This document shows positions 1-64,000 of a DNA stretch of 64,000 nucleotides, piece by piece. Each line of letters opens with the position of its first letter. The first letter of the stretch is position 1. This stretch comes from Pelagibacterales bacterium SAG-MED01 (GTDB lineage: Bacteria; Pseudomonadota; Alphaproteobacteria; Pelagibacterales; Pelagibacteraceae), in assembly GCA_014654455.1 (NCBI GenBank), contig JACWCY010000006.1, positions 1 through 64,000 on the forward strand, written 5' to 3'. Under the pieces are notes generated by a model. The model was not told the DNA's origin, searched no databases, and saw only the letters and a program-made list of their open reading frames with translations. Made by a program: the position numbers and the translations under genes.

Positions 1-231
1 AGATTTTGCAAAATTTATAACTGATTGCATTATTTTAGACTTTGATGCCATACTTCCACATCGGAGATAATCACCATAAGAAAAACCACCAGGTAAGACA
101 ACCAAGTCACTTTTGGGCAATTCTTTTTCATCGTGCCAAACCATTTTGTTTTTGAATCCAAAATTATTAAGAGCAACATCCATGTCTCTATCACAATTTG
201 AACCAGGAAAGGTTATTACAGATGATTTCAT
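1..231 (-). CDS. purQ: Phosphoribosylformylglycinamidine synthase subunit PurQ (partial, N-terminal part)
   Basis: Only the first 77 codons are in the window; the gene runs off the left edge. The minus-strand reading has the class I glutamine-amidotransferase start typical of PurQ: a [10 protein letters not shown] segment near residues 7-16 and an [12 protein letters not shown] segment in the middle. PurQ releases ammonia from glutamine for the FGAM synthase complex with PurL and PurS in purine synthesis. The ATG is at 231-229, three bases after the purS stop, so the two subunits are translated from one message. Identification is firm from these motifs and from purS next door; the catalytic Cys lies outside the window. 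Confidence 0.95.
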
Positions 232-234
232 TAA

Positions 235-477
235 TTATTGTGTCTCAATAATTTTATAATTTTCAATGACTAGATTTGCTAAAAGTTTTTTACACATATC
301 CTCAACTATTTCCTTAGCTTTTATTGAATCATTTTCCTGAACATCAATTTCAAAATACTTACCTTGTCTAACTTCATTTATATTATTAAATCCCATACCA
401 TCTAGAGTTTGTTGAATAACTTTACCTTGTGGGTCTAAAACATCTTTTTTAAGAGTTATTATAGCTGAAACTTTCAT
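235..477 (-). CDS. purS: Phosphoribosylformylglycinamidine synthase subunit PurS
   Basis: An 80-residue protein of the usual PurS size, with the alternating strand-helix pattern of a small dimeric fold (KVSAIITLKKDVLDPQG at the start, then GFNNINEVRQGKYFEID). PurS bridges PurL and PurQ in the FGAM synthase complex, the fourth step of de novo purine synthesis. It sits directly between purC (the stop of purC abuts its start) and purQ, the standard alphaproteobacterial order. No promoter space exists on either side, so it is part of one minus-strand operon. Confidence 0.95.
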   Translation of the reverse strand: MKVSAIITLKKDVLDPQGKVIQQTLDGMGFNNINEVRQGKYFEIDVQENDSIKAKEIVEDMCKKLLANLVIENYKIIETQ

Positions 478-1260
478 TTACTTCTTTTTTTTTACTGATG
501 ATAATTTAGTTACATTTACAGCAGATACATTTGATTGCTCATGAAGAATACCCAATCTTTTTGCAACTTCTGTATAAGCAGGTATTAAATCTCCTAGGTC
601 TTTTCTAAATCTGTCCTTATCAAGTTTTTTATCAGTTACAGAGTCCCACAATCTACAAGTATCAGGGCTAATCTCGTCCGCAAGGATCACTTCATTTTTT
701 CCATTAATCTTCAATCTTCCAAATTCTAACTTAAAATCAATTAACTTAATTCCAATTCCTCTAAACATACCAATCATAAAATCATTAATTCTAAAGATCA
801 TTTTTTTTACTTTTTCTATCTCTTTCTTAGTTGCCCATTCAAATGCATAAATATGATCTTCAGCAACTAAAGGGTCACCAAGCTTGTCATCTTTTAAACA
901 GTATTCAATTAAAGGTTCTTTGAGAACAGTACCATCCTCAATTCCAAGTCTCTTAGTAAGAGAGCCAGTAGCAACATTTCGAATTATAAATTCTATAGGA
1001 ATAATATCTACTAATTTAATAACTTGTTCTCTCATATTTAGTCTTTTAACTAAATGATTTTTAATTCCAATTTGAGATAAGTTTGAAAGAATATGTTCTG
1101 AAATTCTATTATTTAAAACTCCTTTACCTTCAATAGTTGTTTTCTTTTGATTATTAAATGCTGTTGCATCATCTTTAAAATACTGGATAACTAAATCTTT
1201 TTCTTGAGTAGAGTAAATAATTTTAGCTTTTCCCTCGTAAAGTTTTTTACCTTTTTTCAT
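478..1260 (-). CDS. purC: SAICAR synthetase
   Basis: 260 residues with the family landmarks: LYEGKAKIIY near residue 7, FKDDATAFN near 28, then IEFIIRNVATGS, and DFKLEFG followed by LADEISPDTCRLWD. The enzyme joins aspartate to CAIR with ATP to give SAICAR. About 20 residues longer than the common bacterial enzyme because of a Ser/Lys-rich C-terminal tail. The ATG at 1260 shares its first base with the purB stop codon and the stop touches the purS start, so translation is coupled on both sides. Confidence 0.96.
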   Translation of the reverse strand: MKKGKKLYEGKAKIIYSTQEKDLVIQYFKDDATAFNNQKKTTIEGKGVLNNRISEHILSNLSQIGIKNHLVKRLNMREQVIKLVDIIPIEFIIRNVATGSLTKRLGIEDGTVLKEPLIEYCLKDDKLGDPLVAEDHIYAFEWATKKEIEKVKKMIFRINDFMIGMFRGIGIKLIDFKLEFGRLKINGKNEVILADEISPDTCRLWDSVTDKKLDKDRFRKDLGDLIPAYTEVAKRLGILHEQSNVSAVNVTKLSSVKKKK

Positions 1261-2552
1261 TATTTAAATACTCTTCTATAAATTAAATTCACATTTTTAA
1301 AATGCTTAGAGTAGCTAAAAATAGCCCTTAATTTTTTTGTTGAAAGATTATTCATTATGTATTTGTCAGATTGGATGACATTAAACAAATCTAAATTTTC
1401 AGCAAAACATTTTTTTGCGTAACTTTGAACCATTTTGTAAGATTTTTCTCTACTTAAACCAGTTTTTGTTAATTCCAGCATTAATTCTTGTGAAAAAATT
1501 AATCCTTTAGTTATGTTTAAATTTTTTAACATTTTTTTTGGGTAAACAATTATATTTTCTAAAATATTAGTTAATCTTACTAAAGCAAAATCCAGAGTTA
1601 TATTTGCATCTGGCCCTATATTTCTTTCAACACTTGAATGAGAAATATCCCTTTCATGCCATAGCGCTATATTTTCAAGGGCAGGTATTACAGCACTTCT
1701 AACCATTCTTGATAAACCTGTTAAATTTTCACTCAATATCGGATTTTTTTTGTGTGGCATTGCTGATGAGCCCTTTTGATTTTTTGAAAAAAATTCTTGT
1801 AACTCGTAAACTTCAGTTCTTTGTAAATGTCTAATTTCAGTAGCAACTCTTTCAATTGAGCCAGCAATAATTCCTAATACTGAAAAGTAAAAAGCATGAC
1901 GATCTCTTGGAATTACTTGTGTTGAAATTGGTTCAATCTTTAAATTAAGTTTTTTAGCAACATGTTTTTCAACATTTGGATTGATATTAGCGAATGTTCC
2001 AACGGCACCAGAAATAGCACATGTGGAAACTTCATCTATTGCATTAACTAATCTTTTTCTATTTCTTTTAAATTCCTCATAGAATGAAGTTAATTTTAAA
2101 CCAAACGTAATTGGTTCTGCATGGATACCATGGCTTCGCCCCATACATGGTGTGAATTTATATTTTTTTGCTTGTTTTTTTAATACTTTTAAAATTTGAT
2201 CTAAATCTTTGAGAATAATCTTTCCTGATTGAACTAATTGAATATTAAAACTTGTATCTATAACATCTGATGAAGTCATTCCTTGATGAAGATATCTAGC
2301 CTTAATCCCGGCTTTTTCTGTTACAGACGTTAAAAAAGCGATAACATCATGTTTAACTTGACTTTCTATCTGATGAATTCTTTTTACATTTATTTTAGCT
2401 TTTTTTCTTACAACAGATGAAACACCTTTTGGTATTTGTCCTAACTTTTCCATTGCTTGTGCTGCAGCAATTTCAACATCTAGCCAAATTTGATATTTAT
2501 TTTCTTCTGACCAAATATCAATAAGTTCTTTTCGAGAGTATCTTTTTATCAT
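1260..2552 (-). CDS. purB: Adenylosuccinate lyase
   Basis: 430 residues, normal for PurB. The fumarase/aspartase-superfamily signature GSSAMPHKKNP lies around residues 260-270, and the substrate-binding HQGMTSSDV and GRSHGIHAEP segments are present, including the His used in catalysis. It cleaves SAICAR to AICAR and adenylosuccinate to AMP, serving two steps of purine synthesis. It lies upstream of purC in the minus-strand pur operon and its stop overlaps the purC start by one base. Confidence 0.96.
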   Translation of the reverse strand: MIKRYSRKELIDIWSEENKYQIWLDVEIAAAQAMEKLGQIPKGVSSVVRKKAKINVKRIHQIESQVKHDVIAFLTSVTEKAGIKARYLHQGMTSSDVIDTSFNIQLVQSGKIILKDLDQILKVLKKQAKKYKFTPCMGRSHGIHAEPITFGLKLTSFYEEFKRNRKRLVNAIDEVSTCAISGAVGTFANINPNVEKHVAKKLNLKIEPISTQVIPRDRHAFYFSVLGIIAGSIERVATEIRHLQRTEVYELQEFFSKNQKGSSAMPHKKNPILSENLTGLSRMVRSAVIPALENIALWHERDISHSSVERNIGPDANITLDFALVRLTNILENIIVYPKKMLKNLNITKGLIFSQELMLELTKTGLSREKSYKMVQSYAKKCFAENLDLFNVIQSDKYIMNNLSTKKLRAIFSYSKHFKNVNLIYRRVFK

Positions 2553-2555
2553 TAA

Positions 2556-3329
2556 TTATAAGTAAGGGGGCTTTGAATAACCCTTAGCAGATTCTGTAAA
2601 TATTTCATAACCATTTTCTGTAATTCCCAACGTATGTTCAAATTGTGCAGATAAAGATTTATCCTTTGTTACTGCAGTCCATCCGTCATTAAGCATTTTT
2701 ACATCAAATTTACCTGCATTGATCATTGGTTCGATTGTAAATGTCATTCCTGGCTCAATTTTCATTCCTGTATTTTTGGACCCATAATGTAAAATATTTG
2801 GTGGCTCATGAAATGTAGTGCTTATTCCATGACCACAAAAATCCCTCACAACTGAAAAACCTTTTTCTTCAACATAAGATTGAATTTCATATCCAATATC
2901 GCCTAGCTTAATTCCAGGCTTAAGAATTTTAATTGCTTTCATCATAGATTCGTAAGTTGCATCTATTAAATTGTTTAGTTTTATTGGAGTTTTCCCAATA
3001 CAAAACATTCTGCTCGTATCTCCGTAATGTTCATTTATGATTGCAGTAACATCAACATTTATTGCATCTCCTTCTGTTAAAACTCTGTCCTCTGATGGAA
3101 TTCCATGGCAGACAACATGGTTAAGTGAAGTACATAATGATTTTTTAAAACCTCTATAATATAATGGGGCAGAGTACCCTCCATTATCTCTAATGAACTC
3201 ATACCCAAGTTTATCAATATAAGCAGTAGACACTCCCTCCTTAATATTATCAGTAAGCATATCTAATGTTTGAGCAGCAAGCTTTCCTGCTATTCTCATT
3301 TTTTCAAATTTTTCTAAATAATTATTCAT
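2556..3329 (-). CDS. map: Methionine aminopeptidase type I
   Basis: 257 residues with the metal-binding residues of type I enzymes: Asp in NVDVTAI, Asp in YGDTSRMF, His in FCGHGIS, Glu in FTIEPMI and Glu in QFEHTLG. It removes the initiator Met from new proteins. Its ATG lies inside the last codons of sfsA (8-base overlap) and its stop is three bases from the purB start codon, so it is probably co-transcribed with the pur genes. Confidence 0.95.
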   Translation of the reverse strand: MNNYLEKFEKMRIAGKLAAQTLDMLTDNIKEGVSTAYIDKLGYEFIRDNGGYSAPLYYRGFKKSLCTSLNHVVCHGIPSEDRVLTEGDAINVDVTAIINEHYGDTSRMFCIGKTPIKLNNLIDATYESMMKAIKILKPGIKLGDIGYEIQSYVEEKGFSVVRDFCGHGISTTFHEPPNILHYGSKNTGMKIEPGMTFTIEPMINAGKFDVKMLNDGWTAVTKDKSLSAQFEHTLGITENGYEIFTESAKGYSKPPYL

Positions 3330-4020
3330 TAATAATTTTTAATTTCTTTTCTATCAAAATTTCTTTAGAATTTATCTTACATCTATAAGCTAAAAAGTTA
3401 ACACCTGCTTTTTTTGCAAATAAATAATTCTTATAATATTCTTCATCTATATCTTTTGCTATTTTAAAATTTTCCATATTTTGAATCTGAACTAGAAATA
3501 TTAGATAAGATTTATAACCCTTTTTTATGGCATCAATAAGGGCAAGTAAATGCTTTGATCCTCTTGAAGTAATTGCATCAGGAAATTCAGCAGTTTTTTT
3601 ATCCCTAAAAAGAGTTACATTTTTGACTTCTACAAAACTTTTTTGTTTATTTTTTTCAATTAAGAAATCAAATCTTGTTTCTTTATTAAAAAAAACCTCA
3701 GGTTTAATTGTGTTGATATCTTTTAGTTCTTTTATCAAGTTATTACTTAGTCCATGATTAACAATTTTATTGGCCATGTGTGTATTAACACCAACTAAAT
3801 TTTTTGAAGCTTTTATTATTTCTAGACCATATTTTAATTTTCTTTTAGGGTCATCATGTTTAAGTAAATAAACCTCATTACCTTCTTTTAAAAGACCCTT
3901 CATAGAACCTGTATTTGGACAATGAGCTATAACTACTTCTTTATTTAATTTAACATCAACAAAAAAACGTTTATATCTTTTGATTAATTTGCCTTTTATT
4001 AAAGACTTGGTAAATTCCAT
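3322..4020 (-). CDS. sfsA: SfsA family DNA-binding / sugar fermentation stimulation protein
   Basis: I start the gene at the ATG ending at 4020 (product begins MEFTKSLIKGKL), giving 232 residues, the family size; a longer reading to 4056 adds an unlikely hydrophobic Tyr/Phe leader and would overlap the divergent gene. Conserved segments are IAHCPNTGSMKGLL (about residues 30-43), RKLKYGLEI, VEVKNVTLF and FPDAITSRGSKHL. The VEVKN stretch with an upstream Asp resembles a PD-(D/E)xK nuclease-like core known for this family; the cellular role remains vague. It overlaps map by 8 bases. Confidence 0.9.
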   Translation of the reverse strand: MEFTKSLIKGKLIKRYKRFFVDVKLNKEVVIAHCPNTGSMKGLLKEGNEVYLLKHDDPKRKLKYGLEIIKASKNLVGVNTHMANKIVNHGLSNNLIKELKDINTIKPEVFFNKETRFDFLIEKNKQKSFVEVKNVTLFRDKKTAEFPDAITSRGSKHLLALIDAIKKGYKSYLIFLVQIQNMENFKIAKDIDEEYYKNYLFAKKAGVNFLAYRCKINSKEILIEKKLKIINE

Positions 4021-4040
4021 ATTCAAATTATACATATAAA
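4021..4040. promoter_or_regulatory. 20-bp divergent gap between sfsA and the cinA-like gene
   Basis: Only 20 bases separate the two divergent start codons. The stretch is almost pure A/T with a TATACATATAAA core that could serve as a -10 box in either direction. Any -35 elements must lie inside the opposing coding sequence, and leaders would be very short or absent. This is inferred from spacing and base content only. Confidence 0.35.
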
Positions 4041-4790
4041 ATGAATAAAAAAACAAAAGTAAATGCCGCTATATTAATTATAGGCAATGAAATTCTCTCA
4101 GGAAGAACTCAAGATACTAATACAAGCACATTAGCAACATGGCTTAATTCAATTGGTGTAAAAGTAAACGAGGTAAGAGTTATTCCAGATATTGAAAAAA
4201 TAATAGTTGATACACTGAATACTTTAAGAAAAAAAAATGATTATGTTTTTACAACTGGCGGTATAGGACCTACTCATGATGATATTACCGCAGAGTCTGT
4301 GTCAAAAGCTTTTGATTTAAAATATGAAATACACAAAGAAGCGTTTAAAATTTTAGAGTCTTATTATAAGCCAGGTGAGTTTAACGAGGGGAGACAAAAA
4401 ATGGTTTATATGCCAGAAAATGCCGAACTAATCTTAAACCCAACAAGTGGTGCTCCAGGTTTTAGTGTTAAAAATGTATTTTGTTTACCAGGTGTACCTT
4501 CTATTTTAAAATCAATGTTAGGAGGTTTAAAAAATAAAATAGTAGGGGGAGAACCAATTTTAAGTCATACAATTAGCTTAAGAACTGTCGAAAGTGAAAT
4601 TGCAAATTCATTAACAAAAGTACAAGATCAAAATAAAGACGTTGAAATAGGAAGTTACCCTTTTTTTCATGCTGGTAAACTTGGCGTATCGATTGTTCTT
4701 CGTTCAGAAAATCAAAGTAAGATAGATAGTTGTAATTCACAAATACTAGAATTTATTAAAGAAAAAAAAATAGAAGTAGTAGATCGTTAA
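4041..4790 (+). CDS. CinA-like molybdopterin-binding domain protein (competence/damage-inducible protein A family)
   Basis: 249 residues. The N-terminal 170 residues are a MoaB/CinA-type domain: AAILIIGNEILSGRTQDTNT at residues 9-28, VFTTGGIGPTHDD about residues 69-81, then NPTSGAPGF and FCLPGVPS. The C-terminal amidase (deamidase) domain of full-length CinA is absent, as in many alphaproteobacterial single-domain forms. Probably involved in nucleotide or cofactor turnover, but the substrate cannot be read from sequence. It is the first plus-strand gene, divergent from sfsA, and its stop abuts the next start. Confidence 0.85.
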   Translation: MNKKTKVNAAILIIGNEILSGRTQDTNTSTLATWLNSIGVKVNEVRVIPDIEKIIVDTLNTLRKKNDYVFTTGGIGPTHDDITAESVSKAFDLKYEIHKEAFKILESYYKPGEFNEGRQKMVYMPENAELILNPTSGAPGFSVKNVFCLPGVPSILKSMLGGLKNKIVGGEPILSHTISLRTVESEIANSLTKVQDQNKDVEIGSYPFFHAGKLGVSIVLRSENQSKIDSCNSQILEFIKEKKIEVVDR

Positions 4791-5192
4791 ATGCTTTATT
4801 TTGCTTATGGAAGTAATCTTCACCATTATCAAATGAAAAGAAGATGTAAAGATAGTATTTTTTTAAAAAAGATTAATTTAAAAAATTTTCGATTAACTTT
4901 TAGAAGTAAGTATCGAGCAGCAGATATAGAAGCCAAAAAAAATTCAATTGTTCCTGGAGGATTATTTAAAATATCTAAAAATGATGAAAGAAAATTAGAT
5001 GTATATGAAGAATATCCTACTCTATACAAAAAATATTATTTTTTTTACTATGGAAAAAAAGTTATGACATATACGATGGTAAAAAAATCCACATTTAAAT
5101 TTCCTACTGAAAGATATTTAAATATTATTAAGCGGGGTTATAAAGATTGTGATCTTGATAAAAAATATTTAAACAAAGCTTTGAAATATTAA
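4791..5192 (+). CDS. Gamma-glutamylcyclotransferase-like (AIG2/GGCT fold) protein
   Basis: 133 residues beginning with LYFAYGSNLHHYQMKRRC; the YGSN loop at residues 6-9 is the substrate-binding signature of the cyclotransferase fold. The acidic DERKLDVYEEYP segment carries the expected catalytic Glu. These enzymes release 5-oxoproline from gamma-glutamyl amines or peptides; the actual substrate is unknown here. It follows the cinA-like gene with no gap, so co-translation is likely. Lys-rich C-terminus. Confidence 0.8.
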   Translation: MLYFAYGSNLHHYQMKRRCKDSIFLKKINLKNFRLTFRSKYRAADIEAKKNSIVPGGLFKISKNDERKLDVYEEYPTLYKKYYFFYYGKKVMTYTMVKKSTFKFPTERYLNIIKRGYKDCDLDKKYLNKALKY

Positions 5193-5234
5193 TATAATAA
5201 GATAAATAACATTTGAATTAACTAATAATATTAT

Positions 5235-6446
5235 ATGAAAATTCCAAAAACGTTTAAAATTAAAAAATGTAGATTGTGTCATAATCCTAAACTTGAGCAA
5301 ATTCATAACTTTGGAAATATATTTGTTAGTAATTTTGTGAATAAAAAAGATATTAAAAAAGGAGTGAAAGCACCTTTAAATCTTGTTTATTGTAAAAAGT
5401 GTCAGTTACTTCAATTAGAACATTCGGCACCACAGGAAATTATGTATAAAAAATTTTACTGGTATAAATCAGGTATCACAAAAACAATGAGAGATGGACT
5501 TAAAGAACTTTATCAAGATATTAAAAAAAATTGTAAAGTTAAACCAGGCGATGTTGTTTTAGACATTGGTGCTAATGATGGAACTTTATTGAAATATTTC
5601 AAAAAAGAAAAAATAGTTACAATTGGTTGTGAGCCTGCAACTAATTTAAAAAATGAATTAAAAAAAAATTGTCATTATATGATTAATGATTTTTGGCATA
5701 CAAAGCATTTAAAAAAGATACCTAGTAAACATCAAAAATTAAAAGTTATTTCTGCTATAGGTATGTTTTATGATTTAGAAGATCCATCAGAATTTATTAA
5801 ACATGCAGCAGACGCACTTGATGATGATGGTATATTTGTAGCTCAATTAATGTGTTCTCATTCCATGTTTAGGACAAATGATTTGGGAAACATTTGTCAT
5901 GAACATCTTGAATATTATTCTTACAATTCACTTAAATATTTATTTGAAAAAAATGGTTTAAAAATATTTAAAATGAGTGAAAACAAAATTAACGGTGGCT
6001 CCTACAGAATTTATTGTAAAAAAAATATTAAAAAATCTATAAATTTTAAAGAACAAGCAGGATATAATGAAATAATTAAATTTATCAAAAGGGTTAAATA
6101 TAATAAACTTATTACAGTTAAATTTATCAAGAAAAATATTAAATTAGGAAAAAAAATATTTATTTATGGTGCTTCAACTAAAGGTAATACTCTTTTGCAA
6201 TATTATGGCTTAACTAACAAAGAAATTCCTTTTGCTGCTGAGAGAAGCAAAACGAAATGGGGCAAGTACACAATTGGATCAGGTGTAAAAATAATATCAG
6301 AAGAAAATGCTAGAAAACTTAATCCTGATTATTTTTTTGTAATGCCATATGGATTTATAAAAGAGTTTATTATGCGTGAAAAAAAATGGTTAAATAATGG
6401 TGGTAAATTTTTACTTCCTTACCCGAAACTGAAAGTAGTAAAATGA
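5235..6446 (+). CDS. SAM-dependent sugar C-methyltransferase
   Basis: 403 residues in the three-part layout of NDP-hexose C-methyltransferases. An N-terminal zinc site (CRLCHNPK near residue 13 and YCKKCQ near 55) is followed by a class I methyltransferase core with VLDIGANDGTLL near residue 113, and a C-terminal domain with IFIYGASTKGNTLLQYYG. Such enzymes add a methyl group to a nucleotide-linked deoxysugar for surface polysaccharide. It overlaps the next dehydratase gene by 4 bases (ATGA), so these act in one glycan pathway. The exact sugar is not readable. Confidence 0.85.
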   Translation: MKIPKTFKIKKCRLCHNPKLEQIHNFGNIFVSNFVNKKDIKKGVKAPLNLVYCKKCQLLQLEHSAPQEIMYKKFYWYKSGITKTMRDGLKELYQDIKKNCKVKPGDVVLDIGANDGTLLKYFKKEKIVTIGCEPATNLKNELKKNCHYMINDFWHTKHLKKIPSKHQKLKVISAIGMFYDLEDPSEFIKHAADALDDDGIFVAQLMCSHSMFRTNDLGNICHEHLEYYSYNSLKYLFEKNGLKIFKMSENKINGGSYRIYCKKNIKKSINFKEQAGYNEIIKFIKRVKYNKLITVKFIKKNIKLGKKIFIYGASTKGNTLLQYYGLTNKEIPFAAERSKTKWGKYTIGSGVKIISEENARKLNPDYFFVMPYGFIKEFIMREKKWLNNGGKFLLPYPKLKVVK

Positions 6447-7426
6447 AAAAAAAAGCACTTATATTAGGAGCTACTGGTCAAGACGGGTCATACATGGTAG
6501 ACCTACTTTTAAAAAAAAAGTACCAAGTACATGGATTGTACAGAAAATCTTCAGTTGGAAATACACAAAATATAGATCATTTAATTTCAGACAATAAAAT
6601 TTTTAATAAAAAATTTTTTCTACACAAAGGAGATTTATTAGATACTGTTTCACTAAATAATATTATAAATGAGATAAACCCTAATGAAATATATAACTTT
6701 GCTGACCAAGATCATGTTGGATGGAGTTATGAGATACCCTCATATTCATTTCAAACTACCGCGTTATCAGTAATTGAAATTTTAGAAATTATTAGAAAAA
6801 AAAAGCACAAAATAAAATATTTTCAGCCAATTTCATCTAATATTTTTGGTGAAACTAAAGATATTAAACAAAATGAAAATACTTCTCCAGAACCAAATAG
6901 TATTTATGCTTTAGCTAAAACGACAGCTTATTATGCTTCTAAAATGTATTCTAAAGTTTACAATCTACATATTTGTGGAGCTATTTTCTTTAATCATGAG
7001 TCTCCTAAAAGACATCGAGACTATGTCTCAAAAAAGATTGTACAAAATGTATGTGAAATATTTCATGGCAAAAGAAAATATATTTACTTAGGAAATATTA
7101 AATCCAAAATCGACTGGGGTTATGCAAAAGAATATGTAGAATTTGCATGGAAAATAATGCAAAAAAAACAACCCAATTTTTATGTTATTGGTTCTGGAAA
7201 AAATAATTCAGTAGAATATTTTGTCAAAAAATGCTTTCAATACGTTGGTTTAGATTATAAAAAATATATAAAGATTGATAAAAAACTTTTCAGACCTTCA
7301 AAAACAAGAAATTTATTAGCAGACACTAGTAAAGCAAAAAAAGATCTCAAATTTAAACTAAAGACTGATTTAGATGGTCTAATAAAGATTATGATGGATG
7401 CTGAAATGAAGAAGTATAATGGATAA
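6443..7426 (+). CDS. GDP-mannose 4,6-dehydratase-like NAD-dependent sugar epimerase/dehydratase
   Basis: 327 residues, extended SDR family. The Rossmann motif GATGQDGSYM is at residues 9-18, the Arg-containing LYRKSS loop follows, and the catalytic triad appears as the Ser-Ser of PISSNIFGE plus YALAK near residue 155. The closest pattern is Gmd, which makes GDP-4-keto-6-deoxymannose. It diverges from typical Gmd (for example NFADQDHVGWSYEIP where Gmd has NLAAQSHV), so another NDP-sugar is possible. It overlaps both neighbours (4 and 8 bases). Confidence 0.82.
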   Translation: MKKKALILGATGQDGSYMVDLLLKKKYQVHGLYRKSSVGNTQNIDHLISDNKIFNKKFFLHKGDLLDTVSLNNIINEINPNEIYNFADQDHVGWSYEIPSYSFQTTALSVIEILEIIRKKKHKIKYFQPISSNIFGETKDIKQNENTSPEPNSIYALAKTTAYYASKMYSKVYNLHICGAIFFNHESPKRHRDYVSKKIVQNVCEIFHGKRKYIYLGNIKSKIDWGYAKEYVEFAWKIMQKKQPNFYVIGSGKNNSVEYFVKKCFQYVGLDYKKYIKIDKKLFRPSKTRNLLADTSKAKKDLKFKLKTDLDGLIKIMMDAEMKKYNG

Positions 7427-8114
7427 AAAAATTTCTATAATATTATCTACATATAACGAAGCTTTAATTATAAAAAAAACTATCAACGAAATTTTTAATA
7501 CTTTAAAAGATGTTGAAATCATTGTTGTTGATGACAATTCAAATGATGGGACAGGTGAAATACTAAAGTCTATTCAAAACGAAAACTTAAAAGTGTTTTC
7601 AAGAAAGTCTAGAGGCTTAGCATCAGCCTTTCTTTTAGGTATGATTAATACAAATGGAAATTATATTGGATGGACAGACTCAAATATGCCCAACCTTACT
7701 CATCACTTTACAGAAATGTTAGAAAAATTAAAAAATTATGATGTTGTACTACTGTCCAGGTATGTAAAGGGTGGAGGTGACCAAAGGTCTAAAATGAGAA
7801 TACTTTCAAGCAAAATGATAAATTCATTTTGTAGACTAATATTAGGAAATGACATTAAAGACTATACTAGTAGTATTTTTTTAATGCATAGGAACGTATT
7901 AAAGTGTGGTGTACCAATTGCATATGGTCATGGTGAATTTTTTATAGAATTTCTCTACAAGATTAAGAAAAATGGAATGACAATTTATGAATTGCCTTAT
8001 ATTCAGCCACCTGATGCTGAGGGAAGTAAAACAGCGTCTAGTATTTTAAGATTTTTTACATTAGGACTAGGTTATTTAACAAGAATAATGATCGCAAGAT
8101 TTAGAAAAAATTAA
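7419..8114 (+). CDS. Family 2 glycosyltransferase, polyprenol-phosphate sugar transferase type
   Basis: 231 residues. The GT-A nucleotide-binding start ISIILSTYNEALII, the acidic VVDDNSNDGT at about residues 40-49 and a WTDSNMPN segment (where the family usually has DADLQHP) place it with dolichyl-phosphate-mannose synthase-like GT2 enzymes. No C-terminal membrane pair is present, so it is probably soluble or peripheral. The altered metal-binding motif (DSN instead of DAD) is a small oddity. It overlaps the dehydratase gene by 8 bases. Confidence 0.82.
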   Translation: MDKKISIILSTYNEALIIKKTINEIFNTLKDVEIIVVDDNSNDGTGEILKSIQNENLKVFSRKSRGLASAFLLGMINTNGNYIGWTDSNMPNLTHHFTEMLEKLKNYDVVLLSRYVKGGGDQRSKMRILSSKMINSFCRLILGNDIKDYTSSIFLMHRNVLKCGVPIAYGHGEFFIEFLYKIKKNGMTIYELPYIQPPDAEGSKTASSILRFFTLGLGYLTRIMIARFRKN

Positions 8115-8121
8115 ATTTAAG

Positions 8122-8553
8122 ATGATTGAAAAAATTTATAACAAAAAGAATTTATACGCACTAATTGTTAGAAGAAACTATAAAAAAAAAAAAGGTGTAA
8201 ATTTTTTTACTGATAAAAATGCAACACAACAATTTGGGTACATGAATCATGGTAAAAATCATATAATACTACCTCACAGACATAACAAACGTTTTTCAAA
8301 AATAGAACTTACAACAGAAGTAATTATAATTTTAGATGGTATATTAAGGGTAGATTTTTACACTAATAAAGAAAAGTATTTATTTAGTAAAAAACTTTTT
8401 AAAGATGATTTAATTATGCTGTCTAATGGTGGTCATGGCTTTAAAGTATTAAAAGATGTTAAAATGATAGAAGTAAAACAAGGACCATATTCTTTATCCA
8501 TGGACAAAGTAAAATTTGAAAAAGTTGATGAAAAAAAAATCAAAATTAAGTAA
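8122..8553 (+). CDS. Cupin-fold protein, probably a sugar-modifying or binding enzyme
   Basis: 143 residues. The cupin motif 1 is visible as ILPHRHNKRFSK around residues 52-63, followed by TEVIIILDGILRVDFY and a second-motif region DDLIMLSNGGHGFKV. Small cupins of this kind occur among nucleotide-sugar genes as isomerases or sensors. Its placement between a glycosyltransferase and a DegT aminotransferase suggests a role in the same glycan. It overlaps the aminotransferase start by 26 bases. The substrate is not known. Confidence 0.65.
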   Translation: MIEKIYNKKNLYALIVRRNYKKKKGVNFFTDKNATQQFGYMNHGKNHIILPHRHNKRFSKIELTTEVIIILDGILRVDFYTNKEKYLFSKKLFKDDLIMLSNGGHGFKVLKDVKMIEVKQGPYSLSMDKVKFEKVDEKKIKIK

Positions 8554-9664
8554 AAAAAAATTCCTACCAGTAAGTAAACCTCAAGTATCCACTCATGATA
8601 TAAGAGTTATTACTAAAACTCTTAAAAAAGGATGGATTTCTTCTGATGGACCAGAAGTTAAAATTTTTGAAAAAGAATTTTCAAAAAAAGTTAATAGAAA
8701 ATTTTCTATTGCAGTTTCTAATGGTACTGCAGCTTTAGAAATAGCAATAAAGGCCTTAAATATTAAAAAAGGGGATGAAGTTATAATTCCAAACTTTACA
8801 ATAATATCAAATGCAATAGCTGTAATTAAACAGGGAGCTACGCCAATAGTTGTTGATTGTGATTTAAACAATTGGAATATTAAAATTGATGACATTGAAA
8901 AAAAAATAAATAAAAGAACTAAAGCGCTTATAGTTACCCATATTTATTCATTTGCTAACGATATGGATAAAATTTTAAAGATTTGTAAAAAAAATAAAAT
9001 TTTTTTAATTGAAGATGCTGCTGAAGTAATCGGTTTAAAATATAAAAATAAATATTGTGGATCTTTTGGAGACATTAGTACTTTTAGTTTTTATGCAAAT
9101 AAACAAATAACAACTGGTGAAGGTGGCATGATTTCTACAAATAATGTAAAGTTAAATGACAGATGTAGATCTTTAAGAAACTTATGTTTTGGGGCCAAAG
9201 ATAGATTTAATCATGAAGACATAGGTTGGAACTATAGAATTACAAATATTCAAGCATCTCTAGGAATTAGTCAGTTAAAAAGATTAAATTCAATTGTTAA
9301 AAAGAAAATGCAAATTGGTAATTATTATTACAAAAAATTAATAGATAATAAAAATATTTTCATGACATCACCAAAGATATCTTATTCAAAGAATATTTAT
9401 TGGGTGGTTGGTATAGTTATTAAAAATAAAAAAATTTTAGCATCTAAAGTTATTAAAAAGTTAAATACTTTTGGTATTGGTGCAAGACCTTTTTTTTGGC
9501 CAATGCATGAACAAAAAATCTTTAAAAAAATGAAAATCTTTAAAAAACAAAATCATCCAAATTCGTCATATTTATCTAGATATGGTTTTTATATACCTTC
9601 GTATTTAGAATTAAAAAAAAAAGATATGGATTATATAATATCAAAAATTAATAAATTGTTATAA
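8528..9664 (+). CDS. DegT/DnrJ/EryC1/StrS family PLP-dependent sugar aminotransferase
   Basis: 378 residues from the ATG at 8528; a TTG at 8516 could add four. The family layout is clear: KPQVSTHDI and KKGWISSDGPEV near the start, SNGTAALEIAIKAL for the PLP-phosphate loop, VTHIYSFANDM, IEDAAEVIG for the PLP-nitrogen Asp, and FSFYANKQITTGEGGM, whose Lys forms the Schiff base. It aminates a keto-sugar nucleotide. It probably closes the pathway started by the dehydratase at 6443. Confidence 0.9.
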   Translation: MKKKSKLSKKKFLPVSKPQVSTHDIRVITKTLKKGWISSDGPEVKIFEKEFSKKVNRKFSIAVSNGTAALEIAIKALNIKKGDEVIIPNFTIISNAIAVIKQGATPIVVDCDLNNWNIKIDDIEKKINKRTKALIVTHIYSFANDMDKILKICKKNKIFLIEDAAEVIGLKYKNKYCGSFGDISTFSFYANKQITTGEGGMISTNNVKLNDRCRSLRNLCFGAKDRFNHEDIGWNYRITNIQASLGISQLKRLNSIVKKKMQIGNYYYKKLIDNKNIFMTSPKISYSKNIYWVVGIVIKNKKILASKVIKKLNTFGIGARPFFWPMHEQKIFKKMKIFKKQNHPNSSYLSRYGFYIPSYLELKKKDMDYIISKINKLL

Positions 9665-9675
9665 TTTTTTTATCA

Positions 9676-11541
9676 ATGCTACTGAATAAAACTTTAAATA
9701 ATAATTTTTATGATTTAAATATTTTTTTTTCAGCTTTAATAATCGTTATCTTTAAATGGAGCATATCAATTTTAACATTTGAAAATGAAACATTAATTAG
9801 TAAAATCTTATTTGATATTGAAGATTTTTATTATTTTGCATATCTTTTTAACCTTATAAATTTCAATTTTTCTCCTGATTATCTTAATGGAATATCTTCT
9901 GATTCCTTTCTCCCTGTACCAATATATTCTTTAATCTTTCATGCTGTTTTTTATAAGTTGATAGGTTTGTTCAGTTTTTTTCTACTAGAGTTTATTTTTC
10001 TATACATTTTTTTAATAATCATTATGAAAATTTTAGATCGAATAAGGATTGATTATTTTCTAGGATTATTCATTTCTTTATTTATTTTTTTGTTGCCTTC
10101 ATTATTAAGTCAAATATCAATATTTGATATTAACCTAAATGTTGTATCTGGATTATTTTCCTTCAGGTTTCCAAGACCTTTAGTAACAAGTTGTTATTAT
10201 TTTTGGGGCATATACCTAGCACTTAAATATTATCAAAAAGATTATTTTAGTCTAAAAAATTTTTCATACATAGGCATATGTTTGGCATTAACTTTTGTTT
10301 CATATTATTATAATTTTACTAATCTTTTTGTTTTATTCTTTATAGTTTTTGTTTCAAAATTATTTGCAGATAAATCCTATTTAAAAAAAAATTATCTTAA
10401 GATTTGTATTTCAGCTTTATTATTTATTATTTTAGTATCACCATTCCTATTCCTTTACATTTTTTCATCTAGTGATTTTTCAGAAATGATGGGTGTTATA
10501 TCGTTAAATTTTGAACTTAAGATTAAGTTAATAACACATTTTTTAACTAAAATTATTTCTATAAAATTTTTATCTGTATTTATTCTAATTACATTACTTG
10601 TGTACTTATTATTAAAATTTAAAATTGCATCTGATCAGAAGATAGTAAATTTTTTTTATTTTGTTTTTATATCGACAATAATCTCACCATTTTTTTTTGT
10701 AATAATAAGTCCGTCAATAAGTGAAATTCACAATTTTTTAAATTGGATTATAATTAGTGCTTTTTTCGTTATAGTAATTTACTCAACTTTAATAATTGAA
10801 TTTTTAATAAAAAAACAAATTTTACACCTAAATAAAATTAAAAAACCTTTTTTTTATATTTTATCAATATCAGTAATCCTGATTTATCAATTTATATATT
10901 TTGAAAATTTTAATAGAGTAAATAATAAAGATTTAAGATCAGATTATTTAAAATTACAAAATTTAATAGATGAAAATAAAAATGAATTAAATAATCTTTT
11001 ATCTTTTTCACCTAAAATTCAAGTGTTATGGATTTTAAAAAACAAGAACCAACTTTCAACTGTCGAATCAGCAATATCTTCTCTTGAATTTAAATATCTT
11101 GAAAAAAATTTTATACAAAATTTCAAATTTTTAAATATTTCTGAAATAAATTTTAAAAATATTATTTCTAATAAAAAAAGTTCATGGAGATATAACAATG
11201 AATTTGTTAGATATTTTTCATGGTATAAGTATCAAGCTAACTCATTAACGACATTTAAAAATTCAAATGATTTTAATTCTGATGAAATAATGTTTATTAA
11301 AAAAGCAAGCCCAACAAGAACTCAACAAATCATAATCCCAATATTTGAAATGAATAGATTAACCAATCTATTTAACAATCTTAAATTAGATGCGAGTTTT
11401 AAAAAACCAGATCTTATTGTACTAAGAAAAAAATCGTTAATTAACGATTATGCACTAATAGATGAAGATCTTTATTGTAAAATAAAGAATTATGATAATT
11501 TAAATGTATATGTTTTAAAAAATTTCAATATTTGTAAATGA
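9676..11541 (+). CDS. Large polytopic membrane protein, probable glycan-associated transferase
   Basis: 621 residues. The first 400 residues hold roughly ten hydrophobic segments rich in Phe, Ile and Leu, and the last 200 are mainly soluble. A short SFRFPRPLVTSCYYFW segment recalls the periplasmic loop of membrane glycosyltransferases of the C fold, but I see no clear DxD or DE motif, so the enzyme class is not assured. Extremely A/T-rich, even for this genome. It starts 11 bases after the aminotransferase and is the last gene before the tRNA-Leu island. Confidence 0.6.
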   Translation: MLLNKTLNNNFYDLNIFFSALIIVIFKWSISILTFENETLISKILFDIEDFYYFAYLFNLINFNFSPDYLNGISSDSFLPVPIYSLIFHAVFYKLIGLFSFFLLEFIFLYIFLIIIMKILDRIRIDYFLGLFISLFIFLLPSLLSQISIFDINLNVVSGLFSFRFPRPLVTSCYYFWGIYLALKYYQKDYFSLKNFSYIGICLALTFVSYYYNFTNLFVLFFIVFVSKLFADKSYLKKNYLKICISALLFIILVSPFLFLYIFSSSDFSEMMGVISLNFELKIKLITHFLTKIISIKFLSVFILITLLVYLLLKFKIASDQKIVNFFYFVFISTIISPFFFVIISPSISEIHNFLNWIIISAFFVIVIYSTLIIEFLIKKQILHLNKIKKPFFYILSISVILIYQFIYFENFNRVNNKDLRSDYLKLQNLIDENKNELNNLLSFSPKIQVLWILKNKNQLSTVESAISSLEFKYLEKNFIQNFKFLNISEINFKNIISNKKSSWRYNNEFVRYFSWYKYQANSLTTFKNSNDFNSDEIMFIKKASPTRTQQIIIPIFEMNRLTNLFNNLKLDASFKKPDLIVLRKKSLINDYALIDEDLYCKIKNYDNLNVYVLKNFNICK

Positions 11542-11582
11542 AATTTATTAATATCCTCAAACTATTATAGAAATATTACACA

Positions 11583-11704
11583 GGGAGATAAAATAAAAAA
11601 AAATTTACTTATTCCACTTGTTCAATTATAAATATTAGCATAAATATTCATGAAACTCATTAATGCCCTCATGGTGAAATTGGTAGACACAAAGGACTTA
11701 AAAT
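11583..11704 (+). repeat. Island repeat copy 1: tRNA promoter block plus 5' half of tRNA-Leu(TAA)
   Basis: The left boundary of the island. 11583-11664 is the block shared with copies 2-4 and contains a promoter (TTGTTC, 17 bases, TAAATA). 11665-11704 is the tRNA-Leu 5' half, from the acceptor 5' strand through the D arm to the anticodon loop CTTAAAA and one further T. It differs from the other copies by an A in the acceptor (GCCCTCA), so it is the most decayed. No arm-repeat pair lies on its left, so this is likely the original chromosomal tRNA promoter. Confidence 0.9.
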
Positions 11705-11723
11705 ATTTTTAACAGAAAATTCT

Positions 11724-12509
11724 ATGGCAGTAAATTTGAGAAGAACGTTTAATCAAGCAGGATTTGTTTCATTAAGAAATGTTCTTACGGTTAATGAAAA
11801 AAAGATGATTAAAAATGTTATTTATGAAAATTTCAAACAACATATAAAATTACCAAAACTTAGTAAATTTGATATAGAGAATATAAATTTTCATAAGGAA
11901 TTAATTAATTTTAGAAAATTAAAGCCAAAAAAATTTGGTGAAATTTACGACAAGATAAATTTGAATTCAAAATTTCGTAGCTTATTTTATAGCAATAAAT
12001 TTATGAATTATTTTGCCAAATGTCTAAATGTTAAAAGCAACAATATATATATCAATGGTTTTATGATGAGATTTGACGCACCATTTGATTTAAGAAATAA
12101 ACTTAATTGGCATCAAGACTCACCATATTACATGATGAGTTATCCAAAATATAATGCAGGTGTATGCTGGTGCGCAATAACTAAGAATAATGATGATAAT
12201 GGTACTTTAAAATTTATACCTAAAAGTCATTCAAAGTTAATTAAAACAATTGGATCAAAAAAAAATAAACATAGAAGCGAACAATATACCTTGAATATTA
12301 CAGAAAGAGAAAATAAAAAAACAGAAAATCTTAATCAAAATTTTGGTGATATGTCTTTGCTACACATTAATTTAAAACATAGAAGTGGTGATAATACATC
12401 AAAAAAATTCAGAATAACTATTGGTTGCAGATTTATTGATATGGCAAAATCTTTCAATGTTGGAAAAGAAATTTATCAATTTAACAATGAAAGATTTAAT
12501 AAGAAATAA
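11724..12509 (+). CDS. Phytanoyl-CoA dioxygenase (PhyH) family Fe(II)/2-oxoglutarate oxygenase
   Basis: 261 residues. The iron site is visible as LNWHQDSPYY (HxD near residue 131) and a distal His/Arg pair in INLKHRSGDNTSKKFRI, with the Arg expected to hold 2-oxoglutarate. The family hydroxylates varied substrates including lipids, phosphonates and surface sugars; the substrate is not readable here. Its ATG lies only 20 bases after tRNA half-copy 1 with no room for its own promoter and no clear ribosome site, so the stranded tRNA promoter at about 11617-11645 probably transcribes it. The stop overlaps the next start. Confidence 0.82.
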   Translation: MAVNLRRTFNQAGFVSLRNVLTVNEKKMIKNVIYENFKQHIKLPKLSKFDIENINFHKELINFRKLKPKKFGEIYDKINLNSKFRSLFYSNKFMNYFAKCLNVKSNNIYINGFMMRFDAPFDLRNKLNWHQDSPYYMMSYPKYNAGVCWCAITKNNDDNGTLKFIPKSHSKLIKTIGSKKNKHRSEQYTLNITERENKKTENLNQNFGDMSLLHINLKHRSGDNTSKKFRITIGCRFIDMAKSFNVGKEIYQFNNERFNKK

Positions 12510-13573
12510 TGAAAATAAATTTTTCTCATCCTTTGAATAAAATATTTCTAAAGATAATTAATAATATTAATATTGAATTAAAGTCATTTAAAAAAACTAA
12601 ATTAAATTATAATTTTTTGATTAATGAATTAATTTATTTGAATTTAAAAGTTGAAAATATTTTATTTGATAATTCATTAAATCAAAAAAATCCAATTATT
12701 TTAATTAAAAAAGATTTAACTTCTTTTTTTGAAAGAATTAAAAATTTTAAAAAATTCAAAAATTTTGATAAAAAAATACCTTTGAAATTAAACAATTGGA
12801 TTAGAGAAAAAACTCATAAAGATTTATTTCAAAAGCTTTGGATAAATTATACTTTTGATGAATATAAAAAAGAGAGATTAGGTAGATATAATAAGAGATT
12901 AAGAATTAATAATTTAAAAAGATTAATTAAAAATAAAAATATAGTTGATTTTGGTTGTGGCCATGGAAATTTTTTATTTTCATGTTTATATTATGGGGCA
13001 AATAAATGTGATGGAATTGATTATGGATTTGAGTCAATCAAATATGCAAAAAAAATATCAAATAAACTCAAATTAAATAAAAAAGTAAATTTTTATTGTC
13101 GATCAATTTATAAATCAAACTTAAAAAATGAATATTACGATTTTGCGATCCAAAATGGTGTTTTCCACCATATGGATAACGAGCTTAAAGCATATAAAGA
13201 AATGTATAGGGTTTTAAAAAAAGGTGGATATTGTTGGGTATATACTGATGGAGGAGGTGGTATTAGAGATTTTGTATGGGATATATCTCAAAATATCTTA
13301 AAAAATATTAATAAAGAAATGATAATTAAAAGCATTCAATCTTATGGATTAACAACTAACAAGGAATATCATCTTGGCGACGGGTTAAATGCTTTATATA
13401 GACATACCACACTAGATATTATGAAAAAAAAATTATTAAAAATCGGTTTTAAATTTGTAAGACAATTAAACGGTGGTTTTGAGACTGATTTTGACAAACC
13501 TTACCATAAAGGTAAATATTTTAAGGAAAAATTCGGATCAGGTGATTTGAGACTACTTTTTAAAAAAATTTAG
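12509..13573 (+). CDS. Class I SAM-dependent methyltransferase with N-terminal extension
   Basis: 354 residues. After about 140 Lys/Asn-rich residues of no clear family comes a methyltransferase core: IVDFGCGHGNFL (about residues 147-158), GIDYGFES, FAIQNGVFHHM and YRVLKKGGYCWVYTDGGGG. It may modify a glycan or lipid jointly with the oxygenase upstream, with which it shares one base at the stop/start. The TAG stop at 13571 is the first codon of the conserved right-end module. Confidence 0.82.
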   Translation: MKINFSHPLNKIFLKIINNINIELKSFKKTKLNYNFLINELIYLNLKVENILFDNSLNQKNPIILIKKDLTSFFERIKNFKKFKNFDKKIPLKLNNWIREKTHKDLFQKLWINYTFDEYKKERLGRYNKRLRINNLKRLIKNKNIVDFGCGHGNFLFSCLYYGANKCDGIDYGFESIKYAKKISNKLKLNKKVNFYCRSIYKSNLKNEYYDFAIQNGVFHHMDNELKAYKEMYRVLKKGGYCWVYTDGGGGIRDFVWDISQNILKNINKEMIIKSIQSYGLTTNKEYHLGDGLNALYRHTTLDIMKKKLLKIGFKFVRQLNGGFETDFDKPYHKGKYFKEKFGSGDLRLLFKKI

Positions 13574-13606
13574 ATTTAAGAGAAAACAATCACAAGACAT
13601 TTATTT

Positions 13607-13727
13607 AGAGAGATAAAATAAAAAAAATTTACTTATTCCTCTTGTTCAATTATAAATATTAGCATAAATACTCATGAAATTCATTAATGCCCTCGTGGTG
13701 AAATTGGTAGACACAAAGGACTTAAAA
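13607..13727 (+). repeat. Island repeat copy 2: promoter block plus tRNA-Leu 5' half
   Basis: The promoter block 13607-13688 (TTGTTC at 13642, TAAATA at 13665, 17-base spacer) is followed by the tRNA half 13689-13727 ending in CTTAAAA. Unlike copies 1 and 4 the next base is G, and GACGAGGGA follows, which restores a partner for the acceptor strand GCCCTCG. The middle of the tRNA (anticodon 3' stem, variable arm, T arm) is missing, so this cannot be a working tRNA. Confidence 0.93.
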
Positions 13728-13750
13728 GACGAGGGATAGAAGTTAAAGTC

Positions 13751-13780
13751 AGTCCATAGTAGTCCAAGCTAGTCCAAACA
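13751..13780 (+). repeat. Triple AGTCCA repeat, 10-bp period, left arm of unit B
   Basis: Three tandem decamers AGTCCATAGT, AGTCCAAGCT and AGTCCAAACA start at 13751, 13761 and 13771, 24 bases after the tRNA anticodon loop. One repeat per helical turn close to an attachment core is typical of integrase arm or accessory-protein sites. The same array recurs in unit C at 19303. Confidence 0.75.
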
Positions 13781-13853
13781 TCCTATAAAATCTCATAACT
13801 TTATTTTAGCTTTCAATTAAGATTAGAAAACAAGGTTTAATTAATTTGTTCAA

Positions 13854-13875
13854 ACTTGTACTAAACTTGTACTGA
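13854..13875 (+). repeat. 11-bp repeat pair, left end of unit B (ACTTGTAC type)
   Basis: ACTTGTACTAA at 13854 and ACTTGTACTGA at 13865, directly adjacent, followed by GAGAGATAA. The same octamer pair marks the right end of the same unit (19138-19159) and is absent from unit C. Likely a recombinase arm site. Confidence 0.8.
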
Positions 13876-13901
13876 GAGAGATAAAAAATTATAGTTATTT
13901 A

Positions 13902-15425
13902 ATGAATTTTAAGTTTAAAAAACCACCATTTTATCTCTATATAATTCTTTGGATTGTAGCTTTGGCACTTGGCTTACAGTTGGATAAAAAAATTCAGAAC
14001 TTAAGTGATTTATTTGGATTAGTAGTACTAATAATGCCCATAACATTTGCATATATATGGGTCTTAAAAAATAAGATTAAGATTTTTAATTTTTACAAAA
14101 AAATTCGAAAAAAATTTAAACATGTATTCTATACAATTGAAGGTTTGGTTTGTGTTTTTATTTTTAGTGTTATTGTAAGTTTAATTTCATTAGGTGGTTA
14201 CAAAAATTTAAAAGAAAGAGTTCTGCTTGAGTATATTGTATGGAATGATAAGTCTGGTTATTGGTGTTCTGCGTCTGGAAGTTATAGCGGATATGGAAAA
14301 TACTCCCAATATTTCTTTAAAGCCCACACGCAATTTTTAGAGTATTTCCAATTCAAACCTTATGCATTTGTTAAAGAAGTTTATACACTAAAGGATGAAA
14401 GTTTATTTAACTTTAATCATTGTAAAGCTACTAGAATATTATTAAAGGAAGCTCACAAAGGTAACCAAGTAGCCAAAGATATTCTAGCTGCATATCCACC
14501 ATCTTTTCATTTCCTGTATGAAATTAATGATGAGTATTTATTGATGAGATATGTAGACTCATTAGATAAAAAAAAATTATATAATCCAGCTCTTATATAT
14601 ACAGGATCAGGATCCTATAATGCCAAAGTTGGTATTGAAGAAAGAATAAAGATGTATAAAGAGGCTGCAAAAGAAGGTTATCTTATAGCTATGGAAGACT
14701 ATCTTATGGACGTCTCCAAGAATTTTGATTTGAAAAAAGATAAAGATGAGTGTTCATTTATTTTAAAATATAACAATTATTTGTATCAAGAAGACTCTCT
14801 AATAAATTCAGTAGCTTATACGTATGCGTTAATAGGCAAAAATTCAATGACCGAAGCAAAAGCAATATATGAATGTTCTGGTAGAAAAACAGATTTTAAA
14901 AAAGCTATTTCTGCTATGAAAAAATTTGCAAGTAAAGTTAAATCATCAAGAGCTACAAGTAACTTCAATGTTACTTATCCTGCGATGATTTATTTTAATG
15001 GTTGGGGAAATGTCGACGAAAACAAGGATCTTGCGATTAGTTTATTTAAAAAAAATGTTGAGTCAAAAAAGGACGCTTCAAATTTATCTAAGGCATATTT
15101 GACATTGAATGATATGAATAATGGCAAAAATGATCTTAAATTACTGTATGAAGTTTTAGATTCAGCACCTACAACTTATAGTCAAGAAAAGAAATATATC
15201 ATTTGTAATAATACTAAATATGATTTTAAACTTTCTGAAGTTGAAAATGAAACTAAACAACAATATGAGTCAAGAAAACTTAAGTTTTTAGAACCACTAA
15301 AGACATGTTTGGATAATGCCTCTACAGATCAACGGATTGTATCTGTTAAATCATATATTAAGTCATGGATTGATAATTGGTTTCGAAATCCTGAATTAGT
15401 AAAAACTTTAAATTTATATGGCTAA
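13902..15425 (+). CDS. Membrane-anchored Sel1/TPR-like repeat protein
   Basis: 507 residues. Three hydrophobic segments lie in the first 100 residues (about 12-30, 38-58 and 79-100). The rest is helical with Sel1-like pieces: an EAHKGNQVAKDILA segment, MYKEAAKEGYLIAMEDYL, and the AISLFKKNVESKKDASNLSKAYL repeat near residue 375. Sel1 repeats serve as protein-binding scaffolds. It overlaps the first pilin gene by 8 bases and so is translated with it; a role in pilin display or assembly is a guess from position. No pilus motor or secretin is nearby. Confidence 0.6.
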   Translation: MNFKFKKPPFYLYIILWIVALALGLQLDKKIQNLSDLFGLVVLIMPITFAYIWVLKNKIKIFNFYKKIRKKFKHVFYTIEGLVCVFIFSVIVSLISLGGYKNLKERVLLEYIVWNDKSGYWCSASGSYSGYGKYSQYFFKAHTQFLEYFQFKPYAFVKEVYTLKDESLFNFNHCKATRILLKEAHKGNQVAKDILAAYPPSFHFLYEINDEYLLMRYVDSLDKKKLYNPALIYTGSGSYNAKVGIEERIKMYKEAAKEGYLIAMEDYLMDVSKNFDLKKDKDECSFILKYNNYLYQEDSLINSVAYTYALIGKNSMTEAKAIYECSGRKTDFKKAISAMKKFASKVKSSRATSNFNVTYPAMIYFNGWGNVDENKDLAISLFKKNVESKKDASNLSKAYLTLNDMNNGKNDLKLLYEVLDSAPTTYSQEKKYIICNNTKYDFKLSEVENETKQQYESRKLKFLEPLKTCLDNASTDQRIVSVKSYIKSWIDNWFRNPELVKTLNLYG

Positions 15426-15957
15426 CCGTAAAGCTTTCACCTTAATAGAACTACTAGTCGTTGTGGCTATCATCGGTATTCTAGCAGCAGTAGGAGTGGT
15501 TGCTTATAATGGGTATACTAGTAGTGCTAAAAAGAAAACTGTGCTGTCAAATTACAGTATGGTAAAAAAGTATATATCATCAGAGTTAATGAAATGTGAG
15601 ATTGGTGGGGAAATATTAGCTAAAGAAAAACATCTGTCAGATCCATCAAAATATAGAGGTTGGAGTGACTGGGGGTGTACTAGAATTCCAGGTAATCAAT
15701 ACAATGCAAAATTTGTTTATGTTGGAGGTGCAATCATTTCTTATCTACATAATCATGAGGAAGATTTTGGAATTATAAATCCATTCGACCCAACAAATAA
15801 AGTTCCTGTTAATCAGAACGGAAGTTGTCCAAATGTAGATAATGTTGGAAGAATTAACACTCACTTGGACGAAAATCAAAACAAGATACTACTTTGTGTA
15901 AGATATGGAGTTGGTGCAAATGATATCATCCAAGAAACGATGGAAAATCCCTACTGA
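15418..15957 (+). CDS. Type IV pilin-like protein 1
   Basis: 179 residues. A short basic leader (MANRKA) is followed by FTLIELLVVVAIIGILAAV, the class III signal and hydrophobic helix of type IV pilins and pseudopilins; prepilin peptidase should cut before Phe, after Ala instead of the usual Gly. The Glu at mature position 5 is present. The globular part has Cys residues (KCEIGG, GSCPN, LLCV) suggesting a disulfide. First of six in tandem: the N-terminal 35 residues are nearly constant across the array, the rest differs strongly. It overlaps the Sel1-like gene by 8 bases. Confidence 0.88.
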   Translation: MANRKAFTLIELLVVVAIIGILAAVGVVAYNGYTSSAKKKTVLSNYSMVKKYISSELMKCEIGGEILAKEKHLSDPSKYRGWSDWGCTRIPGNQYNAKFVYVGGAIISYLHNHEEDFGIINPFDPTNKVPVNQNGSCPNVDNVGRINTHLDENQNKILLCVRYGVGANDIIQETMENPY

Positions 15958-16484
15958 TGAACAAAAAAGGCTTCACCCTAATAGAACTTTTAGTCGTTGT
16001 AGCTATCATAGGAATATTAGCTGCAGTAGGTGTGGTTGCTTATAATGGATATACAGCAAGTGCAAAAAAAAATGCCACAAAGGCAAATCACAAAATCATT
16101 ATAAAATTTATGCAAGCAGAGACTAGAAAATGTGAATTAGATTCTACATTAGGTATTTTAAATTTAAATGGAACAAATCTTCTAAATTGTTCTGATTTAT
16201 TTGGCTCATCCGTGAGTACGTCAAAAATAAATTTTGCTATGAAAAATTTTTTTCAATCAACAATTAAAAATGTTTTCAATGATAGCAGGGAGTCTATTCA
16301 TCCAGGCCCTTATCAAGGTAAATGTTATCCAAGTGGCAGTCAAAGAACCTATTTAAATGAACAAGGTGTACATCACTTAGCAGTCGGTTGGTATCCATCT
16401 GAGAATAGACTTACACTTTATTTAGATACTTGTGTTGAGGATAGCGGTACAGCAACAAGTGTAACATATAATATTCGTGAGTAA
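15957..16484 (+). CDS. Type IV pilin-like protein 2
   Basis: 175 residues. Leader MNKKG with the canonical Gly before FTLIELLVVV, then GVVAYNGYTASAKKNATKANHK, very close to copies 1 and 4. The ectodomain is unlike its neighbours apart from the early RKCELDS segment; Cys residues occur near the middle and the end (LDTCVEDS). Its start shares a base with the stop of pilin 1. The stop is followed by a 177-bp spacer holding tRNA-Thr and tRNA-Leu core fragments, the only real gap in the array. Confidence 0.88.
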   Translation: MNKKGFTLIELLVVVAIIGILAAVGVVAYNGYTASAKKNATKANHKIIIKFMQAETRKCELDSTLGILNLNGTNLLNCSDLFGSSVSTSKINFAMKNFFQSTIKNVFNDSRESIHPGPYQGKCYPSGSQRTYLNEQGVHHLAVGWYPSENRLTLYLDTCVEDSGTATSVTYNIRE

Positions 16485-16509
16485 TTCCAGCGTTAGTCTG
16501 TTCAGAGCA

Positions 16510-16534
16510 CGGACCTATTGATTACAAATCAATT
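16510..16534 (-). repeat. 25-bp tRNA-Thr(TGT) anticodon-arm fragment inside the pilin array
   Basis: A 25-base perfect match to the anticodon stem-loop region of the intact tRNA-Thr at 34873-34948, same orientation. It holds the palindromic TTGATTACAAATCAA core. No acceptor, D or T arm remains. The same core bounds the tRNA-Thr island at 34.9-37.5 kb, so this is a likely second site or scar of that element family. Confidence 0.8.
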
Positions 16535-16571
16535 ACTAAAGTTTAAATAAACATTTATTTGCAACAATAAT

Positions 16572-16587
16572 CTTAAAATATTTTTAA
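16572..16587 (+). repeat. 16-bp match to the left junction of unit A
   Basis: CTTAAAATATTTTTAA is identical to 11697-11712, which spans the tRNA-Leu anticodon loop and the first bases of unit A. Both are followed about 15 bases on by a similar CTATGG(G)CA stretch. It lies 37 bases after the tRNA-Thr core at 16510, so two attachment-type cores sit in one spacer. Confidence 0.5.
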
Positions 16588-16661
16588 TCTGGTCACACTA
16601 TGGGCACAGTGGTAATATTTTAATGATTAAATAACTTTAAAAATTAGATAAGGAGATTCAT

Positions 16662-16976
16662 ATGGCTATATTAGTAAAAGGTGAAATTACAATTACTAAA
16701 GGATTTAAAACATGGAAAGAGATGGTCTATGCACAGGATGCAAAATTAAAAGAGCATGGAATAAAATTTGTTTTTGCAGGCACACAAAAAGATGACCCGA
16801 CAAAACTTCATACAGTAATGCAATTTCCAAACATGGAAGCACTCCAAGCTTTTAAAGATGATAAGGAACTTGCCGAGAAAAGAAAAGAAGCAGGTGCTGT
16901 TTTAGAGAGTGCTGTAATGATACCAATTTCAGATGAACATTTAACTAACTATCCGGATGCATATACAAATCATTAA
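16662..16976 (+). CDS. Small dimeric alpha/beta-barrel (ABM-like) protein
   Basis: 104 residues, cytoplasmic, no signal. The pattern of two beta-alpha-beta halves (VKGEITITKGFKTWKEM, KFVFAGTQKDDPTKLHTVMQFPN, MEALQAFKDDKELAEKRKEAGAV) fits the dimeric ferredoxin-like barrel group used by monooxygenases and small enzymes. The function is unknown. A strong ribosome site (AAGGAG) precedes the ATG, unlike the pilin genes. It sits alone between pilins 2 and 3, after a spacer with tRNA core fragments, so it looks like separately inserted cargo. Its stop overlaps the next pilin start. Confidence 0.7.
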   Translation: MAILVKGEITITKGFKTWKEMVYAQDAKLKEHGIKFVFAGTQKDDPTKLHTVMQFPNMEALQAFKDDKELAEKRKEAGAVLESAVMIPISDEHLTNYPDAYTNH

Positions 16977-17498
16977 ATGAACCGCAAAGCCTTTACACTT
17001 ATAGAACTTCTAGTCGTAGTAGCCATCATAGGTATTTTAGCTGCTGTAGGAGTCGTTGCCTATAATGGATATACGAGTGCTGCGAAGAAAAGTGTTGTGA
17101 AAAATAATTACAATGCGATGTATAAAAAAACGTTAATGCAAATAAATGATTGTGAGATAAATGGCACTGTTGAACTTATGAGAGCTTCAAATAACTCAAC
17201 TAAATATAATATTGATTGTGCATCAACAAGTAATCATAATTTATATATGCATTATTTAATTAATCACATGAACAATTCAGGCAACCCTAAGAATCCTTAT
17301 GGTGATCTAAGTGATGGAGGCATTGGGTCAGATGATGCTTATGTTAGAAGTCATTATACAAACGCAACACAAGATCATATTATTGGATTTGTGACAGTCT
17401 ATACAAAAGGATCAAACATGGTAATTTTACATGCATGCTTCCAAACACCTTGCAATAAAACTTCGAATAGATTGTACAATGAAATTTCTCTACCTTAA
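16977..17498 (+). CDS. Type IV pilin-like protein 3
   Basis: 173 residues; leader MNRKA then FTLIELLVVVAIIGILAAV. After GYTSAAKKSVVKNN the ectodomain is distinct. It ends with an ACFQTPCNKTSNRLYN motif shared with pilin 6 and with the chimera at 19906, marking one ectodomain subclass with a Cys pair. The start follows the stop of the small barrel gene directly, so it may depend on that gene's ribosome site. Confidence 0.88.
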   Translation: MNRKAFTLIELLVVVAIIGILAAVGVVAYNGYTSAAKKSVVKNNYNAMYKKTLMQINDCEINGTVELMRASNNSTKYNIDCASTSNHNLYMHYLINHMNNSGNPKNPYGDLSDGGIGSDDAYVRSHYTNATQDHIIGFVTVYTKGSNMVILHACFQTPCNKTSNRLYNEISLP

Positions 17499-17504
17499 TT
17501 AATA

Positions 17505-18026
17505 ATGAACCGCAAAGCCTTTACACTAATAGAACTCTTAGTAGTAGTAGCCATCATCGGTATACTAGCTGCAGTAGGGGTGGTTGCTTATAATGGGTAT
17601 ACTAAAAGTGCTAAAATAAATGCAACAAAAGCAAACCATACAACCATTGCTAAAATGATTGGAGCTAAAGCAGTACTATGTTCTATGGGAGAGGATGTTG
17701 AATATCTTAATACGAACGGTAATAAACAAACTTTAAATTGTCCTGTCTCAATTGATAATTTTATTACACATATGAACCACAATATTTATGGTATGAATTG
17801 GCAAAGTCCTTTTTATGGTTCAAATCCACCATCTGGTTCATGGTGTAGGTTAAATGTTACCAACTGTTCTCCCCCAGGATATATGACTGCTTGCCCTTCA
17901 CATCCTGATCAAGGAGGTTATCTCTCAGTATATAAATTAAATGCTTCAACTATAAAAATTTGTTCCAATCTTGGAAATAGTACAGGATCAACTGAATATA
18001 TACAGTCCAATATAAATTATGAATAA
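17505..18026 (+). CDS. Type IV pilin-like protein 4
   Basis: 173 residues; leader MNRKA, standard FTLIE helix, then GYTKSAKINATKANH. The ectodomain is rich in Cys (CSMG, NCPV, WCRLNVTNCSPPG, ACPSH, KICSN), the most of any copy, suggesting several disulfides. It overlaps pilin 5 by 8 bases. The constant N-terminal part is encoded by partly different codons in each copy, so conservation is at the protein level and the copies are not recent exact duplicates. Confidence 0.88.
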   Translation: MNRKAFTLIELLVVVAIIGILAAVGVVAYNGYTKSAKINATKANHTTIAKMIGAKAVLCSMGEDVEYLNTNGNKQTLNCPVSIDNFITHMNHNIYGMNWQSPFYGSNPPSGSWCRLNVTNCSPPGYMTACPSHPDQGGYLSVYKLNASTIKICSNLGNSTGSTEYIQSNINYE

Positions 18027-18546
18027 AGGCTTCACTTTGATAGAACTTTTAGTTGTTGTCGCTATCATCGGTATTCTGGCTGCTGTAGGTGTCGTTGCTT
18101 ATAATGGGTATACCAAGAGTGCAAAAGAAAATGCAGTCAAAGCTAACCATAAAAATGTTGTAAAGTTTATAAGTTCAGAAATTATGAAATGTGAAATTGG
18201 GGAAGAACTAATACTCAAACAAAATTCCACCACAAATACAGGCAATCTTTGCTCATATGTTTCAGCTGGGAATGCAAACGAAATGGCAACTAGGTTCGTT
18301 AATCATTTTTTATCTTTAAAGTGGTGTAATCAATTAGGTTGGATGGGTGGTAGTAAGTGTGCAGAAGCAGTTGAAGCCGGAGGCTCGATTGGAGATGGAA
18401 CAACAGGTGCAATAAAATTGATTACTAAATCTGGTTCTCCATCAGTATTATTTATTGATACAAAATATACATGTGAACCTGAACCTTTAACTGAAGTATG
18501 TAATGGTAAAGGTAAATCACTAACAGATAGTGTTTCATTAAATTAA
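18019..18546 (+). CDS. Type IV pilin-like protein 5
   Basis: 175 residues with the shortest leader of the set (MNKG, canonical Gly) before FTLIELLVVV. After GYTKSAKENAVKANHKNVVKFISSEIMKCEIGEE the ectodomain is Gly-rich with several Cys. This helix-proximal stretch closely resembles that of pilin 1 and of the chimera at 19906. The ATG lies inside the last codons of pilin 4. Confidence 0.88.
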   Translation: MNKGFTLIELLVVVAIIGILAAVGVVAYNGYTKSAKENAVKANHKNVVKFISSEIMKCEIGEELILKQNSTTNTGNLCSYVSAGNANEMATRFVNHFLSLKWCNQLGWMGGSKCAEAVEAGGSIGDGTTGAIKLITKSGSPSVLFIDTKYTCEPEPLTEVCNGKGKSLTDSVSLN

Positions 18547-18549
18547 TTT

Positions 18550-19074
18550 ATGAACCGTAAAGCCTTCACCCTAATAGAACTCCTAGTCGTTGTAGCGATC
18601 ATCGGTATTTTAGCAGCAGTAGGAGTGGTTGCTTATAATGGGTATACGGCTAGTGCGAAAGCCAACACAGTAAAAACTAATGTGAAAAATATTTACAAGA
18701 TGTGGATTAATGAAAACGGCAGATGTTTAGTTGCTGATAGCAATTCTCCTGTGCTTAAATCATATACAGATGGTACAAAGGTTCAGCCTGCTACTTGCGA
18801 TCATATGAATAGAGGTCACGACACTAGAGTTGCAAGAATTCAACAAATATTTATCAACGCTGTTAATTTTAAAAATCCTTACGGAACACATAGCAATAAT
18901 GGGTCAACTAATTGTAGTGACCAAGGAGGTCCTAACGGTGATGCTAATCTTGGTCATTTATTTATTTGTTATGACAGTTCAAAAATGACTGTAAGGATAG
19001 CTGCTTGTTTTAAAACACCTTGTTCAAGCTCTGCTAATAGAGAAGAAAATTTTATAAAATTTGAAACCTGGTAG
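18550..19074 (+). CDS. Type IV pilin-like protein 6
   Basis: 174 residues; leader MNRKA, FTLIE helix, then GYTASAKANTVKTNVKNIYKMW. It ends with AACFKTPCSSSANREEN, the same end motif as pilin 3. It is the last intact pilin of the array; six bases after its stop begins a broken copy. Confidence 0.88.
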   Translation: MNRKAFTLIELLVVVAIIGILAAVGVVAYNGYTASAKANTVKTNVKNIYKMWINENGRCLVADSNSPVLKSYTDGTKVQPATCDHMNRGHDTRVARIQQIFINAVNFKNPYGTHSNNGSTNCSDQGGPNGDANLGHLFICYDSSKMTVRIAACFKTPCSSSANREENFIKFETW

Positions 19075-19079
19075 ATAAT

Positions 19080-19133
19080 GTGAAACAAAAAGCCTTCACC
19101 CTAATAGAACTTTTTAGATATAGGATTATATAG
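19080..19133 (+). pseudogene. Broken seventh pilin start at the right edge of unit B
   Basis: From a GTG at 19080 the reading is a leader plus FTLIEL, then it changes to an unrelated Phe-Arg-Tyr tail and stops at 19133. Homology to the other pilins ends at 19110, where the conserved right-end module (TTTTTAGATATAGG) begins. The gene was therefore cut at the element boundary, and the missing 160 residues are not elsewhere in the window. Confidence 0.8.
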
Positions 19134-19137
19134 GAGA

Positions 19138-19159
19138 ACTTGTACCAGACTTGTACCTA
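19138..19159 (+). repeat. 11-bp repeat pair, right end of unit B (ACTTGTAC type)
   Basis: ACTTGTACCAG at 19138 and ACTTGTACCTA at 19149, adjacent, followed by GAGAGATAAAAT. It matches the pair at the left end of the same unit (13854). Confidence 0.8.
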
Positions 19160-19279
19160 GAGAGATAAAATAAAAAAATTTTACTTATTCCTCTTGTTCA
19201 ATTATAAATATTAGCATAAATACTCATGAAATTCATTAATGCCCTCGTGGTGAAATTGGTAGACACAAAGGACTTAAAA
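19159..19279 (+). repeat. Island repeat copy 3: promoter block plus tRNA-Leu 5' half
   Basis: Promoter block 19159-19240, then tRNA half 19241-19279 ending CTTAAAA. As in copy 2, the next bases (GCCGAGGGA) restore an acceptor-strand partner (CCTCG with CGAGG) while the anticodon, variable and T arms are missing. Nearly identical to copies 2 and 4 over 120 bp, indicating recent shared origin. Confidence 0.93.
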
Positions 19280-19302
19280 GCCGAGGGATAGAAGTTAAAG
19301 TC

Positions 19303-19332
19303 AGTCCATAGTAGTCCAAGGCAGTCTAAACA
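19303..19332 (+). repeat. Triple AGTCCA repeat, 10-bp period, left arm of unit C
   Basis: AGTCCATAGT, AGTCCAAGGC and AGTCTAAACA at 19303, 19313 and 19323. Same place and order as at 13751; the third copy has one change (AGTCTA). Confidence 0.72.
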
Positions 19333-19405
19333 TCCTATAAAGTCCCATTATTTTAATTTAGCTTTCAATTAATACTCAGAAATACGGTTTAATTAATTTT
19401 TAAAA

Positions 19406-19427
19406 ACCAGCACATAACCAGCACATG
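19406..19427 (+). repeat. 11-bp repeat pair, left end of unit C (ACCAGCAC type)
   Basis: ACCAGCACATA at 19406 and ACCAGCACATG at 19417, followed by GATAGATAA. It stands where unit B has its ACTTGTAC pair, after the same TTTAATTAATTT lead-in. Confidence 0.8.
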
Positions 19428-19555
19428 GATAGATAATATGATATTATAACTTATGGAACTTTTAGTAGATATTATAAATTTAGTTAGTTTATTTTTTTAA
19501 ATTTTTATTTGTATTATCAAAATATACTTTTTTGAGAGCAAAAATTGGCAGGAGA

Positions 19556-19577
19556 ACCAGCATAAGACCAGCATATA
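19556..19577 (+). repeat. Extra 11-bp repeat pair inside unit C
   Basis: ACCAGCATAAG at 19556 and ACCAGCATATA at 19567, followed by GAAAGATAA. A second, slightly different pair 150 bp inside the left one, just before the first gene. It could be an additional arm site or a remnant junction from an earlier insertion. Confidence 0.7.
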
Positions 19578-19625
19578 GAAAGATAATTTAATGGATAATA
19601 AAACTGCTATTTGTTAGGGTTTGAT

Positions 19626-19898
19626 ATGGAAAAATCTACAAAACTTTCAACAATTGGTTTAGGGATATCATTGGGCTTAGCTTGGTCTATCGGAGTATTG
19701 ATAGTAGGAGTGATGGCTTTAGTGATGGAACAAGGAACTGTTGAACCTTTTAAAAATCTATTTAACATCATGTATCCAGGTTGGGGCGATACTTTAGGTA
19801 AAACTCTATTAATGACTGTTTGGTCATTTACCCATGGATTTGTAGGTGGGTTTTTAATTGGAATATTTTATAATCTTTTCGCTAAACGATTTAACTAA
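19626..19898 (+). CDS. Two-helix membrane protein of the 'bacteriophage holin' annotation family
   Basis: From the ATG at 19626, 90 residues (a TTG at 19611 would add five). Two hydrophobic helices: about residues 10-33, then 60-85 around WSFTHGFVGGFLIGIFYNL. The pattern of a first helix with LGLAWSIGVL, a central NIMYPGWGDTLGK loop and a GG-containing second helix with a YNL end resembles a small family often labelled phage holin. No lysis gene is nearby, so a holin role is not supported by context. First gene of the unit C run. Confidence 0.5.
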   Translation: MEKSTKLSTIGLGISLGLAWSIGVLIVGVMALVMEQGTVEPFKNLFNIMYPGWGDTLGKTLLMTVWSFTHGFVGGFLIGIFYNLFAKRFN

Positions 19899-19905
19899 AG
19901 TTTAG

Positions 19906-20589
19906 ATGAAAAAGTCTGGGGTAAATAAATCTCTAGTTAGTATTTGGGCTAGAATTAAAAATATTTACAATGAAAGTCCAGTGCATGCTGCTTTTAGTTA
20001 TCCATTTGTTTTTTTATTTTTCTTTATAATAATTGCTATTCTAATTGAATATTTATTTGAAAATTTAGGTTTTGATCCACGTCTTGTGACTTATTATTTA
20101 GGTAAACTATTTTTTTTAATTCCAATTTGGGTATTAACAGGGTTATTTGTATCAAAAAGAAAGTTACCTTATTTATTAGCTTTAATTATTGGCTGTGCAA
20201 TTATTTATATACCTTATGTTGTGAATGAAGGTTACACCAATGCTGCCAGAAAAGCAGCTACTAAGACTTTACATGCTCAGACGATTAAATATATTTCAGC
20301 AGAAATTCAAAAATGTAAGTCTGGAGAAAGTTTTTTTATGAATAATACGCAAAAGTGTCCTGCAACAGCTGCAAAAGCTGTATCTGGATCAATTGAAACA
20401 ATGCTTGATAAAAATCCATTTAATAGCACAAACAAAAGTGTGAGACTCTCAGATAACAATATAAATAATGAGGATGTTGGTTATGTAAGTCTAAGTGTAT
20501 CTGAATCTAATGTTATAATTAAATCATGTATTGATACTCCTTGTAAAAAAGAAGAGAACCGTTTGCAAACTAGTATAAAAATTAAATAA
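19906..20589 (+). CDS. Polytopic membrane protein with a pilin-type ectodomain (pilin chimera)
   Basis: 227 residues. The N-terminal 105 residues hold about three membrane segments and no FTLIE signal. The last segment runs straight into NEGYTNAARKAATKTLHAQTIKYISAEIQKCKSGES, which parallels the pilin stretch NGYTKSAKENAVKANHKNV and its EIMKCEIGEE. The end, SCIDTPCKKEENRLQ, matches the ACFQTPCNKTSNRLY end of pilin 3. So a pilin ectodomain is mounted on a different membrane anchor and cannot be processed by prepilin peptidase in the usual way. The stop overlaps the next start. Confidence 0.75.
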   Translation: MKKSGVNKSLVSIWARIKNIYNESPVHAAFSYPFVFLFFFIIIAILIEYLFENLGFDPRLVTYYLGKLFFLIPIWVLTGLFVSKRKLPYLLALIIGCAIIYIPYVVNEGYTNAARKAATKTLHAQTIKYISAEIQKCKSGESFFMNNTQKCPATAAKAVSGSIETMLDKNPFNSTNKSVRLSDNNINNEDVGYVSLSVSESNVIIKSCIDTPCKKEENRLQTSIKIK

Positions 20590-20891
20590 TGGAAAAAATT
20601 AAGCATATATTTTCTAAATATTATTCTTGGATAGCTATTTTATCTCCAATTGCATGGTTAATCCCAGGTTTTATTCTAATTGGATTGACAGATGGTTTTT
20701 GTACTAGATCAAGTTTATTAAGAATTATCAGTGGCTACGTTTTTTTACCATTACCATTATGGTTAGGTGTTTTCTTCTCTAACAAAAGAGGATTTTACTT
20801 TGGTTCTATTTTTGTTTGGGGATCATTATGGATGGTTGGTTTAGTTGCATATTATGGAATGAATTGCGGAATAGATTGGTTGCAAAAATAA
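20589..20891 (+). CDS. Small three-helix membrane protein
   Basis: 100 residues with three hydrophobic segments (about 14-32, 45-62 and 70-92). No family recognised. Its ATG shares a base with the previous stop, and its stop shares a base with the next start, so it belongs to the same translated run. It may be an accessory of the pilin chimera upstream, a guess from position only. Confidence 0.6.
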   Translation: MEKIKHIFSKYYSWIAILSPIAWLIPGFILIGLTDGFCTRSSLLRIISGYVFLPLPLWLGVFFSNKRGFYFGSIFVWGSLWMVGLVAYYGMNCGIDWLQK

Positions 20892-21496
20892 TGGGAGATT
20901 TATTAGTACTTATTTTAATCATAGTTGTTTTAATTGGTTACGTAATTTACAGAAGAAAAAAAGTTGCAAAACTTAAAGCTGAGGGAAAAAAGCAAAAAAC
21001 TTATCTGGGCTGCACATTACCAGCGCTAATTGGAATATGTATATTAGTATTTAGTATATTTGTCATGGTTCCAATGATGGGAAATTTTTATGATGATTAT
21101 GAAAAAAAAGGAAATAAAATGCATTTTGATCAAACTCTAGATTATTTTAATTCATCAAGTGATTACCAAGATTTATCAAATACCCAAAAAAAGATTATAG
21201 CAGTAAAATTATTTCTACTCATAAATTGTGATAATGGAGAAGATACTTTGAAAAAATTAATAGGATTTGAACAAAATATTTTATATAAAGCCTGTGTTAT
21301 TGTTCAAAACAATAATATTTATAATGAATTTTCAGAATATAAATTAATTAAATCTAATTTCATAGTTGCTGGCCAAACAGGAATTATCGATCATCTAGAA
21401 AATTTAAATGAATTACCAAAAAAATTTTATTCTCTTGTTTTTAATGTAGATTTTAAAGACTCTATAAAGCTTTACGATTGGTATATAAATGAGTGA
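20891..21496 (+). CDS. Membrane protein with C-terminal helical domain
   Basis: 201 residues from the ATG at 20891; an in-frame start at 20816 lies inside the previous gene and is less likely. Two hydrophobic segments (about 3-18 and 42-64) frame a basic cytoplasmic loop, and a 135-residue mostly helical domain with three Cys follows. No recognised family. It overlaps the next gene by 8 bases. Confidence 0.6.
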   Translation: MGDLLVLILIIVVLIGYVIYRRKKVAKLKAEGKKQKTYLGCTLPALIGICILVFSIFVMVPMMGNFYDDYEKKGNKMHFDQTLDYFNSSSDYQDLSNTQKKIIAVKLFLLINCDNGEDTLKKLIGFEQNILYKACVIVQNNNIYNEFSEYKLIKSNFIVAGQTGIIDHLENLNELPKKFYSLVFNVDFKDSIKLYDWYINE

Positions 21497-22064
21497 AGAA
21501 AAAAATAAAAAGAAAAAAACTAGTAAAATTTCTAAGGGTTGTTTAATTGTTTTTTTAATTATTTTAGGAATATTTATTTTTTTCTTTTATATTTTTTATG
21601 AGGCTTTTGGGAGCTCAAGATATAAAGAAAATACAAAAGAACTAATTGAAAATACTTCTACAAGATATTTATCATCAACCAAATTAATATATCCAGAAGA
21701 TGCTGAAATAATACATGTATCTTCAAAAAAATTAGGACCAAACTTTTCAACAAATTCAATATTTTCAGTTAAAAATATTGATTTGTTTATAGATGATGTT
21801 CAGAAAAAATATACGTTTAAAAACGTGAAAATGAATTATCCAACATTAGGAAATAATGAAAACTTCGATATTTTGATTTCAGACTTATGTGGAAATTTAA
21901 ATCAAAAAGATTACCAAGTTAAAAATCCTGATAGTTTAAAAAACTTTTGTGGAGAAAGAAATATTATGATTTCACATGTTAAAAAAGAAGTAGAGCATGT
22001 GATTATAATGGTAATTTTACCTGATGAAAAATTGATTTGGGTAAATGATACTGGATGGTTTTAG
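21489..22064 (+). CDS. Single-pass membrane protein, unknown
   Basis: 191 residues: a Lys-rich start, one strong hydrophobic helix at about residues 17-38, then an extracytoplasmic domain with two Cys (DLCGN, NFCGE). No recognised family. Its TAG stop at 22062 is the first codon of the conserved right-end module, as for the last gene of unit A, so the gene may have been fused to or trimmed at the boundary. Confidence 0.6.
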   Translation: MSEEKNKKKKTSKISKGCLIVFLIILGIFIFFFYIFYEAFGSSRYKENTKELIENTSTRYLSSTKLIYPEDAEIIHVSSKKLGPNFSTNSIFSVKNIDLFIDDVQKKYTFKNVKMNYPTLGNNENFDILISDLCGNLNQKDYQVKNPDSLKNFCGERNIMISHVKKEVEHVIIMVILPDEKLIWVNDTGWF

Positions 22065-22084
22065 ATATAGGATTTTATAGGACA

Positions 22085-22106
22085 ACCAGCACAAGACCAG
22101 CACATG
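22085..22106 (+). repeat. 11-bp repeat pair, right end of unit C (ACCAGCAC type)
   Basis: ACCAGCACAAG at 22085 and ACCAGCACATG at 22096, followed by GGAAGATAAAAT. It matches the left-end pair of unit C and takes the place of the ACTTGTAC pair at the same offset in unit B. Confidence 0.8.
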
Positions 22107-22227
22107 GGAAGATAAAATAAAAAAATTTTACTTATTCCCCTTGTTCAATTATAAATATTAGCATAAATACTCATGAAATTCATTAATGCCCTCGTGGTGA
22201 AATTGGTAGACACAAAGGACTTAAAAT
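22107..22227 (+). repeat. Island repeat copy 4: promoter block plus tRNA-Leu 5' half (left attachment site of unit D)
   Basis: Promoter block 22107-22187, then tRNA half 22188-22227 ending CTTAAAAT. Recombination with the intact tRNA at 32391-32430 would join this promoter and half to the rest of the tRNA, giving a complete tRNA-Leu and a 10.2-kb circle. The half differs from the intact gene at two bases (GGTGAAA versus GATGAAA, and ACAC versus ACAT), which marks the parental versions. Confidence 0.93.
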
Positions 22228-22259
22228 ATTCCAGTCTTTCAATTTAATTAATCCTCACT

Positions 22260-22279
22260 GACCCACAGCGACCCAGGAC
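22260..22279 (+). repeat. 10-bp repeat pair, left end of unit D (GACCCA type)
   Basis: GACCCACAGC at 22260 and GACCCAGGAC at 22270, 33 bases after the tRNA half. A CTTTCAATTTAATTAA lead-in just before it resembles the one in the left arms of units B and C, so the position is equivalent although the motif differs. Confidence 0.6.
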
Positions 22280-22326
22280 CCTTATAAATATTAGCCTTCT
22301 TGTTTTGGTTGATTATATCTCAAACT

Positions 22327-23895
22327 ATGAGACCAAAACTAAATGATAAAAAAGGAACACACCAGTTCCACACAATACAATTCACCGATAAGGCGATAAT
22401 TAATCTTAAATACAATAAGAAGACCGAGAAGAGACAAAGAATAAGAGTTAAGTTAAAGAATGCCCCTAGAGGTATCTCTTTGAGATGGACACCTATAAGT
22501 AATAAAAAGGTATTTCAATTAGAGTTTAGGTTTAGAGGTAAGAAGTATAGACACGATTGTGGAGTGTTTACACCTGGGGTTTACACTTGTAATTCTCTTA
22601 TGGATTACATGGTGAAGCTCAATGAGAAACACCTGGACACAGAAGGAAACTATAAGACTAATCCTAATGTTGATGTCATTACAAAGAAACAATTAAAGAA
22701 TTCACAATTAAAAACTTGTAGAGAATGTATAGAGTTAATTCACAAAGATAATTACCCTAGAAAGAAAATAGAAGGAAACTTATCTGCGTTGTCACAAAAG
22801 GACCACTCCAGGTTTCTACTAGGTTATAACAAAAGAAGAGACCACATCACCTTTATAGATAATAATAAGGGATGGGGTGAAGCTATATTTAAAGATAAGT
22901 CCTCAATAAAAGACTGGGATACTTTATTCAAAACATATCCTAAAGGTGTTGGTGTTGAACCTGGTGATGAAACCAGTGTGTACGATAGTTATTTGGGTGA
23001 TGTAATAATAGATGATTTAAACCCTGGTGCCATTGAGATTTACCTTAATGAGAAGACTAGAAGTTATGGCCAAAAGGAAAACATAAGGAAGGCTTTAGCT
23101 TGTTTGTGGGGTTATGCTAGAGAAAGAGGTTTTATGGGTCCAAACCCTCCATTAAATCCAACAAGAAAAGAGAAGGGTGGAATTACAATTAAAAAAGCTG
23201 AAGAGAGTTTATGGGTGGGGAGTAAATACAATGAGCTTTCTTTTGATGTCACACAATTAGAAGCTATTGATAATGCCTTATTTACATTGAGAGATAAGTT
23301 TCCATTTCAATCTGAATGTTTACGACTGATGTTGCACACTGGAATGAGAGCTGAAGAGTGCAAAAAGATAACTAGAGAGATGATAACTGCTGATGAAGAT
23401 GGTGACCCAATAATATTATTAAAAAGGTACATTGCCAAAGGCAGAACCCAACAACAACAAAAGGATATTACTTACGATATCACCACACCAATAAGAGAAG
23501 TATTAGATAGTGTTAAATACCAATTAGATAAACCTAAATATAAACCTTATCAGTTTGTCCCTTGGTTATTTCCAACAACAAGAATATCTATTGAGAAACT
23601 ATCTGACCCTGACAAGTACCCTGGTTATGCAGTGTCACATAATTGCAGAATAAAAAGCCTGGATGATTGTTGGGAGGCAGTAAGAGAGATAACTAAATTA
23701 GAAGGCAGTATTAAAACTTTGCGTAAAGCCTTTGTAAACCTGGCCAATGAGACACTTGGAGGTGCACATAAAGGTAAATCTGTGAGTAAACATAAGACTG
23801 AATTCACAAATAGTAGTGCTTATGATAAATCCAGTAGAAAGAACACCAAGAAGATGGCACAAAAAGTTGGCCAGGTGTTGACCTTTAAGAGATGA
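22327..23895 (+). CDS. int: Tyrosine recombinase / integrase of unit D
   Basis: 522 residues from the ATG at 22327; a TTG at 22300 is possible but adds no conserved part. The catalytic domain is C-terminal: Arg341 in HTGMRAEE, a Lys/Gln-rich beta-hairpin (AKGRTQQQQKD), Arg466 in KTLRKAF, His489 in SKHKTEF and Tyr499 in SSAYDK. The spacings (466 to 489, 489 to 499) agree with XerD-type enzymes. The usual His three residues before Arg466 is Lys463. The N-terminal half contains an arm/core-binding region. It lies next to the attachment half-site, as integrases do, and should act on the tRNA-Leu anticodon-arm core. Confidence 0.92.
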   Translation: MRPKLNDKKGTHQFHTIQFTDKAIINLKYNKKTEKRQRIRVKLKNAPRGISLRWTPISNKKVFQLEFRFRGKKYRHDCGVFTPGVYTCNSLMDYMVKLNEKHLDTEGNYKTNPNVDVITKKQLKNSQLKTCRECIELIHKDNYPRKKIEGNLSALSQKDHSRFLLGYNKRRDHITFIDNNKGWGEAIFKDKSSIKDWDTLFKTYPKGVGVEPGDETSVYDSYLGDVIIDDLNPGAIEIYLNEKTRSYGQKENIRKALACLWGYARERGFMGPNPPLNPTRKEKGGITIKKAEESLWVGSKYNELSFDVTQLEAIDNALFTLRDKFPFQSECLRLMLHTGMRAEECKKITREMITADEDGDPIILLKRYIAKGRTQQQQKDITYDITTPIREVLDSVKYQLDKPKYKPYQFVPWLFPTTRISIEKLSDPDKYPGYAVSHNCRIKSLDDCWEAVREITKLEGSIKTLRKAFVNLANETLGGAHKGKSVSKHKTEFTNSSAYDKSSRKNTKKMAQKVGQVLTFKR

Positions 23896-24047
23896 ATAAG
23901 AAGGCAACAAAACCTTATCCCTTCATCATAAAAAAGAATGGAATTTTATATAAGCTAGTTTGTTTCTATGGTCGTTGCTATTTAAGAGAATGCGATAAGA
24001 ATGGTAAAATATTCAAAAGAAATAATGTTGTAAAACTATTTGATTGA
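23892..24047 (+). CDS. Small basic protein coupled to the integrase
   Basis: 51 residues, start ATG at 23892 overlapping the integrase TGA by four bases (ATGA), so translation is coupled. Composition is basic and aromatic with two Cys (VCFYGRC, RECDK) and a beta-rich look. No family recognised; a directionality factor or small DNA-binding helper would suit the position, but nothing in the sequence proves it. The codon pattern and four-base overlap match the rest of unit D. Confidence 0.55.
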   Translation: MNKKATKPYPFIIKKNGILYKLVCFYGRCYLRECDKNGKIFKRNNVVKLFD

Positions 24048-24049
24048 AG

Positions 24050-24077
24050 TTATCCCCTGAATTCATATAAGGGATAA
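24050..24077. promoter_or_regulatory. Inverted repeat TTATCCC/GGGATAA before the 24079 gene
   Basis: TTATCCC at 24050 and GGGATAA at 24071, 14 bases apart, end one base before the ATG at 24079. The same GGGATAA occurs at 24594 in the next promoter region, so this may be a repressor operator governing both promoters of the element. Confidence 0.5.
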
Positions 24078-24078
24078 T

Positions 24079-24588
24079 ATGGGAGTTAAAAAAGACATAA
24101 TAGATACACCATTAAAAATTACAGAAATTTTTAGAGTAGGTCCTAGAGTAAAAGCACCTAGGGATAAAAGAGACTGGGACTTTCTTATTTATGAATTAAA
24201 GAAACTCAAAGTCACACCTGGGGAGGCTTATAGAATTATTGCAGAAAAAAAAGATAAAACCTCTTCAGTTAGATACGACTGGAAGATGTTAAGACTGACA
24301 ATGTATGTATGGGAAAGACTACACGAAAGTGAGAAATTATTTAATAGACCCAAAATAGATACAATTAGAGAGGTTGTTGGTCATAGAAAATTTAGACAAT
24401 TCTTTTATGGTTTCTTTCCTGACCTGGAGTTAGACCACGAAAAAGAAGTAAAGCTACTCTATAAATTAATTACAGAAAAACCAAACTACCCATACCTGAA
24501 AGAAGGTTATTATTTCTACCCAGGAACGAAAAAGGTGATACCTCAAAAGGTCCTGGACAAGATATTGTTTGATACCCCCAAAAAGTAA
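24079..24588 (+). CDS. Unknown protein of unit D, possible regulator
   Basis: 169 residues, charged, no membrane segment. Predicted mostly helical with a Trp/Tyr-rich middle (RYDWKMLRLTMYVWERLHESE) and a C-terminal FYPGTKKVIPQKV stretch. No family recognised. It stands alone between two regulatory-looking spacers that share the GGGATAA motif, which is where a repressor or early control protein would be expected. Confidence 0.6.
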   Translation: MGVKKDIIDTPLKITEIFRVGPRVKAPRDKRDWDFLIYELKKLKVTPGEAYRIIAEKKDKTSSVRYDWKMLRLTMYVWERLHESEKLFNRPKIDTIREVVGHRKFRQFFYGFFPDLELDHEKEVKLLYKLITEKPNYPYLKEGYYFYPGTKKVIPQKVLDKILFDTPKK

Positions 24589-24591
24589 AAA

Positions 24592-24640
24592 AAGGGATAA
24601 TTACCCCTTGAACTAATCCAGGGGGTAGTATATATATTAT
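24592..24640 (+). promoter_or_regulatory. Promoter with overlapping palindromes for the main unit D operon
   Basis: A good sigma70-type promoter: TTGAAC at 24608, 17 bases, TATATA at 24631. It is overlapped by AAGGGATAATTACCCCTT (24592-24609, palindromic arms AAGGG and CCCTT) and by TACCCC facing GGGGTA across the -35 to -10 spacer. These suggest a repressor-controlled promoter driving the genes from 24665 on. Confidence 0.6.
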
Positions 24641-24664
24641 CTATGAGACTTTTAGGTAATATAA

Positions 24665-24991
24665 ATGTTCAATTTTAACTATACGAAACCTTATTATTCG
24701 GAGGATGAGATATTAGAGTTATTTTCTCTAACTAAATCATCACTACAAAGAATGCGTGAGGAATGCCTGAAGAGTGGAGGGGACCTATTTTTAGAGATGG
24801 GTTATTTCCACATTAAAGGAATTAAGACTGCAATGTATGAGCCAGTTAAATTTTCTGCTTGGTTGTTTGAACATAGAGTAGAGCCTGAAAGTAAATATGA
24901 CTACGAGATTAATGAGACTAACAAAGTCAAAGAAGGATTAATTAAGTTGTCACAATATAAACCAATAACAAAGAAATGGAGTACTAAATGA
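24665..24991 (+). CDS. Small winged-helix-like DNA-binding protein (excisionase/AlpA type)
   Basis: 108 residues. The first 60 residues, YYSEDEILELFSLTKSSLQR followed by a strand-loop-strand with GYFHIKGIKT, match the short helix-turn-helix plus wing of excisionases and small regulators. First gene after the strong promoter at 24608, a usual place for a directionality factor or early regulator. It overlaps the next gene by four bases. Function inferred. Confidence 0.55.
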   Translation: MFNFNYTKPYYSEDEILELFSLTKSSLQRMREECLKSGGDLFLEMGYFHIKGIKTAMYEPVKFSAWLFEHRVEPESKYDYEINETNKVKEGLIKLSQYKPITKKWSTK

Positions 24992-25389
24992 CAAAAGACT
25001 GGCGAGATGATTTTGATTGGACTGACCCTGATGATGTCCAATTAATGAGAGATATGTTGCCTGACCCTAATGGTGACCAATCAAATGGCCTAGATACAAA
25101 AGAACTTGGTCCTGACAATAAAGAGGCTTGTAAGTTAATGGAAGCACAACAAAATCTATTACCTTATGAGAAGAAATATGAAGAGCCAATAGTTTCTGAA
25201 CCTGGCGAATTCCAACAAATAGAAGGAGTGGGTAAAGATATTTATGGCAAATATTCTTATTCAGTTATGGAATACAAAGGCAAACAATATTTTGTCCAGG
25301 TGAGAGATTATGAAACTTACCAAGGTTATAACGAAATTAACAATGGCAAAATACTTGTAAGTGAGCCTAGGAAAGAGAGGGTTCAATGA
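24988..25389 (+). CDS. Acidic unknown protein of unit D
   Basis: 133 residues, strongly acidic in the first 50 (DDFDWTDPDDVQLMRDMLPD), with a beta-rich Tyr-rich C-terminal part (DIYGKYSYSVMEYKGKQYFVQVRDY). No family recognised. It lies between the excisionase-like gene and the ssDNA-binding protein with four-base overlaps on both sides, so it belongs to the replication run. Confidence 0.6.
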   Translation: MTKDWRDDFDWTDPDDVQLMRDMLPDPNGDQSNGLDTKELGPDNKEACKLMEAQQNLLPYEKKYEEPIVSEPGEFQQIEGVGKDIYGKYSYSVMEYKGKQYFVQVRDYETYQGYNEINNGKILVSEPRKERVQ

Positions 25390-25955
25390 GTAAACCTTTA
25401 ATCTTAACTACACCTAAAGGTAAAGCTGAATGGCCACATTTAGTTGAACCTGATGTTGCTTTTAATCCTGAAGGTTTATTTCATACTAAATTGATATGTA
25501 AAAAATCTGAAAGTGTTGAAGTTAAAAAAGCTATTGATAACTTGATTGCACAAGAGATTAAAAAACAACACGACAAAGACCCTAAAAAAGAAATAAAAAA
25601 ATCACTGCCTTATACTGAAGATGGTGATGACATTATTTTTAATTTCAAATTAAGAGCCAGTGGAACTAGAAAAAGTGATGGGAAACCTTTTACCCAGGAA
25701 CCTAACATAGTTAATGCTGACCTTACTCCCTTTGACAAAAACCAAAAGATATGGAGTGAAAGTATTTTAAAAATTACTTTTGAGCCATACTCTTGGAATA
25801 TGCCAGTAGGAATTGGATGTACTTTAAGAATAAAAACTATCCAGGTCCTAGAGCTTGTCACTGGGAAAACATCTAACACTTTGGGTGACCTTAAAGTTGA
25901 AACCATGGTGGAACCTAAAGTTAAAGAACAAGAAGAGGCACATAATAATTACTAA
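25386..25955 (+). CDS. Phage-type single-stranded DNA-binding protein (T7 gp2.5-like / DUF2815)
   Basis: 189 residues. It starts with LILTTPKGKAEWPHLVEPD and FHTKLICKKSES, then IIFNFKLRASGTRKSDGKPF and WSESILKITFEPYSWNMPVGIGCTLRIKTIQVLEL, an OB-fold pattern seen in gp2.5-type proteins of T7-like phages. An acidic C-terminal tail, typical for partner binding in this group, follows. It protects single strands during replication and fits with the primase-helicase downstream. Family assignment is from pattern memory and needs a profile search. Confidence 0.7.
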   Translation: MSKPLILTTPKGKAEWPHLVEPDVAFNPEGLFHTKLICKKSESVEVKKAIDNLIAQEIKKQHDKDPKKEIKKSLPYTEDGDDIIFNFKLRASGTRKSDGKPFTQEPNIVNADLTPFDKNQKIWSESILKITFEPYSWNMPVGIGCTLRIKTIQVLELVTGKTSNTLGDLKVETMVEPKVKEQEEAHNNY

Positions 25956-25975
25956 AGGTAAAGGAGGTAAATTAT

Positions 25976-26347
25976 ATGCCAGTAAATAATGTAGACAAAA
26001 GAATGGAAGGTAAAGGGACTATGAAGGTCGCTGAAAAAGACCCTCTTACACATATTGATTTAGAGTTGATGGACAATATGAAGAGAGTTTTTGATGAGGC
26101 GAGGAAGGAAGGATTTAAAGGAACCTTCAAAGACTTTCTTGATACTCTTTCTGAAGAGGACCTGAAAACTTTATTCTTGGAAAAAGGAGGACTGGTTGCA
26201 AAAGTCAAAGAACCAAAAGCAGTAAAAAAAATAAACATTGCTGAATACTTTGCACCAGGAAAAACAGTTTCCTCTCTCACTGATAACGAGAGAGCACAAA
26301 TAAAAGCAATGCTAAATAAAATGTTGAAGGGAGTTAGTGCGAACTAA
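25976..26347 (+). CDS. Unknown helical protein of unit D
   Basis: 123 residues, charged and mostly helical (LELMDNMKRVFDEARKEGF, then KDFLDTLSEEDLKTLF), with a C-terminal SLTDNERAQIKAMLNKMLKG. No family recognised. It has the clearest ribosome site of the element (AAGGAGGT, 9 bases before ATG at 25976) and a 20-base gap before it, so it may be made at a higher level than its neighbours. The stop overlaps the next start. Confidence 0.6.
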   Translation: MPVNNVDKRMEGKGTMKVAEKDPLTHIDLELMDNMKRVFDEARKEGFKGTFKDFLDTLSEEDLKTLFLEKGGLVAKVKEPKAVKKINIAEYFAPGKTVSSLTDNERAQIKAMLNKMLKGVSAN

Positions 26348-26826
26348 TGGCTTACAATATGAGTTTCTATAAGGGGAGGTATCCTGGTGAACCTGGTTAT
26401 GAAGAATGGACTGGGTTTGAAGTACAAATGAAAATTAAAGGTACCACCCCTAAAACTTATGTACCTATTTACCCATTAGATTTTCACAAAAAGATGTTGG
26501 ACAACAGAACACTCCCACTCAAAAGAGGAACTAATTTTACAGACTTTCAAATAAGACTGAATATAGAGATGGCAAAAAATAATAGATACTTTCAACCAAG
26601 AGAGTGGGGACCAAATAAATTATTATACAATTATAATATGATGTACCACTCGGTTAATAATATGCAGTCACTTAACGACAGAATTATTAGAAACCTGAAG
26701 AGACACATTAAGAAACTATACGATAGTCCTAAATATAAAATTGAAGATAAAGACAGAATAAAATTAGAAGATGAGATTTACAAAGCTAGAGCCTTCTTCC
26801 CACAAGGAAAGGATTATTCACTATGA
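26347..26826 (+). CDS. Unknown aromatic, basic protein of unit D
   Basis: 159 residues, rich in Tyr, Asn, Lys and Met (for example YNYNMMYHSVNNMQSL, then RIIRNLKRHIKKLYDSPKYK). Likely soluble, and possibly nucleic-acid binding by its charge. No family recognised. One-base overlap with the previous gene and four-base overlap with the next. Confidence 0.58.
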   Translation: MAYNMSFYKGRYPGEPGYEEWTGFEVQMKIKGTTPKTYVPIYPLDFHKKMLDNRTLPLKRGTNFTDFQIRLNIEMAKNNRYFQPREWGPNKLLYNYNMMYHSVNNMQSLNDRIIRNLKRHIKKLYDSPKYKIEDKDRIKLEDEIYKARAFFPQGKDYSL

Positions 26827-27635
26827 GTAATAATAATTATAACAAAGGTCCCTTTGAGAGCACTTTAGATAGAATACAAAAGAGACTACCTAAAGAATAC
26901 AAAAAGCCTACACTCAAAGATAAAGCAGTGAGAAAACCAAATGCAGTCCCACCAAAGACTAGAACTATAAAAATGAGAGATGGTGGAATTGCTATTAAGA
27001 AGAGACCTGAAAATATGGCCGAGAGAATAGAGAGAACTATATATAAGTATGAAGGAACTATACCTAAACCTTCAAACTATGATGATAAGTCTATTGTGGA
27101 CCAGGAAAAATGGAATTCTATGAGTGGCCTAGAAAAAAAGACACCAGTAATTCAAAGACCTAAAAAATTCGATAATATGGACCCAACCACTTACCCTATG
27201 AACCAAAAGAAAACTTTGAGTGACTGGGAAGCAGTATTACATAGCGCAAAGACCAACCCTAGAGACCCAAACACTATACAAACAAAAAGAATGTTAAGAA
27301 AAATTTACAACAAAAATCCAAACCAATTACAAGATGATGAATTAAGAATAATAAAAAAACATCCTTCTCAAATGAAAAAGGAAGTAGAGAAACCCATAAT
27401 TAATACTGAACCAATAGTACCTTATAATTATAAACCTTTTACTCCAACAGAAGACAAAAGAGATGTTAGACAAATTTTAAAAAATTCTTCCAGGATGAGA
27501 CCTGGATTGAGTGAAGACCTTATAGGTTTACAATCTGCAATTAATAAGAATGTAAATTATGTATTGGGTAAGAAAGAAGAAAGTACTGAAAGTGATGAGA
27601 AGAGTATCAACAATAAGGAGGAAACTTATGACTGA
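26823..27635 (+). CDS. Unknown basic, low-complexity protein of unit D
   Basis: 270 residues, very rich in Lys, Arg, Pro and Asn, with few hydrophobic clusters, so largely disordered. Segments such as RKPNAVPPKTRTIKMRDGG, WEAVLHSAKTNPRDPN and a closing acidic tail are visible but fit no family I know. Disordered basic proteins in phage-like elements may bind nucleic acid or act as scaffolds; nothing here decides it. The end overlaps the next start by 8 bases. Confidence 0.55.
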   Translation: MSNNNYNKGPFESTLDRIQKRLPKEYKKPTLKDKAVRKPNAVPPKTRTIKMRDGGIAIKKRPENMAERIERTIYKYEGTIPKPSNYDDKSIVDQEKWNSMSGLEKKTPVIQRPKKFDNMDPTTYPMNQKKTLSDWEAVLHSAKTNPRDPNTIQTKRMLRKIYNKNPNQLQDDELRIIKKHPSQMKKEVEKPIINTEPIVPYNYKPFTPTEDKRDVRQILKNSSRMRPGLSEDLIGLQSAINKNVNYVLGKKEESTESDEKSINNKEETYD

Positions 27636-27834
27636 TAAATGGAAATATAAATCAGTTTCACTAAAGAATTCCACTTATTCAATGCTAAATGATTTGTCAA
27701 AAACTTTAGTACCTGGAATAGAACTTTCCAATGCAAAAACGATTGAACAATTAATTTTAGATAAGAATAAGTCCAAGTGTTCTTTAGGAAGCAAACCTGG
27801 AGGAACACATGGCGAAAACAAAAAAGAAACCTAA
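27628..27834 (+). CDS. Small ribbon-helix-helix-like protein
   Basis: I start at the ATG at 27628, which has an AAGGAGG ribosome site 8 bases upstream; the longer reading from 27559 runs through the previous gene. 68 residues: a strand KYKSVSLKNSTYSML leading into DLSKTLVPG and a second helix KTIEQLILDK, the strand-helix-helix order of Arc/MetJ-type regulators. Possible copy-number or promoter control. It overlaps the following coiled-coil gene by 26 bases. Confidence 0.55.
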   Translation: MTDKWKYKSVSLKNSTYSMLNDLSKTLVPGIELSNAKTIEQLILDKNKSKCSLGSKPGGTHGENKKET

Positions 27835-28477
27835 AGAATACACCCGAAAAGAAATCAAAAAGTATGGCTTATGTAAACACCATCTAGTTGGGTATAAGCA
27901 ATTAAAGACACTTGTTAGAAAACAACAAAAGTACATAGTTAATCAAGACAAGATATTAGATAGGTTATCCAAAGACATAGAGAATAAGTCTAATATGATG
28001 AACCTATGGATGACTAATAGGCAAACCTGGACCGATAAAATTAATAAGGACCTATTACAAAAAGCAGAAAACCACGCAAAAGAAAAAAAAGAAATCAAAG
28101 AGCATTATGAGAAAGAGTTAGCTGAAGTTAATAAACTCTATGAGGAAGCAGTTGAAACTAATAGAGAGATTGTTGAAATTAATAGAGACGCAATCAAAAC
28201 TAATAGAGAAATAATTAAATCACATAACGAAATCACCAGGGCCTACAATGGCCTTCATAGTGTAGGTGAGTTTGCACAAGACCTGGGTATAGATATTAAA
28301 AAGCACAATAAGATGTTGCCTGAAAATAATCCTGATTATGACTTCTCACAAAAGCACACACTATTAGAGAGTGGTAAAGTAAGACACGAATATAAACTTA
28401 CACCAAAGAACCCACCTAAAAAGTTTGGAAAAATATTTAAAGATAAAATTAAAAAATCTAATGGGGAGGACAAATGA
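27809..28477 (+). CDS. Coiled-coil protein of unit D
   Basis: 222 residues. A central coiled coil of about 110 residues (about 40-150) holds a near-repeated seven-residue pattern (TNREIVE, INRDAIK, TNREIIK, SHNEITR), indicating a regular heptad. A short basic N-terminal part has KKYGLCKHHLVGYKQL. The C-terminal 60 residues are Pro/Lys-rich. No family recognised; a structural or scaffold role is plausible. Overlaps the primase-helicase start by four bases. Confidence 0.6.
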   Translation: MAKTKKKPKEYTRKEIKKYGLCKHHLVGYKQLKTLVRKQQKYIVNQDKILDRLSKDIENKSNMMNLWMTNRQTWTDKINKDLLQKAENHAKEKKEIKEHYEKELAEVNKLYEEAVETNREIVEINRDAIKTNREIIKSHNEITRAYNGLHSVGEFAQDLGIDIKKHNKMLPENNPDYDFSQKHTLLESGKVRHEYKLTPKNPPKKFGKIFKDKIKKSNGEDK

Positions 28478-30780
28478 TAACCCAGGAAGACATAAAAACC
28501 TTTGCGAGTATCTTTAGTGGTGCACAAAGAAGATATGGAAAATTATATTTCTATGATGAGAAAACTGGTGAGAAAGATTGTTACGAAGAGAAAGAGCCAA
28601 TTCCAATAGAGAACCATTTAACTCAAAAAGAATATCTTGGAAGGTCACCTTTAAATGAAGATACAAATATGTGTGAGTGGCTTGGTGTTGATATTGATAT
28701 TAAGATACCACCTAAAACATTTTGCGCTGATGTTTGGTCCAAACTAGGTACTCATTATTTTCCCTTTATGACAAAGAATAGAAAGTGGAGGGTTATAGAA
28801 TTCCTTGATGAACCTATGGATGTTCAATTAGCTCATAAGAGAGCCAAAGAATTACAAAAAAGAATAGAGAATGAATTAGGTATAGAGACTGACCAAAAGT
28901 CTACTGCGCCCACAGAACCTAGTAGTGATGGCGCAGTTGGAAGGTGGTTTTTCTTACCTTATGGAAATGGTTATGATGTTTGTTATTCACCTGGAGGTCA
29001 TCCTCTTACACTGCAACAATTTTATTTTAGATACAAATACAGAAACCATCCAATAGTTGTTTGTGGAATTGGAATAGATGGAGGGGGTAATGATGGTTCC
29101 AGAGGTAATCATTTTTATTATGTGAAACTCTATAAGAAACACTTTGATTGTGATGTTTACATGGAGGATATCAATAAGAATTATGCAACACCTTTAGATG
29201 ACCGGAAGTTTATACAAGAAGATAAACATACAGATAAATCTATTGAGAAAGAAGTTTATAACAAAGAATATTATCTCAATGGTCAACCTGGATGGATACA
29301 AAGTACTTGTGGAGTTAGACCTTATTTAGACGCAAAAGGGTTTGTCGCCATAGCGAATGCAATACTTGAAAACCATATTTATGTTCAATCAAGAACAGAT
29401 TTTTTTGAGAACGATACTAATGAGTTTAAAAGTAAAGAGCAGATAAACGACTGGTGGAAACACACTAAACCAAAAGGACAGAATGGTAAGATACAACCAA
29501 TGTCAGCAGTATTGCTAGAACATAGTGACCTTACAAAAGTTAGAAGTTATTTAACTCACGCAGGACTTAATCCTGGAGTTGTCTCTATTACTAGAGGAAT
29601 GATTAAAGGAACTACTGAAGGTGATTACTTAAATATCTATAATGACCCAGCGATTGAACCAAAAGAAGACACTCCATACAAAAGATTTGATGAGTATTAT
29701 TCCTGGTTATTAGGTGCTGATAATTGGAAAGTAGAGAAACAGAAATTGGCCTTTTGTTTGAGAGCTAAAGAAGAAATACACGAGAATGGAATTAAAATAC
29801 AATGGTTCTCAATATGGCACTCAACAACCCAGGGAGTTGGTAAAGGTTTATTCTCACAAGTAGTACAAAGTTTATTTGGCTATAAGAATGTTGCGCCAAA
29901 TGTAAAATTTAAAGATATGATTGGAACCCATACGACTATCATTGAGGGTAAACAAATAATATTCCTTAATGAAGTTGTCTTGGAAAACAACACTGCAAAG
30001 ACAAAGACTTTATCTAATGAGTTTAAGGACCTAATAACAGAACCAGTCCTATGGATAAACCCAAAGAATAAACCACAGATAGAGATACCGAACCTTTGTA
30101 ATTTTTGGGTGTTCTCTAATTCTGATACACCTTTATATATAGAGGATGATGACAGAAGAGCTTTTGTTATAAATATTAAACACAATAAACAATCTGTAAA
30201 TTTTAAATTGTTTGATGAAGGTTATAAGGAAGACATATTGAATGTCATAAAAGACCCTTCAGGTTTTAAATATCATCTACTCAATGACATAGCTTACAAT
30301 AGAGATATATTTTTTACTGATGCCCCTTACACTGATGACAAAGCAGAATTAATTGAAAGTAATAAATCTGAATTACTGCAAGAGTTGGAAGCTCGTCACG
30401 AAGCAATGGAGTTTCCTTTTGGTTATCATCAAGAGGCACATACTTATGGAATGAACCAAGAGATAAAATTCACCTGGCATTATAGAGGGATGATAAACAA
30501 ATTAGAGTTACGAAAGATGTTAAAGAACCATCCTGACTTTAAAGATTATTATATAACCCTGAATGAGCTTGATGTTATCCTAAAGAAGATATCTACTAAA
30601 TGGCCCAATGGTGAGTGGACCAAACAAATAGTACTAGATAACCACAAAAGAATTAGGGTTTATTGTACTCATCCCCTAGAGTTTGATGGCACTTACATAA
30701 CCGAGATGACAGAAGGTCAATTAGGTAGTCTCTATGAGAACACTGACCCAAACCTTAACCTAGATAAAATGCCTTTTTAA
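28474..30780 (+). CDS. Primase-helicase (AEP-like primase domain plus SF3 helicase)
   Basis: 768 residues, the largest gene of unit D. The N-terminal part has a primase-like acidic pair Asp73/Asp75 in WLGVDIDIK and WRVIEFLDEPMD further on. The helicase is C-terminal: a Walker A-like TTQGVGKGLF with Lys457, Walker B IIFLNEV (Asn499, Glu500), motif C FWVFSNSDTP with Asn549, and arginines in DDDRRAFVI. Such fusions replicate phages, plasmids and phage satellites by recognising an origin, melting it and priming. The repeats at 31118-31226, just downstream, are a candidate origin. Confidence 0.85.
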   Translation: MITQEDIKTFASIFSGAQRRYGKLYFYDEKTGEKDCYEEKEPIPIENHLTQKEYLGRSPLNEDTNMCEWLGVDIDIKIPPKTFCADVWSKLGTHYFPFMTKNRKWRVIEFLDEPMDVQLAHKRAKELQKRIENELGIETDQKSTAPTEPSSDGAVGRWFFLPYGNGYDVCYSPGGHPLTLQQFYFRYKYRNHPIVVCGIGIDGGGNDGSRGNHFYYVKLYKKHFDCDVYMEDINKNYATPLDDRKFIQEDKHTDKSIEKEVYNKEYYLNGQPGWIQSTCGVRPYLDAKGFVAIANAILENHIYVQSRTDFFENDTNEFKSKEQINDWWKHTKPKGQNGKIQPMSAVLLEHSDLTKVRSYLTHAGLNPGVVSITRGMIKGTTEGDYLNIYNDPAIEPKEDTPYKRFDEYYSWLLGADNWKVEKQKLAFCLRAKEEIHENGIKIQWFSIWHSTTQGVGKGLFSQVVQSLFGYKNVAPNVKFKDMIGTHTTIIEGKQIIFLNEVVLENNTAKTKTLSNEFKDLITEPVLWINPKNKPQIEIPNLCNFWVFSNSDTPLYIEDDDRRAFVINIKHNKQSVNFKLFDEGYKEDILNVIKDPSGFKYHLLNDIAYNRDIFFTDAPYTDDKAELIESNKSELLQELEARHEAMEFPFGYHQEAHTYGMNQEIKFTWHYRGMINKLELRKMLKNHPDFKDYYITLNELDVILKKISTKWPNGEWTKQIVLDNHKRIRVYCTHPLEFDGTYITEMTEGQLGSLYENTDPNLNLDKMPF

Positions 30781-30781
30781 T

Positions 30782-31117
30782 ATGACCCCTACAAGTAAAA
30801 AAAGAAAATCTGCATTATTACAAAACCTGGTGCGAGATAAGATATTAAAGAGCTTTCCTCACCTGAAACCTGAAGATGTTATTACTGCTAATAATGGACA
30901 AAATGGGCCTGACATAAAGCTATCTAAAGTTGCTCGTAAGTTAGTTGGAGTAAACTTTGAGTGTAAGAACCAAAACAAAATGAAAACTATTTATGACTGG
31001 TATAAGCAATCCTCCAAGAGTGCCAATAAGTTAATGCCTTGTGTTGCCATGAAGATGAACACTAGGGAACCACTTGTAGTTATTAACCTGGATGACTTTA
31101 TGGACTTAATTAAGTAG
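30782..31117 (+). CDS. PD-(D/E)xK nuclease, VRR-NUC/resolvase-like
   Basis: 111 residues. The core is Asp44 in GQNGPDIKLS, then Glu60 and Lys62 in VNFECKNQ, the D...ExK pattern of this nuclease fold, with an aromatic helix IYDWYKQSS. An N-terminal basic helix is followed by LLQNLVRDKIL. Small enzymes of this kind resolve or nick replication intermediates. It follows the primase-helicase after one base and closes the replication run. Confidence 0.75.
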   Translation: MTPTSKKRKSALLQNLVRDKILKSFPHLKPEDVITANNGQNGPDIKLSKVARKLVGVNFECKNQNKMKTIYDWYKQSSKSANKLMPCVAMKMNTREPLVVINLDDFMDLIK

Positions 31118-31226
31118 CACTCATCACTCACAACATCATAGCCTTTTTTATTACCCTGGGTGGCCTAGGTCCTGTCACAATGTTTCACCTTATTGTCTCT
31201 TCTAAATGTGTTGAGTGGGTTGAGTG
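31118..31226. other. Candidate replication origin: opposed TGAGTG/CACTCA iterons
   Basis: Two CACTCA copies (31118, 31125) face two TGAGTG copies (31212, 31221) about 80 bases apart, each pair with a period of 7-9 bases. Between them is GC-richer DNA with ACCCTGGGTGGCC. Placement just after the primase-helicase and nuclease suits an origin recognised by the helicase. The 240-bp spacer to 31357 also contains AGGTGGGTACACCT, an imperfect palindrome. No coding potential seen. Confidence 0.4.
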
Positions 31227-31357
31227 ATTGAGAGACCCAGTGATGTTAAAGGATAATAAAAAGTTTATCTCTCAAACCTCTCACGATATAACTATGCGTG
31301 TTGAGGAGGTGGGTACACCTGGGTTCAAATGAGCCAGTTTAGTGTTCCCTATGTACT

Positions 31358-31972
31358 ATGAAAACAGATGAACATTTATACACATTAACTAGACTAGAGT
31401 TTGCTAAAAACATTGGTAAATCTAAAGAAGCAGTCAAAAAAGATATGATGAGAGGTAAATATAAAGACCTCTATATTTTTAAAAATGGCCAATATTATTT
31501 TAAAAGCCGAGAGGCAGTGCGTGATATTAAGGGTTTGTCCCCCCTTAATTTGTACCCAGTAAAGAAGTCAAAAATAAATAGAGGTGGACACGAAAGTGCA
31601 GTTAGAAAAGGCAGATATCCTAACAATGCTTTTGCAGAACATAATCATATGAAAAAGATGTTGGCGCTTCGTGGTAAGATGACACCTGAAGAGTTGGCAA
31701 TGGTTCCTGATGTTGAAAGAATGGTCAAACAAGAAAGACAAAAACAATTAAGAGAGGAATATGAGGCCAAGATAACACCTAGAGATACACATGGAGGTCA
31801 CTTAAAGTCTTACACTTCAGGTTTATTCAGTGAGAGCAATAGTGGATATAGTGACCCTTACTATCACAATGGAAGAGCACACGAAAGACACCCTACAAAG
31901 TTTACTGCTAGTAATAGAGGAAGGACCATTGAAGATAGCGCCTTCCCATATTGGAAACCAAAATATTATTGA
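31358..31972 (+). CDS. Unknown DNA-binding-like protein at the right end of unit D
   Basis: 204 residues. The N-terminal 50 look like a winged helix (LTRLEFAKNIGKSKEAVKKD, then a YIFKNGQYYFKSREA wing). The middle is helical and basic, and the C-terminal 70 are Gly/Ser/Tyr/His-rich and probably flexible. No family recognised. It is set apart from the other genes by a 240-bp spacer and lies next to the right arm, so it may bind element DNA (origin, arm or packaging site); this is a guess. Confidence 0.55.
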   Translation: MKTDEHLYTLTRLEFAKNIGKSKEAVKKDMMRGKYKDLYIFKNGQYYFKSREAVRDIKGLSPLNLYPVKKSKINRGGHESAVRKGRYPNNAFAEHNHMKKMLALRGKMTPEELAMVPDVERMVKQERQKQLREEYEAKITPRDTHGGHLKSYTSGLFSESNSGYSDPYYHNGRAHERHPTKFTASNRGRTIEDSAFPYWKPKYY

Positions 31973-32321
31973 CATAGATTGACATAGGTTAAAGGGCAAT
32001 AAGTTTTTGAAAATTAAAATATTATCTCTATATTGATTTTATCATTTAGTAATAATTCCTTGGGTGAGTGCCTAATGGTCTCAACATTTCTGATACTCAC
32101 CCTGGGACCTCTTCCCAAAACGATATAAATTTTTGCAAAATTTTTTAGCCAATCAATTTATTTTGAAAATGAAAAAGTTGGGACTGACTATGTAAATCAA
32201 AGCATAAAGGGTAAGACTATGGGACCCCTATATTATTAAAGGTATATGCCACTTATTTAATTAAAGTATTAATCTAAATTGTTTGGGACCCCTATGGTTG
32301 TTCCACACTGGTTCCACACCA
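31969..32321 (+). repeat. Right arm of unit D: noncoding stretch with three short repeat pairs
   Basis: 418 bases without a gene separate 31972 from the tRNA. They contain TTGACATAGA/TTGACATAGG at 31969 and 31979 (10-bp period), two GGGACCCCTAT copies at 32221 and 32285, and GTTCCACACTG/GTTCCACACCA at 32300 and 32311 (11-bp period). The last pair ends 69 bases before the tRNA, close to the 81-base offset of the right-end pairs in units B and C. GTTCCACAC also occurs once near the start of the integrase gene (22365). Confidence 0.65.
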
Positions 32322-32350
32322 AGAAACTTTGACTTGATGTTTGATGTTGT

Positions 32351-32378
32351 GTTATCAATAAAGCAAGATATAACAATG
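32351..32378 (+). promoter_or_regulatory. Element-supplied promoter of tRNA-Leu and nadK
   Basis: TTGTGT, 16 bases, TATAAC lies about 15-40 bases before the intact tRNA. It is unrelated to the promoter block found before the four half-copies, so the tRNA is now transcribed from DNA brought by unit D. The assignment is by consensus match only. Confidence 0.5.
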
Positions 32379-32390
32379 CAAATACAAGGG

Positions 32391-32476
32391 GCCCTCGTGA
32401 TGAAATTGGTAGACATAAAGGACTTAAAATCCTTGCCGCTTGCGGAGTGCCAGTTCGAGTCTGGCCGAGGGCACCA
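32391..32476 (+). tRNA. tRNA-Leu(TAA), intact, right boundary of the island
   Basis: 86 bases including an encoded CCA. The acceptor GCCCTCG pairs with CGAGGGC at 32466-32472; the anticodon arm is AAGGA, loop CTTAAAA (anticodon TAA), TCCTT; a long variable arm with CTTGC/GCGGAG is present, as in leucine tRNAs; the T arm has GTTCGAG. Its 5' half through the anticodon loop is the duplicated attachment core. nadK starts five bases after its 3' end. Confidence 0.96.
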
Positions 32477-32481
32477 TTAGC

Positions 32482-33252
32482 ATGCATAAAATTCAAATCA
32501 TAGCTGATAAAAATAAAAAATCACAAAAGATTAAAAAAATTTTATTAAAAAAATTATTAAAAAATAATTTAATAAAACTCAACATAATTATAGTTATAGG
32601 TGGAGATGGATTCATGCTTCAAAAACTAAAAAAAAACAAAAAGTCAAAAAATTTTTTTTATGGTGTAAATTCAGGTAACTATGGCTTTTTGATGAATAAA
32701 TTTTCATCCAAAAATATAATTAAAAATTTGATTAAAGCAAAAATGATTTCTATTTCACCTTTAGAAATGATTGTAAAAAACAACAAAAATCAAATTAGAA
32801 GATTTTTAGCAATTAATGAAGTTTCAATTTTACGACAAAGTAGGCAAGCAGCATCTTTATCAATTAGCTATGGTTCAAAAATAATTATAAAGGAATTAGT
32901 TTCAGATGGAGTCCTCGTATCAACTCCAGCAGGGAGCACTGCATACAATTTATCTGTGCATGGCCCAATATTAAGTCTAAACTCAAAAAAGCTCTCAATT
33001 TCTCCAATTAGTCCTTTCAGACCCAGAAGGTGGAAAGGAAAAATCTTAAGTGATAAATCAAAAATAAATATTAAAAACCTAAATCCAAAAAAAAGACCAA
33101 TAAGTGCAGTTGCAGATAATATAGAAGTAAGAAACGCAAAGACCATTTTTATTAAAACAAATCATAATGTTAAATTTAATCTTCTCTATGACCAAAATAG
33201 AAGTTTACAAAAAAAAATTAAGATTGAACAATTAAGAAAAGAAACCTCTTAA
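32482..33252 (+). CDS. nadK: NAD kinase
   Basis: 256 residues from the ATG at 32482. The catalytic GGDG motif lies in IVIGGDGFML near residue 40, followed by the FYGVNSGNYGFL segment, LVSDGVLVSTPAGSTAYNLS (NAD site) and the C-terminal AVADN. It phosphorylates NAD to NADP. The start is only five bases from the tRNA-Leu 3' end, so its message must come from the tRNA promoter by read-through; every integration at that tRNA therefore changes the nadK promoter. Confidence 0.94.
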   Translation: MHKIQIIADKNKKSQKIKKILLKKLLKNNLIKLNIIIVIGGDGFMLQKLKKNKKSKNFFYGVNSGNYGFLMNKFSSKNIIKNLIKAKMISISPLEMIVKNNKNQIRRFLAINEVSILRQSRQAASLSISYGSKIIIKELVSDGVLVSTPAGSTAYNLSVHGPILSLNSKKLSISPISPFRPRRWKGKILSDKSKINIKNLNPKKRPISAVADNIEVRNAKTIFIKTNHNVKFNLLYDQNRSLQKKIKIEQLRKETS

Positions 33253-34044
33253 ATGTCCAACAATGTTTTCATACATCATCATCTAGGTTTGGGAGATCAT
33301 TTTCATTGCAATGGAGTTGTTAGATTTCTTATCAAAAATAAATATGCAAATAAAAAAATAAAATTATTTGCAAAAAAAAAATACAATACAATGGTTAAAT
33401 TTATGTATCGTGATATTGAAAATCTAGAAGTTGTTTCAATTAGTAATGATGAAAAAAAAGAAATTCATGAAGTAAATAGTTATATAACTAAAAATGATAT
33501 AATTGAAAAAATTGGATTTGATTATTTTGTAGAAAATAAAAATGATAATAAGACTATTGATATGATTTTTTATGAACAATTTAAAATTGATTATTCGAAA
33601 CGTTTTGAATTTACTTACTGGAAAAGAGACTTAATTGAAGAGGAAAACTTATATAATAAACTTGTGAAAAAAGAAAATTATGCATTTGTTCATGATGATC
33701 AAAGTAGAGATTTTGTTATTAAGGATGAAAATATTTCTGATAATTTGCAAATAATTAGAAATTCAAATGAGTATAGTATATTTGATTATTCTAAAATTAT
33801 TGAGAATGCAAAAGAAATTCATGTTATGGAAAGTTCAACTAGATGTATGCTCGAATACCTAAATACAAAAAACTCTAAACATTTTTTATATAAATTTAAG
33901 AGCGATAAAAGAGGAAGTATTCCATTCTACAATGATAATGAAGTATTAGTCGGATCTTCAAAAAAATGGAAAATAGTAAATATAAATAATGTTAAAAAAA
34001 ATAAATTTATAACAAAAATTAAAAATTATTTTTATTCAAAATAA
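33253..34044 (+). CDS. Probable glycan-related protein (glycosyltransferase-like), unknown substrate
   Basis: 263 residues starting directly after nadK. The FIHHHLGLGDHFHCNGVVRFL start resembles the Gly-rich nucleotide-sugar loop seen at the N-terminus of heptosyltransferase-like GT-B enzymes, and an IHVMESSTRCMLEYL segment lies near residue 197, where GT-B enzymes have their second domain. Overall too divergent for a firm call. It converges on the FkbM-like gene and overlaps its 3' end by 13 bases. Confidence 0.5.
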   Translation: MSNNVFIHHHLGLGDHFHCNGVVRFLIKNKYANKKIKLFAKKKYNTMVKFMYRDIENLEVVSISNDEKKEIHEVNSYITKNDIIEKIGFDYFVENKNDNKTIDMIFYEQFKIDYSKRFEFTYWKRDLIEEENLYNKLVKKENYAFVHDDQSRDFVIKDENISDNLQIIRNSNEYSIFDYSKIIENAKEIHVMESSTRCMLEYLNTKNSKHFLYKFKSDKRGSIPFYNDNEVLVGSSKKWKIVNINNVKKNKFITKIKNYFYSK

Positions 34045-34826
34045 ATTACATGATCAGGTATAAATGGATTATTTGGTTGGTCTAATCCATCAACCGGGAA
34101 CTTTTTTATGAATTCTTCTTTTTTTATAAAAATTTTTTTTACAAAAGTTATCTCTAGGGTAGATGGAATATTGAGATCTTTAATTATTGGATCATGATTA
34201 TTACCATGTAAATGAACTATTTGATAAAAATTTAATAATTTTTTTACCATTAATTTAAATGTTGTTAGATTCAAATCAATATGATGAAATTCTATAACAA
34301 TACAATTAATGAGATTTTCATATTTTAGAATATCATCAATTATCTCATATTCACTTCCTTCAATATCACATTTTAATATTATATTCTGAAAATTTGATAA
34401 TTTAATTATTTTATCAATATTTATTTCATTATGATTTAATTCTTTTTTAACAATTTTTTTTTTGAAAAAATTTACTTTTTTGGATCTTACAAAGTTATGA
34501 TGACGTTTTAAATTGTTATAATGGTAAACTACATCTTTAAATTGTTTTTTGAATAGTAAAAATCTTTTTAGATATTTAAGAAATATTTTAATTAAAGTTA
34601 AATAATTACAAGTATGATCATAAATTAAAACTTTATTATTACTTTTTTTAATATATTCATTTTCAAATGATGGATCATATCCATAACCAAAACTTATTAA
34701 ACCATCAGAATTATTTACAAAATGTTCTGGTAAAATATATCCACCATCATATTTATTTCCTAATCTAATAAGATTGTATAACTTAACGGGTTTTAAAAAG
34801 TTAAACTCTGAAGAAACTAAATTCAT
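34032..34826 (-). CDS. FkbM-like methyltransferase domain protein
   Basis: 264 residues from the ATG ending at 34826; a longer reading to 34886 runs into the tRNA-Thr gene and is not credible. Features are GNKYDGGYILPE, LISFGYGYDPSFE (SAM-loop region), NIILKCDIEGSEYEIIDD near the middle and a CIVIEFHHID strand, the order typical of FkbM-type enzymes that methylate sugars or lipids. It is downstream of and co-directional with tRNA-Thr, 47 bases away, so it probably shares that promoter, just as nadK follows tRNA-Leu. Confidence 0.7.
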   Translation of the reverse strand: MNLVSSEFNFLKPVKLYNLIRLGNKYDGGYILPEHFVNNSDGLISFGYGYDPSFENEYIKKSNNKVLIYDHTCNYLTLIKIFLKYLKRFLLFKKQFKDVVYHYNNLKRHHNFVRSKKVNFFKKKIVKKELNHNEINIDKIIKLSNFQNIILKCDIEGSEYEIIDDILKYENLINCIVIEFHHIDLNLTTFKLMVKKLLNFYQIVHLHGNNHDPIIKDLNIPSTLEITFVKKIFIKKEEFIKKFPVDGLDQPNNPFIPDHVIYFE

Positions 34827-34872
34827 TAATTTAATATAAGATAATTTAGTATTTAAAAAAACTTTTTTTTCG

Positions 34873-34948
34873 TGGTGCCCCCGCACGGATTCGAACCGCG
34901 GACCTATTGATTACAAATCAATTGCTCTACCAGCTGAGCTACAAGGGC
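34873..34948 (-). tRNA. tRNA-Thr(TGT), intact, left boundary of the tRNA-Thr island
   Basis: 76 bases with encoded CCA. The acceptor GCCCTTG pairs with CGGGGGC (two G-T pairs); the anticodon stem-loop is ATTGA, TTTGTAA, TCAAT (anticodon TGT); the D arm is AGCTCAGCTGGTAGAGC and the T arm GGTTCGAATCC. Its 5' half through the anticodon arm is repeated at 37485-37529, and a 25-base core occurs at 16510. Confidence 0.96.
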
Positions 34949-34964
34949 ATTCGTATCAACGAAG

Positions 34965-34993
34965 TTTTTAATGTTAAAAGTCAATTAAATCAA
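34965..34993 (-). promoter_or_regulatory. Probable tRNA-Thr promoter inside the island unit
   Basis: On the minus strand TTGATT (34993-34988), 17 bases, TAAAAA (34970-34965), ending 16 bases before the tRNA 5' end. This geometry is like that of the tRNA-Leu promoter block (about 18 bases). The DNA belongs to the inserted unit, so the promoter is element-derived. Confidence 0.45.
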
Positions 34994-35071
34994 CACTTAA
35001 AAGATTTGATTATTAAAAGTAATTCTCTTTTTTGTTACTTTGTAGCTTGATGTAGACCATTTGTGACTAAT

Positions 35072-35095
35072 CTGTCGGTTCGGCTGTCGGTTCGA
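35072..35095. repeat. 12-bp tandem repeat, tRNA-proximal end of the tRNA-Thr unit
   Basis: CTGTCGGTTCGG at 35072 and CTGTCGGTTCGA at 35084, about 124 bases from the intact tRNA. The TCGGT core is shared with the pair at the other end of the unit. The rest of the 266-bp spacer before the autotransporter is A/T-rich with no other structure I can support. Confidence 0.7.
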
Positions 35096-35214
35096 GAACT
35101 TGATCAGCAAACATCATAAAGCCATTCGTTAATATTAAAAAACTTTAATAATCCATTATAATTAAGGGTAATAATCGATTTCATTTATGTAGTTTGTTTA
35201 TTATACAAAGCTAA

Positions 35215-37353
35215 ATGTTTAATTTTTTAAAAAAAATATTTTCAATATTTCTAATCTTTAATCTAACTTTTGTTAGTTCAGCACAAGCTGCTGCAACTTT
35301 CGATAATATAAATGGCGATGGAACAGGTTTTGATGTAACTGATCAAGGTACAAATCCTGAATCTGTGGCTTTTAATAATGATGGAACCAAGATGTTTGTG
35401 GTAGATAAGGCACATGAAGAAATAAATGTATATACATTAACGACAGGTTTTGATTTATCAACTGCAACTTTCAATGACATAAATGGAGATGGAACAGGCT
35501 TTGATGTCAGTGGTAAAGAATCAAATCCTCAAGGTATTGCTTTTAATAATGATGGAACCAAGATGTTTGTGGTAGGCACAAGTGGTGATGATGTAAATGA
35601 ATATACATTATCAGTAGGCTTTGATTTAACATCAACTGTAACCTTTGTAGATGATTTTGATATCAGTGGTCAAGATACTACTCCTAGGGGTCTTGCTTTT
35701 AACAATGATGGAACCAAGATGTTTGTGGTAGGTGATGCTGGTAATGATGTAAATGAATATACATTATCAGTAGGCTTTGATTTAACATCAACTGTAACCT
35801 TTGTAGATGATTTTGATATCAGTGGTCAAGATAATAGACCTAGAGGTATGGCCTTTAATAACGATGGAACTAAGATGTACGTGCTAGGTTATAGTGGTGA
35901 AGATGTAAATGTATATACATTATCAACAGGTTTTGATTTAACATCAACTGTAACTTTTGTAGATAGTTTTGATGTTAGTAATGAAGATGATGGTCCTGTA
36001 GATATTGCTTTTAATAATACTGGAAGCAAGATGTTTGTGGTAGGTTTAAATGACGATGAAATAAATTCATATTCTTTAAGCTGTGGTTTTAAAGTTACTA
36101 ATTTAGGAAAATGTGAAGAGCCACCAAAAATTAAAGATGTAAGAGGTATAGTAGATGCACAAATTAATACTGCTAAAAAGTTTGCTGAAGATACAAGAGT
36201 GGCTACTTTTAAAAGACTAGATATATTAAGAGCAAATAAATACCAAAACACGAGCACTCAAAATATAGAGTTAAACTTTCAAAATGAATTATTAAAGAAA
36301 GTATCCAATAATGTTGTAAGTTCTACACCAACTAAACCAGATCTACTTCAAAGTTTAGATCAATTTTTACCTGATGGTTGGGAAGTATGGAATGAAGGCA
36401 GTATTAGTTTTGGAAAAATTGGTGGGGATTCCTTAAGCTCTGCACAAGATATAGATGGATTTGGTATAACTGTAGGTGCCGATAGAAAAATGGATGAAGA
36501 CCAAATATTAGGAGTAGCTGTAAGAGCGGGTAACACTGATGTTGATGTTGGAACCTTTGGTTCTAAAGTTGACACTAACGCTTTAAGTTTATCTCTTTAC
36601 GGAATTAATAGTTTAGAAGACAAGAATTTTTTAAAACATGTTTTTGGAGTTAGTTATTTAGATAGTGATATTAGAAGGAATGACGAAGGAAACACTAACT
36701 CTCATACCGGTGAACGTAAAGGTAGGCAAGTTTTTGGTTCACTTGATATTGGTAGAGAATATGAAGATGGTGACTTAACTATTAGTTCAATAGGTAGTAT
36801 TGATGGAAGTTATACAGCGCTTGATAGCTATACCGAAAGTGGCACTAATGCTATTAGCTATAATGATCAAGATATTAATTCTTTAATGGCTTCTTTAGGT
36901 GTACTAATTGATAAAGATGTTTATTTAGAAAACTCAAATGTAAAATCTAGAGTTAATCTTGAATATGGTAAAGAGTTTGCCTCAAACTCTAAAGTGGTAA
37001 CAAGTTATGTATCAGATAGCGAAAGTTTTGAATATCAAGCTGATAACAAAAATAGAGATATATACACAGCAGGACTTGGTTTAGATTTTAAACATGACGA
37101 AGGGTTAACGATTAGTACTGATTATGAAAGACAGCAAATCAAAGGGCATGGTTACATTAATAAATTTACATTTTCAACAGGCTTTTTATATAGAAATGAA
37201 ACAGAGCTTGCACTTGAGCTTGATCAAGACATGACTTCAAACTTTAAAATTTCTAAAGCGTTAGATGGTTTTGATCTGGAGTTTAATTTAGAAAATGATT
37301 TTTCAAATCAAGAAAATCATAATGCCAACTTATCTCTATCTAGTAAATTTTAA
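35215..37353 (+). CDS. Autotransporter with beta-propeller-like repeats
   Basis: 712 residues. A signal peptide (FLKKIFSIFLIFNLTFVSSAQA, about residues 4-25) precedes five repeats of about 50 residues built on AFNNDGTKMFVVG and a VNEYTLSVGFDLTSTVTF strand pair, a propeller-like passenger. A linker with helices follows from about 290, and the last 330 residues form a beta-barrel-like domain ending LSLSSKF with the terminal Phe of outer-membrane proteins. It should be surface exposed, perhaps in adhesion. It is the only gene of the tRNA-Thr unit. Confidence 0.85.
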   Translation: MFNFLKKIFSIFLIFNLTFVSSAQAAATFDNINGDGTGFDVTDQGTNPESVAFNNDGTKMFVVDKAHEEINVYTLTTGFDLSTATFNDINGDGTGFDVSGKESNPQGIAFNNDGTKMFVVGTSGDDVNEYTLSVGFDLTSTVTFVDDFDISGQDTTPRGLAFNNDGTKMFVVGDAGNDVNEYTLSVGFDLTSTVTFVDDFDISGQDNRPRGMAFNNDGTKMYVLGYSGEDVNVYTLSTGFDLTSTVTFVDSFDVSNEDDGPVDIAFNNTGSKMFVVGLNDDEINSYSLSCGFKVTNLGKCEEPPKIKDVRGIVDAQINTAKKFAEDTRVATFKRLDILRANKYQNTSTQNIELNFQNELLKKVSNNVVSSTPTKPDLLQSLDQFLPDGWEVWNEGSISFGKIGGDSLSSAQDIDGFGITVGADRKMDEDQILGVAVRAGNTDVDVGTFGSKVDTNALSLSLYGINSLEDKNFLKHVFGVSYLDSDIRRNDEGNTNSHTGERKGRQVFGSLDIGREYEDGDLTISSIGSIDGSYTALDSYTESGTNAISYNDQDINSLMASLGVLIDKDVYLENSNVKSRVNLEYGKEFASNSKVVTSYVSDSESFEYQADNKNRDIYTAGLGLDFKHDEGLTISTDYERQQIKGHGYINKFTFSTGFLYRNETELALELDQDMTSNFKISKALDGFDLEFNLENDFSNQENHNANLSLSSKF
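35590..35833 (+). repeat. Exact 88-bp intragenic repeat in the autotransporter
   Basis: The 88 bases at 35590-35677 recur without change at 35746-35833, a spacing of 156 bases (52 codons), while other repeat units differ more. This suggests recent duplication or gene conversion, and repeat number may vary between strains. Confidence 0.85.
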
Positions 37354-37394
37354 TCAAAAAGAATCTATGTTTTTTGATTTATATAACAAGATCT

Positions 37395-37416
37395 ATCGGT
37401 ATGTGATCGGTATGAG
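37395..37416. repeat. 11-bp tandem repeat, distal end of the tRNA-Thr unit
   Basis: ATCGGTATGTG at 37395 and ATCGGTATGAG at 37406, directly adjacent, ending 68 bases before the tRNA half. It is the partner of the TCGGT repeats at 35072. Confidence 0.7.
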
Positions 37417-37484
37417 AAAAAAGATTCTTTTTAAGGTTAAATATACTAGTGTTTACTTGATGTTAAATGCAGTGAGTGTGAACA

Positions 37485-37529
37485 CTATTGATTACAAATC
37501 AATTGCTCTACCAGCTGAGCTACAAGGGC
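37485..37529 (-). repeat. Truncated 5' half of tRNA-Thr (old chromosomal copy)
   Basis: 45 bases identical to the acceptor 5' strand, D arm and anticodon arm of the intact tRNA-Thr; the 3' half is missing. It lies 29 bases downstream of the rlmB stop on the same strand, so before integration tRNA-Thr was probably read together with rlmB. Confidence 0.9.
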
Positions 37530-37558
37530 ATGCGCAATAATTATTAAGTATTTGTTAA

Positions 37559-38305
37559 TTAATCAACTGTTTTTTTTAAATAACATAAGTGGTGAAACAC
37601 AATTGCAGCACTATTTGATATGTTTAAACTTTCTATTTTATCATTAATGTCTATTTTAACTAAAAAGTCTGCATATTTTGATGTGTGTTGATGCATACCT
37701 GAGCCTTCCGATCCAAATAATAAAATATTGTTACCTTTCCATTTAATATCGGAAAAATTTTTTTTTCCTTTTCCATCAAAACCATAAACCCAGAAATTTT
37801 TATCCTTTAAATTTTTAAGAGTGCTATTGATATTTGATACCTTAAAAATATTGATATATTCTATTGCTCCACTAGCAGCTTTAAACATAAGTTTACTTTC
37901 ACTTGGATAAGATCTTTCTTTTATAATGATGCCATCAATACCAAAAGCTGCTGCACTTCTAATTAAAGACCCTATATTTCTTGGATCTGTTACTCCATCT
38001 AAACAGGCCATAGTTATATTGTCTTTCTCTTTTACAAAATCCTTCAAGATGGGATTTTCAAGATGCTCAATTTCTGCTACATAGCCTTGATGTAGCAAAT
38101 TTTCTTTAGTACTATATTTATCCAATTCTTTTTTGGTTTTAAAATAGACTTTCACATCACTTAAAAGATTTTTTTTAGGACTTTTTCGATGAATATTTTT
38201 TTTACTTTCTTCGGTCAAAAAAATTCTCAAGACTTTTCTTTTTGGGTTTCTCAATGCTTCAATTACAGCATGTTGACCTATAATAAAAAAAGACGATTTA
38301 TTCAT
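37559..38305 (-). CDS. rlmB: 23S rRNA (guanosine-2'-O-)-methyltransferase RlmB / SpoU (TrmH) family
   Basis: 248 residues. An N-terminal substrate-binding domain starts FIIGQHAVIEALRNPKR; the SPOUT domain has the three family motifs: LDGVTDPRNIGSLIRSAAAFG (motif 1, with the catalytic Asn/Arg), ILLFGSEGSGMH (motif 2) and ESLNISNSAAIVFHH (motif 3). It 2'-O-methylates a 23S rRNA guanosine; TrmH-type specificity cannot be excluded. Transcribed away from the tRNA-Tyr cluster. Confidence 0.9.
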   Translation of the reverse strand: MNKSSFFIIGQHAVIEALRNPKRKVLRIFLTEESKKNIHRKSPKKNLLSDVKVYFKTKKELDKYSTKENLLHQGYVAEIEHLENPILKDFVKEKDNITMACLDGVTDPRNIGSLIRSAAAFGIDGIIIKERSYPSESKLMFKAASGAIEYINIFKVSNINSTLKNLKDKNFWVYGFDGKGKKNFSDIKWKGNNILLFGSEGSGMHQHTSKYADFLVKIDINDKIESLNISNSAAIVFHHLCYLKKTVD

Positions 38306-38359
38306 AAAATTTACCTAGTTTTACACGTTTTTTTGAATATTTTCCTATTAAATCACGTG

Positions 38360-38387
38360 TTGCATTTGGACAAATAAAATATATAAA
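38360..38387 (+). promoter_or_regulatory. Promoter of the tRNA-Tyr / tRNA-Gly / tuf transcript
   Basis: TTGCAT at 38360, 16 bases, TATAAA at 38382, about 48 bases before tRNA-Tyr. It is the only good promoter pattern in the 130 bp between rlmB and the tRNA. Downstream spacing suggests that the two tRNAs and tuf share a message. Confidence 0.55.
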
Positions 38388-38435
38388 ACGCATGTTGTTT
38401 GAAGCTTTATTGAACAAGGGGACGCTTCCCCAAAA

Positions 38436-38521
38436 GGAGGGGTTCCAGAGCGGTCAAATGGGGCGGGCTGTAAACCCGTTGACTTCGGTCTTCGAAAGTT
38501 CGAATCTTTCCCCCTCCACCA
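38436..38521 (+). tRNA. tRNA-Tyr(GTA)
   Basis: 86 bases with encoded CCA. The acceptor GGAGGGG pairs with CCCCTCC; the anticodon loop CTGTAAA holds GTA; a long variable arm (CTTCGGTCTTCGAAAG region) and T arm with GTTCGAATC are present. It is the first gene of the tRNA-tuf cluster. Confidence 0.95.
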
Positions 38522-38567
38522 CTCAATAAAACTTTGAATAATACTGGAGTGTTACTCTTGGGGTTGT

Positions 38568-38641
38568 GCGGGTGTAGTTCAATGGTAGAACGCTAGCCTT
38601 CCAAGCTGGATGTAAGGGTTCGATTCCCTTTACCCGCTCCA
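38568..38641 (+). tRNA. tRNA-Gly(TCC)
   Basis: 74 bases with encoded CCA. Acceptor GCGGGTG with TACCCGC; D arm AGTTCAATGGTAGAAC; anticodon loop CTTCCAA (TCC); T arm GGGTTCGATTCCC. It lies 46 bases after tRNA-Tyr and 45 before tuf. Confidence 0.95.
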
Positions 38642-38686
38642 AGAAATAAAATTATTAAAAAAAAAGAAATGTGAGGAATATAAGTA

Positions 38687-39877
38687 ATGTCAAAAGAAAA
38701 ATTTGTAAGAAATAAACCGCATTGTAATATCGGTACTATTGGTCATGTCGATCATGGTAAAACAACTTTAACTGCAGCTATAACTAAAGTTTTATCTGAA
38801 ACTGGTGGAGCCAAAGCTGTAGCGTATGATCAAATTGATAAAGCTCCAGAAGAAAAGGAGAGGGGAATTACAATTTCAACTGCACACGTTGAATATGAAA
38901 CAGAAAAAAGACACTACGCACACGTAGATTGCCCAGGTCATGCTGACTATGTAAAAAATATGATTACAGGTGCTGCTCAGATGGATGGGGCAATTTTAGT
39001 AGTTAATGCTGCGGATGGTCCTATGCCACAAACTAGAGAACACATACTTTTAGCAAGACAAGTAGGTGTACCTGCTATTTGTGTTTACTTAAATAAAGTA
39101 GATCAAGTAGATGATAAAGAAATGATTGATCTAGTTGAGGAAGAAATAAAAGAATTGTTGACTTCATACAAGTTCCCAGGAGACAAAACTCCAATTGCAA
39201 AAGGTTCAGCCCTTGCTGCAGTTGAGGGAAGAGATGATGAAATTGGAAAAAATTCAATTTTAGAGTTGATGAAAAATGTTGACTCATTTATTCCACAACC
39301 TGATAGACCAAAAGATAAAGATTTCTTAATGCCAGTTGAGGACGTTTTTTCAATTTCTGGAAGAGGAACAGTTGCAACTGGAAGAGTAGAGTCTGGTGTA
39401 TTAAAAACTGGAGATGAAATTGAAATAGTAGGTATAAGAGATACTAAAAAATCTGTTTGTACTGGAGTTGAAATGTTTAGAAAACTTTTAGACTCAGGTG
39501 AAGCAGGTGATAACGTTGGTGTACTTTTAAGAGGTGTAGAAAGAACAGATATTGAAAGAGGACAAGTTCTTTGTAAACCTGGTTCAGTAACACCACATAC
39601 TAAATTTGAAGCTCAAGCTTACGTACTTAAAAAAGAAGAGGGTGGAAGACACACTCCTTTCTTTACAAAGTATAGACCGCAGTTTTATTTTAGAACAACA
39701 GATGTTACTGGTGAAGTAGAATTACCATCTGGCACAGAAATGGTTATGCCAGGTGATGATGCTAAGTTTACAGTAAAATTAATTACACCAATTGCAATGT
39801 CAGAGAAATTAAATTTTGCAATTCGAGAAGGTGGAAGAACTGTTGGAGCTGGAGTAGTAACTAAAATTATAGAGTAA
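38687..39877 (+). CDS. tuf: Elongation factor Tu
   Basis: 396 residues. The GTPase motifs are GHVDHGKT (residues 19-26), [12 protein letters not shown] and NKVDQVDD; domains 2 and 3 follow with the usual [11 protein letters not shown] and [15 protein letters not shown]. It carries aminoacyl-tRNA to the ribosome. The ATG has a GAGGAAT ribosome site. The tRNA-Tyr, tRNA-Gly, tuf, tRNA-Trp, secE, nusG order is a classic bacterial arrangement. Confidence 0.98.
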
Positions 39878-39886
39878 GCTCTATAT

Positions 39887-39962
39887 AGGAGTGTAGCTCA
39901 ATTGGTAGAGCGCCGGTCTCCAAAACCGGAGGCTGAGGGTTCGAGTCCCTCCGCTCCTGCCA
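39887..39962 (+). tRNA. tRNA-Trp(CCA)
   Basis: 76 bases with encoded CCA. Acceptor AGGAGTG with CGCTCCT; D arm AGCTCAATTGGTAGAGC; anticodon stem-loop CCGGT, CTCCAAA, ACCGG (anticodon CCA); T arm GGGTTCGAGTCCC. It lies nine bases after tuf and 17 before secE. Confidence 0.96.
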
Positions 39963-39979
39963 ATAAGCGAATTTGTATT

Positions 39980-40171
39980 ATGAAAAACCCGATTAAATTT
40001 ATTCAAGAAGTTAAACAGGAAGCTTTTAAAGTTTCATGGCCTACAGGAAAAGAAACTCTTCAAGGAGCTTTGATGGTTTTTGCAATGGCATTAGTGATGT
40101 CATTATTTTTTCTTCTTCTTGATCAAGTTTTAAAATTTTTTTTAGAGCTATTACTTAAAGTGAGCATTTAA
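39980..40171 (+). CDS. secE: Preprotein translocase subunit SecE
   Basis: 63 residues from the ATG at 39980; an earlier in-frame start lies inside tRNA-Trp and is rejected. A short amphipathic segment FIQEVKQEAFKVSWPTGKETLQ, with the conserved WP, precedes one membrane helix. SecE clamps SecY in the translocon. The stop overlaps the nusG start (TAATG). Confidence 0.93.
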   Translation: MKNPIKFIQEVKQEAFKVSWPTGKETLQGALMVFAMALVMSLFFLLLDQVLKFFLELLLKVSI

Positions 40172-40701
40172 TGAAAAATTGGTATATCGTACAATCACAT
40201 TCTAGCTTTGAAAATAAAGTTGCTGGTTTAATTAAAGAAGAAGCAGATAAAGCAAAAATTTCAGATAAATTCGAAGAAATAATAGTGCCCACTCATGATG
40301 TTACTGAAGTTAAAAGAGGAAAAAGAATACAAAGAAAAAAGAAATATTTTCCTGGATATGTTCTCATTAAAAGTGAAATGGATAATAATATTTATCATAT
40401 GATTAAAAATATAAAGAGGGTAAGCGGTTTTTTAGGTACAAAAGGTATGCCCGTTCCAGTTTCAGACAAGGAGATAGAGAAAATTTTAGGACAAATAAAA
40501 GATGGTGTAGCGCAGCCAAAATCTGGTATAGAATACAGTGTTGGAGAAAAAGTTCAGGTAGTTGATGGACCTTTTGCATCTTTTAGTGGGATGGTTGAGG
40601 ATATTGATGAAGATAAGTCTAGACTTAAGGTATCAGTTTCTATATTTGGACGTCCAACACCGGTTGATTTAGAATATAACCAAGTTGAGAAAGTAAGTTA
40701 A
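40171..40701 (+). CDS. nusG: Transcription termination/antitermination protein NusG
   Basis: 176 residues. An NGN domain ([19 protein letters not shown], then [11 protein letters not shown]) is followed by a KOW domain near residue 125 ([23 protein letters not shown]). It couples RNA polymerase to Rho or the ribosome. Shares one base with secE and with rplK. Confidence 0.97.
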
Positions 40702-41132
40702 TGGCAGCAAAAAAAGAAATTAGTGGATTTATAAAATTACAAATTAAAGGTGGTCAAGCTAATCCAGCGCCACCAGTTGGACCAGCGCTGGGACAGCGTG
40801 GAGTAAATATTATGGAGTTTTGTAAAGCATTTAATGATAAGACAAAATCATTAGCTGGTAAACCAGTTCCAGTAGAAATTACTGTTTATAAAGATAAAAA
40901 ATTTGATTTTAAGATTAAATCACCACCAGCTTCATTTTTTATTAGAGAAGCTGCTAAATTGAAAAGTGGCTCTAAAGAACCAGGTAGGAATATTGTTGCA
41001 TCAATTACAAAAAAACAAGCAGAAGAAATTGCAAAACAGAAAATGAATGATCTTAACGCCATAGATTTAGAACAAGCAGTAAAAATTATTGCTGGTTCAG
41101 CTAGATCAATGGGAATAGAGGTAAAAGAATAA
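40701..41132 (+). CDS. rplK: 50S ribosomal protein L11
   Basis: 143 residues. [24 protein letters not shown] at the start and [12 protein letters not shown] are the thiostrepton-region signature of L11; the C-terminal rRNA-binding domain has [14 protein letters not shown] and a [10 protein letters not shown] end. It overlaps nusG and rplA by one base each. Confidence 0.98.
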
Positions 41133-41821
41133 TGTCATCAAAAAGATTTAAAAAATTACCCGAAAAGACAAATATTTTACCTGCAAATGGCATTGATAAT
41201 TTATTAAAAGAAATTAAAAAAAACTGCACAACAAAATTTGATGAATCAGTTGATTTAAGTTTTCAAATAAATAATAAACAAAAAAAAAGTGAAATTAATA
41301 TAAGAACAGTTGTAAATCTTCCTGGTGGAACTGGAAAAAAAGTTAAAGTTGCAGTTGTATGCGAAGAAGCAAAAGAGTCAGAAGCAAAAAAAGCAGGCGC
41401 TGATATTGTTGGTGGAGATGAATTTATCGAAAAGATTAAAAATGGTGAAATGAATTTTGAAAAATTAATTTGCACACCAACCATGATGATTAAGTTATCT
41501 AAACTTGGTAAAGTTTTAGGACCAAAAGGTTTAATGCCAAACCCAAAATTAGGATCAGTTACAGAAGATTTAAAGACAGCAATTACTAATGCTAAATCAG
41601 GTCAAGCAGAAATTAGAAATGATAAAGATGGGAATATAGGTGTAAGTATTGGAAAAAAATCATTTGCCGATGACCAGTTAATTAAAAATTACAATGCAAT
41701 ATTAGATACACTTGAGAAAGAAAAATCAAATAATGTTTTAAAAGGGGATTTAATAAAGTCTGCATTTATTACTTCTACTATGGGTGTTTCATATAAACTT
41801 AAGTTAGGTAAAACCATTTAA
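41132..41821 (+). CDS. rplA: 50S ribosomal protein L1
   Basis: 229 residues with the VNLPGGTGKKVKVAV and LGPKGLMPNPKLGSV signatures of L1. It builds the L1 stalk and in many bacteria also represses its own message. The start overlaps the rplK stop, so the pair is translationally coupled; I see no obvious L1-binding mimic upstream. Confidence 0.98.
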   Translation: MSSKRFKKLPEKTNILPANGIDNLLKEIKKNCTTKFDESVDLSFQINNKQKKSEINIRTVVNLPGGTGKKVKVAVVCEEAKESEAKKAGADIVGGDEFIEKIKNGEMNFEKLICTPTMMIKLSKLGKVLGPKGLMPNPKLGSVTEDLKTAITNAKSGQAEIRNDKDGNIGVSIGKKSFADDQLIKNYNAILDTLEKEKSNNVLKGDLIKSAFITSTMGVSYKLKLGKTI

Positions 41822-41826
41822 TTATT

Positions 41827-42348
41827 ATGATGAATAAAGAACAAAAACAAAATTATATCGCAGAAATTACAACTCAATTTGAAAACAGCAAAGCGATTAT
41901 GGTTACACATTACCAAGGTTTAACAATGCCCCAATTAGATGAGTTGAGATCAAAAATGAGAGAACATGGAATAGTTTTTAAAATTACAAAAAATAGAATT
42001 ACTAAATTAGCTTTAGCCAATACCAAATGTAAAGATTTATCAAATTTATTTACTGGACCAACTGCAGTTGCATTTGGAGAAGACGCTATCATGTCTGCAA
42101 GAATCTTATCAAAGTTTGCAAAAGATAATGAAAATTTAAAATTAATTGGTGGTATAATGGAAAATGAAGTTTTGGATCAAGCTGGAGTCCAAAATGTAGC
42201 TAATTTACCTACATTAGATGAGGCAAGAGCAAATATTGTGGGTATTTTGAATGCCTCTGCTTCAAAATTAGTAAGTATTTTACTTGCACGATCGGAAAAA
42301 ATGAGTAGTTTACCCCCAGAAAATTCTGAAACACAACCTAAAGAGTAG
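41827..42348 (+). CDS. rplJ: 50S ribosomal protein L10
   Basis: 173 residues, or 172 from the second [25 protein letters not shown] and [14 protein letters not shown] mark L10, the base of the stalk that binds L7/L12 dimers through its C-terminal helix. Only five bases separate it from rplA, so the usual rplJ leader is absent. Confidence 0.96.
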
Positions 42349-42353
42349 ATTAT

Positions 42354-42719
42354 ATGCCTGACCTAAACAAAATTATAGATGATTTATCAAAATTAACTGT
42401 TGCTGAAGCAGCAGATCTTTCAAAACAATTAGAGGAAAAGTGGGGAGTTACACCAATGGCAGCAGCAGCACCTGCAGCAGCTGGTGGAGGAGCAGCAGCA
42501 GAAGATAAAGATGATTTTACTATCATGTTAGTTTCTGCAGGTGATAAAAAAATAAATGTTATTAAAGAAGTAAGAGCAGCAACATCATTAGGTCTTAAAG
42601 AAGCAAAAGATTTAGTAGAAGGTGCACCTAAAGAAGTTAAAACTGGTGTTCCAAAAAAAGAAGCTGAAGAAATTAAAACAAAATTAGAAGCTGCTGGCGC
42701 AAAAGTAGAACTTAAGTAA
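42354..42719 (+). CDS. rplL: 50S ribosomal protein L7/L12
   Basis: 121 residues: a helical N-terminal dimerisation part, an Ala/Gly-rich hinge ([18 protein letters not shown]), and a C-terminal domain with [20 protein letters not shown] that contacts elongation factors. It follows rplJ after five bases. Confidence 0.98.
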
Positions 42720-42740
42720 ATTAATAAGGACTAATTCAAG

Positions 42741-42764
42741 TACTGATTATTTTTTTAATCAGTA
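42741..42764 (+). promoter_or_regulatory. Hairpin between rplL and rpoB
   Basis: TACTGATTA (42741-42749) and TAATCAGTA (42756-42764) form a perfect 9-bp stem with a 6-base loop of T. It sits where many bacteria partly terminate or process the message to lower rpoBC relative to ribosomal proteins. No U-tract follows, so attenuation by processing is as likely as termination. Confidence 0.55.
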
Positions 42765-42775
42765 TTAAAACATAG

Positions 42776-45700
42776 ATGCAAATATCTTTTACTGAAAAGA
42801 AGAATATTAGAAAAAGTTTTGGTAAACTAAAAGAGAGTTTATCAATACCAAATTTAATTGAAGTTCAAAAAAATTCTTATGATGAGCTTACAGATTACAA
42901 ACCTGAAGATGGTGATTTAACTAAAGGTTTTGATAGAGTATTTAAAAGTATTTTTCCTATAGAAGATTTAAATGACAAAGCGACATTGGAATATGTATCT
43001 TATAGATTGGAAAAACCAAAATTTGATGTTGATGAATGCATAGCAAGAGGATTAACTTATTCATCAGCACTTAAATGCACTTTAAGACTTGTTGTTTATG
43101 AAATAGATCAGGAAAATAATACAAAAGATATTTTATCAGCTAAAGAACAAGAAGTTTATATGGGTGAAGTTCCTATTATGACAAATAGTGGAACATTTAT
43201 TACAAATGGTGTTCAAAGAGTTGTGGTAAATCAAATGCATAGAAGTCCGGGTGTTTTTTTTGACCATGATAAAGGTAAAACCCACGCTAGTGGAAAATTA
43301 CTATTTAATTGTAGAGTGATACCAAATAGAGGCTCGTGGTTAGATTTTGAATATGATGTAAAAGATTTTTTATATTTTAAGATAGATAGAAAAAAAAAGA
43401 TATTATCTTCAACTTTATTACAAGCCCTAGGTTATAGTAAGTCAGAAATTGCAGACGAGTTTTACGATAGTGAAAATTATAACTTTGATAAAAGCTCTCA
43501 AAAATGGAAAACTAAATTTAATCCAGACAATTATAAAGCTAAAAATTTTTCAGAAGAAGTTATTGATGCAAAAACAGGGAAAGTTGTAATTAAACTTGGT
43601 GACAAAATTAATTATTTAAATGCTAAAAAATTATCAAATGATGGACTTAAAGAAATTTTAGTCTCTAGAGATTCTTTATTTGGAAAATTTTTACATAAAG
43701 ATATTAAAATTAATGATGAAAAAGAAGGTGTTTTTGCAATAGGTACTGAACTCAATGATACAATAATTCAACAAATACTTGATGCTGGTATTGATACAAT
43801 AAAAATTTCAGTAACAAATTCTATTAATAAAGGTCCTTATTTATTAACAACAATTTTAAATGATAAAAATAATTCTAAAGATGAAGCGATAACTGAGATT
43901 TACAAAATGTTGAGACCAGGCGAACCACCAACTATTGAAATCGCAACACAAATTTTTAATAATTTATTTTTTAGCTCTGATCGTTATGATTTATCCGATG
44001 TAGGTCGTGTTAAAATGAATTCTCGATTAAGTTTAGAATGTTCTGACAAAATTACAATTTTAAGAAATGATGACATTATTGCAATAATTCATAAAATGCT
44101 TGATTTAAGAGATGGTAAGGATGAAGTAGATGATATTGATCATCTTGGAAACAGAAGAGTACGTTCAGTAGGAGAGTTAGTTGAAAATCAAGCAAGAATA
44201 GGTGTGTATCGGATGGAAAGGTCGATTAAAGAAAAAATGACCACACTGGATGTTGAGTCTGCTATGCCACAAGATCTAATAAATGCAAAACCACTAACTG
44301 TTTCACTTAAAGATTTTTTTGCTAGTTCACAATTGTCACAATTTATGGATCAAACAAACCCATTATCTGAAATTACTCACAAAAGAAGAGTTTCTGCTTT
44401 GGGACCAGGTGGCTTAACAAGAGAAAGAGCAGGCTTTGAAGTAAGAGACGTACATCCAACTCATTATGGAAGAATATGTCCAATTGAAACACCCGAAGGA
44501 CCAAACATTGGTCTGATTAACAGCTTATCTACTTATGCTAAAATTAACAAATACGGATTTATTGAAAGCCCATATAAAAGAGTAAAATCAGGTGTGGTGC
44601 AAGATAACGTTGAATATTTATCAGCCATGGAAGAAACTAAGTTTACTATAGCTCAAGCTAATACAAAAATTGATAAAAAAGGAAAAATTATAGAAGAGCT
44701 TGTATCGTGTAGACAAAACTTGAATTTTTTATTATCCAAACCGGAGACAATTGATTATATAGATGTTTCACCTAAACAGCTAGTTTCAGTCGCTGCTTCA
44801 CTAATACCTTTTTTAGAAAATGATGATGCCAATAGAGCTCTAATGGGTTCAAACATGATGAGGCAGGCAGTACCTTTACTTAAACCCGAGTCCCCTCTAG
44901 TTGGAACAGGAATCGAAAGCGATGTAGCTTTAGACTCTGGTGTTACAATTGTTGCAAAAAGAGATGGTGTAGTTGATAAAATTGATGGAAAAAGAATTGT
45001 AATTAAAGTAACTGGTGAAACTGACTTCAATAAGTCAGGAGTTGATATATATAATTTACAAAAATTTAAAAGATCTAATCAAAATACCTGTATTAACCAA
45101 AAACCTTTAGTCAGAGTTGGTGATATTGTTAAATCAGGAGATATAATCGCTGATGGACCTTCTACGAAATTGGGGGAGCTCGCATTAGGTAAAAATGTGA
45201 CCGTCGCCTTCATGCCATGGCAAGGATATAATTTTGAAGACTCAATTTTAATTTCAGAAAGATGTGTAACCGATGATGTATTTACTTCAATTCATATAGT
45301 TGAATATGAAATTATGGCAAGAGATACTAAGTTAGGTGAGGAGGAAATTACTAGAGATATACCTAATGTTAACGAAGATGCACTAAAAAATTTAGATGAA
45401 TCAGGAGTTGTTTATATTGGGGCTGAAGTTAATGCAGGAGATATTTTAGTTGGTAAAGTTACACCAAAAGGTGACTCTGCATCTGGTCCTGAAGAAAAAT
45501 TGCTAAGATCAATATTTGGAGAAAAAGCAATAGATGTTACAGATACTTCATTAAGAATGTCTCGTGGAAGCAGTGGTACTGTTGTTGATGTTAGAGTGTT
45601 TAATAGACATGGAATTGAAAAAGATGAAAGATCAATCACAATTGAAAGAGCTGAAATTGAACAAGTACAACAAGACAAAATAGTTGAAGAAGAAATTTTA

Positions 45701-46864
45701 GAAAGAAGTATTAAACAAAGAGCAGCTGAAATACTATCTGGAACATCTCTATCTAAAAAAGTGAAAGAAATTGATGCTGGATCAAAATTAGATTTTGATA
45801 AAATCAATCAATTAAATATTAATGATGTATTTAAGTTAACTGTTGGTAATGAAAAAAATGAGTCAGCACTTGTCCAACTAAAAGATCAATACAACAAAGC
45901 AAAAGAAGATATTACAGAAAGATTTGAGGACAAAGTTTTAAAAATAAGAAGTGGCGATGATTTATTACCGAGTGTAATGAAAATGGTAAAAGTTTTTGTT
46001 GCTATTAAGAGAAGACTTAGACCTGGTGATAAAATGTCTGGTAGACATGGAAATAAAGGTGTTGTTAGTAAAATTGTTCCAGTAGAAGATATGCCTTATA
46101 GAGAAGATGGCAGACCAGTTGATATTGTTTTGAATCCACTAGGTGTTCCTAGTAGGATGAACGTTGGGCAAATTTTGGAGACTCATTTAGGTTGGGCATG
46201 TAAAGAATTTGGTGAAGAAGTTAAAAGATTAGTAAATGAAAATAGTAAAAAAATTGAAAAAACAGAAAAAATAGCAAATTTCTTAAAATCAGTTTATGGA
46301 GATGAAATTTTTAAGGATAAAGTTGAAAAATTAAATAAAACTGAATTTAGAGATTTATGTGAAAATTTACAAAATGGAATTGCAATTTCCACACCTGTTT
46401 TTGACGGTGCAAAAGAAAAAAATGTAACACAAATGCTTGAACTTGCTAATTTACCAAGCTCAGGACAAACTTTTTTATGGGACGGAAGAACTGGTGAGAA
46501 GTTTGATAGACCGGTGACAGTTGGTATTATTTATATGTTAAAACTTCATCATTTAGTTGAAGACAAAATTCATGCACGATCAACAGGGCCATATAGTTTA
46601 GTTACTCAACAACCTCTTGGAGGAAAAGCGCAATTAGGAGGACAAAGATTTGGTGAAATGGAAGTTTGGGCATTGGAAGCTTATGGTGCTTCATATACTC
46701 TTCAAGAAATTTTAACTGTTAAGTCTGATGACGTTGCTGGACGTGTTAAAGTATATGAGACTATTGTTAAAGGTGAAGAAAATTTTGAGTCTGGTATTCC
46801 AGAGTCATTCAATGTTCTTGTTAAAGAAATCAAATCTTTAGCATTAAATGTGGAATTAAATTAA
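42776..46864 (+). CDS. rpoB: DNA-directed RNA polymerase subunit beta
   Basis: 1362 residues, full length for alphaproteobacteria. Landmarks are the rifampicin region ([25 protein letters not shown], here as [13 protein letters not shown]), [29 protein letters not shown] and the C-terminal [24 protein letters not shown]. No insertion or frame break. The stop and the rpoC start are one base apart. Confidence 0.99.
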
Positions 46865-46865
46865 T

Positions 46866-49800
46866 ATGAAAAAAGAATTAACAGATTTATTTAAAAACTC
46901 TGAAATTGCAGAAGCTCAAAATTTTAATAGTATCAAGATTTCATTAGCAAGCCCTGAAAAAATAAAATCTTGGACCTATGGAGAAATAAAAAAACCTGAA
47001 ACAATAAATTACAGAACATTTAGACCAGAAAAAGATGGTTTATTTTGTGCTAGAATATTTGGGCCTATAAAAGACTACGAATGCTTGTGTGGTAAATACA
47101 AACGAATGAAGTTCAGAGGTATCATTTGTGAAAAATGTGGAGTCGAAGTAACTAAATCAAATGTACGTAGAGAAAGAATGGGTCATATTAATCTTGCAAC
47201 ACCTGTGGCACATATATGGTTTTTAAAGTCGTTACCTAGCAGAATTGCATTAGCAGTTGATATGAAACTTAAAGAAATTGAAAGAGTTTTATATTTTGAA
47301 AACTTCATTGTCATAGAGCCAGGCCTAACTGGATTACAAAAAAATCAACTTTTAAACGAAGAAGAATTGGTAAAATATCAGGATGAATTTGGTGAAGAAG
47401 CTTTTTCAGCTGGTATAGGGGCAGAAGCTGTTCTAGAAATGTTAAGAAATATTGATTTAGAATTAGAGAGAAAAAACCTTATTAGTTTCATTAAAGAGAC
47501 TAAATCAAAAGTAAACGAAGAAAGAGCTATTAAAAGGTTAAAGTTAATTGAGTCATTTATCGAAACTGGTCAAAAACCAGAGTGGATGATTATGACTGTT
47601 GTGCCAGTTATACCCCCAGAACTAAGACCATTAGTACCTTTAGATGGGGGAAGGTTTGCAACATCTGATTTAAACGATCTGTATAGAAGAGTAATTAACA
47701 GAAATAATAGATTAAAAAGGTTAATGGATCTTAAAGCTCCAGACATTATTGTTAGAAATGAAAAACGTATGCTTCAGGAGTCAGTTGATGCTTTATTTGA
47801 TAATGGTAGAAGAGGAAGAGTAATTACTGGAACTGGAAAAAGACCTCTTAAATCGTTAGCTGAGATGTTAAAAGGTAAACAAGGAAGATTTAGACAAAAT
47901 TTATTAGGAAAAAGAGTTGATTATTCTGGTCGTTCAGTAATCGTAGTTGGTCCTGATTTAAAATTACATGAGTGTGGTTTGCCAAAAAAAATGGCTTTAG
48001 AATTATTTAAACCATTTTTATACGCTAGATTAAATAAATTGGGATTGGCTTCAACGATTAAACAAGCAAAAAAACTTGTTGAAAAAGAAACTAATGCTGT
48101 TTGGGATGCATTAGAACTTATAGTCAGAGAACACCCAGTTTTATTAAACAGAGCTCCGACGTTACATAGACTTGGTGTCCAAGCCTTTGAACCTAAGTTG
48201 ATAGAAGGTGATGCAATTGAGTTACATCCTCTAACTTGTGCTGCTTTTAATGCTGATTTCGATGGAGATCAAATGGCTGTTCATGTTCCATTAAGTTTAG
48301 AAGCACAATTAGAAGCAAGAATATTGATGTTATCAACAAATAATATCTTATCACCATCAAATGGTAAACCTATAATTGTTCCAAGTCAGGACATGATTTT
48401 AGGTATTTATTATTTATCACAAGAACCAATTACTGATAAAGCAATCGGATACTTTTTAGATGCAGATCAAATTGAATTTGCATTGTCTTCAGGACAAATA
48501 AAAGTTCATAGTACTATAATATCTAGATTTGAAACTGTAGATGAAAATGGTAATAAAAAATTTGAGAAATATACTTCAACAGCAGGAAGATTTTTATTAG
48601 CAAACTTGTTACCAAAAAATTATAATATCAAGTTTTCGTTAATAGATAGATTGCTACCAAAAAAAGTTGTTTCAGAAATAATTGATATAGTTTTTAGGTT
48701 TTGTGGGCAAAAAACAACAGTTATATTTTGTGATAAACTAAAAGATTTAGGATTTAAACACGCTTTTAAAGCAGGAATCTCATTTGGAAAAGATGATTTA
48801 GTGATTCCTGAAAGTAAAACTAGATTAATTGATGATACAAAAAAGTTAATTGCTGACTATGAAACTCAATATGCGGAAGGTTTAATTACTAGGGGTGAAA
48901 AATATAATAAGGTAGTTGATGCTTGGTCTAAATGTACAGATCGTGTTGCTGGTGAAATGATGAAGGGTATTTCTGCCACAGAGAAGACCTCAGATGGATT
49001 AAAAATTAATTCAGTATTTATGATGGCAGATAGCGGTGCAAGAGGATCCGCTGCACAAATGAAACAATTAGCTGGTATGAGAGGTTTAATAGCAAAACCT
49101 TCAGGTGAGATTATTGAAAGCCCAATTATATCTAATTTTAAAGAAGGTTTAACTGCACTTGAATATTTTAACTCAACGCACGGAGCTAGAAAAGGGTTAG
49201 CAGATACGGCACTTAAAACAGCTAGCTCAGGATATTTAACTAGAAGACTTTGTGATGTAGCGCAGGATTTAACAGTAACAAAGGTTAAATGTGATAATCC
49301 CGGTTTTATTGAGTTATCTGAAATATTAGAAGGTGGAAATGTAGTAGTAAGTTTATCTGAAAGAGCTCTTGGTAGAGTTACAGCAGCTGATGTAAAAAAT
49401 CCATTAACTGGGGAAATTGTTATTAAAAAATCAATGATGATTGATGAAAGTGGTTGTGATTTAATAGATGCAGCTGGAGTTAAATCTATAAAAGTTTATT
49501 CAGTAATGACTTGTAGTTCAAAAGAAGGTGTATGCTCAACATGTTATGGACGAGATTTGTCTAGAGGTAAAATGGTTCACGTTGGTGAGGCTATTGGGAT
49601 GATCTCTGCTCAATCAATCGGAGAACCAGGAACACAATTAACTATGAGAACTTTTCACGTCGGTGGTACAGCATCTGTAAAACAAGATTCTCAAATTATA
49701 AGTAAAAATGAAGGAAATCTTAAAATTTTAAATTCTAATATCTTGGAGGACTCTAAAAAAAATCTAATCGTAATGGGTAGAAATACACAGCTGTCTATTG

Positions 49801-51038
49801 AAGACGATAATGGAGTTCAAATTGCCATTTACAAAGTAGCATATGGATCAAAATTATTTTTTAAAAATGGAGATAAGGTAAAAGCAAATTCAAAAATTTG
49901 TGAATGGGATCCTTATACAACACCTGTTATCGCAGAAAAAAGTGGTACAGCAAGTTTTGTTGATTTAATTGATGGTGTTTCAATTCAAGAAACTACAGAT
50001 GATGCTACTGGAATTTCCTCTAAGTCAGTAATTGATTGGAGATCTCAATCAAAAAGCACTGATTTAAAACCAAGAATTACTTTAAGAGATGAAAAAGGAA
50101 ATGTAATCAAAAAAGCTGATGATAATGAAGCTAGATATTATTTGGTTCCAGATTCAATACTATCAATTAAAGATGGTCAGAAAGTTTTTGCAGGTGACGT
50201 AATAGCCAGACTTCCTAAAGAAACAACTAAAACTAAAGATATTACAGGAGGTCTTCCAAGAGTTGCAGAATTATTTGAGGCTAGAAAAGCAAAAGATAGT
50301 GCAATAATTGCTGAAAATGATGGTCAAGTAGTTTTTGGAAAAGAAGTTAGAGGAAAACAAAGAATTTCCATTGTACCAGAGGATGGAAATGAACCCTCAA
50401 ATTATTTAATTCCAAAGGGAAAACATATAAATTTTAACCAAGGTGAAAAAATCAAAAAAGGTGAATATCTACTTGATGGTCAGCCACTTCCGCACGATAT
50501 CTTAAGAATTATGGGAATAAAAGATTTAACAGAATATTTTGTTAATCAAGTTCAAGAAGTTTACAGACTACAAGGTGTAATTATAAATGATAAGCATATT
50601 GAAACAATATTAAGACAAATGTTAAAAAAAGTTGAAGTTAAGTCATCTGGCGACTCTACTTATCTGCCTGGTGAAATAATTGATAGAATTAAATTTGATA
50701 ATGTTAATGAAAAATTGAAATCAGAAGGAAAAACTTTAGCTGTTGGAGAAAGAGTTTTAATGGGGATAACAAAAGCTTCATTACAAACCGAGTCATTTAT
50801 ATCTGCAGCTTCTTTTCAAGAAACTACAAGAGTCCTTACAGATGCTGCAATAAAAGGTAAAGTTGATCCATTAAATGGATTAAAAGAAAATGTTATTGTT
50901 GGAAGATTAGTACCAGCTGGAACTGGAAATATTAAGAATAAATGGAACAAAAAAGCACTTCAGGATGATAATAAATTTTTATCTGAGCAAGAAAAAATTG
51001 AAGCTTCAGAACCTCAAGAAAATCAAGTAAATCAATAA
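46866..51038 (+). CDS. rpoC: DNA-directed RNA polymerase subunit beta'
   Basis: 1390 residues. An N-terminal zinc site uses Cys73, Cys75, Cys88 and Cys91; the catalytic [12 protein letters not shown] lies near residue 460; the trigger-loop region [16 protein letters not shown] and the second zinc site ([13 protein letters not shown]) follow. Complete, with a Gln/Glu/Asn-rich tail. Confidence 0.99.
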
Positions 51039-51067
51039 AAAAATAGCTCTAGTATCCTAGTTTTAGT

Positions 51068-51172
51068 TTGACAAAGGCAAATTAATTAGTATTTTGGCGA
51101 TGTTTTTGGTTGGAATGTAGTACTAACTTAACGTACTAAACGCTGCCATGAATAACCTGTCAGTTATTTCAT
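51068..51172 (+). promoter_or_regulatory. Leader of the str operon: promoter and two hairpins
   Basis: The 165-bp gap before rpsL holds TTGACA at 51068, 16 bases, TATTTT at 51090. Downstream come TAGTAC...GTACTA (51118-51138) and an ATGAATAAC/GTTATTTCAT stem (51148-51172, one bulge, 6-base loop). The long structured leader in a genome with almost no gaps suggests regulation, perhaps by a ribosomal protein such as S7 or S12. Inference from structure only. Confidence 0.5.
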
Positions 51173-51203
51173 TCAAAAATAAACTTATTTATAAATAATA
51201 ATT

Positions 51204-51575
51204 ATGCCAACAATTAATCAATTGTTAAAAAAAAAGAGAGTTAAACAATTAACAAGGAATAAAGTTCCTGCGCTCCAAAAACAACCACTCAAAAGAGGTG
51301 TGTGTGTTAAAGTTTATACAACAACACCAAAAAAACCAAATTCTGCCTTAAGAAAAGTTGCAAGAGTAAGACTATCAAATGGATTTGAGGTAACTGCTTA
51401 TATACCAGGTGAAGGACATAATCTTCAAGAACACTCAGTAGTTTTAATAAGAGGTGGTAGAGTTAAAGATTTACCAGGTGTTCGTTATCACATACTAAGA
51501 GGAAATCTTGATACTCAAGGTGTTGCTAATAGAAAAAAAAGAAGATCACTATATGGAACTAAAAAAGGTAAGTAA
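51204..51575 (+). CDS. rpsL: 30S ribosomal protein S12
   Basis: 123 residues. [15 protein letters not shown] at the start, [19 protein letters not shown] and the decoding-site loop [10 protein letters not shown] with the Lys and Asp positions of S12. First gene of the str operon; overlaps rpsG by one base. Confidence 0.98.
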
Positions 51576-52045
51576 TGTCTAGAAAAAAAACTCAACCTAA
51601 AAAAAATGTTGTCCCAGATCCAAAGTTTAACTCAACTATTATTCCTAAATTAATTAACAATATAATGTTTGATGGTAAAAGAGGTGTTGCAGCTAAAATT
51701 GTTTATGATGCGATCGATAAAATCAAAACAAAATCAAAAGATGAGCCAATAAATATTTTTAATGAAGCTATAAATAACATTAAACCAACTGTTGAAGTAA
51801 GATCTAGAAGAGTAGGTGGAGCAACTTACCAAGTGCCTGTTGAAGTTAAAAGCAAAAGAGCTCAAGCTTTAGCAATAAGATGGTTAGTAGACTCAGCCAG
51901 AAAAAGAAAAGATAAACATATGTCTGATAAAATTTTTAATGAACTATACGATGCTTATGAAAAAAAAGGTGCAGCAGTTAAAAAAAGAGAGGATGTGCAT
52001 AAAATGGCTGAGTCAAATAAAGCTTTTGCACATTTCAGGTGGTAA
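51575..52045 (+). CDS. rpsG: 30S ribosomal protein S7
   Basis: 156 residues. NIKPTVEVRSRRVGGATYQVPVEV is the S7 signature, with ALAIRWLVDSARKRK and the C-terminal HKMAESNKAFAHFRW. It nucleates assembly of the 30S head. Six bases before fusA. Confidence 0.98.
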   Translation: MSRKKTQPKKNVVPDPKFNSTIIPKLINNIMFDGKRGVAAKIVYDAIDKIKTKSKDEPINIFNEAINNIKPTVEVRSRRVGGATYQVPVEVKSKRAQALAIRWLVDSARKRKDKHMSDKIFNELYDAYEKKGAAVKKREDVHKMAESNKAFAHFRW

Positions 52046-52051
52046 AAAATC

Positions 52052-54130
52052 ATGGCTAGAACTCATACTTTAGATAAATATAGAAATATTGGTATTATGG
52101 CACACATTGATGCTGGTAAAACAACTACTACTGAGAGAGTTTTATATTATACAGGTAAAAGTCATAAAATTGGTGAAGTTCATGATGGTGCAGCGACAAT
52201 GGATTGGATGGAACAAGAACAGGAAAGAGGAATTACAATTACTTCGGCTGCAACAACTTGTTTTTGGCAAGATCATAGAATAAATATTATTGATACACCA
52301 GGACATGTGGACTTTACTATTGAAGTTGAGAGATCATTAAAAGTTTTGGATGGTGCTGTAGCTGTTTTTGATGGCGTAGCAGGCGTAGAACCTCAATCTG
52401 AAACTGTATGGAGACAAGCAGATAAATATAAAGTTCCAAGAATTTGTTTTGTGAATAAATTAGACAGAACAGGCGCTGACTTCTTTAGATGTGTCGATAT
52501 GATTAGAGATAGATTGGGTGCTAAACCATTAGTGCTTCAAGTTCCAATAGGTATAGAAGCTTCTTTAACTGGTGTTGTAGATTTAGTAAAAATGAAAGCT
52601 CAAGTTTGGAAGAACGAAGCTTTAGGAGCTGAATGGGAATATAAAGATATTCCAGATGATTTAAAAGAAATTTCACAAAAGTATAGAACTGAATTAGTTG
52701 AATTAGCTGTAGAACAAGACGAAAAGTTAATGGAAGCTTATTTAAATGGTGATGAAATTAAAGAAGAAGATTTAGTAAAATGTATTAGAAAAGGAACATT
52801 AAATTTTAGTTTTGTACCAATTTTAACAGGTTCTGCATTTAAGAATAAAGGTGTTCAACCCTTGCTTGATGCTGTTATAAATTATTTACCAAGTCCTATA
52901 GATATCGGCTCTATAAAAGGTACTAAGCCTGGTTCTGAGGAAGAAATCGAAATGAAATTTGAAGATGGTGCAGGTTTTTCAGCTTTAGCTTTTAAAGTTG
53001 CTAATGATCCGTTTGTTGGTTCTCTTACTTTCATCAGAATTTATTCTGGCACAATTAAAACTGGTACAGGTATTTATAATTCTTCTAAAGAAAAAGAGGA
53101 GAGAGTTGGAAGAATGCTTTTAATGCATGCAAACTCTAGAGAGGATATTAAAGAAGCTAATGCAGGTGATATTGTTGCACTAGCAGGTTTAAAATATACA
53201 ATAACAGGTCACACACTGTGTGATGAAGATAAGCCGGTTTTGTTAGAACCAATGGAATTCCCAGACCCAGTAATTGAAATTGCTGTTGAACCTAAAACAA
53301 AAGCTGACCAAGAAAAAATGGGTGAAGCGTTAGGTAGACTTGCTAAGGAAGATCCTTCTTTCAGAGTAACATCTGACGAAGAATCTGGCCAAACTATTAT
53401 TAAAGGAATGGGTGAACTGCATTTAGATATTATTGTTGATCGTATGAAAAGAGAATTTAAAGTTGAAGCAAACGTTGGTGCGCCTCAAGTTGCGTATAGA
53501 GAAACATTAGAAAATGCTTCTGAAGTTGAATACACTCATAAAAAACAAAGTGGTGGTGCTGGTCAATTTGCTAAAGTTAAATTACTTGTTGAACCGCAAG
53601 AACCAGGAGCTGGTAGATCAGTTGAAAGCAAAATTAAAGGTGGTGCTATTCCTAAGGAATTTATTCCTGGAGTAGAAAAAGGAATAGAAACAGTTTCCGA
53701 TGGAGGAATTTTAGCTGGATTTCCAATGATAGATTATAAAGTTACAATTTTAGATGGATTACACCACGATGTAGATTCAAGTGTTCTTGCTTTTGAACTT
53801 GCTAGCAGAGCCTGTTTCAAGGAAGCATGTACAAAAGGAACTTTAAAATTATTGGAACCTGTAATGAGAGTTGAAGTTGTTACACCAGAAGATTACATGG
53901 GTGATGTTATTGGTGATTTAAATAGTAGAAGAGGCCAAATAAGCACACAAGAACAAAGGGGTAATGCTACCGTTATTACAGCGATGGTTCCACTAGCAAA
54001 CATGTTTGGATACATTAATAATTTAAGATCTATGTCTCAAGGCAGAGCACAATATTCAATGTTTTTTGATCATTACTCAAAAGTACCTCAAAATGTTCAA
54101 GACGAAGTAACAAAAAAGATTGCAGGATAG
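52052..54130 (+). CDS. fusA: Elongation factor G
   Basis: 692 residues, five-domain translocase. GTP motifs: [10 protein letters not shown] (P-loop, Lys23), DTPGHVDFT and [10 protein letters not shown]; domain IV has [11 protein letters not shown] and domain V ends with the [12 protein letters not shown] region. Complete. The stop is one base from the rpsJ ATG. Confidence 0.98.
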
Positions 54131-54131
54131 T

Positions 54132-54440
54132 ATGGAAAAACAAAATATAAGAATTAAACTTAGAGCTTACGATAACAAAATTCTAGATGCTTCTACGGAA
54201 GAGATTGTAAATACTGTAAAAAGAACTGGTGCAACTATTAAAGGCCCAATACCTCTACCAACCAGAATTGAAAGATATACAGTTTTAAGATCTCCTCACA
54301 TAGATAAAAAAAGCAGAGAACAATTTGAGTCAAGAACTCATAAAAGATTAATTGATATAATAGAACCAACACCACAAACTGTCGAAGCTTTAATGAAACT
54401 AGACTTGGCTTCTGGAGTTGATGTGGAGATAAAGATTTAA
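54132..54440 (+). CDS. rpsJ: 30S ribosomal protein S10
   Basis: 102 residues from the ATG at 54132; an upstream in-frame ATG at 54120 lies inside fus[16 protein letters not shown], the [19 protein letters not shown] loop and [10 protein letters not shown] are S10 hallmarks. tuf does not intervene between fusA and rpsJ, since the only tuf in the window is at 38687. Confidence 0.97.
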
Positions 54441-54442
54441 TT

Positions 54443-55153
54443 ATGAGTGAAATTGCATTAATTGGGAAAAAAGTTGGTATGACAAGAGAATTTTATAAAT
54501 CAGGTCAGCTTGTACCAGTAACAGTTTTAAAGATGGAAAAAGCTAGAGTTATTCAAATAATAAATGAGGAAAAAAGAGGATATAAAGCTGTTCAACTTGG
54601 TTATGGAAAAATTAAAAGTTCTAAATTAACAAAAGCAATGAAAGGTTTTTTTGCAAAAAAAAATACAGAGGCTAAAAAAAAATTAAAAGAATATAGAGTT
54701 GAGAGTACAGAGAATTATAAAGAAGGGAATGAATTTGGTCTTGAAATTTTTAAAGATATTAAATTTGTAGATACTAAATCAAAAACTATAGGAAAAGGTT
54801 TTGCTGGAGCTATGAAAAGACATAACTTTGGTGGTTTAAGAGCAACTCACGGCGTATCAGTTTCACATAGATCCCATGGCTCAACTGGACAAAGACAGGA
54901 TCCTGGTAAAGTGTTTAAGGGTAAAAAAATGGCTGGTCACATGGGTGATAAATTGAGAACTATGCAAAATATTGAAATTATAAAAACAGATTTAGAAAAT
55001 GAGTTACTTTATTTAAAAGGCTCAATACCAGGGGCTAAAAATACAGAAGTTCTTGTAAAAGGCTCTGTAAAGAATATTCAAAAAATGACAATTGAAGAAA
55101 AAATTAAAGCTGCAGAAATTGCAAAAAAAACACCAGATAAGAAGAAAAAATAA
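54443..55153 (+). CDS. rplC: 50S ribosomal protein L3
   Basis: 236 residues. IGKKVGMTREFYKSGQ at the start and the FGGLRATHGVSVSHRSHGSTGQRQDPGKVFKGKKMAGHMG loop (read here in parts) identify L3. A Lys-rich tail extends past the usual end. Overlaps rplD by one base. Confidence 0.97.
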   Translation: MSEIALIGKKVGMTREFYKSGQLVPVTVLKMEKARVIQIINEEKRGYKAVQLGYGKIKSSKLTKAMKGFFAKKNTEAKKKLKEYRVESTENYKEGNEFGLEIFKDIKFVDTKSKTIGKGFAGAMKRHNFGGLRATHGVSVSHRSHGSTGQRQDPGKVFKGKKMAGHMGDKLRTMQNIEIIKTDLENELLYLKGSIPGAKNTEVLVKGSVKNIQKMTIEEKIKAAEIAKKTPDKKKK

Positions 55154-55776
55154 TGAAATTAGATAAACTAAATTTAAATGGAAAAAAAGACTCAATAGAA
55201 GTTTTAGATAAAATTTTTTCTGCAAAAGTTAACAAAAAGTTAATTAGTAATGTTTTGTATAAAACCAACGCTAATTACAAGGGAAGACATGCTAAAACCA
55301 AACAACAAAATGAAGTTTCAGGACCTACTTCAAAAATTTATGCTCAAAAGGGAACAGGTAATGCAAGACATGCTAGTAGAAAAGCTCCTATATTTGTTGG
55401 TGGTGGTGTAGCTCATGGTCCTAAAGGTGAATTAGCCTATAAGAAAAGAAAATTAAACAAAAGTGAGAAAAAAGAAAGTATAGCGTCATTAATAAGTGAA
55501 AAAAAAATCAATAATAAATTAATTGTGTTTAGTGATTTTAATTCAGTGATTAAAAAAACAAAAGAAATGAATGTTATAGTGAATAAATTCGAGTTAACAA
55601 ATTCGTTGATTATTTTAGACAAATCATCAAAAGAAAAAATTGAAAAATCGATTAGAAATATCCCAAATATCAAAGTTACTGATGTAAATCATTTTAGTGC
55701 TTTTGATATTGTAAAATTTAAAAAAATTGTATTTACAGAAAGTTCAATAAAAGAACTTGAGAAGAGGTATGCATAA
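55153..55776 (+). CDS. rplD: 50S ribosomal protein L4
   Basis: 207 residues. The extended tunnel loop is visible as KIYAQKGTGNARHASRKAPIF with GGGVAHGPKG, and VNHFSAFDIVKF near the end. In several bacteria L4 represses this operon. It starts in the rplC stop. Confidence 0.97.
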   Translation: MKLDKLNLNGKKDSIEVLDKIFSAKVNKKLISNVLYKTNANYKGRHAKTKQQNEVSGPTSKIYAQKGTGNARHASRKAPIFVGGGVAHGPKGELAYKKRKLNKSEKKESIASLISEKKINNKLIVFSDFNSVIKKTKEMNVIVNKFELTNSLIILDKSSKEKIEKSIRNIPNIKVTDVNHFSAFDIVKFKKIVFTESSIKELEKRYA

Positions 55777-55777
55777 T

Positions 55778-56071
55778 ATGGAAAAGATACATTTATATGA
55801 TAAAATTTTATCTCCTTTATTAACGGAAAAAACAACTAATTTATCATCACAAAATAAAATAGTTTTTAAAGTACCTTATGCAGCTAACAAAAAAAATTTG
55901 AAGCTAAATATTGAAAAAATTTTTAAAGTTAACGTGATTAAAATAAATATTATCAATAAACAAAATAGAACTAAAATTACCAGAGGTAAAAAAGTAAAAG
56001 TTTCTGGTTATAAAAAAGCAATAATAACACTTAAAAAAGGTCAAAATATTGATCTAACAACTGGAATTTAA
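55778..56071 (+). CDS. rplW: 50S ribosomal protein L23
   Basis: 97 residues from the ATG at 55778; the longer reading from 55757 would overlap rplD. LYDKILSPLLTEKTTNL and VFKVPYAANKKNLKLNIEKIF match L23, the tunnel-exit protein that docks trigger factor and SRP. Very Lys/Asn-rich. Confidence 0.96.
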   Translation: MEKIHLYDKILSPLLTEKTTNLSSQNKIVFKVPYAANKKNLKLNIEKIFKVNVIKINIINKQNRTKITRGKKVKVSGYKKAIITLKKGQNIDLTTGI

Positions 56072-56072
56072 A

Positions 56073-56912
56073 ATGGCATTAAAAACTTTTAAACCCTACA
56101 CAAAATCTACAAGAGGAACAATTCTTGTTAATAGAGAAGGACTTTGGAAAGGTAAACCTTTTAAAACATTAGTTTCACCTAAAAATTCAATGAAAGGGAG
56201 AAATAATAATGGCCATATTACATCAATAAATAGAGCTGGTGGACACAAAAAAATGTATAGACAGGTTGATTTTTACCGTAAAAAATTTGATATGCCAGCT
56301 GTTGTTGAACGAATTGAGTATGATCCAAATAGATCTTGCTACATAATGTTAGTTAAATTTGAAGATAATTCTCATGCTTATTATCTAGCTCCTCAGAAAA
56401 TCAAAGTTGGTGATAAAATTGAAAATGGATCTAAAAAAGAGATAAAAATTGGTAATTGTATGCCCTTACAGGATATTCCTGTAGGTATAAATATCCATAA
56501 TGTAGAAATTCAACCGGGTGCTGGTGGAAAAATTGCAAGATCAGCAGGCACTTCTGTAACAATCAGTGGTTTAGATGGAAATTATAGTTTGATTAAAATG
56601 TTGTCTGGCGAAGTTCGAAAAATAGACTCTAGATCATTAGCTACAATCGGTGTTCTAAGTAATCCAGATCAAAAAAATATCAAGATAGGTAAAGCTGGAA
56701 GATCAAGATGGCTTGGTAGAAAGCCACATACAAGAGGAGTGGTTAAAAATCCAGTGGATCACCCTCATGGAGGTGGAGAAGGTAAAACAGCAGGTGGTAG
56801 ACATCCAGTTTCACCAACGGGTCAATCGGCTAAAGGATTAAAAACTAGAGATAACAAAAGAACAGATAAATTCATCATTAAAAGAAGAAATAAAAGAAAG
56901 GATACTAAATAA
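56073..56912 (+). CDS. rplB: 50S ribosomal protein L2
   Basis: 279 residues. [37 protein letters not shown] and the peptidyl-transferase-associated [16 protein letters not shown] are all intact, including the His critical in L2. Shares one base with rpsS. Confidence 0.98.
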
Positions 56913-57211
56913 TGGCTAGAGCTGTATGGAAAGGACCTTTCGTTGAAGAAAGTTTAATGAAAAAAGTAGATAAGTATAAAAACGATCCAAAAAAAATACC
57001 TATTAAAACTTGGTCAAGAAAATCAACAATTATTCCAGATTTTGTAGGAGTAAGTTTTTTGATTTATAATGGAAAAAAGTTTATTCCAATAACTATTTCA
57101 GAGGATATGGTTGGACACAAATTAGGTGAATTTGCACCTACAAGAACTTTTTTTGGTCACACACCAGCAGACAAAAAAGCAAAACCAGCAGAGGCAGCAC
57201 CTAAAAAATAA
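56912..57211 (+). CDS. rpsS: 30S ribosomal protein S19
   Basis: 99 residues. The start [17 protein letters not shown], the middle [15 protein letters not shown] and the end [12 protein letters not shown] are typical. An extra Lys/Ala/Pro tail of about 10 residues follows. Two bases before rplV. Confidence 0.97.
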
Positions 57212-57213
57212 TT

Positions 57214-57606
57214 ATGAGCAAAAAAAAGAAAATTAAAAAAGATAAAACAGTGAAATCTATTAATAATAATATTAGGTCTAGCGTGAGAAAACTAAATCCA
57301 ATTTTAAAAGGAATTGTTGGAAAAAAAGTTGATATTGCAATTAGAGATTTACAATTTTCTGAAAAAAGAATAACGAAAGATATTAGAAAAACAATTAATT
57401 CTGCTGTTGCTAATGCAGAAAATAATTTTCAGTATGATATTGATAAATTAGTTGTTAAAGAAGCATACTGTGGAAAGAAGATTATAATGAAAAGATTTAG
57501 ACCAAGAGCTAAAGGGAGAGCCGCACCAATATTAAAACCGTATTCTAGTGTCACAATAATTTTATCAGAGTCAAAAAAAATGGAGAGTCATGGGACAAAA
57601 AGTTAA
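57214..57606 (+). CDS. rplV: 50S ribosomal protein L22
   Basis: 130 residues. After a Lys-rich N-terminal extension of about 20 residues come [40 protein letters not shown] and the tunnel-hairpin end [15 protein letters not shown]. Overlaps rpsC by 17 bases, one of the larger overlaps in the operon. Confidence 0.96.
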
Positions 57607-58270
57607 TCCAGTAGGTTTTCGATTAGGTGTAAATAGAGGCTGGGACTCAGTTTGGTACGCTAAAAAGAAAGATTTTGGTAATTACTTAATTGAAGATTTT
57701 AAAATCAGGCAATATGTTAAAAAAAATGTTATCAACTCTGGAGTATCTAAAGTGATGATTGAGCGAACTGCTAACAAGTGTTACGTAACAATATATACTT
57801 CTAGACCAGGCTTTGTTATTGGAAAAAAAGGTAGCGATATTGACAAAATTAAAAATAATTTATCAAAGTTTACATCAAATGAAGTTACATTAAATATTAA
57901 AGAAGTAAAAAAACCTGAAACAAACGCATATCTTGTAGCTGAAAATATAGCTCAACAATTAGTAAAAAGAATTTCTTACAGACGTGCAATGAAAAGAGCA
58001 ATGCAATCATGCTTAAGGTTAGGAGCTAAAGGCATAAAAGTTTCTATTAGTGGTAGATTGGGAGGAAATGAGATTGCTAGAACTGAATGGTTAAGAGACG
58101 GAAGCATTCCATCGCACACATTAAGAGCTGATATCGATTATGCAGAAGCTGAAGCCTTAACTACATATGGAATTATAGGAATTAAAGTTTGGATTTATAA
58201 AGGTGAAGTTTTTGCTAAAGAATTTAGTCAAGAAACAAATAAGATAATCCCGAAAGAAGGTAAAGTATAA
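57590..58270 (+). CDS. rpsC: 30S ribosomal protein S3
   Basis: 226 residues. The N-terminal [19 protein letters not shown], a KH domain with the loop [15 protein letters not shown], and the C-terminal [30 protein letters not shown] are complete. It helps form the mRNA entry channel. Confidence 0.98.
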
Positions 58271-58271
58271 A

Positions 58272-58682
58272 ATGTTGCAACCTGTTAGAACAAAATGGCG
58301 AAAGGCACATAAAGGTCGAATTCATGGTACGGCATCAAGGGCAAATTTGATTAATTATGGTGCATATGCATTAAAAGCATTACAACCAGAGAGAGTTACA
58401 GGAAAACAAATTGAGGCTGCTAGGGTTGCTTTAACTAGACATATGAAAAGACAAGGAAGAGTTTGGACAAGAATTTTTCCAAATATACCTGTATCAAAAA
58501 AACCTATTGAAGTTCGAATGGGAAAAGGGAAAGGAACTCCTGAATATTATGCTTGTAGAGTTAAACCAGGAAGAATTTTATTTGAGGTAGATGGTGTATC
58601 AGAACAAATTGCGAAAGAAGCTCTATACAAAGCTTCGGCAAAACTACCAATTAAAACAAAAACAATAAAGAGATTTGCTTAA
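58272..58682 (+). CDS. rplP: 50S ribosomal protein L16
   Basis: 136 residues. It starts [19 protein letters not shown] and carries [36 protein letters not shown] and [18 protein letters not shown], the L16 signatures. One base from rpsC; the stop abuts rpmC. Confidence 0.97.
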
Positions 58683-58874
58683 ATGAAAAAACAAGAGATT
58701 AAAAAACTATCAAAAGATGAAATTCTTAAAAATATTACTAAATTTAAAAAGGATCTATTTAATTTTAGATTTCAAAAAATTAATTCTCAGGTAACAAATC
58801 CAGCGAAAATTGGAGAAACAAAAAAAACAATAGCTAGATTAAAAACAATGTTAAAAGGAAAAATTAATGCCTAA
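58683..58874 (+). CDS. rpmC: 50S ribosomal protein L29
   Basis: 63 residues, two helices, with the [20 protein letters not shown] core and [17 protein letters not shown]. It sits near the tunnel exit. Overlaps rpsQ by 8 bases. Confidence 0.95.
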
Positions 58875-59103
58875 AAAAATTTTAACAGGAATAGTTGTAA
58901 GCGATAAACCAAATAAAACAATAACAGTAATGGTTGAAAGAAAATATTCCCATCCTTTACTCAAAAAAGTTATACGTGTTAGAAAAAAATATAATGCTCA
59001 TGATGAAAATAACAAATTTAAAACTGGAGATAAAGTTTCAATTATTGAAAGTAAACCATTTTCTAAAAATAAAAAATTTCAAGTTATGGAAAGTTTAAAA
59101 TAA
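58867..59103 (+). CDS. rpsQ: 30S ribosomal protein S17
   Basis: 78 residues, OB fold. [39 protein letters not shown] and [18 protein letters not shown] match S17. Its stop overlaps the rplN start by one base. Confidence 0.96.
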
Positions 59104-59472
59104 TGATACAAGTTCAAACTGAATTAATGGTAGCTGATAACACTGGTGCAAAAAAAATTGAATGTATTAAAGTACTAGGTGGTTCCAAAAGAAGATATGC
59201 CAGCATTGGTGATACAATAGTAATTGCAGTAAAAGAGGCAATACCTAAAGGAAAAGTTAAAAAAGGTTCTGTTCATAAAGCTGTTGTTGTAAGAGTGAAA
59301 AAAGGAATACATAGAGATGATGGATCTAAAGTAAGATTTGATAATAATGCTGCAGTTTTAGTAGACGATAAAGGCGAACCAGTTGGAACAAGAATTTTTG
59401 GTCCTGTAACAAGAGAATTGAGAAATAGGGGGGCAAATGAAAATTATTTCATTAGCACCAGAGGTTTTGTAA
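59103..59472 (+). CDS. rplN: 50S ribosomal protein L14 (apparent +1 frameshift near the 3' end)
   Basis: The first 111 residues are standard L14 ([47 protein letters not shown]). At 59428-59433 there are six G; with five, the reading continues [13 protein letters not shown] and stops at 59472, the normal L14 end, with TAATG overlapping rplX. With six, the frame runs on into rplX to give a 205-residue fusion lacking the true L14 tail. A homopolymer indel, in the data or the genome, is the likeliest cause. The end given here assumes the corrected frame. Confidence 0.9.
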
Positions 59473-59720
59473 TGATTAAAAAAGGATTAAAAGTGCTAGT
59501 TTTATCCGGCAAAGATAAAAAAAAAGAGGGTGAAGTAATTGAAATTGACAGACCTAATAATAGAGCAAAAGTAAAAGAAATTAATATGGTTAAAAAACAT
59601 GTAAAGACAACTAAAGAAAAAAAAGGTGGAATAATTTCAAAAGAAAGTTTTATACATTTATCAAATTTGAAATTAATTGATATTAAAAATAAGAATAAAA
59701 AATCTGAGGTTAAAAAATAA
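59472..59720 (+). CDS. rplX: 50S ribosomal protein L24
   Basis: 82 residues from the ATG at 59472, which overlaps the restored rplN stop. The KOW motif [19 protein letters not shown] and the [27 protein letters not shown] segments identify it. As the bases stand it is read only as the C-terminal part of an rplN fusion, but its own start is normally placed. Overlaps rplE by one base. Confidence 0.94.
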
Positions 59721-60274
59721 TGAGTCCAAGATTAAAAGAACTTTATTATAAAGAAATTCAACCTTCTTTAAAATCAAAATTTGGTTTTAAGAACATTTAT
59801 ATGGGTCCAAAAATTGAAAAAATAATTTTAAACATGGGTCTTGGATTAGATGGAAATGATTCAAAGATATTAAAATCATGTGAAGAAGATTTAGCAAAAA
59901 TAACTGGTCAAAAACCAGTTATAACTAAATTTAAAAAATCTGTGGCTAATTTTAAAACACGAAAAGGTTCTAATGCTGGTTTAAAAGTTACTTTAAGAAA
60001 AAATAAGATGTATGAATTTCTCGACAGACTTGTGAATATAGCTTTACCTAGAATAAAAGATTTTAGAGGTTTATCTACTAAAGGATTTGATAAATTTGGA
60101 AATTACACATTTGGTGTTAAAGAACACATTATCTTCCCTGAAGTAAGTTTTGATAGAGCTGATAAAGTAAGAGGCTTAGATATTATAATTGTTTTATCTT
60201 CAAAAAATAAAGACCATAGTTTTGCTTTATTAGAAAAATTAAACTTCCCGTTTACTAAAAAAGGAGACAATTAA
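59720..60274 (+). CDS. rplE: 50S ribosomal protein L5
   Basis: 184 residues. [47 protein letters not shown] and the end [10 protein letters not shown] are L5 signatures. It binds 5S rRNA. One base separates its stop from rpsN. Confidence 0.97.
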
Positions 60275-60275
60275 A

Positions 60276-60581
60276 ATGGCAAAACTTAGCTCAATAAATA
60301 AAAATAATAAAAGAATTAGCCTTTCTCAAAAGTTTTATAAAAAGAGAGATAAATTAAAGAAAATAGTTATGAATAAAAAACTTCCTTTGGAAGAAAGGTT
60401 TAAGGCGCAACAAAAGTTATCTAAGCTACCTAGAAACTCAGCAAAAGTTAGAGTTATGAATAGGTGTCAAATAACAGGAAGACCTCACGGTGTTTATAGA
60501 AAACTAAAAATATCTAGAATTGCATTAAGACAATTAGGATTACAAGGAAAGATACCAGGATTAGTTAAATCAAGCTGGTAG
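60276..60581 (+). CDS. rpsN: 30S ribosomal protein S14
   Basis: 101 residues, the long zinc-free type: only one Cys, in [20 protein letters not shown], and no CxxC pairs. The conserved C-terminus [21 protein letters not shown] is present. Eleven bases before rpsH. Confidence 0.96.
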
Positions 60582-60592
60582 AAAGGATTATT

Positions 60593-60988
60593 ATGAGTTT
60601 GAGTGACCCAATAGGAGATATGATAGCAAGAGTGAAAAATGCTCAAGCTAGAAATCATAAAAAAGTAGAATTACCTTCGTCAAATTTTAAAACTAAAATT
60701 GCGGATATTCTTAAAAATGAGGGTTTTATAAAAGATTTTAAAATTAGTGAAGAAGATAAAAAATCAATTTTATCACTAGAATTAAAATACCATTCTGGAA
60801 ATCCAGTGATAAGTGCTTTTGAAAGAGTTTCAAAACCTGGAAGAAGAATTTTTTCTAGCGCAGAGAGTCTACCAAAAATAAATAATGGTTTAGGCATTGC
60901 AATAGTATCTACCCCCAAAGGTGTTATGACCGATATGGATGCTAGAAAACAAAAAGTGGGTGGGGAAATTATTTGTAAGGTATTTTAA
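60593..60988 (+). CDS. rpsH: 30S ribosomal protein S8
   Basis: 131 residues. SLSDPIGDMIARVKNAQARN at the start, VSKPGRRIFSSAESLP and GLGIAIVSTPKGVMTDMDAR at the end. In other bacteria S8 controls the spc operon. Preceded by a ribosome site AAAGGA; overlaps rplF by one base. Confidence 0.97.
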   Translation: MSLSDPIGDMIARVKNAQARNHKKVELPSSNFKTKIADILKNEGFIKDFKISEEDKKSILSLELKYHSGNPVISAFERVSKPGRRIFSSAESLPKINNGLGIAIVSTPKGVMTDMDARKQKVGGEIICKVF

Positions 60989-61527
60989 TGTCTAAAATTG
61001 GAAAAATTAGCATATCAATTCCTGAAAAAGTAAAAGTTGCTTTAGCTGGAAATATTTTGAATATTGAAGGTCCGTCAGGGAAAAAAGCACTAAATATTGA
61101 CTTGGAAGTTTTTAATCTTGATATTAAAGATGGAAAAGAAATATCTATTAAACCAAAAAAAATAGATCAAAATACTAAAAGATTGTGGGGAATGAATAGA
61201 AGCTTAATTAATAACGCAGTAATTGGTTCAAGTTCTGGATATGAAAAAATTCTTGAATTAGTTGGAGTAGGATATAGAGCCGCTCTTAAAGGAAATCAAT
61301 TAAACCTTCAATTAGGTTACAGTCATGATATTAATTTTGATATTCCTGAAGGAATTAAAATTGCTGTAGAAAAACAAACTACATTAAAAATAAGTGGATC
61401 TGACAAGCAGCTAGTTGGCTCTGTTGTATCAAAAATTAAAACATTAAGAAAAATAGAACCATATAAAGGCAAAGGAATTAGAGAAAAAGGTCAACATATC
61501 TTGAAAAAAGAAGGAAAGAAAAAATAA
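60988..61527 (+). CDS. rplF: 50S ribosomal protein L6
   Basis: 179 residues, two repeated domains. [58 protein letters not shown] (read in parts) and the end [13 protein letters not shown] identify L6. One-base overlaps on both sides. Confidence 0.97.
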
Positions 61528-61883
61528 TGAAACTTACAACAAGTATTAGAAAAAAGTATAGAGTAAGTAATAAATTAAAAAAAGTTGCTTCAAGTGACAG
61601 ATACAGATTAAGCATATCAAGATCCTCTAGAAATATATCTGCACAAATAATCGATGATACCAAAAATATTACTTTATTGTCAGCTTCTTCTGTTGAAAAA
61701 GATATTAAAGCTAATTCTAAAGTCAATAAAACAGAATTATCTAAAATTGTTGCTGAAAAACTTGCTAAAAAAGCTCAAGAAAAAAAGATAAAAAAAATTT
61801 TTTTTGATAGAGGAATATATAAATATCATGGGAGAGTAAAAATTTTTGCAGAAACTCTTCGTAAAAATGGAATGGAATTTTAA
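61527..61883 (+). CDS. rplR: 50S ribosomal protein L18
   Basis: 118 residues. [20 protein letters not shown] in the middle and the C-terminal [26 protein letters not shown], which contacts 5S rRNA, are typical. Two bases before rpsE. Confidence 0.96.
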
Positions 61884-61885
61884 TC

Positions 61886-62401
61886 ATGGAATATAATAAA
61901 GATAAAAAAACAGACGATATATTAGAGAAATTAGTTCATATTAATAGAATTACAAAAGTTGTTAAAGGTGGACGAAGATTTGGTTTTTCAGCACTTGTAG
62001 TTGTAGGTAATCAAGCTGGTAAAATTGGTGTAGCTCACGCAAAAGCTAAACAAGTACCTGATGCAATTAAAAAAGCTAATGAGATGGCTAGGCGAAGACT
62101 TATTCAAATACCTTTAAGAGAGGGGCGAACAATTCACCATGATGTAAAAGCTAAAGATGGTTCAGGTAGAATTGTTTTAAGAGCAGCAACTAAAGGTACT
62201 GGAATAATAGCTGGAGGACCTGTAAGAGCAGTTTGTGAAGTTTTAGGTGTAAAAGATATTGTTGCAAAATCTATGGGTACATCGAATGCTCATAATGTAA
62301 TTAGAGCAACTATGAAAGCATTGTTAAAACAAAACTCTCCAAAACAAATATCATCAATAAGAAACAAAAAAATTTCAGAAATAATTGAAAAAAGAGGATA
62401 A
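61886..62401 (+). CDS. rpsE: 30S ribosomal protein S5
   Basis: 171 residues. LVHINRITKVVKGGRRFGFSALVVVGN is the RNA-binding start, then GVAHAKAKQVPDAIKKANEMAR and a VKDIVAKSMGTSNAHNVIRAT end. The next gene begins in its stop codon (TAATG), so nothing lies between it and rplO where rpmD is commonly found. Confidence 0.97.
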   Translation: MEYNKDKKTDDILEKLVHINRITKVVKGGRRFGFSALVVVGNQAGKIGVAHAKAKQVPDAIKKANEMARRRLIQIPLREGRTIHHDVKAKDGSGRIVLRAATKGTGIIAGGPVRAVCEVLGVKDIVAKSMGTSNAHNVIRATMKALLKQNSPKQISSIRNKKISEIIEKRG

Positions 62402-62853
62402 TGATTAATTTAAATAATAGAGAAAAAATTAATAAACCTAAAATTAGAGTTGGTCGTGGTATAGGATCAGGTAAAGGTAAAACTTGTGGAAGAGGAGTTA
62501 AAGGTCAAAAATCAAGATCAGGGGTTGCAATTAAAAGTTTTGAGGGTGGCCAAATGCCATTATATAGAAGACTTCCTAAAAGAGGTTTTAACCCAATTTC
62601 CAAAGAAAATATTGCAATATTAAATTTAGAAAAAATGCAGTTTTATATAAATAATAAAAATATAAAAACTACTGACACAATAAATTTGGATTTGTTAAAA
62701 AAATCAAAACTTGTAAATAAAAATTCAATAAAACTTAAAATCTTAGGTACTGGTGAAATTAAAGATAAAGTAAATATAGAAGCTGACTTAGCATCTAAAT
62801 CAGCTATTAAAAAATTAGAAAAAGCCGGTGGATCAATACAATTAAAGAAATAA
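62401..62853 (+). CDS. rplO: 50S ribosomal protein L15
   Basis: 150 residues. RVGRGIGSGKGKTCGRGVKGQKSRSG and FEGGQMPLYRRLPKRGFNP (read in parts) are the Gly/Arg-rich L15 start; the C-terminal part ends IKKLEKAGGSIQL. It follows rpsE directly and is 12 bases before secY. Confidence 0.97.
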   Translation: MINLNNREKINKPKIRVGRGIGSGKGKTCGRGVKGQKSRSGVAIKSFEGGQMPLYRRLPKRGFNPISKENIAILNLEKMQFYINNKNIKTTDTINLDLLKKSKLVNKNSIKLKILGTGEIKDKVNIEADLASKSAIKKLEKAGGSIQLKK

Positions 62854-62865
62854 TTAAGATTAAAA

Positions 62866-64000
62866 ATGAGCTCTTCATCTTCGACTAGTGATCTAAGAAA
62901 CCGTATATTATTTACAATCGCTATTTTAGCAGTCTATAGATTTGGTACTTTTGTTCCGTTACCTGGTATTGATCCAGAACAATTAAAGATCATGATGGAA
63001 GGTAATCAAAAAGGATTATTAGGAATGTTTAACGTTTTTGCTGGTGGAGCAGTCAGTAGAATGGCTATTTTTGCTTTAGGTATTATGCCATATATTTCTT
63101 CATCTATAATAGTTCAATTATTGACAGGAGTTTCTGACTATTTTAAAAATTTGAAATCACAAGGTGAAACTGGTAGAGCAAAAATAACTCAAATAACTCG
63201 ATACGGTACAGTTTTGTTAGCTACCGTTCAAGGTTATGGTCTTTCTATGGGTCTTGAGTCATCAGCAAATTTAGTAATTAATCCTGGATTTTTTTTTAAA
63301 GTATCTACAGTTACGACGATTGTTGCTGGGACAGTTTTTTTAATGTGGTTAGGTGAACAGATAACTCAAAGAGGAATTGGAAATGGTATATCATTAATTA
63401 TATTTGCTGGTATTGTTGCAGAAATACCTCGAGCGTTAGTAACTACTTTTGAATTAGGTAGAACTGGAGCGGTGTCTACAATAATGCTACTTGCAATATT
63501 TGTATTATTGATATTAACAATTTTATTTATAGTTTTTATGGAAAGAGCACTTAGAAAAATATTGATTAATTATCCAAAAAGACAAATGGGTAATAAGATG
63601 TATGGTGGTGAATCCTCACATCTTCCATTAAAAATAAATCAAGCAGGAGTTATTCCTGCAATATTTGCCTCAGCATTGCTATTATTGCCTGTGACTTTTT
63701 CAAATTTTAATTTTTCAGATAATGAAACTTTTCTTAATTTAAGTTCTTTTTTCACTCAAGGACAACCACTTTATATGTTGTTATATGCATCAGGGATCAT
63801 ATTTTTTACTTTCTTTTATACATCTATAACTTTTAACCCAACAGAAACTGCAGATAATCTAAGAAAGTATGGTGGATTTATTCCAGGTATAAGACCTGGA
63901 GAAAGTACAGCTTTATATATTGAAGATATTTTAACTAAACTAACAACAATTGGAGCTTTATATTTAACTTTAGTTTGCTTGATGCCTGAATTTTTAATAG
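62866..64000 (+). CDS. secY: Preprotein translocase subunit SecY (partial, N-terminal part)
   Basis: 378 codons are present and the gene runs off the right edge. From the ATG at 62866: LRNRILFTIAILAVYRFGTFVPLPGI forms the first helix, followed by the plug and FAGGAVSRMAIFALGIMPYISSSIIVQLL (helix 2, read in parts), GNGISLIIFAGIVAEIP, and the ribosome-binding loops. Multiple membrane helices in the SecY order. It forms the protein-conducting channel with SecE (39980). Confidence 0.97.
   Translation, partial: MSSSSSTSDLRNRILFTIAILAVYRFGTFVPLPGIDPEQLKIMMEGNQKGLLGMFNVFAGGAVSRMAIFALGIMPYISSSIIVQLLTGVSDYFKNLKSQGETGRAKITQITRYGTVLLATVQGYGLSMGLESSANLVINPGFFFKVSTVTTIVAGTVFLMWLGEQITQRGIGNGISLIIFAGIVAEIPRALVTTFELGRTGAVSTIMLLAIFVLLILTILFIVFMERALRKILINYPKRQMGNKMYGGESSHLPLKINQAGVIPAIFASALLLLPVTFSNFNFSDNETFLNLSSFFTQGQPLYMLLYASGIIFFTFFYTSITFNPTETADNLRKYGGFIPGIRPGESTALYIEDILTKLTTIGALYLTLVCLMPEFLI

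Follow-up and report, generated by a model that had tools for sequence, protein, structure and literature searches.

The element and its boundaries

The window analysed here is a stretch of 64,000 nucleotides from contig JACWCY010000006.1 of Pelagibacterales bacterium SAG-MED01. A putative integrated satellite-like element of 10.2 kb (22188..32390, + strand) was delimited in it by counts of short DNA words and by att copies. The left att site (22188..22229, +), located by repeat and pattern searches, duplicates 42 nt from the 5' part of tRNA-Leu(UAA). The tRNA-Leu(UAA) gene itself (32391..32476, +; ARAGORN and repeat search) is the integration target, and its first ~42 nt form the right att site. 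A non-coding end with short repeats (31973..32390) adjoins att and may be a candidate origin or recombinase-arm region. Three further att-bounded units lie upstream (11665..22187, +; starts at 11665, 13689 and 19241); they are unpurged and serve as an internal negative control.

A sequence-only reading had described positions 21463-32456 as free of GATC and GANTC, which the script count confirms, with flanking sites at 21389 (GATC), 21458 and 32457 (both GANTC). The meaningful left edge is 22188 and not 21463, because the tRNA-Leu att copies delimit the element. CTNAG, ACGT and TCGA sites are present at 21532, 21813, 21823 and 21865, i.e., to the left of att.

The first 40 nt of the left att are identical to an internal junction in the relatives L003 and L005. 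Terminal direct repeats occur in L004 (99 nt), L018 (127 nt) and L020 (55 nt); none was found in L002. An excised circular or internally joined (attP-containing) form is indicated for relatives by these sequences, and the window's own copy is represented by its att sites.

Gene content

The gene adjoining att (22300..23895, +) encodes a tyrosine recombinase-like integrase (phrog_1, E = 3e-8). Pfam gave no match for it and a PF00589 search of the whole genome also missed it, so that the assignment relies on PHROG and on its position. It is followed by a conserved element-family protein with no assigned function (24079..24588, +; 35-64% identity in four relatives) and by a small, possibly DNA-binding protein (24665..24991, +) with no family match in Pfam or PHROG; L002 and L003 have a similar ORF at the corresponding position. 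The next gene (25386..25955, +) encodes a gp2.5-like ssDNA-binding protein (SSB; PF21265, E = 2e-7; phrog_112, E = 9e-20), which is closest to autographivirus SSBs (38.6% to KM23C739 and 39.9% to HTVC011P). Several small ORFs (25976..28477, +; starts at 25976, 26347, 26823, 27559 or later, and 27809) showed no convincing match to Pfam or PHROG families.

A primase-helicase (DUF5906) is encoded at 28474..30780 (+; PF19263, E = 6e-17; phrog_1156). Its helicase part resembles the primase of phage NrS-1, the NrS-1 match covering 24%, and its profile matches the solved structure 6k9c ("Primase"). A PD-(D/E)XK or RusA-like nuclease (30782..31117, +; phrog_244, E = 1e-10; PF24608 below cut-off) shows 80-83% identity in seven IMG/VR relatives, and a conserved terminal protein (31358..31972, +) shows 58-68% identity in five relatives. 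The model of the terminal protein suggests a winged-helix-like N-terminus at low confidence (mean pLDDT 57).

No structural genes (capsid, tail, terminase) were recognised when 14 ORFs were compared with PHROGs, a scan that distant ones could escape. One coiled-coil-like ORF gave weak tape-measure matches (E = 0.003 to 0.06); otherwise the scan returned integrase, SSB, primase, RusA-like and unknown-function families. A pelagiphage prophage was rejected on the same scan, in which no structural or packaging genes were found. No anti-restriction gene was recognised in the element. It combines an integrase and its own replication genes with no recognised capsid or tail genes, as PICI/PICMI-like satellites do, and its predicted gene content identifies it as phage-satellite-like, placed between the 5' copy of tRNA-Leu(UAA) and the tRNA gene.

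Words lost from the element

The block 22188-32390 contains no GATC, GANTC, CTNAG or ACGT and a single copy each of ACNGT and TCGA. The earlier description of a loss of both GATC and GANTC was thus correct for these two words and incomplete, as the other four are purged too. CATG is reduced, and the palindromes GTAC, AGCT, TGCA and CTAG occur at normal frequency. Most of the purged short palindromes are known Type II specificities.

Counted over the whole window, the GATC-free gap runs from 21389 to 33295 and the GANTC-free gap from 21458 to 32457, the next longest gaps being 1,842 nt and 3,153 nt, respectively. An expectation of about 30 GATC and 30 GANTC sites in 10 kb had been proposed; it holds by composition, but the real rate outside the element is nearer 26 GATC and 16 GANTC (26.2 and 16.5 in 10,203 nt), and the Poisson probabilities of finding none at that rate are 4e-12 and 7e-8. 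A first-order Markov model trained on the element, a check that the reading itself had proposed, predicts 29 GATC and 33 GANTC, against none found. Shuffling synonymous codons with the proteins kept predicts 20.0 GATC and 23.6 GANTC in the coding part, where neither word occurs (500 shuffles), and in a separate run none of 1,000 codon shuffles got down to 0 sites. CTNAG is likewise 0 against 30 under the shuffle. The depletion therefore exceeds the expectation from codons and composition, as in Type II restriction-site avoidance.

Asymmetric 5-mers are also lost, with CCAGA, CCAGC, ACAGG and GCAGG remaining once each; they were chosen post hoc from all 5-mers. Because some lost words are asymmetric, orthodox Type II sites do not account for all of them.

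CCWGG is in threefold excess in the element (42 CCWGG, 0 CCSGG). A by-product of avoiding the six palindromes was rejected as the source, since such avoidance gives a mean of 16.3 in coding sequence, where 35 are observed; the excess may be a sink created when CCAGA, CCAGC, ACAGG and GCAGG were lost.

Flanks and host genes

The sites are not equally rare in the host flanks, which hold 132 GATC and 83 GANTC within 50.8 kb. Under the same codon shuffle, 13 words fell at 0.61-1.28 of expectation in four host genes and at 0.57-1.44 in the upstream att-bounded units. ACNGT is somewhat low in the host genes (19 vs 26.7, z -2.7) and GANTC in the upstream units (14 vs 24.6, z -3.0). Host DNA to the right of the element is below first-order expectation in CTNAG (46/99) and GANTC (58/86).

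Relatives of the element

A near copy, L021, has been identified in SAG AG-457-P16 (98.7% over 3.8 kb) and contains none of the six words. Of seven IMG/VR relatives, four have no CTNAG and three have a reduced number; GANTC numbers 0-1 in the four CTNAG-free relatives and 9-11 vs 38-44 in the other three. The larger relatives L003, L004 and L005 are only partly depleted, and GATC is not reduced in them (63/38, 38/33 and 58/36, observed/expected). Counts for L003, L005 and L017 refer to partial sequences (14,120 of 15,849, 13,618 of 15,464 and 6,553 of 7,584 bases, respectively). The other purged words differ among relatives and form overlapping but non-identical sets.

Other genomes from the host family carry distant relatives. 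In six of eight, a CTNAG-free block of 6.0-8.9 kb surrounds the primase; L108 and L110 show no purge. The edges of the L104-L107 stretches were picked after the CTNAG gaps had been viewed, so that their CTNAG counts of 0 are partly by construction. Five of the six CTNAG-free distant relatives have additional purged words of their own, and L109 has lost CTNAG only. L103 retains 13 GANTC and has no CTNAG in 8.9 kb.

The purge of several short palindromes in the mobile block only, together with the overlapping but different sets of the relatives, gives good support to the suggestion, made from the sequence alone, of long selection by restriction during horizontal life.

Methylases and restriction enzymes in hosts

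Among three methylase families searched in the window's own genome, only N6_N4 matched (a CcrM-like gene); MethyltransfD12 (Dam) and C5 gave no match, and Dam was rejected as a cause for lack of a MethyltransfD12 match. Within the genus, N6_N4 methylases match in 156 of 201 genomes and C5 methylases exceed the cut-off in 42 of 201. Type II restriction-modification pairs also occur in the genus, with HaeII-, Bsp6I-, AlwI- and EcoRI-type endonucleases adjoining methylases. The neighbours scanned (30 proteins with NCBIfam, 20 with Pfam) surround part of the methylase matches, nearly all from 35 listed loci, one of them in the own genome and two overlapping. A DpnII-type endonuclease was above cut-off in none of 297 family genomes, one sub-threshold match containing an internal stop. 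No CTNAG, GANTC or GATC nuclease was identified by the family-model search, which covered the DpnII type.

The CcrM-like gene bears on an explanation that is unlikely yet fares best among the alternatives: GANTC would be avoided so that cell-cycle methylation or hemimethylation spares the promoters or origin of the element. The carriage of such a methylase by the host and by most of the genus, and the mildly low GANTC of the upstream units, agree with this. So do the Pelagibacter prophage region without GANTC and the GANTC depletion in about half of 33 pelagiphages, described in PMC9516812. However, GANTC is lost throughout the coding sequence; CTNAG, GATC, ACGT, ACNGT and TCGA, which have no known CcrM link, are lost too; and the L103 satellite keeps GANTC yet lacks CTNAG. 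Escape from cell-cycle methylation, which had been offered beside restriction, is rejected as sole cause because other words are lost as well; it is unneeded, but may add to the loss of GANTC.

Pelagic phages

Seven pelagic phage records were hand-picked, four via SSB similarity and three by accession. Five of the seven have no GATC, a proportion that is not a frequency since the records were chosen, and four have at most 6 GANTC of about 100. CTNAG is 0 of 133 in HTVC010P. The sequence-only reading had pointed to some T7-like phages as poor in GATC, and the T7-like pelagic phages looked at do lack it. No DNA word over 18 nt is common to the element and five pelagic phages.

A site-specific nuclease with which a helper phage destroys host DNA might also destroy site-bearing satellites, and this pressure is a still less probable cause of the purge. 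A satellite would have to replicate in a phage-infected cell, and the SSB of the element points to autographiviruses. The five autographivirus records are all GATC-free and four are nearly GANTC-free; endodeoxyribonuclease I is annotated in them and HNH endonucleases in two. However, none of the phage nuclease annotations mentions specificity for a short palindrome, and the lost sets differ: CCNGG and GGNCC number 0-1 in these five records but are enriched or present in the element (42/14 and 26/15), CTNAG is reduced but still present (0.08-0.60 of expectation), and ACNGT is close to normal in the four autographiviruses measured.

A mutation or repair bias, an assembly artefact or low-complexity composition is very improbable as the origin of the gap: although host DNA is itself low in CTNAG and GANTC, the att sites coincide with the block edges, GTAC, AGCT, TGCA and CTAG are normal, host coding genes lie near the codon-shuffle expectation, the pattern recurs in other genomes, and the independent near copy L021 led us to reject an assembly artefact.

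Proposed origin of the purge

The block is probably a phage-satellite-like element, now integrated in a presumed SAR11 genome, from whose lineage the recognition sites of several Type II restriction systems have been eliminated. Such an element would be carried from cell to cell inside helper phage particles, and at each entry its unmethylated DNA would meet whatever restriction enzymes the recipient has. For an element of ~10 kb with no recognised anti-restriction gene, losing every site could be the cheapest protection. The purged words would then record which enzymes the lineage has encountered: the commonest enzyme would correspond to CTNAG, which most relatives have purged, and a lineage-specific one to GATC, purged in the element and its near copy.

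Few groups of cells in the sea are as abundant as SAR11 bacteria. The purging suggests that the lineage repeatedly crosses enzyme-armed cells, in bacteria thought nearly devoid of such enzymes. A multi-word purge in a satellite-like element implies that restriction is a real barrier in SAR11, in contrast to the survey in PMC9516812, which reports no restriction-modification in its eight Pelagibacterales genomes. PMC6286503 links site avoidance to orthodox Type II systems and reports that site elimination is less frequent among temperate phages. A total purge in an integrated element departs from this rule and would not be expected.

A broader proposal is tentative, with chances a little short of even: that Type II restriction in SAR11 is strong and varied, that satellites form a readable fossil record of it with a widespread candidate CTNAG nuclease as chief enzyme, and that word-free blocks locate and delimit mobile elements. 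The enzymes would become predictable from sequence, CTNAG first, and CTNAG-free blocks may offer an easy means of delimiting such elements, as six of the eight distant relatives stand out.

Comparison with known systems

VEIMEs and tycheposons have reportedly been found in virions or at tRNA genes. These marine integrative elements, mentioned in PMC10803314 and PMC12324425, are likened to the present element by their descriptions only. The Charybdis element (PMC12324425) was set aside as different, being 4.6 kb and placed in archaea. The PICMI satellites of Vibrionaceae, as described in PMC10803314, are also small marine elements with excision and replication genes, no capsid-remodelling genes, and circular or concatemeric forms. 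They differ in host, fis att site and gene set, and packaging was shown there, whereas for the present element it is a proposal.

The site avoidance of prokaryotic viruses (PMC6286503) resembles the present case in that orthodox Type II sites are almost completely lost. Elimination is reported there mainly in non-temperate phages, whereas GATC, GANTC, CTNAG and ACGT are fully lost here from an integrated element. GANTC depletion in pelagiphages has already been published, and no report of a multi-word, element-specific pattern in satellites was found. PMC9516812 likewise describes GANTC-depleted or GANTC-free SAR11 mobile DNA, in pelagiphages and in a prophage region of Pelagibacter giovannoni NP1; autographiviruses are prominent among these phages, and the same host group carries a GANTC methylase, as here. 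One word is depleted in phages there, whereas here many words, led by CTNAG, are lost from a satellite-like element without recognised capsid genes.

Extent of the site gap and gene content of the element

By script, the window holds 138 sites for GATC and 87 for GANTC, yet GATC is missing between the sites at 21389 and 33295, and GANTC between those at 21458 and 32457. The sequence-only reading had described loss of both motifs over 21463-32456. Script counts and codon shuffling agree that this gap is real, but the true unit is the element at 22188-32390, between a partial copy of tRNA-Leu(UAA) and that gene, and the set of lost words is broader than these two. At the rates found outside the element, its 10,203 nt would hold 26.2 GATC and 16.5 GANTC sites. 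Synonymous codon shuffling with the proteins fixed (500 shuffles) gave expectations of 20.0 GATC and 23.6 GANTC for the coding part, which contains neither; in the first codon-shuffle run a count of zero was reached in none of 1,000 shuffles.

The upstream border is an att-like piece at 22188 that duplicates 42 nt from the 5' end of tRNA-Leu(UAA), and the tRNA gene itself starts at 32391. Additional copies at 11665, 13689 and 19241 border three units upstream, which hold PhyH, methyltransferase and prepilin-type genes. A 168-nt direct repeat (19112-19279 and 22059-22226, 92% identical) terminates in the tRNA-Leu att piece and forms the upstream end of two adjacent units. The prepilin-type genes are arranged in tandem at 15418-19074 in an att-bounded unit, with similar N-termini and divergent C-termini. 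This pilin unit also contains a 507-aa open reading frame (13902-15425) with no Pfam match, and a 37-nt piece of a tRNA-Thr gene (16501-16537, 86% identical to 34890-34926), possibly the relic of a tRNA-Thr-using element.

The element encodes an integrase (phrog_1), a gp2.5-like single-stranded DNA-binding protein (SSB), a primase-helicase (DUF5906), a nuclease of PD-(D/E)XK / RusA-like type and several small proteins. Among 14 open reading frames none was recognised as a gene for capsid, tail or terminase; one coiled-coil-like product gave weak tape-measure matches (E 0.003 to 0.06). The nearest SSBs are autographiviral (KM23C739, 38.6%; pelagiphage HTVC011P, 39.9%). The helicase part of the primase matches the solved 'Primase' 6k9c, and no close phage relative of this protein was found in 42 records (coverage at most 38%).

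Further words purged from the element

Several other words are scarce against codon-shuffle expectation, namely CTNAG (0 vs 30.1), ACGT (0 vs 11.8), ACNGT (1 vs 14.3), TCGA (1 vs 14.1), CATG (5 vs 18.7) and TCNGA (8 vs 20.9). TCNNGA (12 vs 29.1), TATA (59 vs 85.9) and AANTT (80 vs 103.9) each fell under all 1,000 shuffles. GTAC, AGCT, TGCA and CTAG are at normal level, and CCNGG, GGNCC and CANTG exceed expectation. Most of the purged palindromes are recognised by familiar Type II enzymes (DdeI, HinfI, DpnII, HpyCH4III, TaqI and NlaIII). Asymmetric words chosen post hoc are also low against a first-order expectation: GGAGA (0/17.7), CCAGA (1/18.3), ACAGG (1/16.8) and CAGAG (1/15.3).

CCWGG is enriched three times in the element (42 sites) and CCSGG is absent; this excess may be a sink of the purged asymmetric words. 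CCNGG is absent, normal or enriched in other satellites, depending on the satellite.

The host flanks are not equally poor in these words. Three host genes named by position following the sequence-only reading (rpoB, rpoC and fusA) and the open reading frame at 35215 show 0.61-1.28 of codon-shuffle expectation, with the strongest shortfall in ACNGT (19 vs 26.7, z -2.7). The upstream units show 0.57-1.44, with the strongest shortfall in GANTC (14 vs 24.6, z -3.0).

Relatives of the element and their purged words

The nuclease is 80-83% identical in seven IMG/VR contigs, and the primase is also matched in five of these (51-55% identity). A near copy (L021, 3.8 kb, 98.7%) lies on the Pelagibacteraceae single-cell contig AG-457-P16; together with the genome size of 1.17 Mb and the low G+C, it points to a SAR11 host. 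Gene order was inspected in five of the seven (L002, L003, L005, L018 and L020). L004, L018 and L020 end in direct repeats (99, 127 and 55 nt, respectively) and are thus circular or concatemeric. In L003 and L005 the same 40 nt of tRNA-Leu lie at an internal junction, which forms an attP, and the junction in L018 and L020 contains what reads by eye as the 5' half of a tRNA (anticodon GCA). Members of this family therefore excise, and their targets are tRNA genes, at the 5' half; transport inside phage particles is inferred.

CTNAG is absent from L021 and from four IMG/VR relatives (L002, L017, L018 and L020), and is lowered in the remaining three (10-18 vs 46-50 expected). GANTC follows with 0-1 sites in the same five sequences and 9-11 vs 38-44 expected in the other three. 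Among all these sequences GATC is absent only from the element and L021; it has 3 sites vs 15 expected in L017 and 15 vs 28 in L002, and reaches or exceeds a normal level in the five remaining relatives. CCNGG is absent from L002, L017, L018 and L020, while the element has 42 vs 14 expected. ACGT is absent from the element, yet enriched about three times in L002, L018 and L020. GCNGC is absent from L003, L004, L005 and the phage HTVC041P.

A primase search of 397 host-family genomes matched nine, the own genome and eight distant relatives (24-32% identity over part of the protein). A CTNAG-free block surrounds the primase in six of the eight: 8.9 kb in L103 and 6.0 kb in L109 (both whole contigs), 8.7 kb in L104, 8.5 kb in L105, and 8.2 kb in both L106 and L107. 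The second-largest CTNAG gaps in L104-L107 measure 1.3-3.2 kb, and no such block was found around the primase in L108 or L110. L103-L107 each have their own extra purged set (e.g., CATG, TCGA and GTNAC in L103; ACNGT, TCGA and GGCC in L106), and L109 is purged of CTNAG only. L105, L106 and L107 adjoin a gene for tRNA-Leu or tRNA-Thr close to the tRNA-Tyr/Gly/Trp cluster that also neighbours the element, which indicates a shared integration hotspot; the unpurged L108 occupies it as well. GCNGC is enriched about four times in L103, L104, L105 and L106, whereas L103, L105 and L107 have about twice the expected GATC.

Pelagic phages

Seven pelagic phage records were counted, four chosen via SSB similarity and three via accession. 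GATC is absent from five (HTVC011P, HTVC025P, HTVC041P, HTVC019P and the uncultured KM23C739, whose record states no host; 77-91 expected each). Against 95-103 expected, GANTC occurs once in HTVC011P, six times in HTVC019P and never in HTVC025P and HTVC041P; it is less reduced in KM23C739 (63/106), HTVC010P (60/94) and HTVC008M (13/99). HTVC010P has 131 GATC vs 86 expected and no CTNAG vs 133 expected. The first 40 kb (of 147) of HTVC008M contain no TCGA vs 56 expected and 21 GATC vs 89. CCNGG and GGNCC, both retained in the element, are down to 0-1 sites in the five autographiviruses. The phages are thus purged in the same manner but of different word sets, and none of the seven is an obvious helper. 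The comparison with related elements and pelagiphages proposed in the sequence-only reading thus shows recurring purges with differing words. Antirestriction proteins, an alternative protection to site loss, are annotated in HTVC011P and KM23C739; no such gene was recognised in the element.

Methylases and endonucleases of the hosts

A search for three methylase families found a single N6_N4 methylase in the own genome, which is CcrM-like (NCBIfam CcrM, E 7e-175, under the strict cut-off of the model), and no match to MethyltransfD12 or C5 methylases. C5 methylases above cut-off occur in 42 of 201 genus genomes and MethyltransfD12 in 16 of 300. Some genus methylases adjoin Type II endonucleases of the HaeII (L079), Bsp6I (L081), AlwI (L074 and L097) and EcoRI (L100) types, so classical Type II systems occur in the genus; HNH proteins adjoin methylases in L059, L077 and L085. 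Bsp6I targets GCNGC and AlwI targets GGATC. The sequence-only reading had suggested a search for cognate enzymes in hosts: other Type II endonucleases are present in the genus, but no DpnII-type enzyme scored above cut-off in 297 host-family genomes.

In several genus genomes, C5 methylase genes lie close to a 229-aa open reading frame (Pfam HisG in L095), as in L095 (2531-3232), L090, L091 and L092; this is a candidate common restriction-modification locus, and a neighbour in L095 is weakly PD-(D/E)XK-like. The C5 methylases of L082, L086 and L093, likewise from the genus, adjoin matches to the anti-phage system families DrmB, MzaE and MzaD/DUF4420.

Comparison with known systems

The purge is most likely a case of restriction-site avoidance, a phenomenon that is itself known. 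PMC9516812 reports no restriction systems in its eight Pelagibacterales genomes, a Pelagibacter prophage region without GANTC and GANTC depletion in about half of 33 pelagiphages, so that this depletion in pelagic phage DNA is already known. No report of a multi-word purge in satellites or pelagic elements was found among the matches listed from the open-access literature. Here the avoidance occurs in an element class and a host where it was unexpected, and it is wider than two words. CTNAG, the leading purged word and common to most relatives, predicts a corresponding enzyme as a candidate.

According to PMC6286503, the sites avoided are mostly those of orthodox Type II systems, and elimination is less frequent among temperate phages. 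The integrated element, unlike these phages, is wholly purged, which suggests that its lineage spends little of its history protected by matching methylases.
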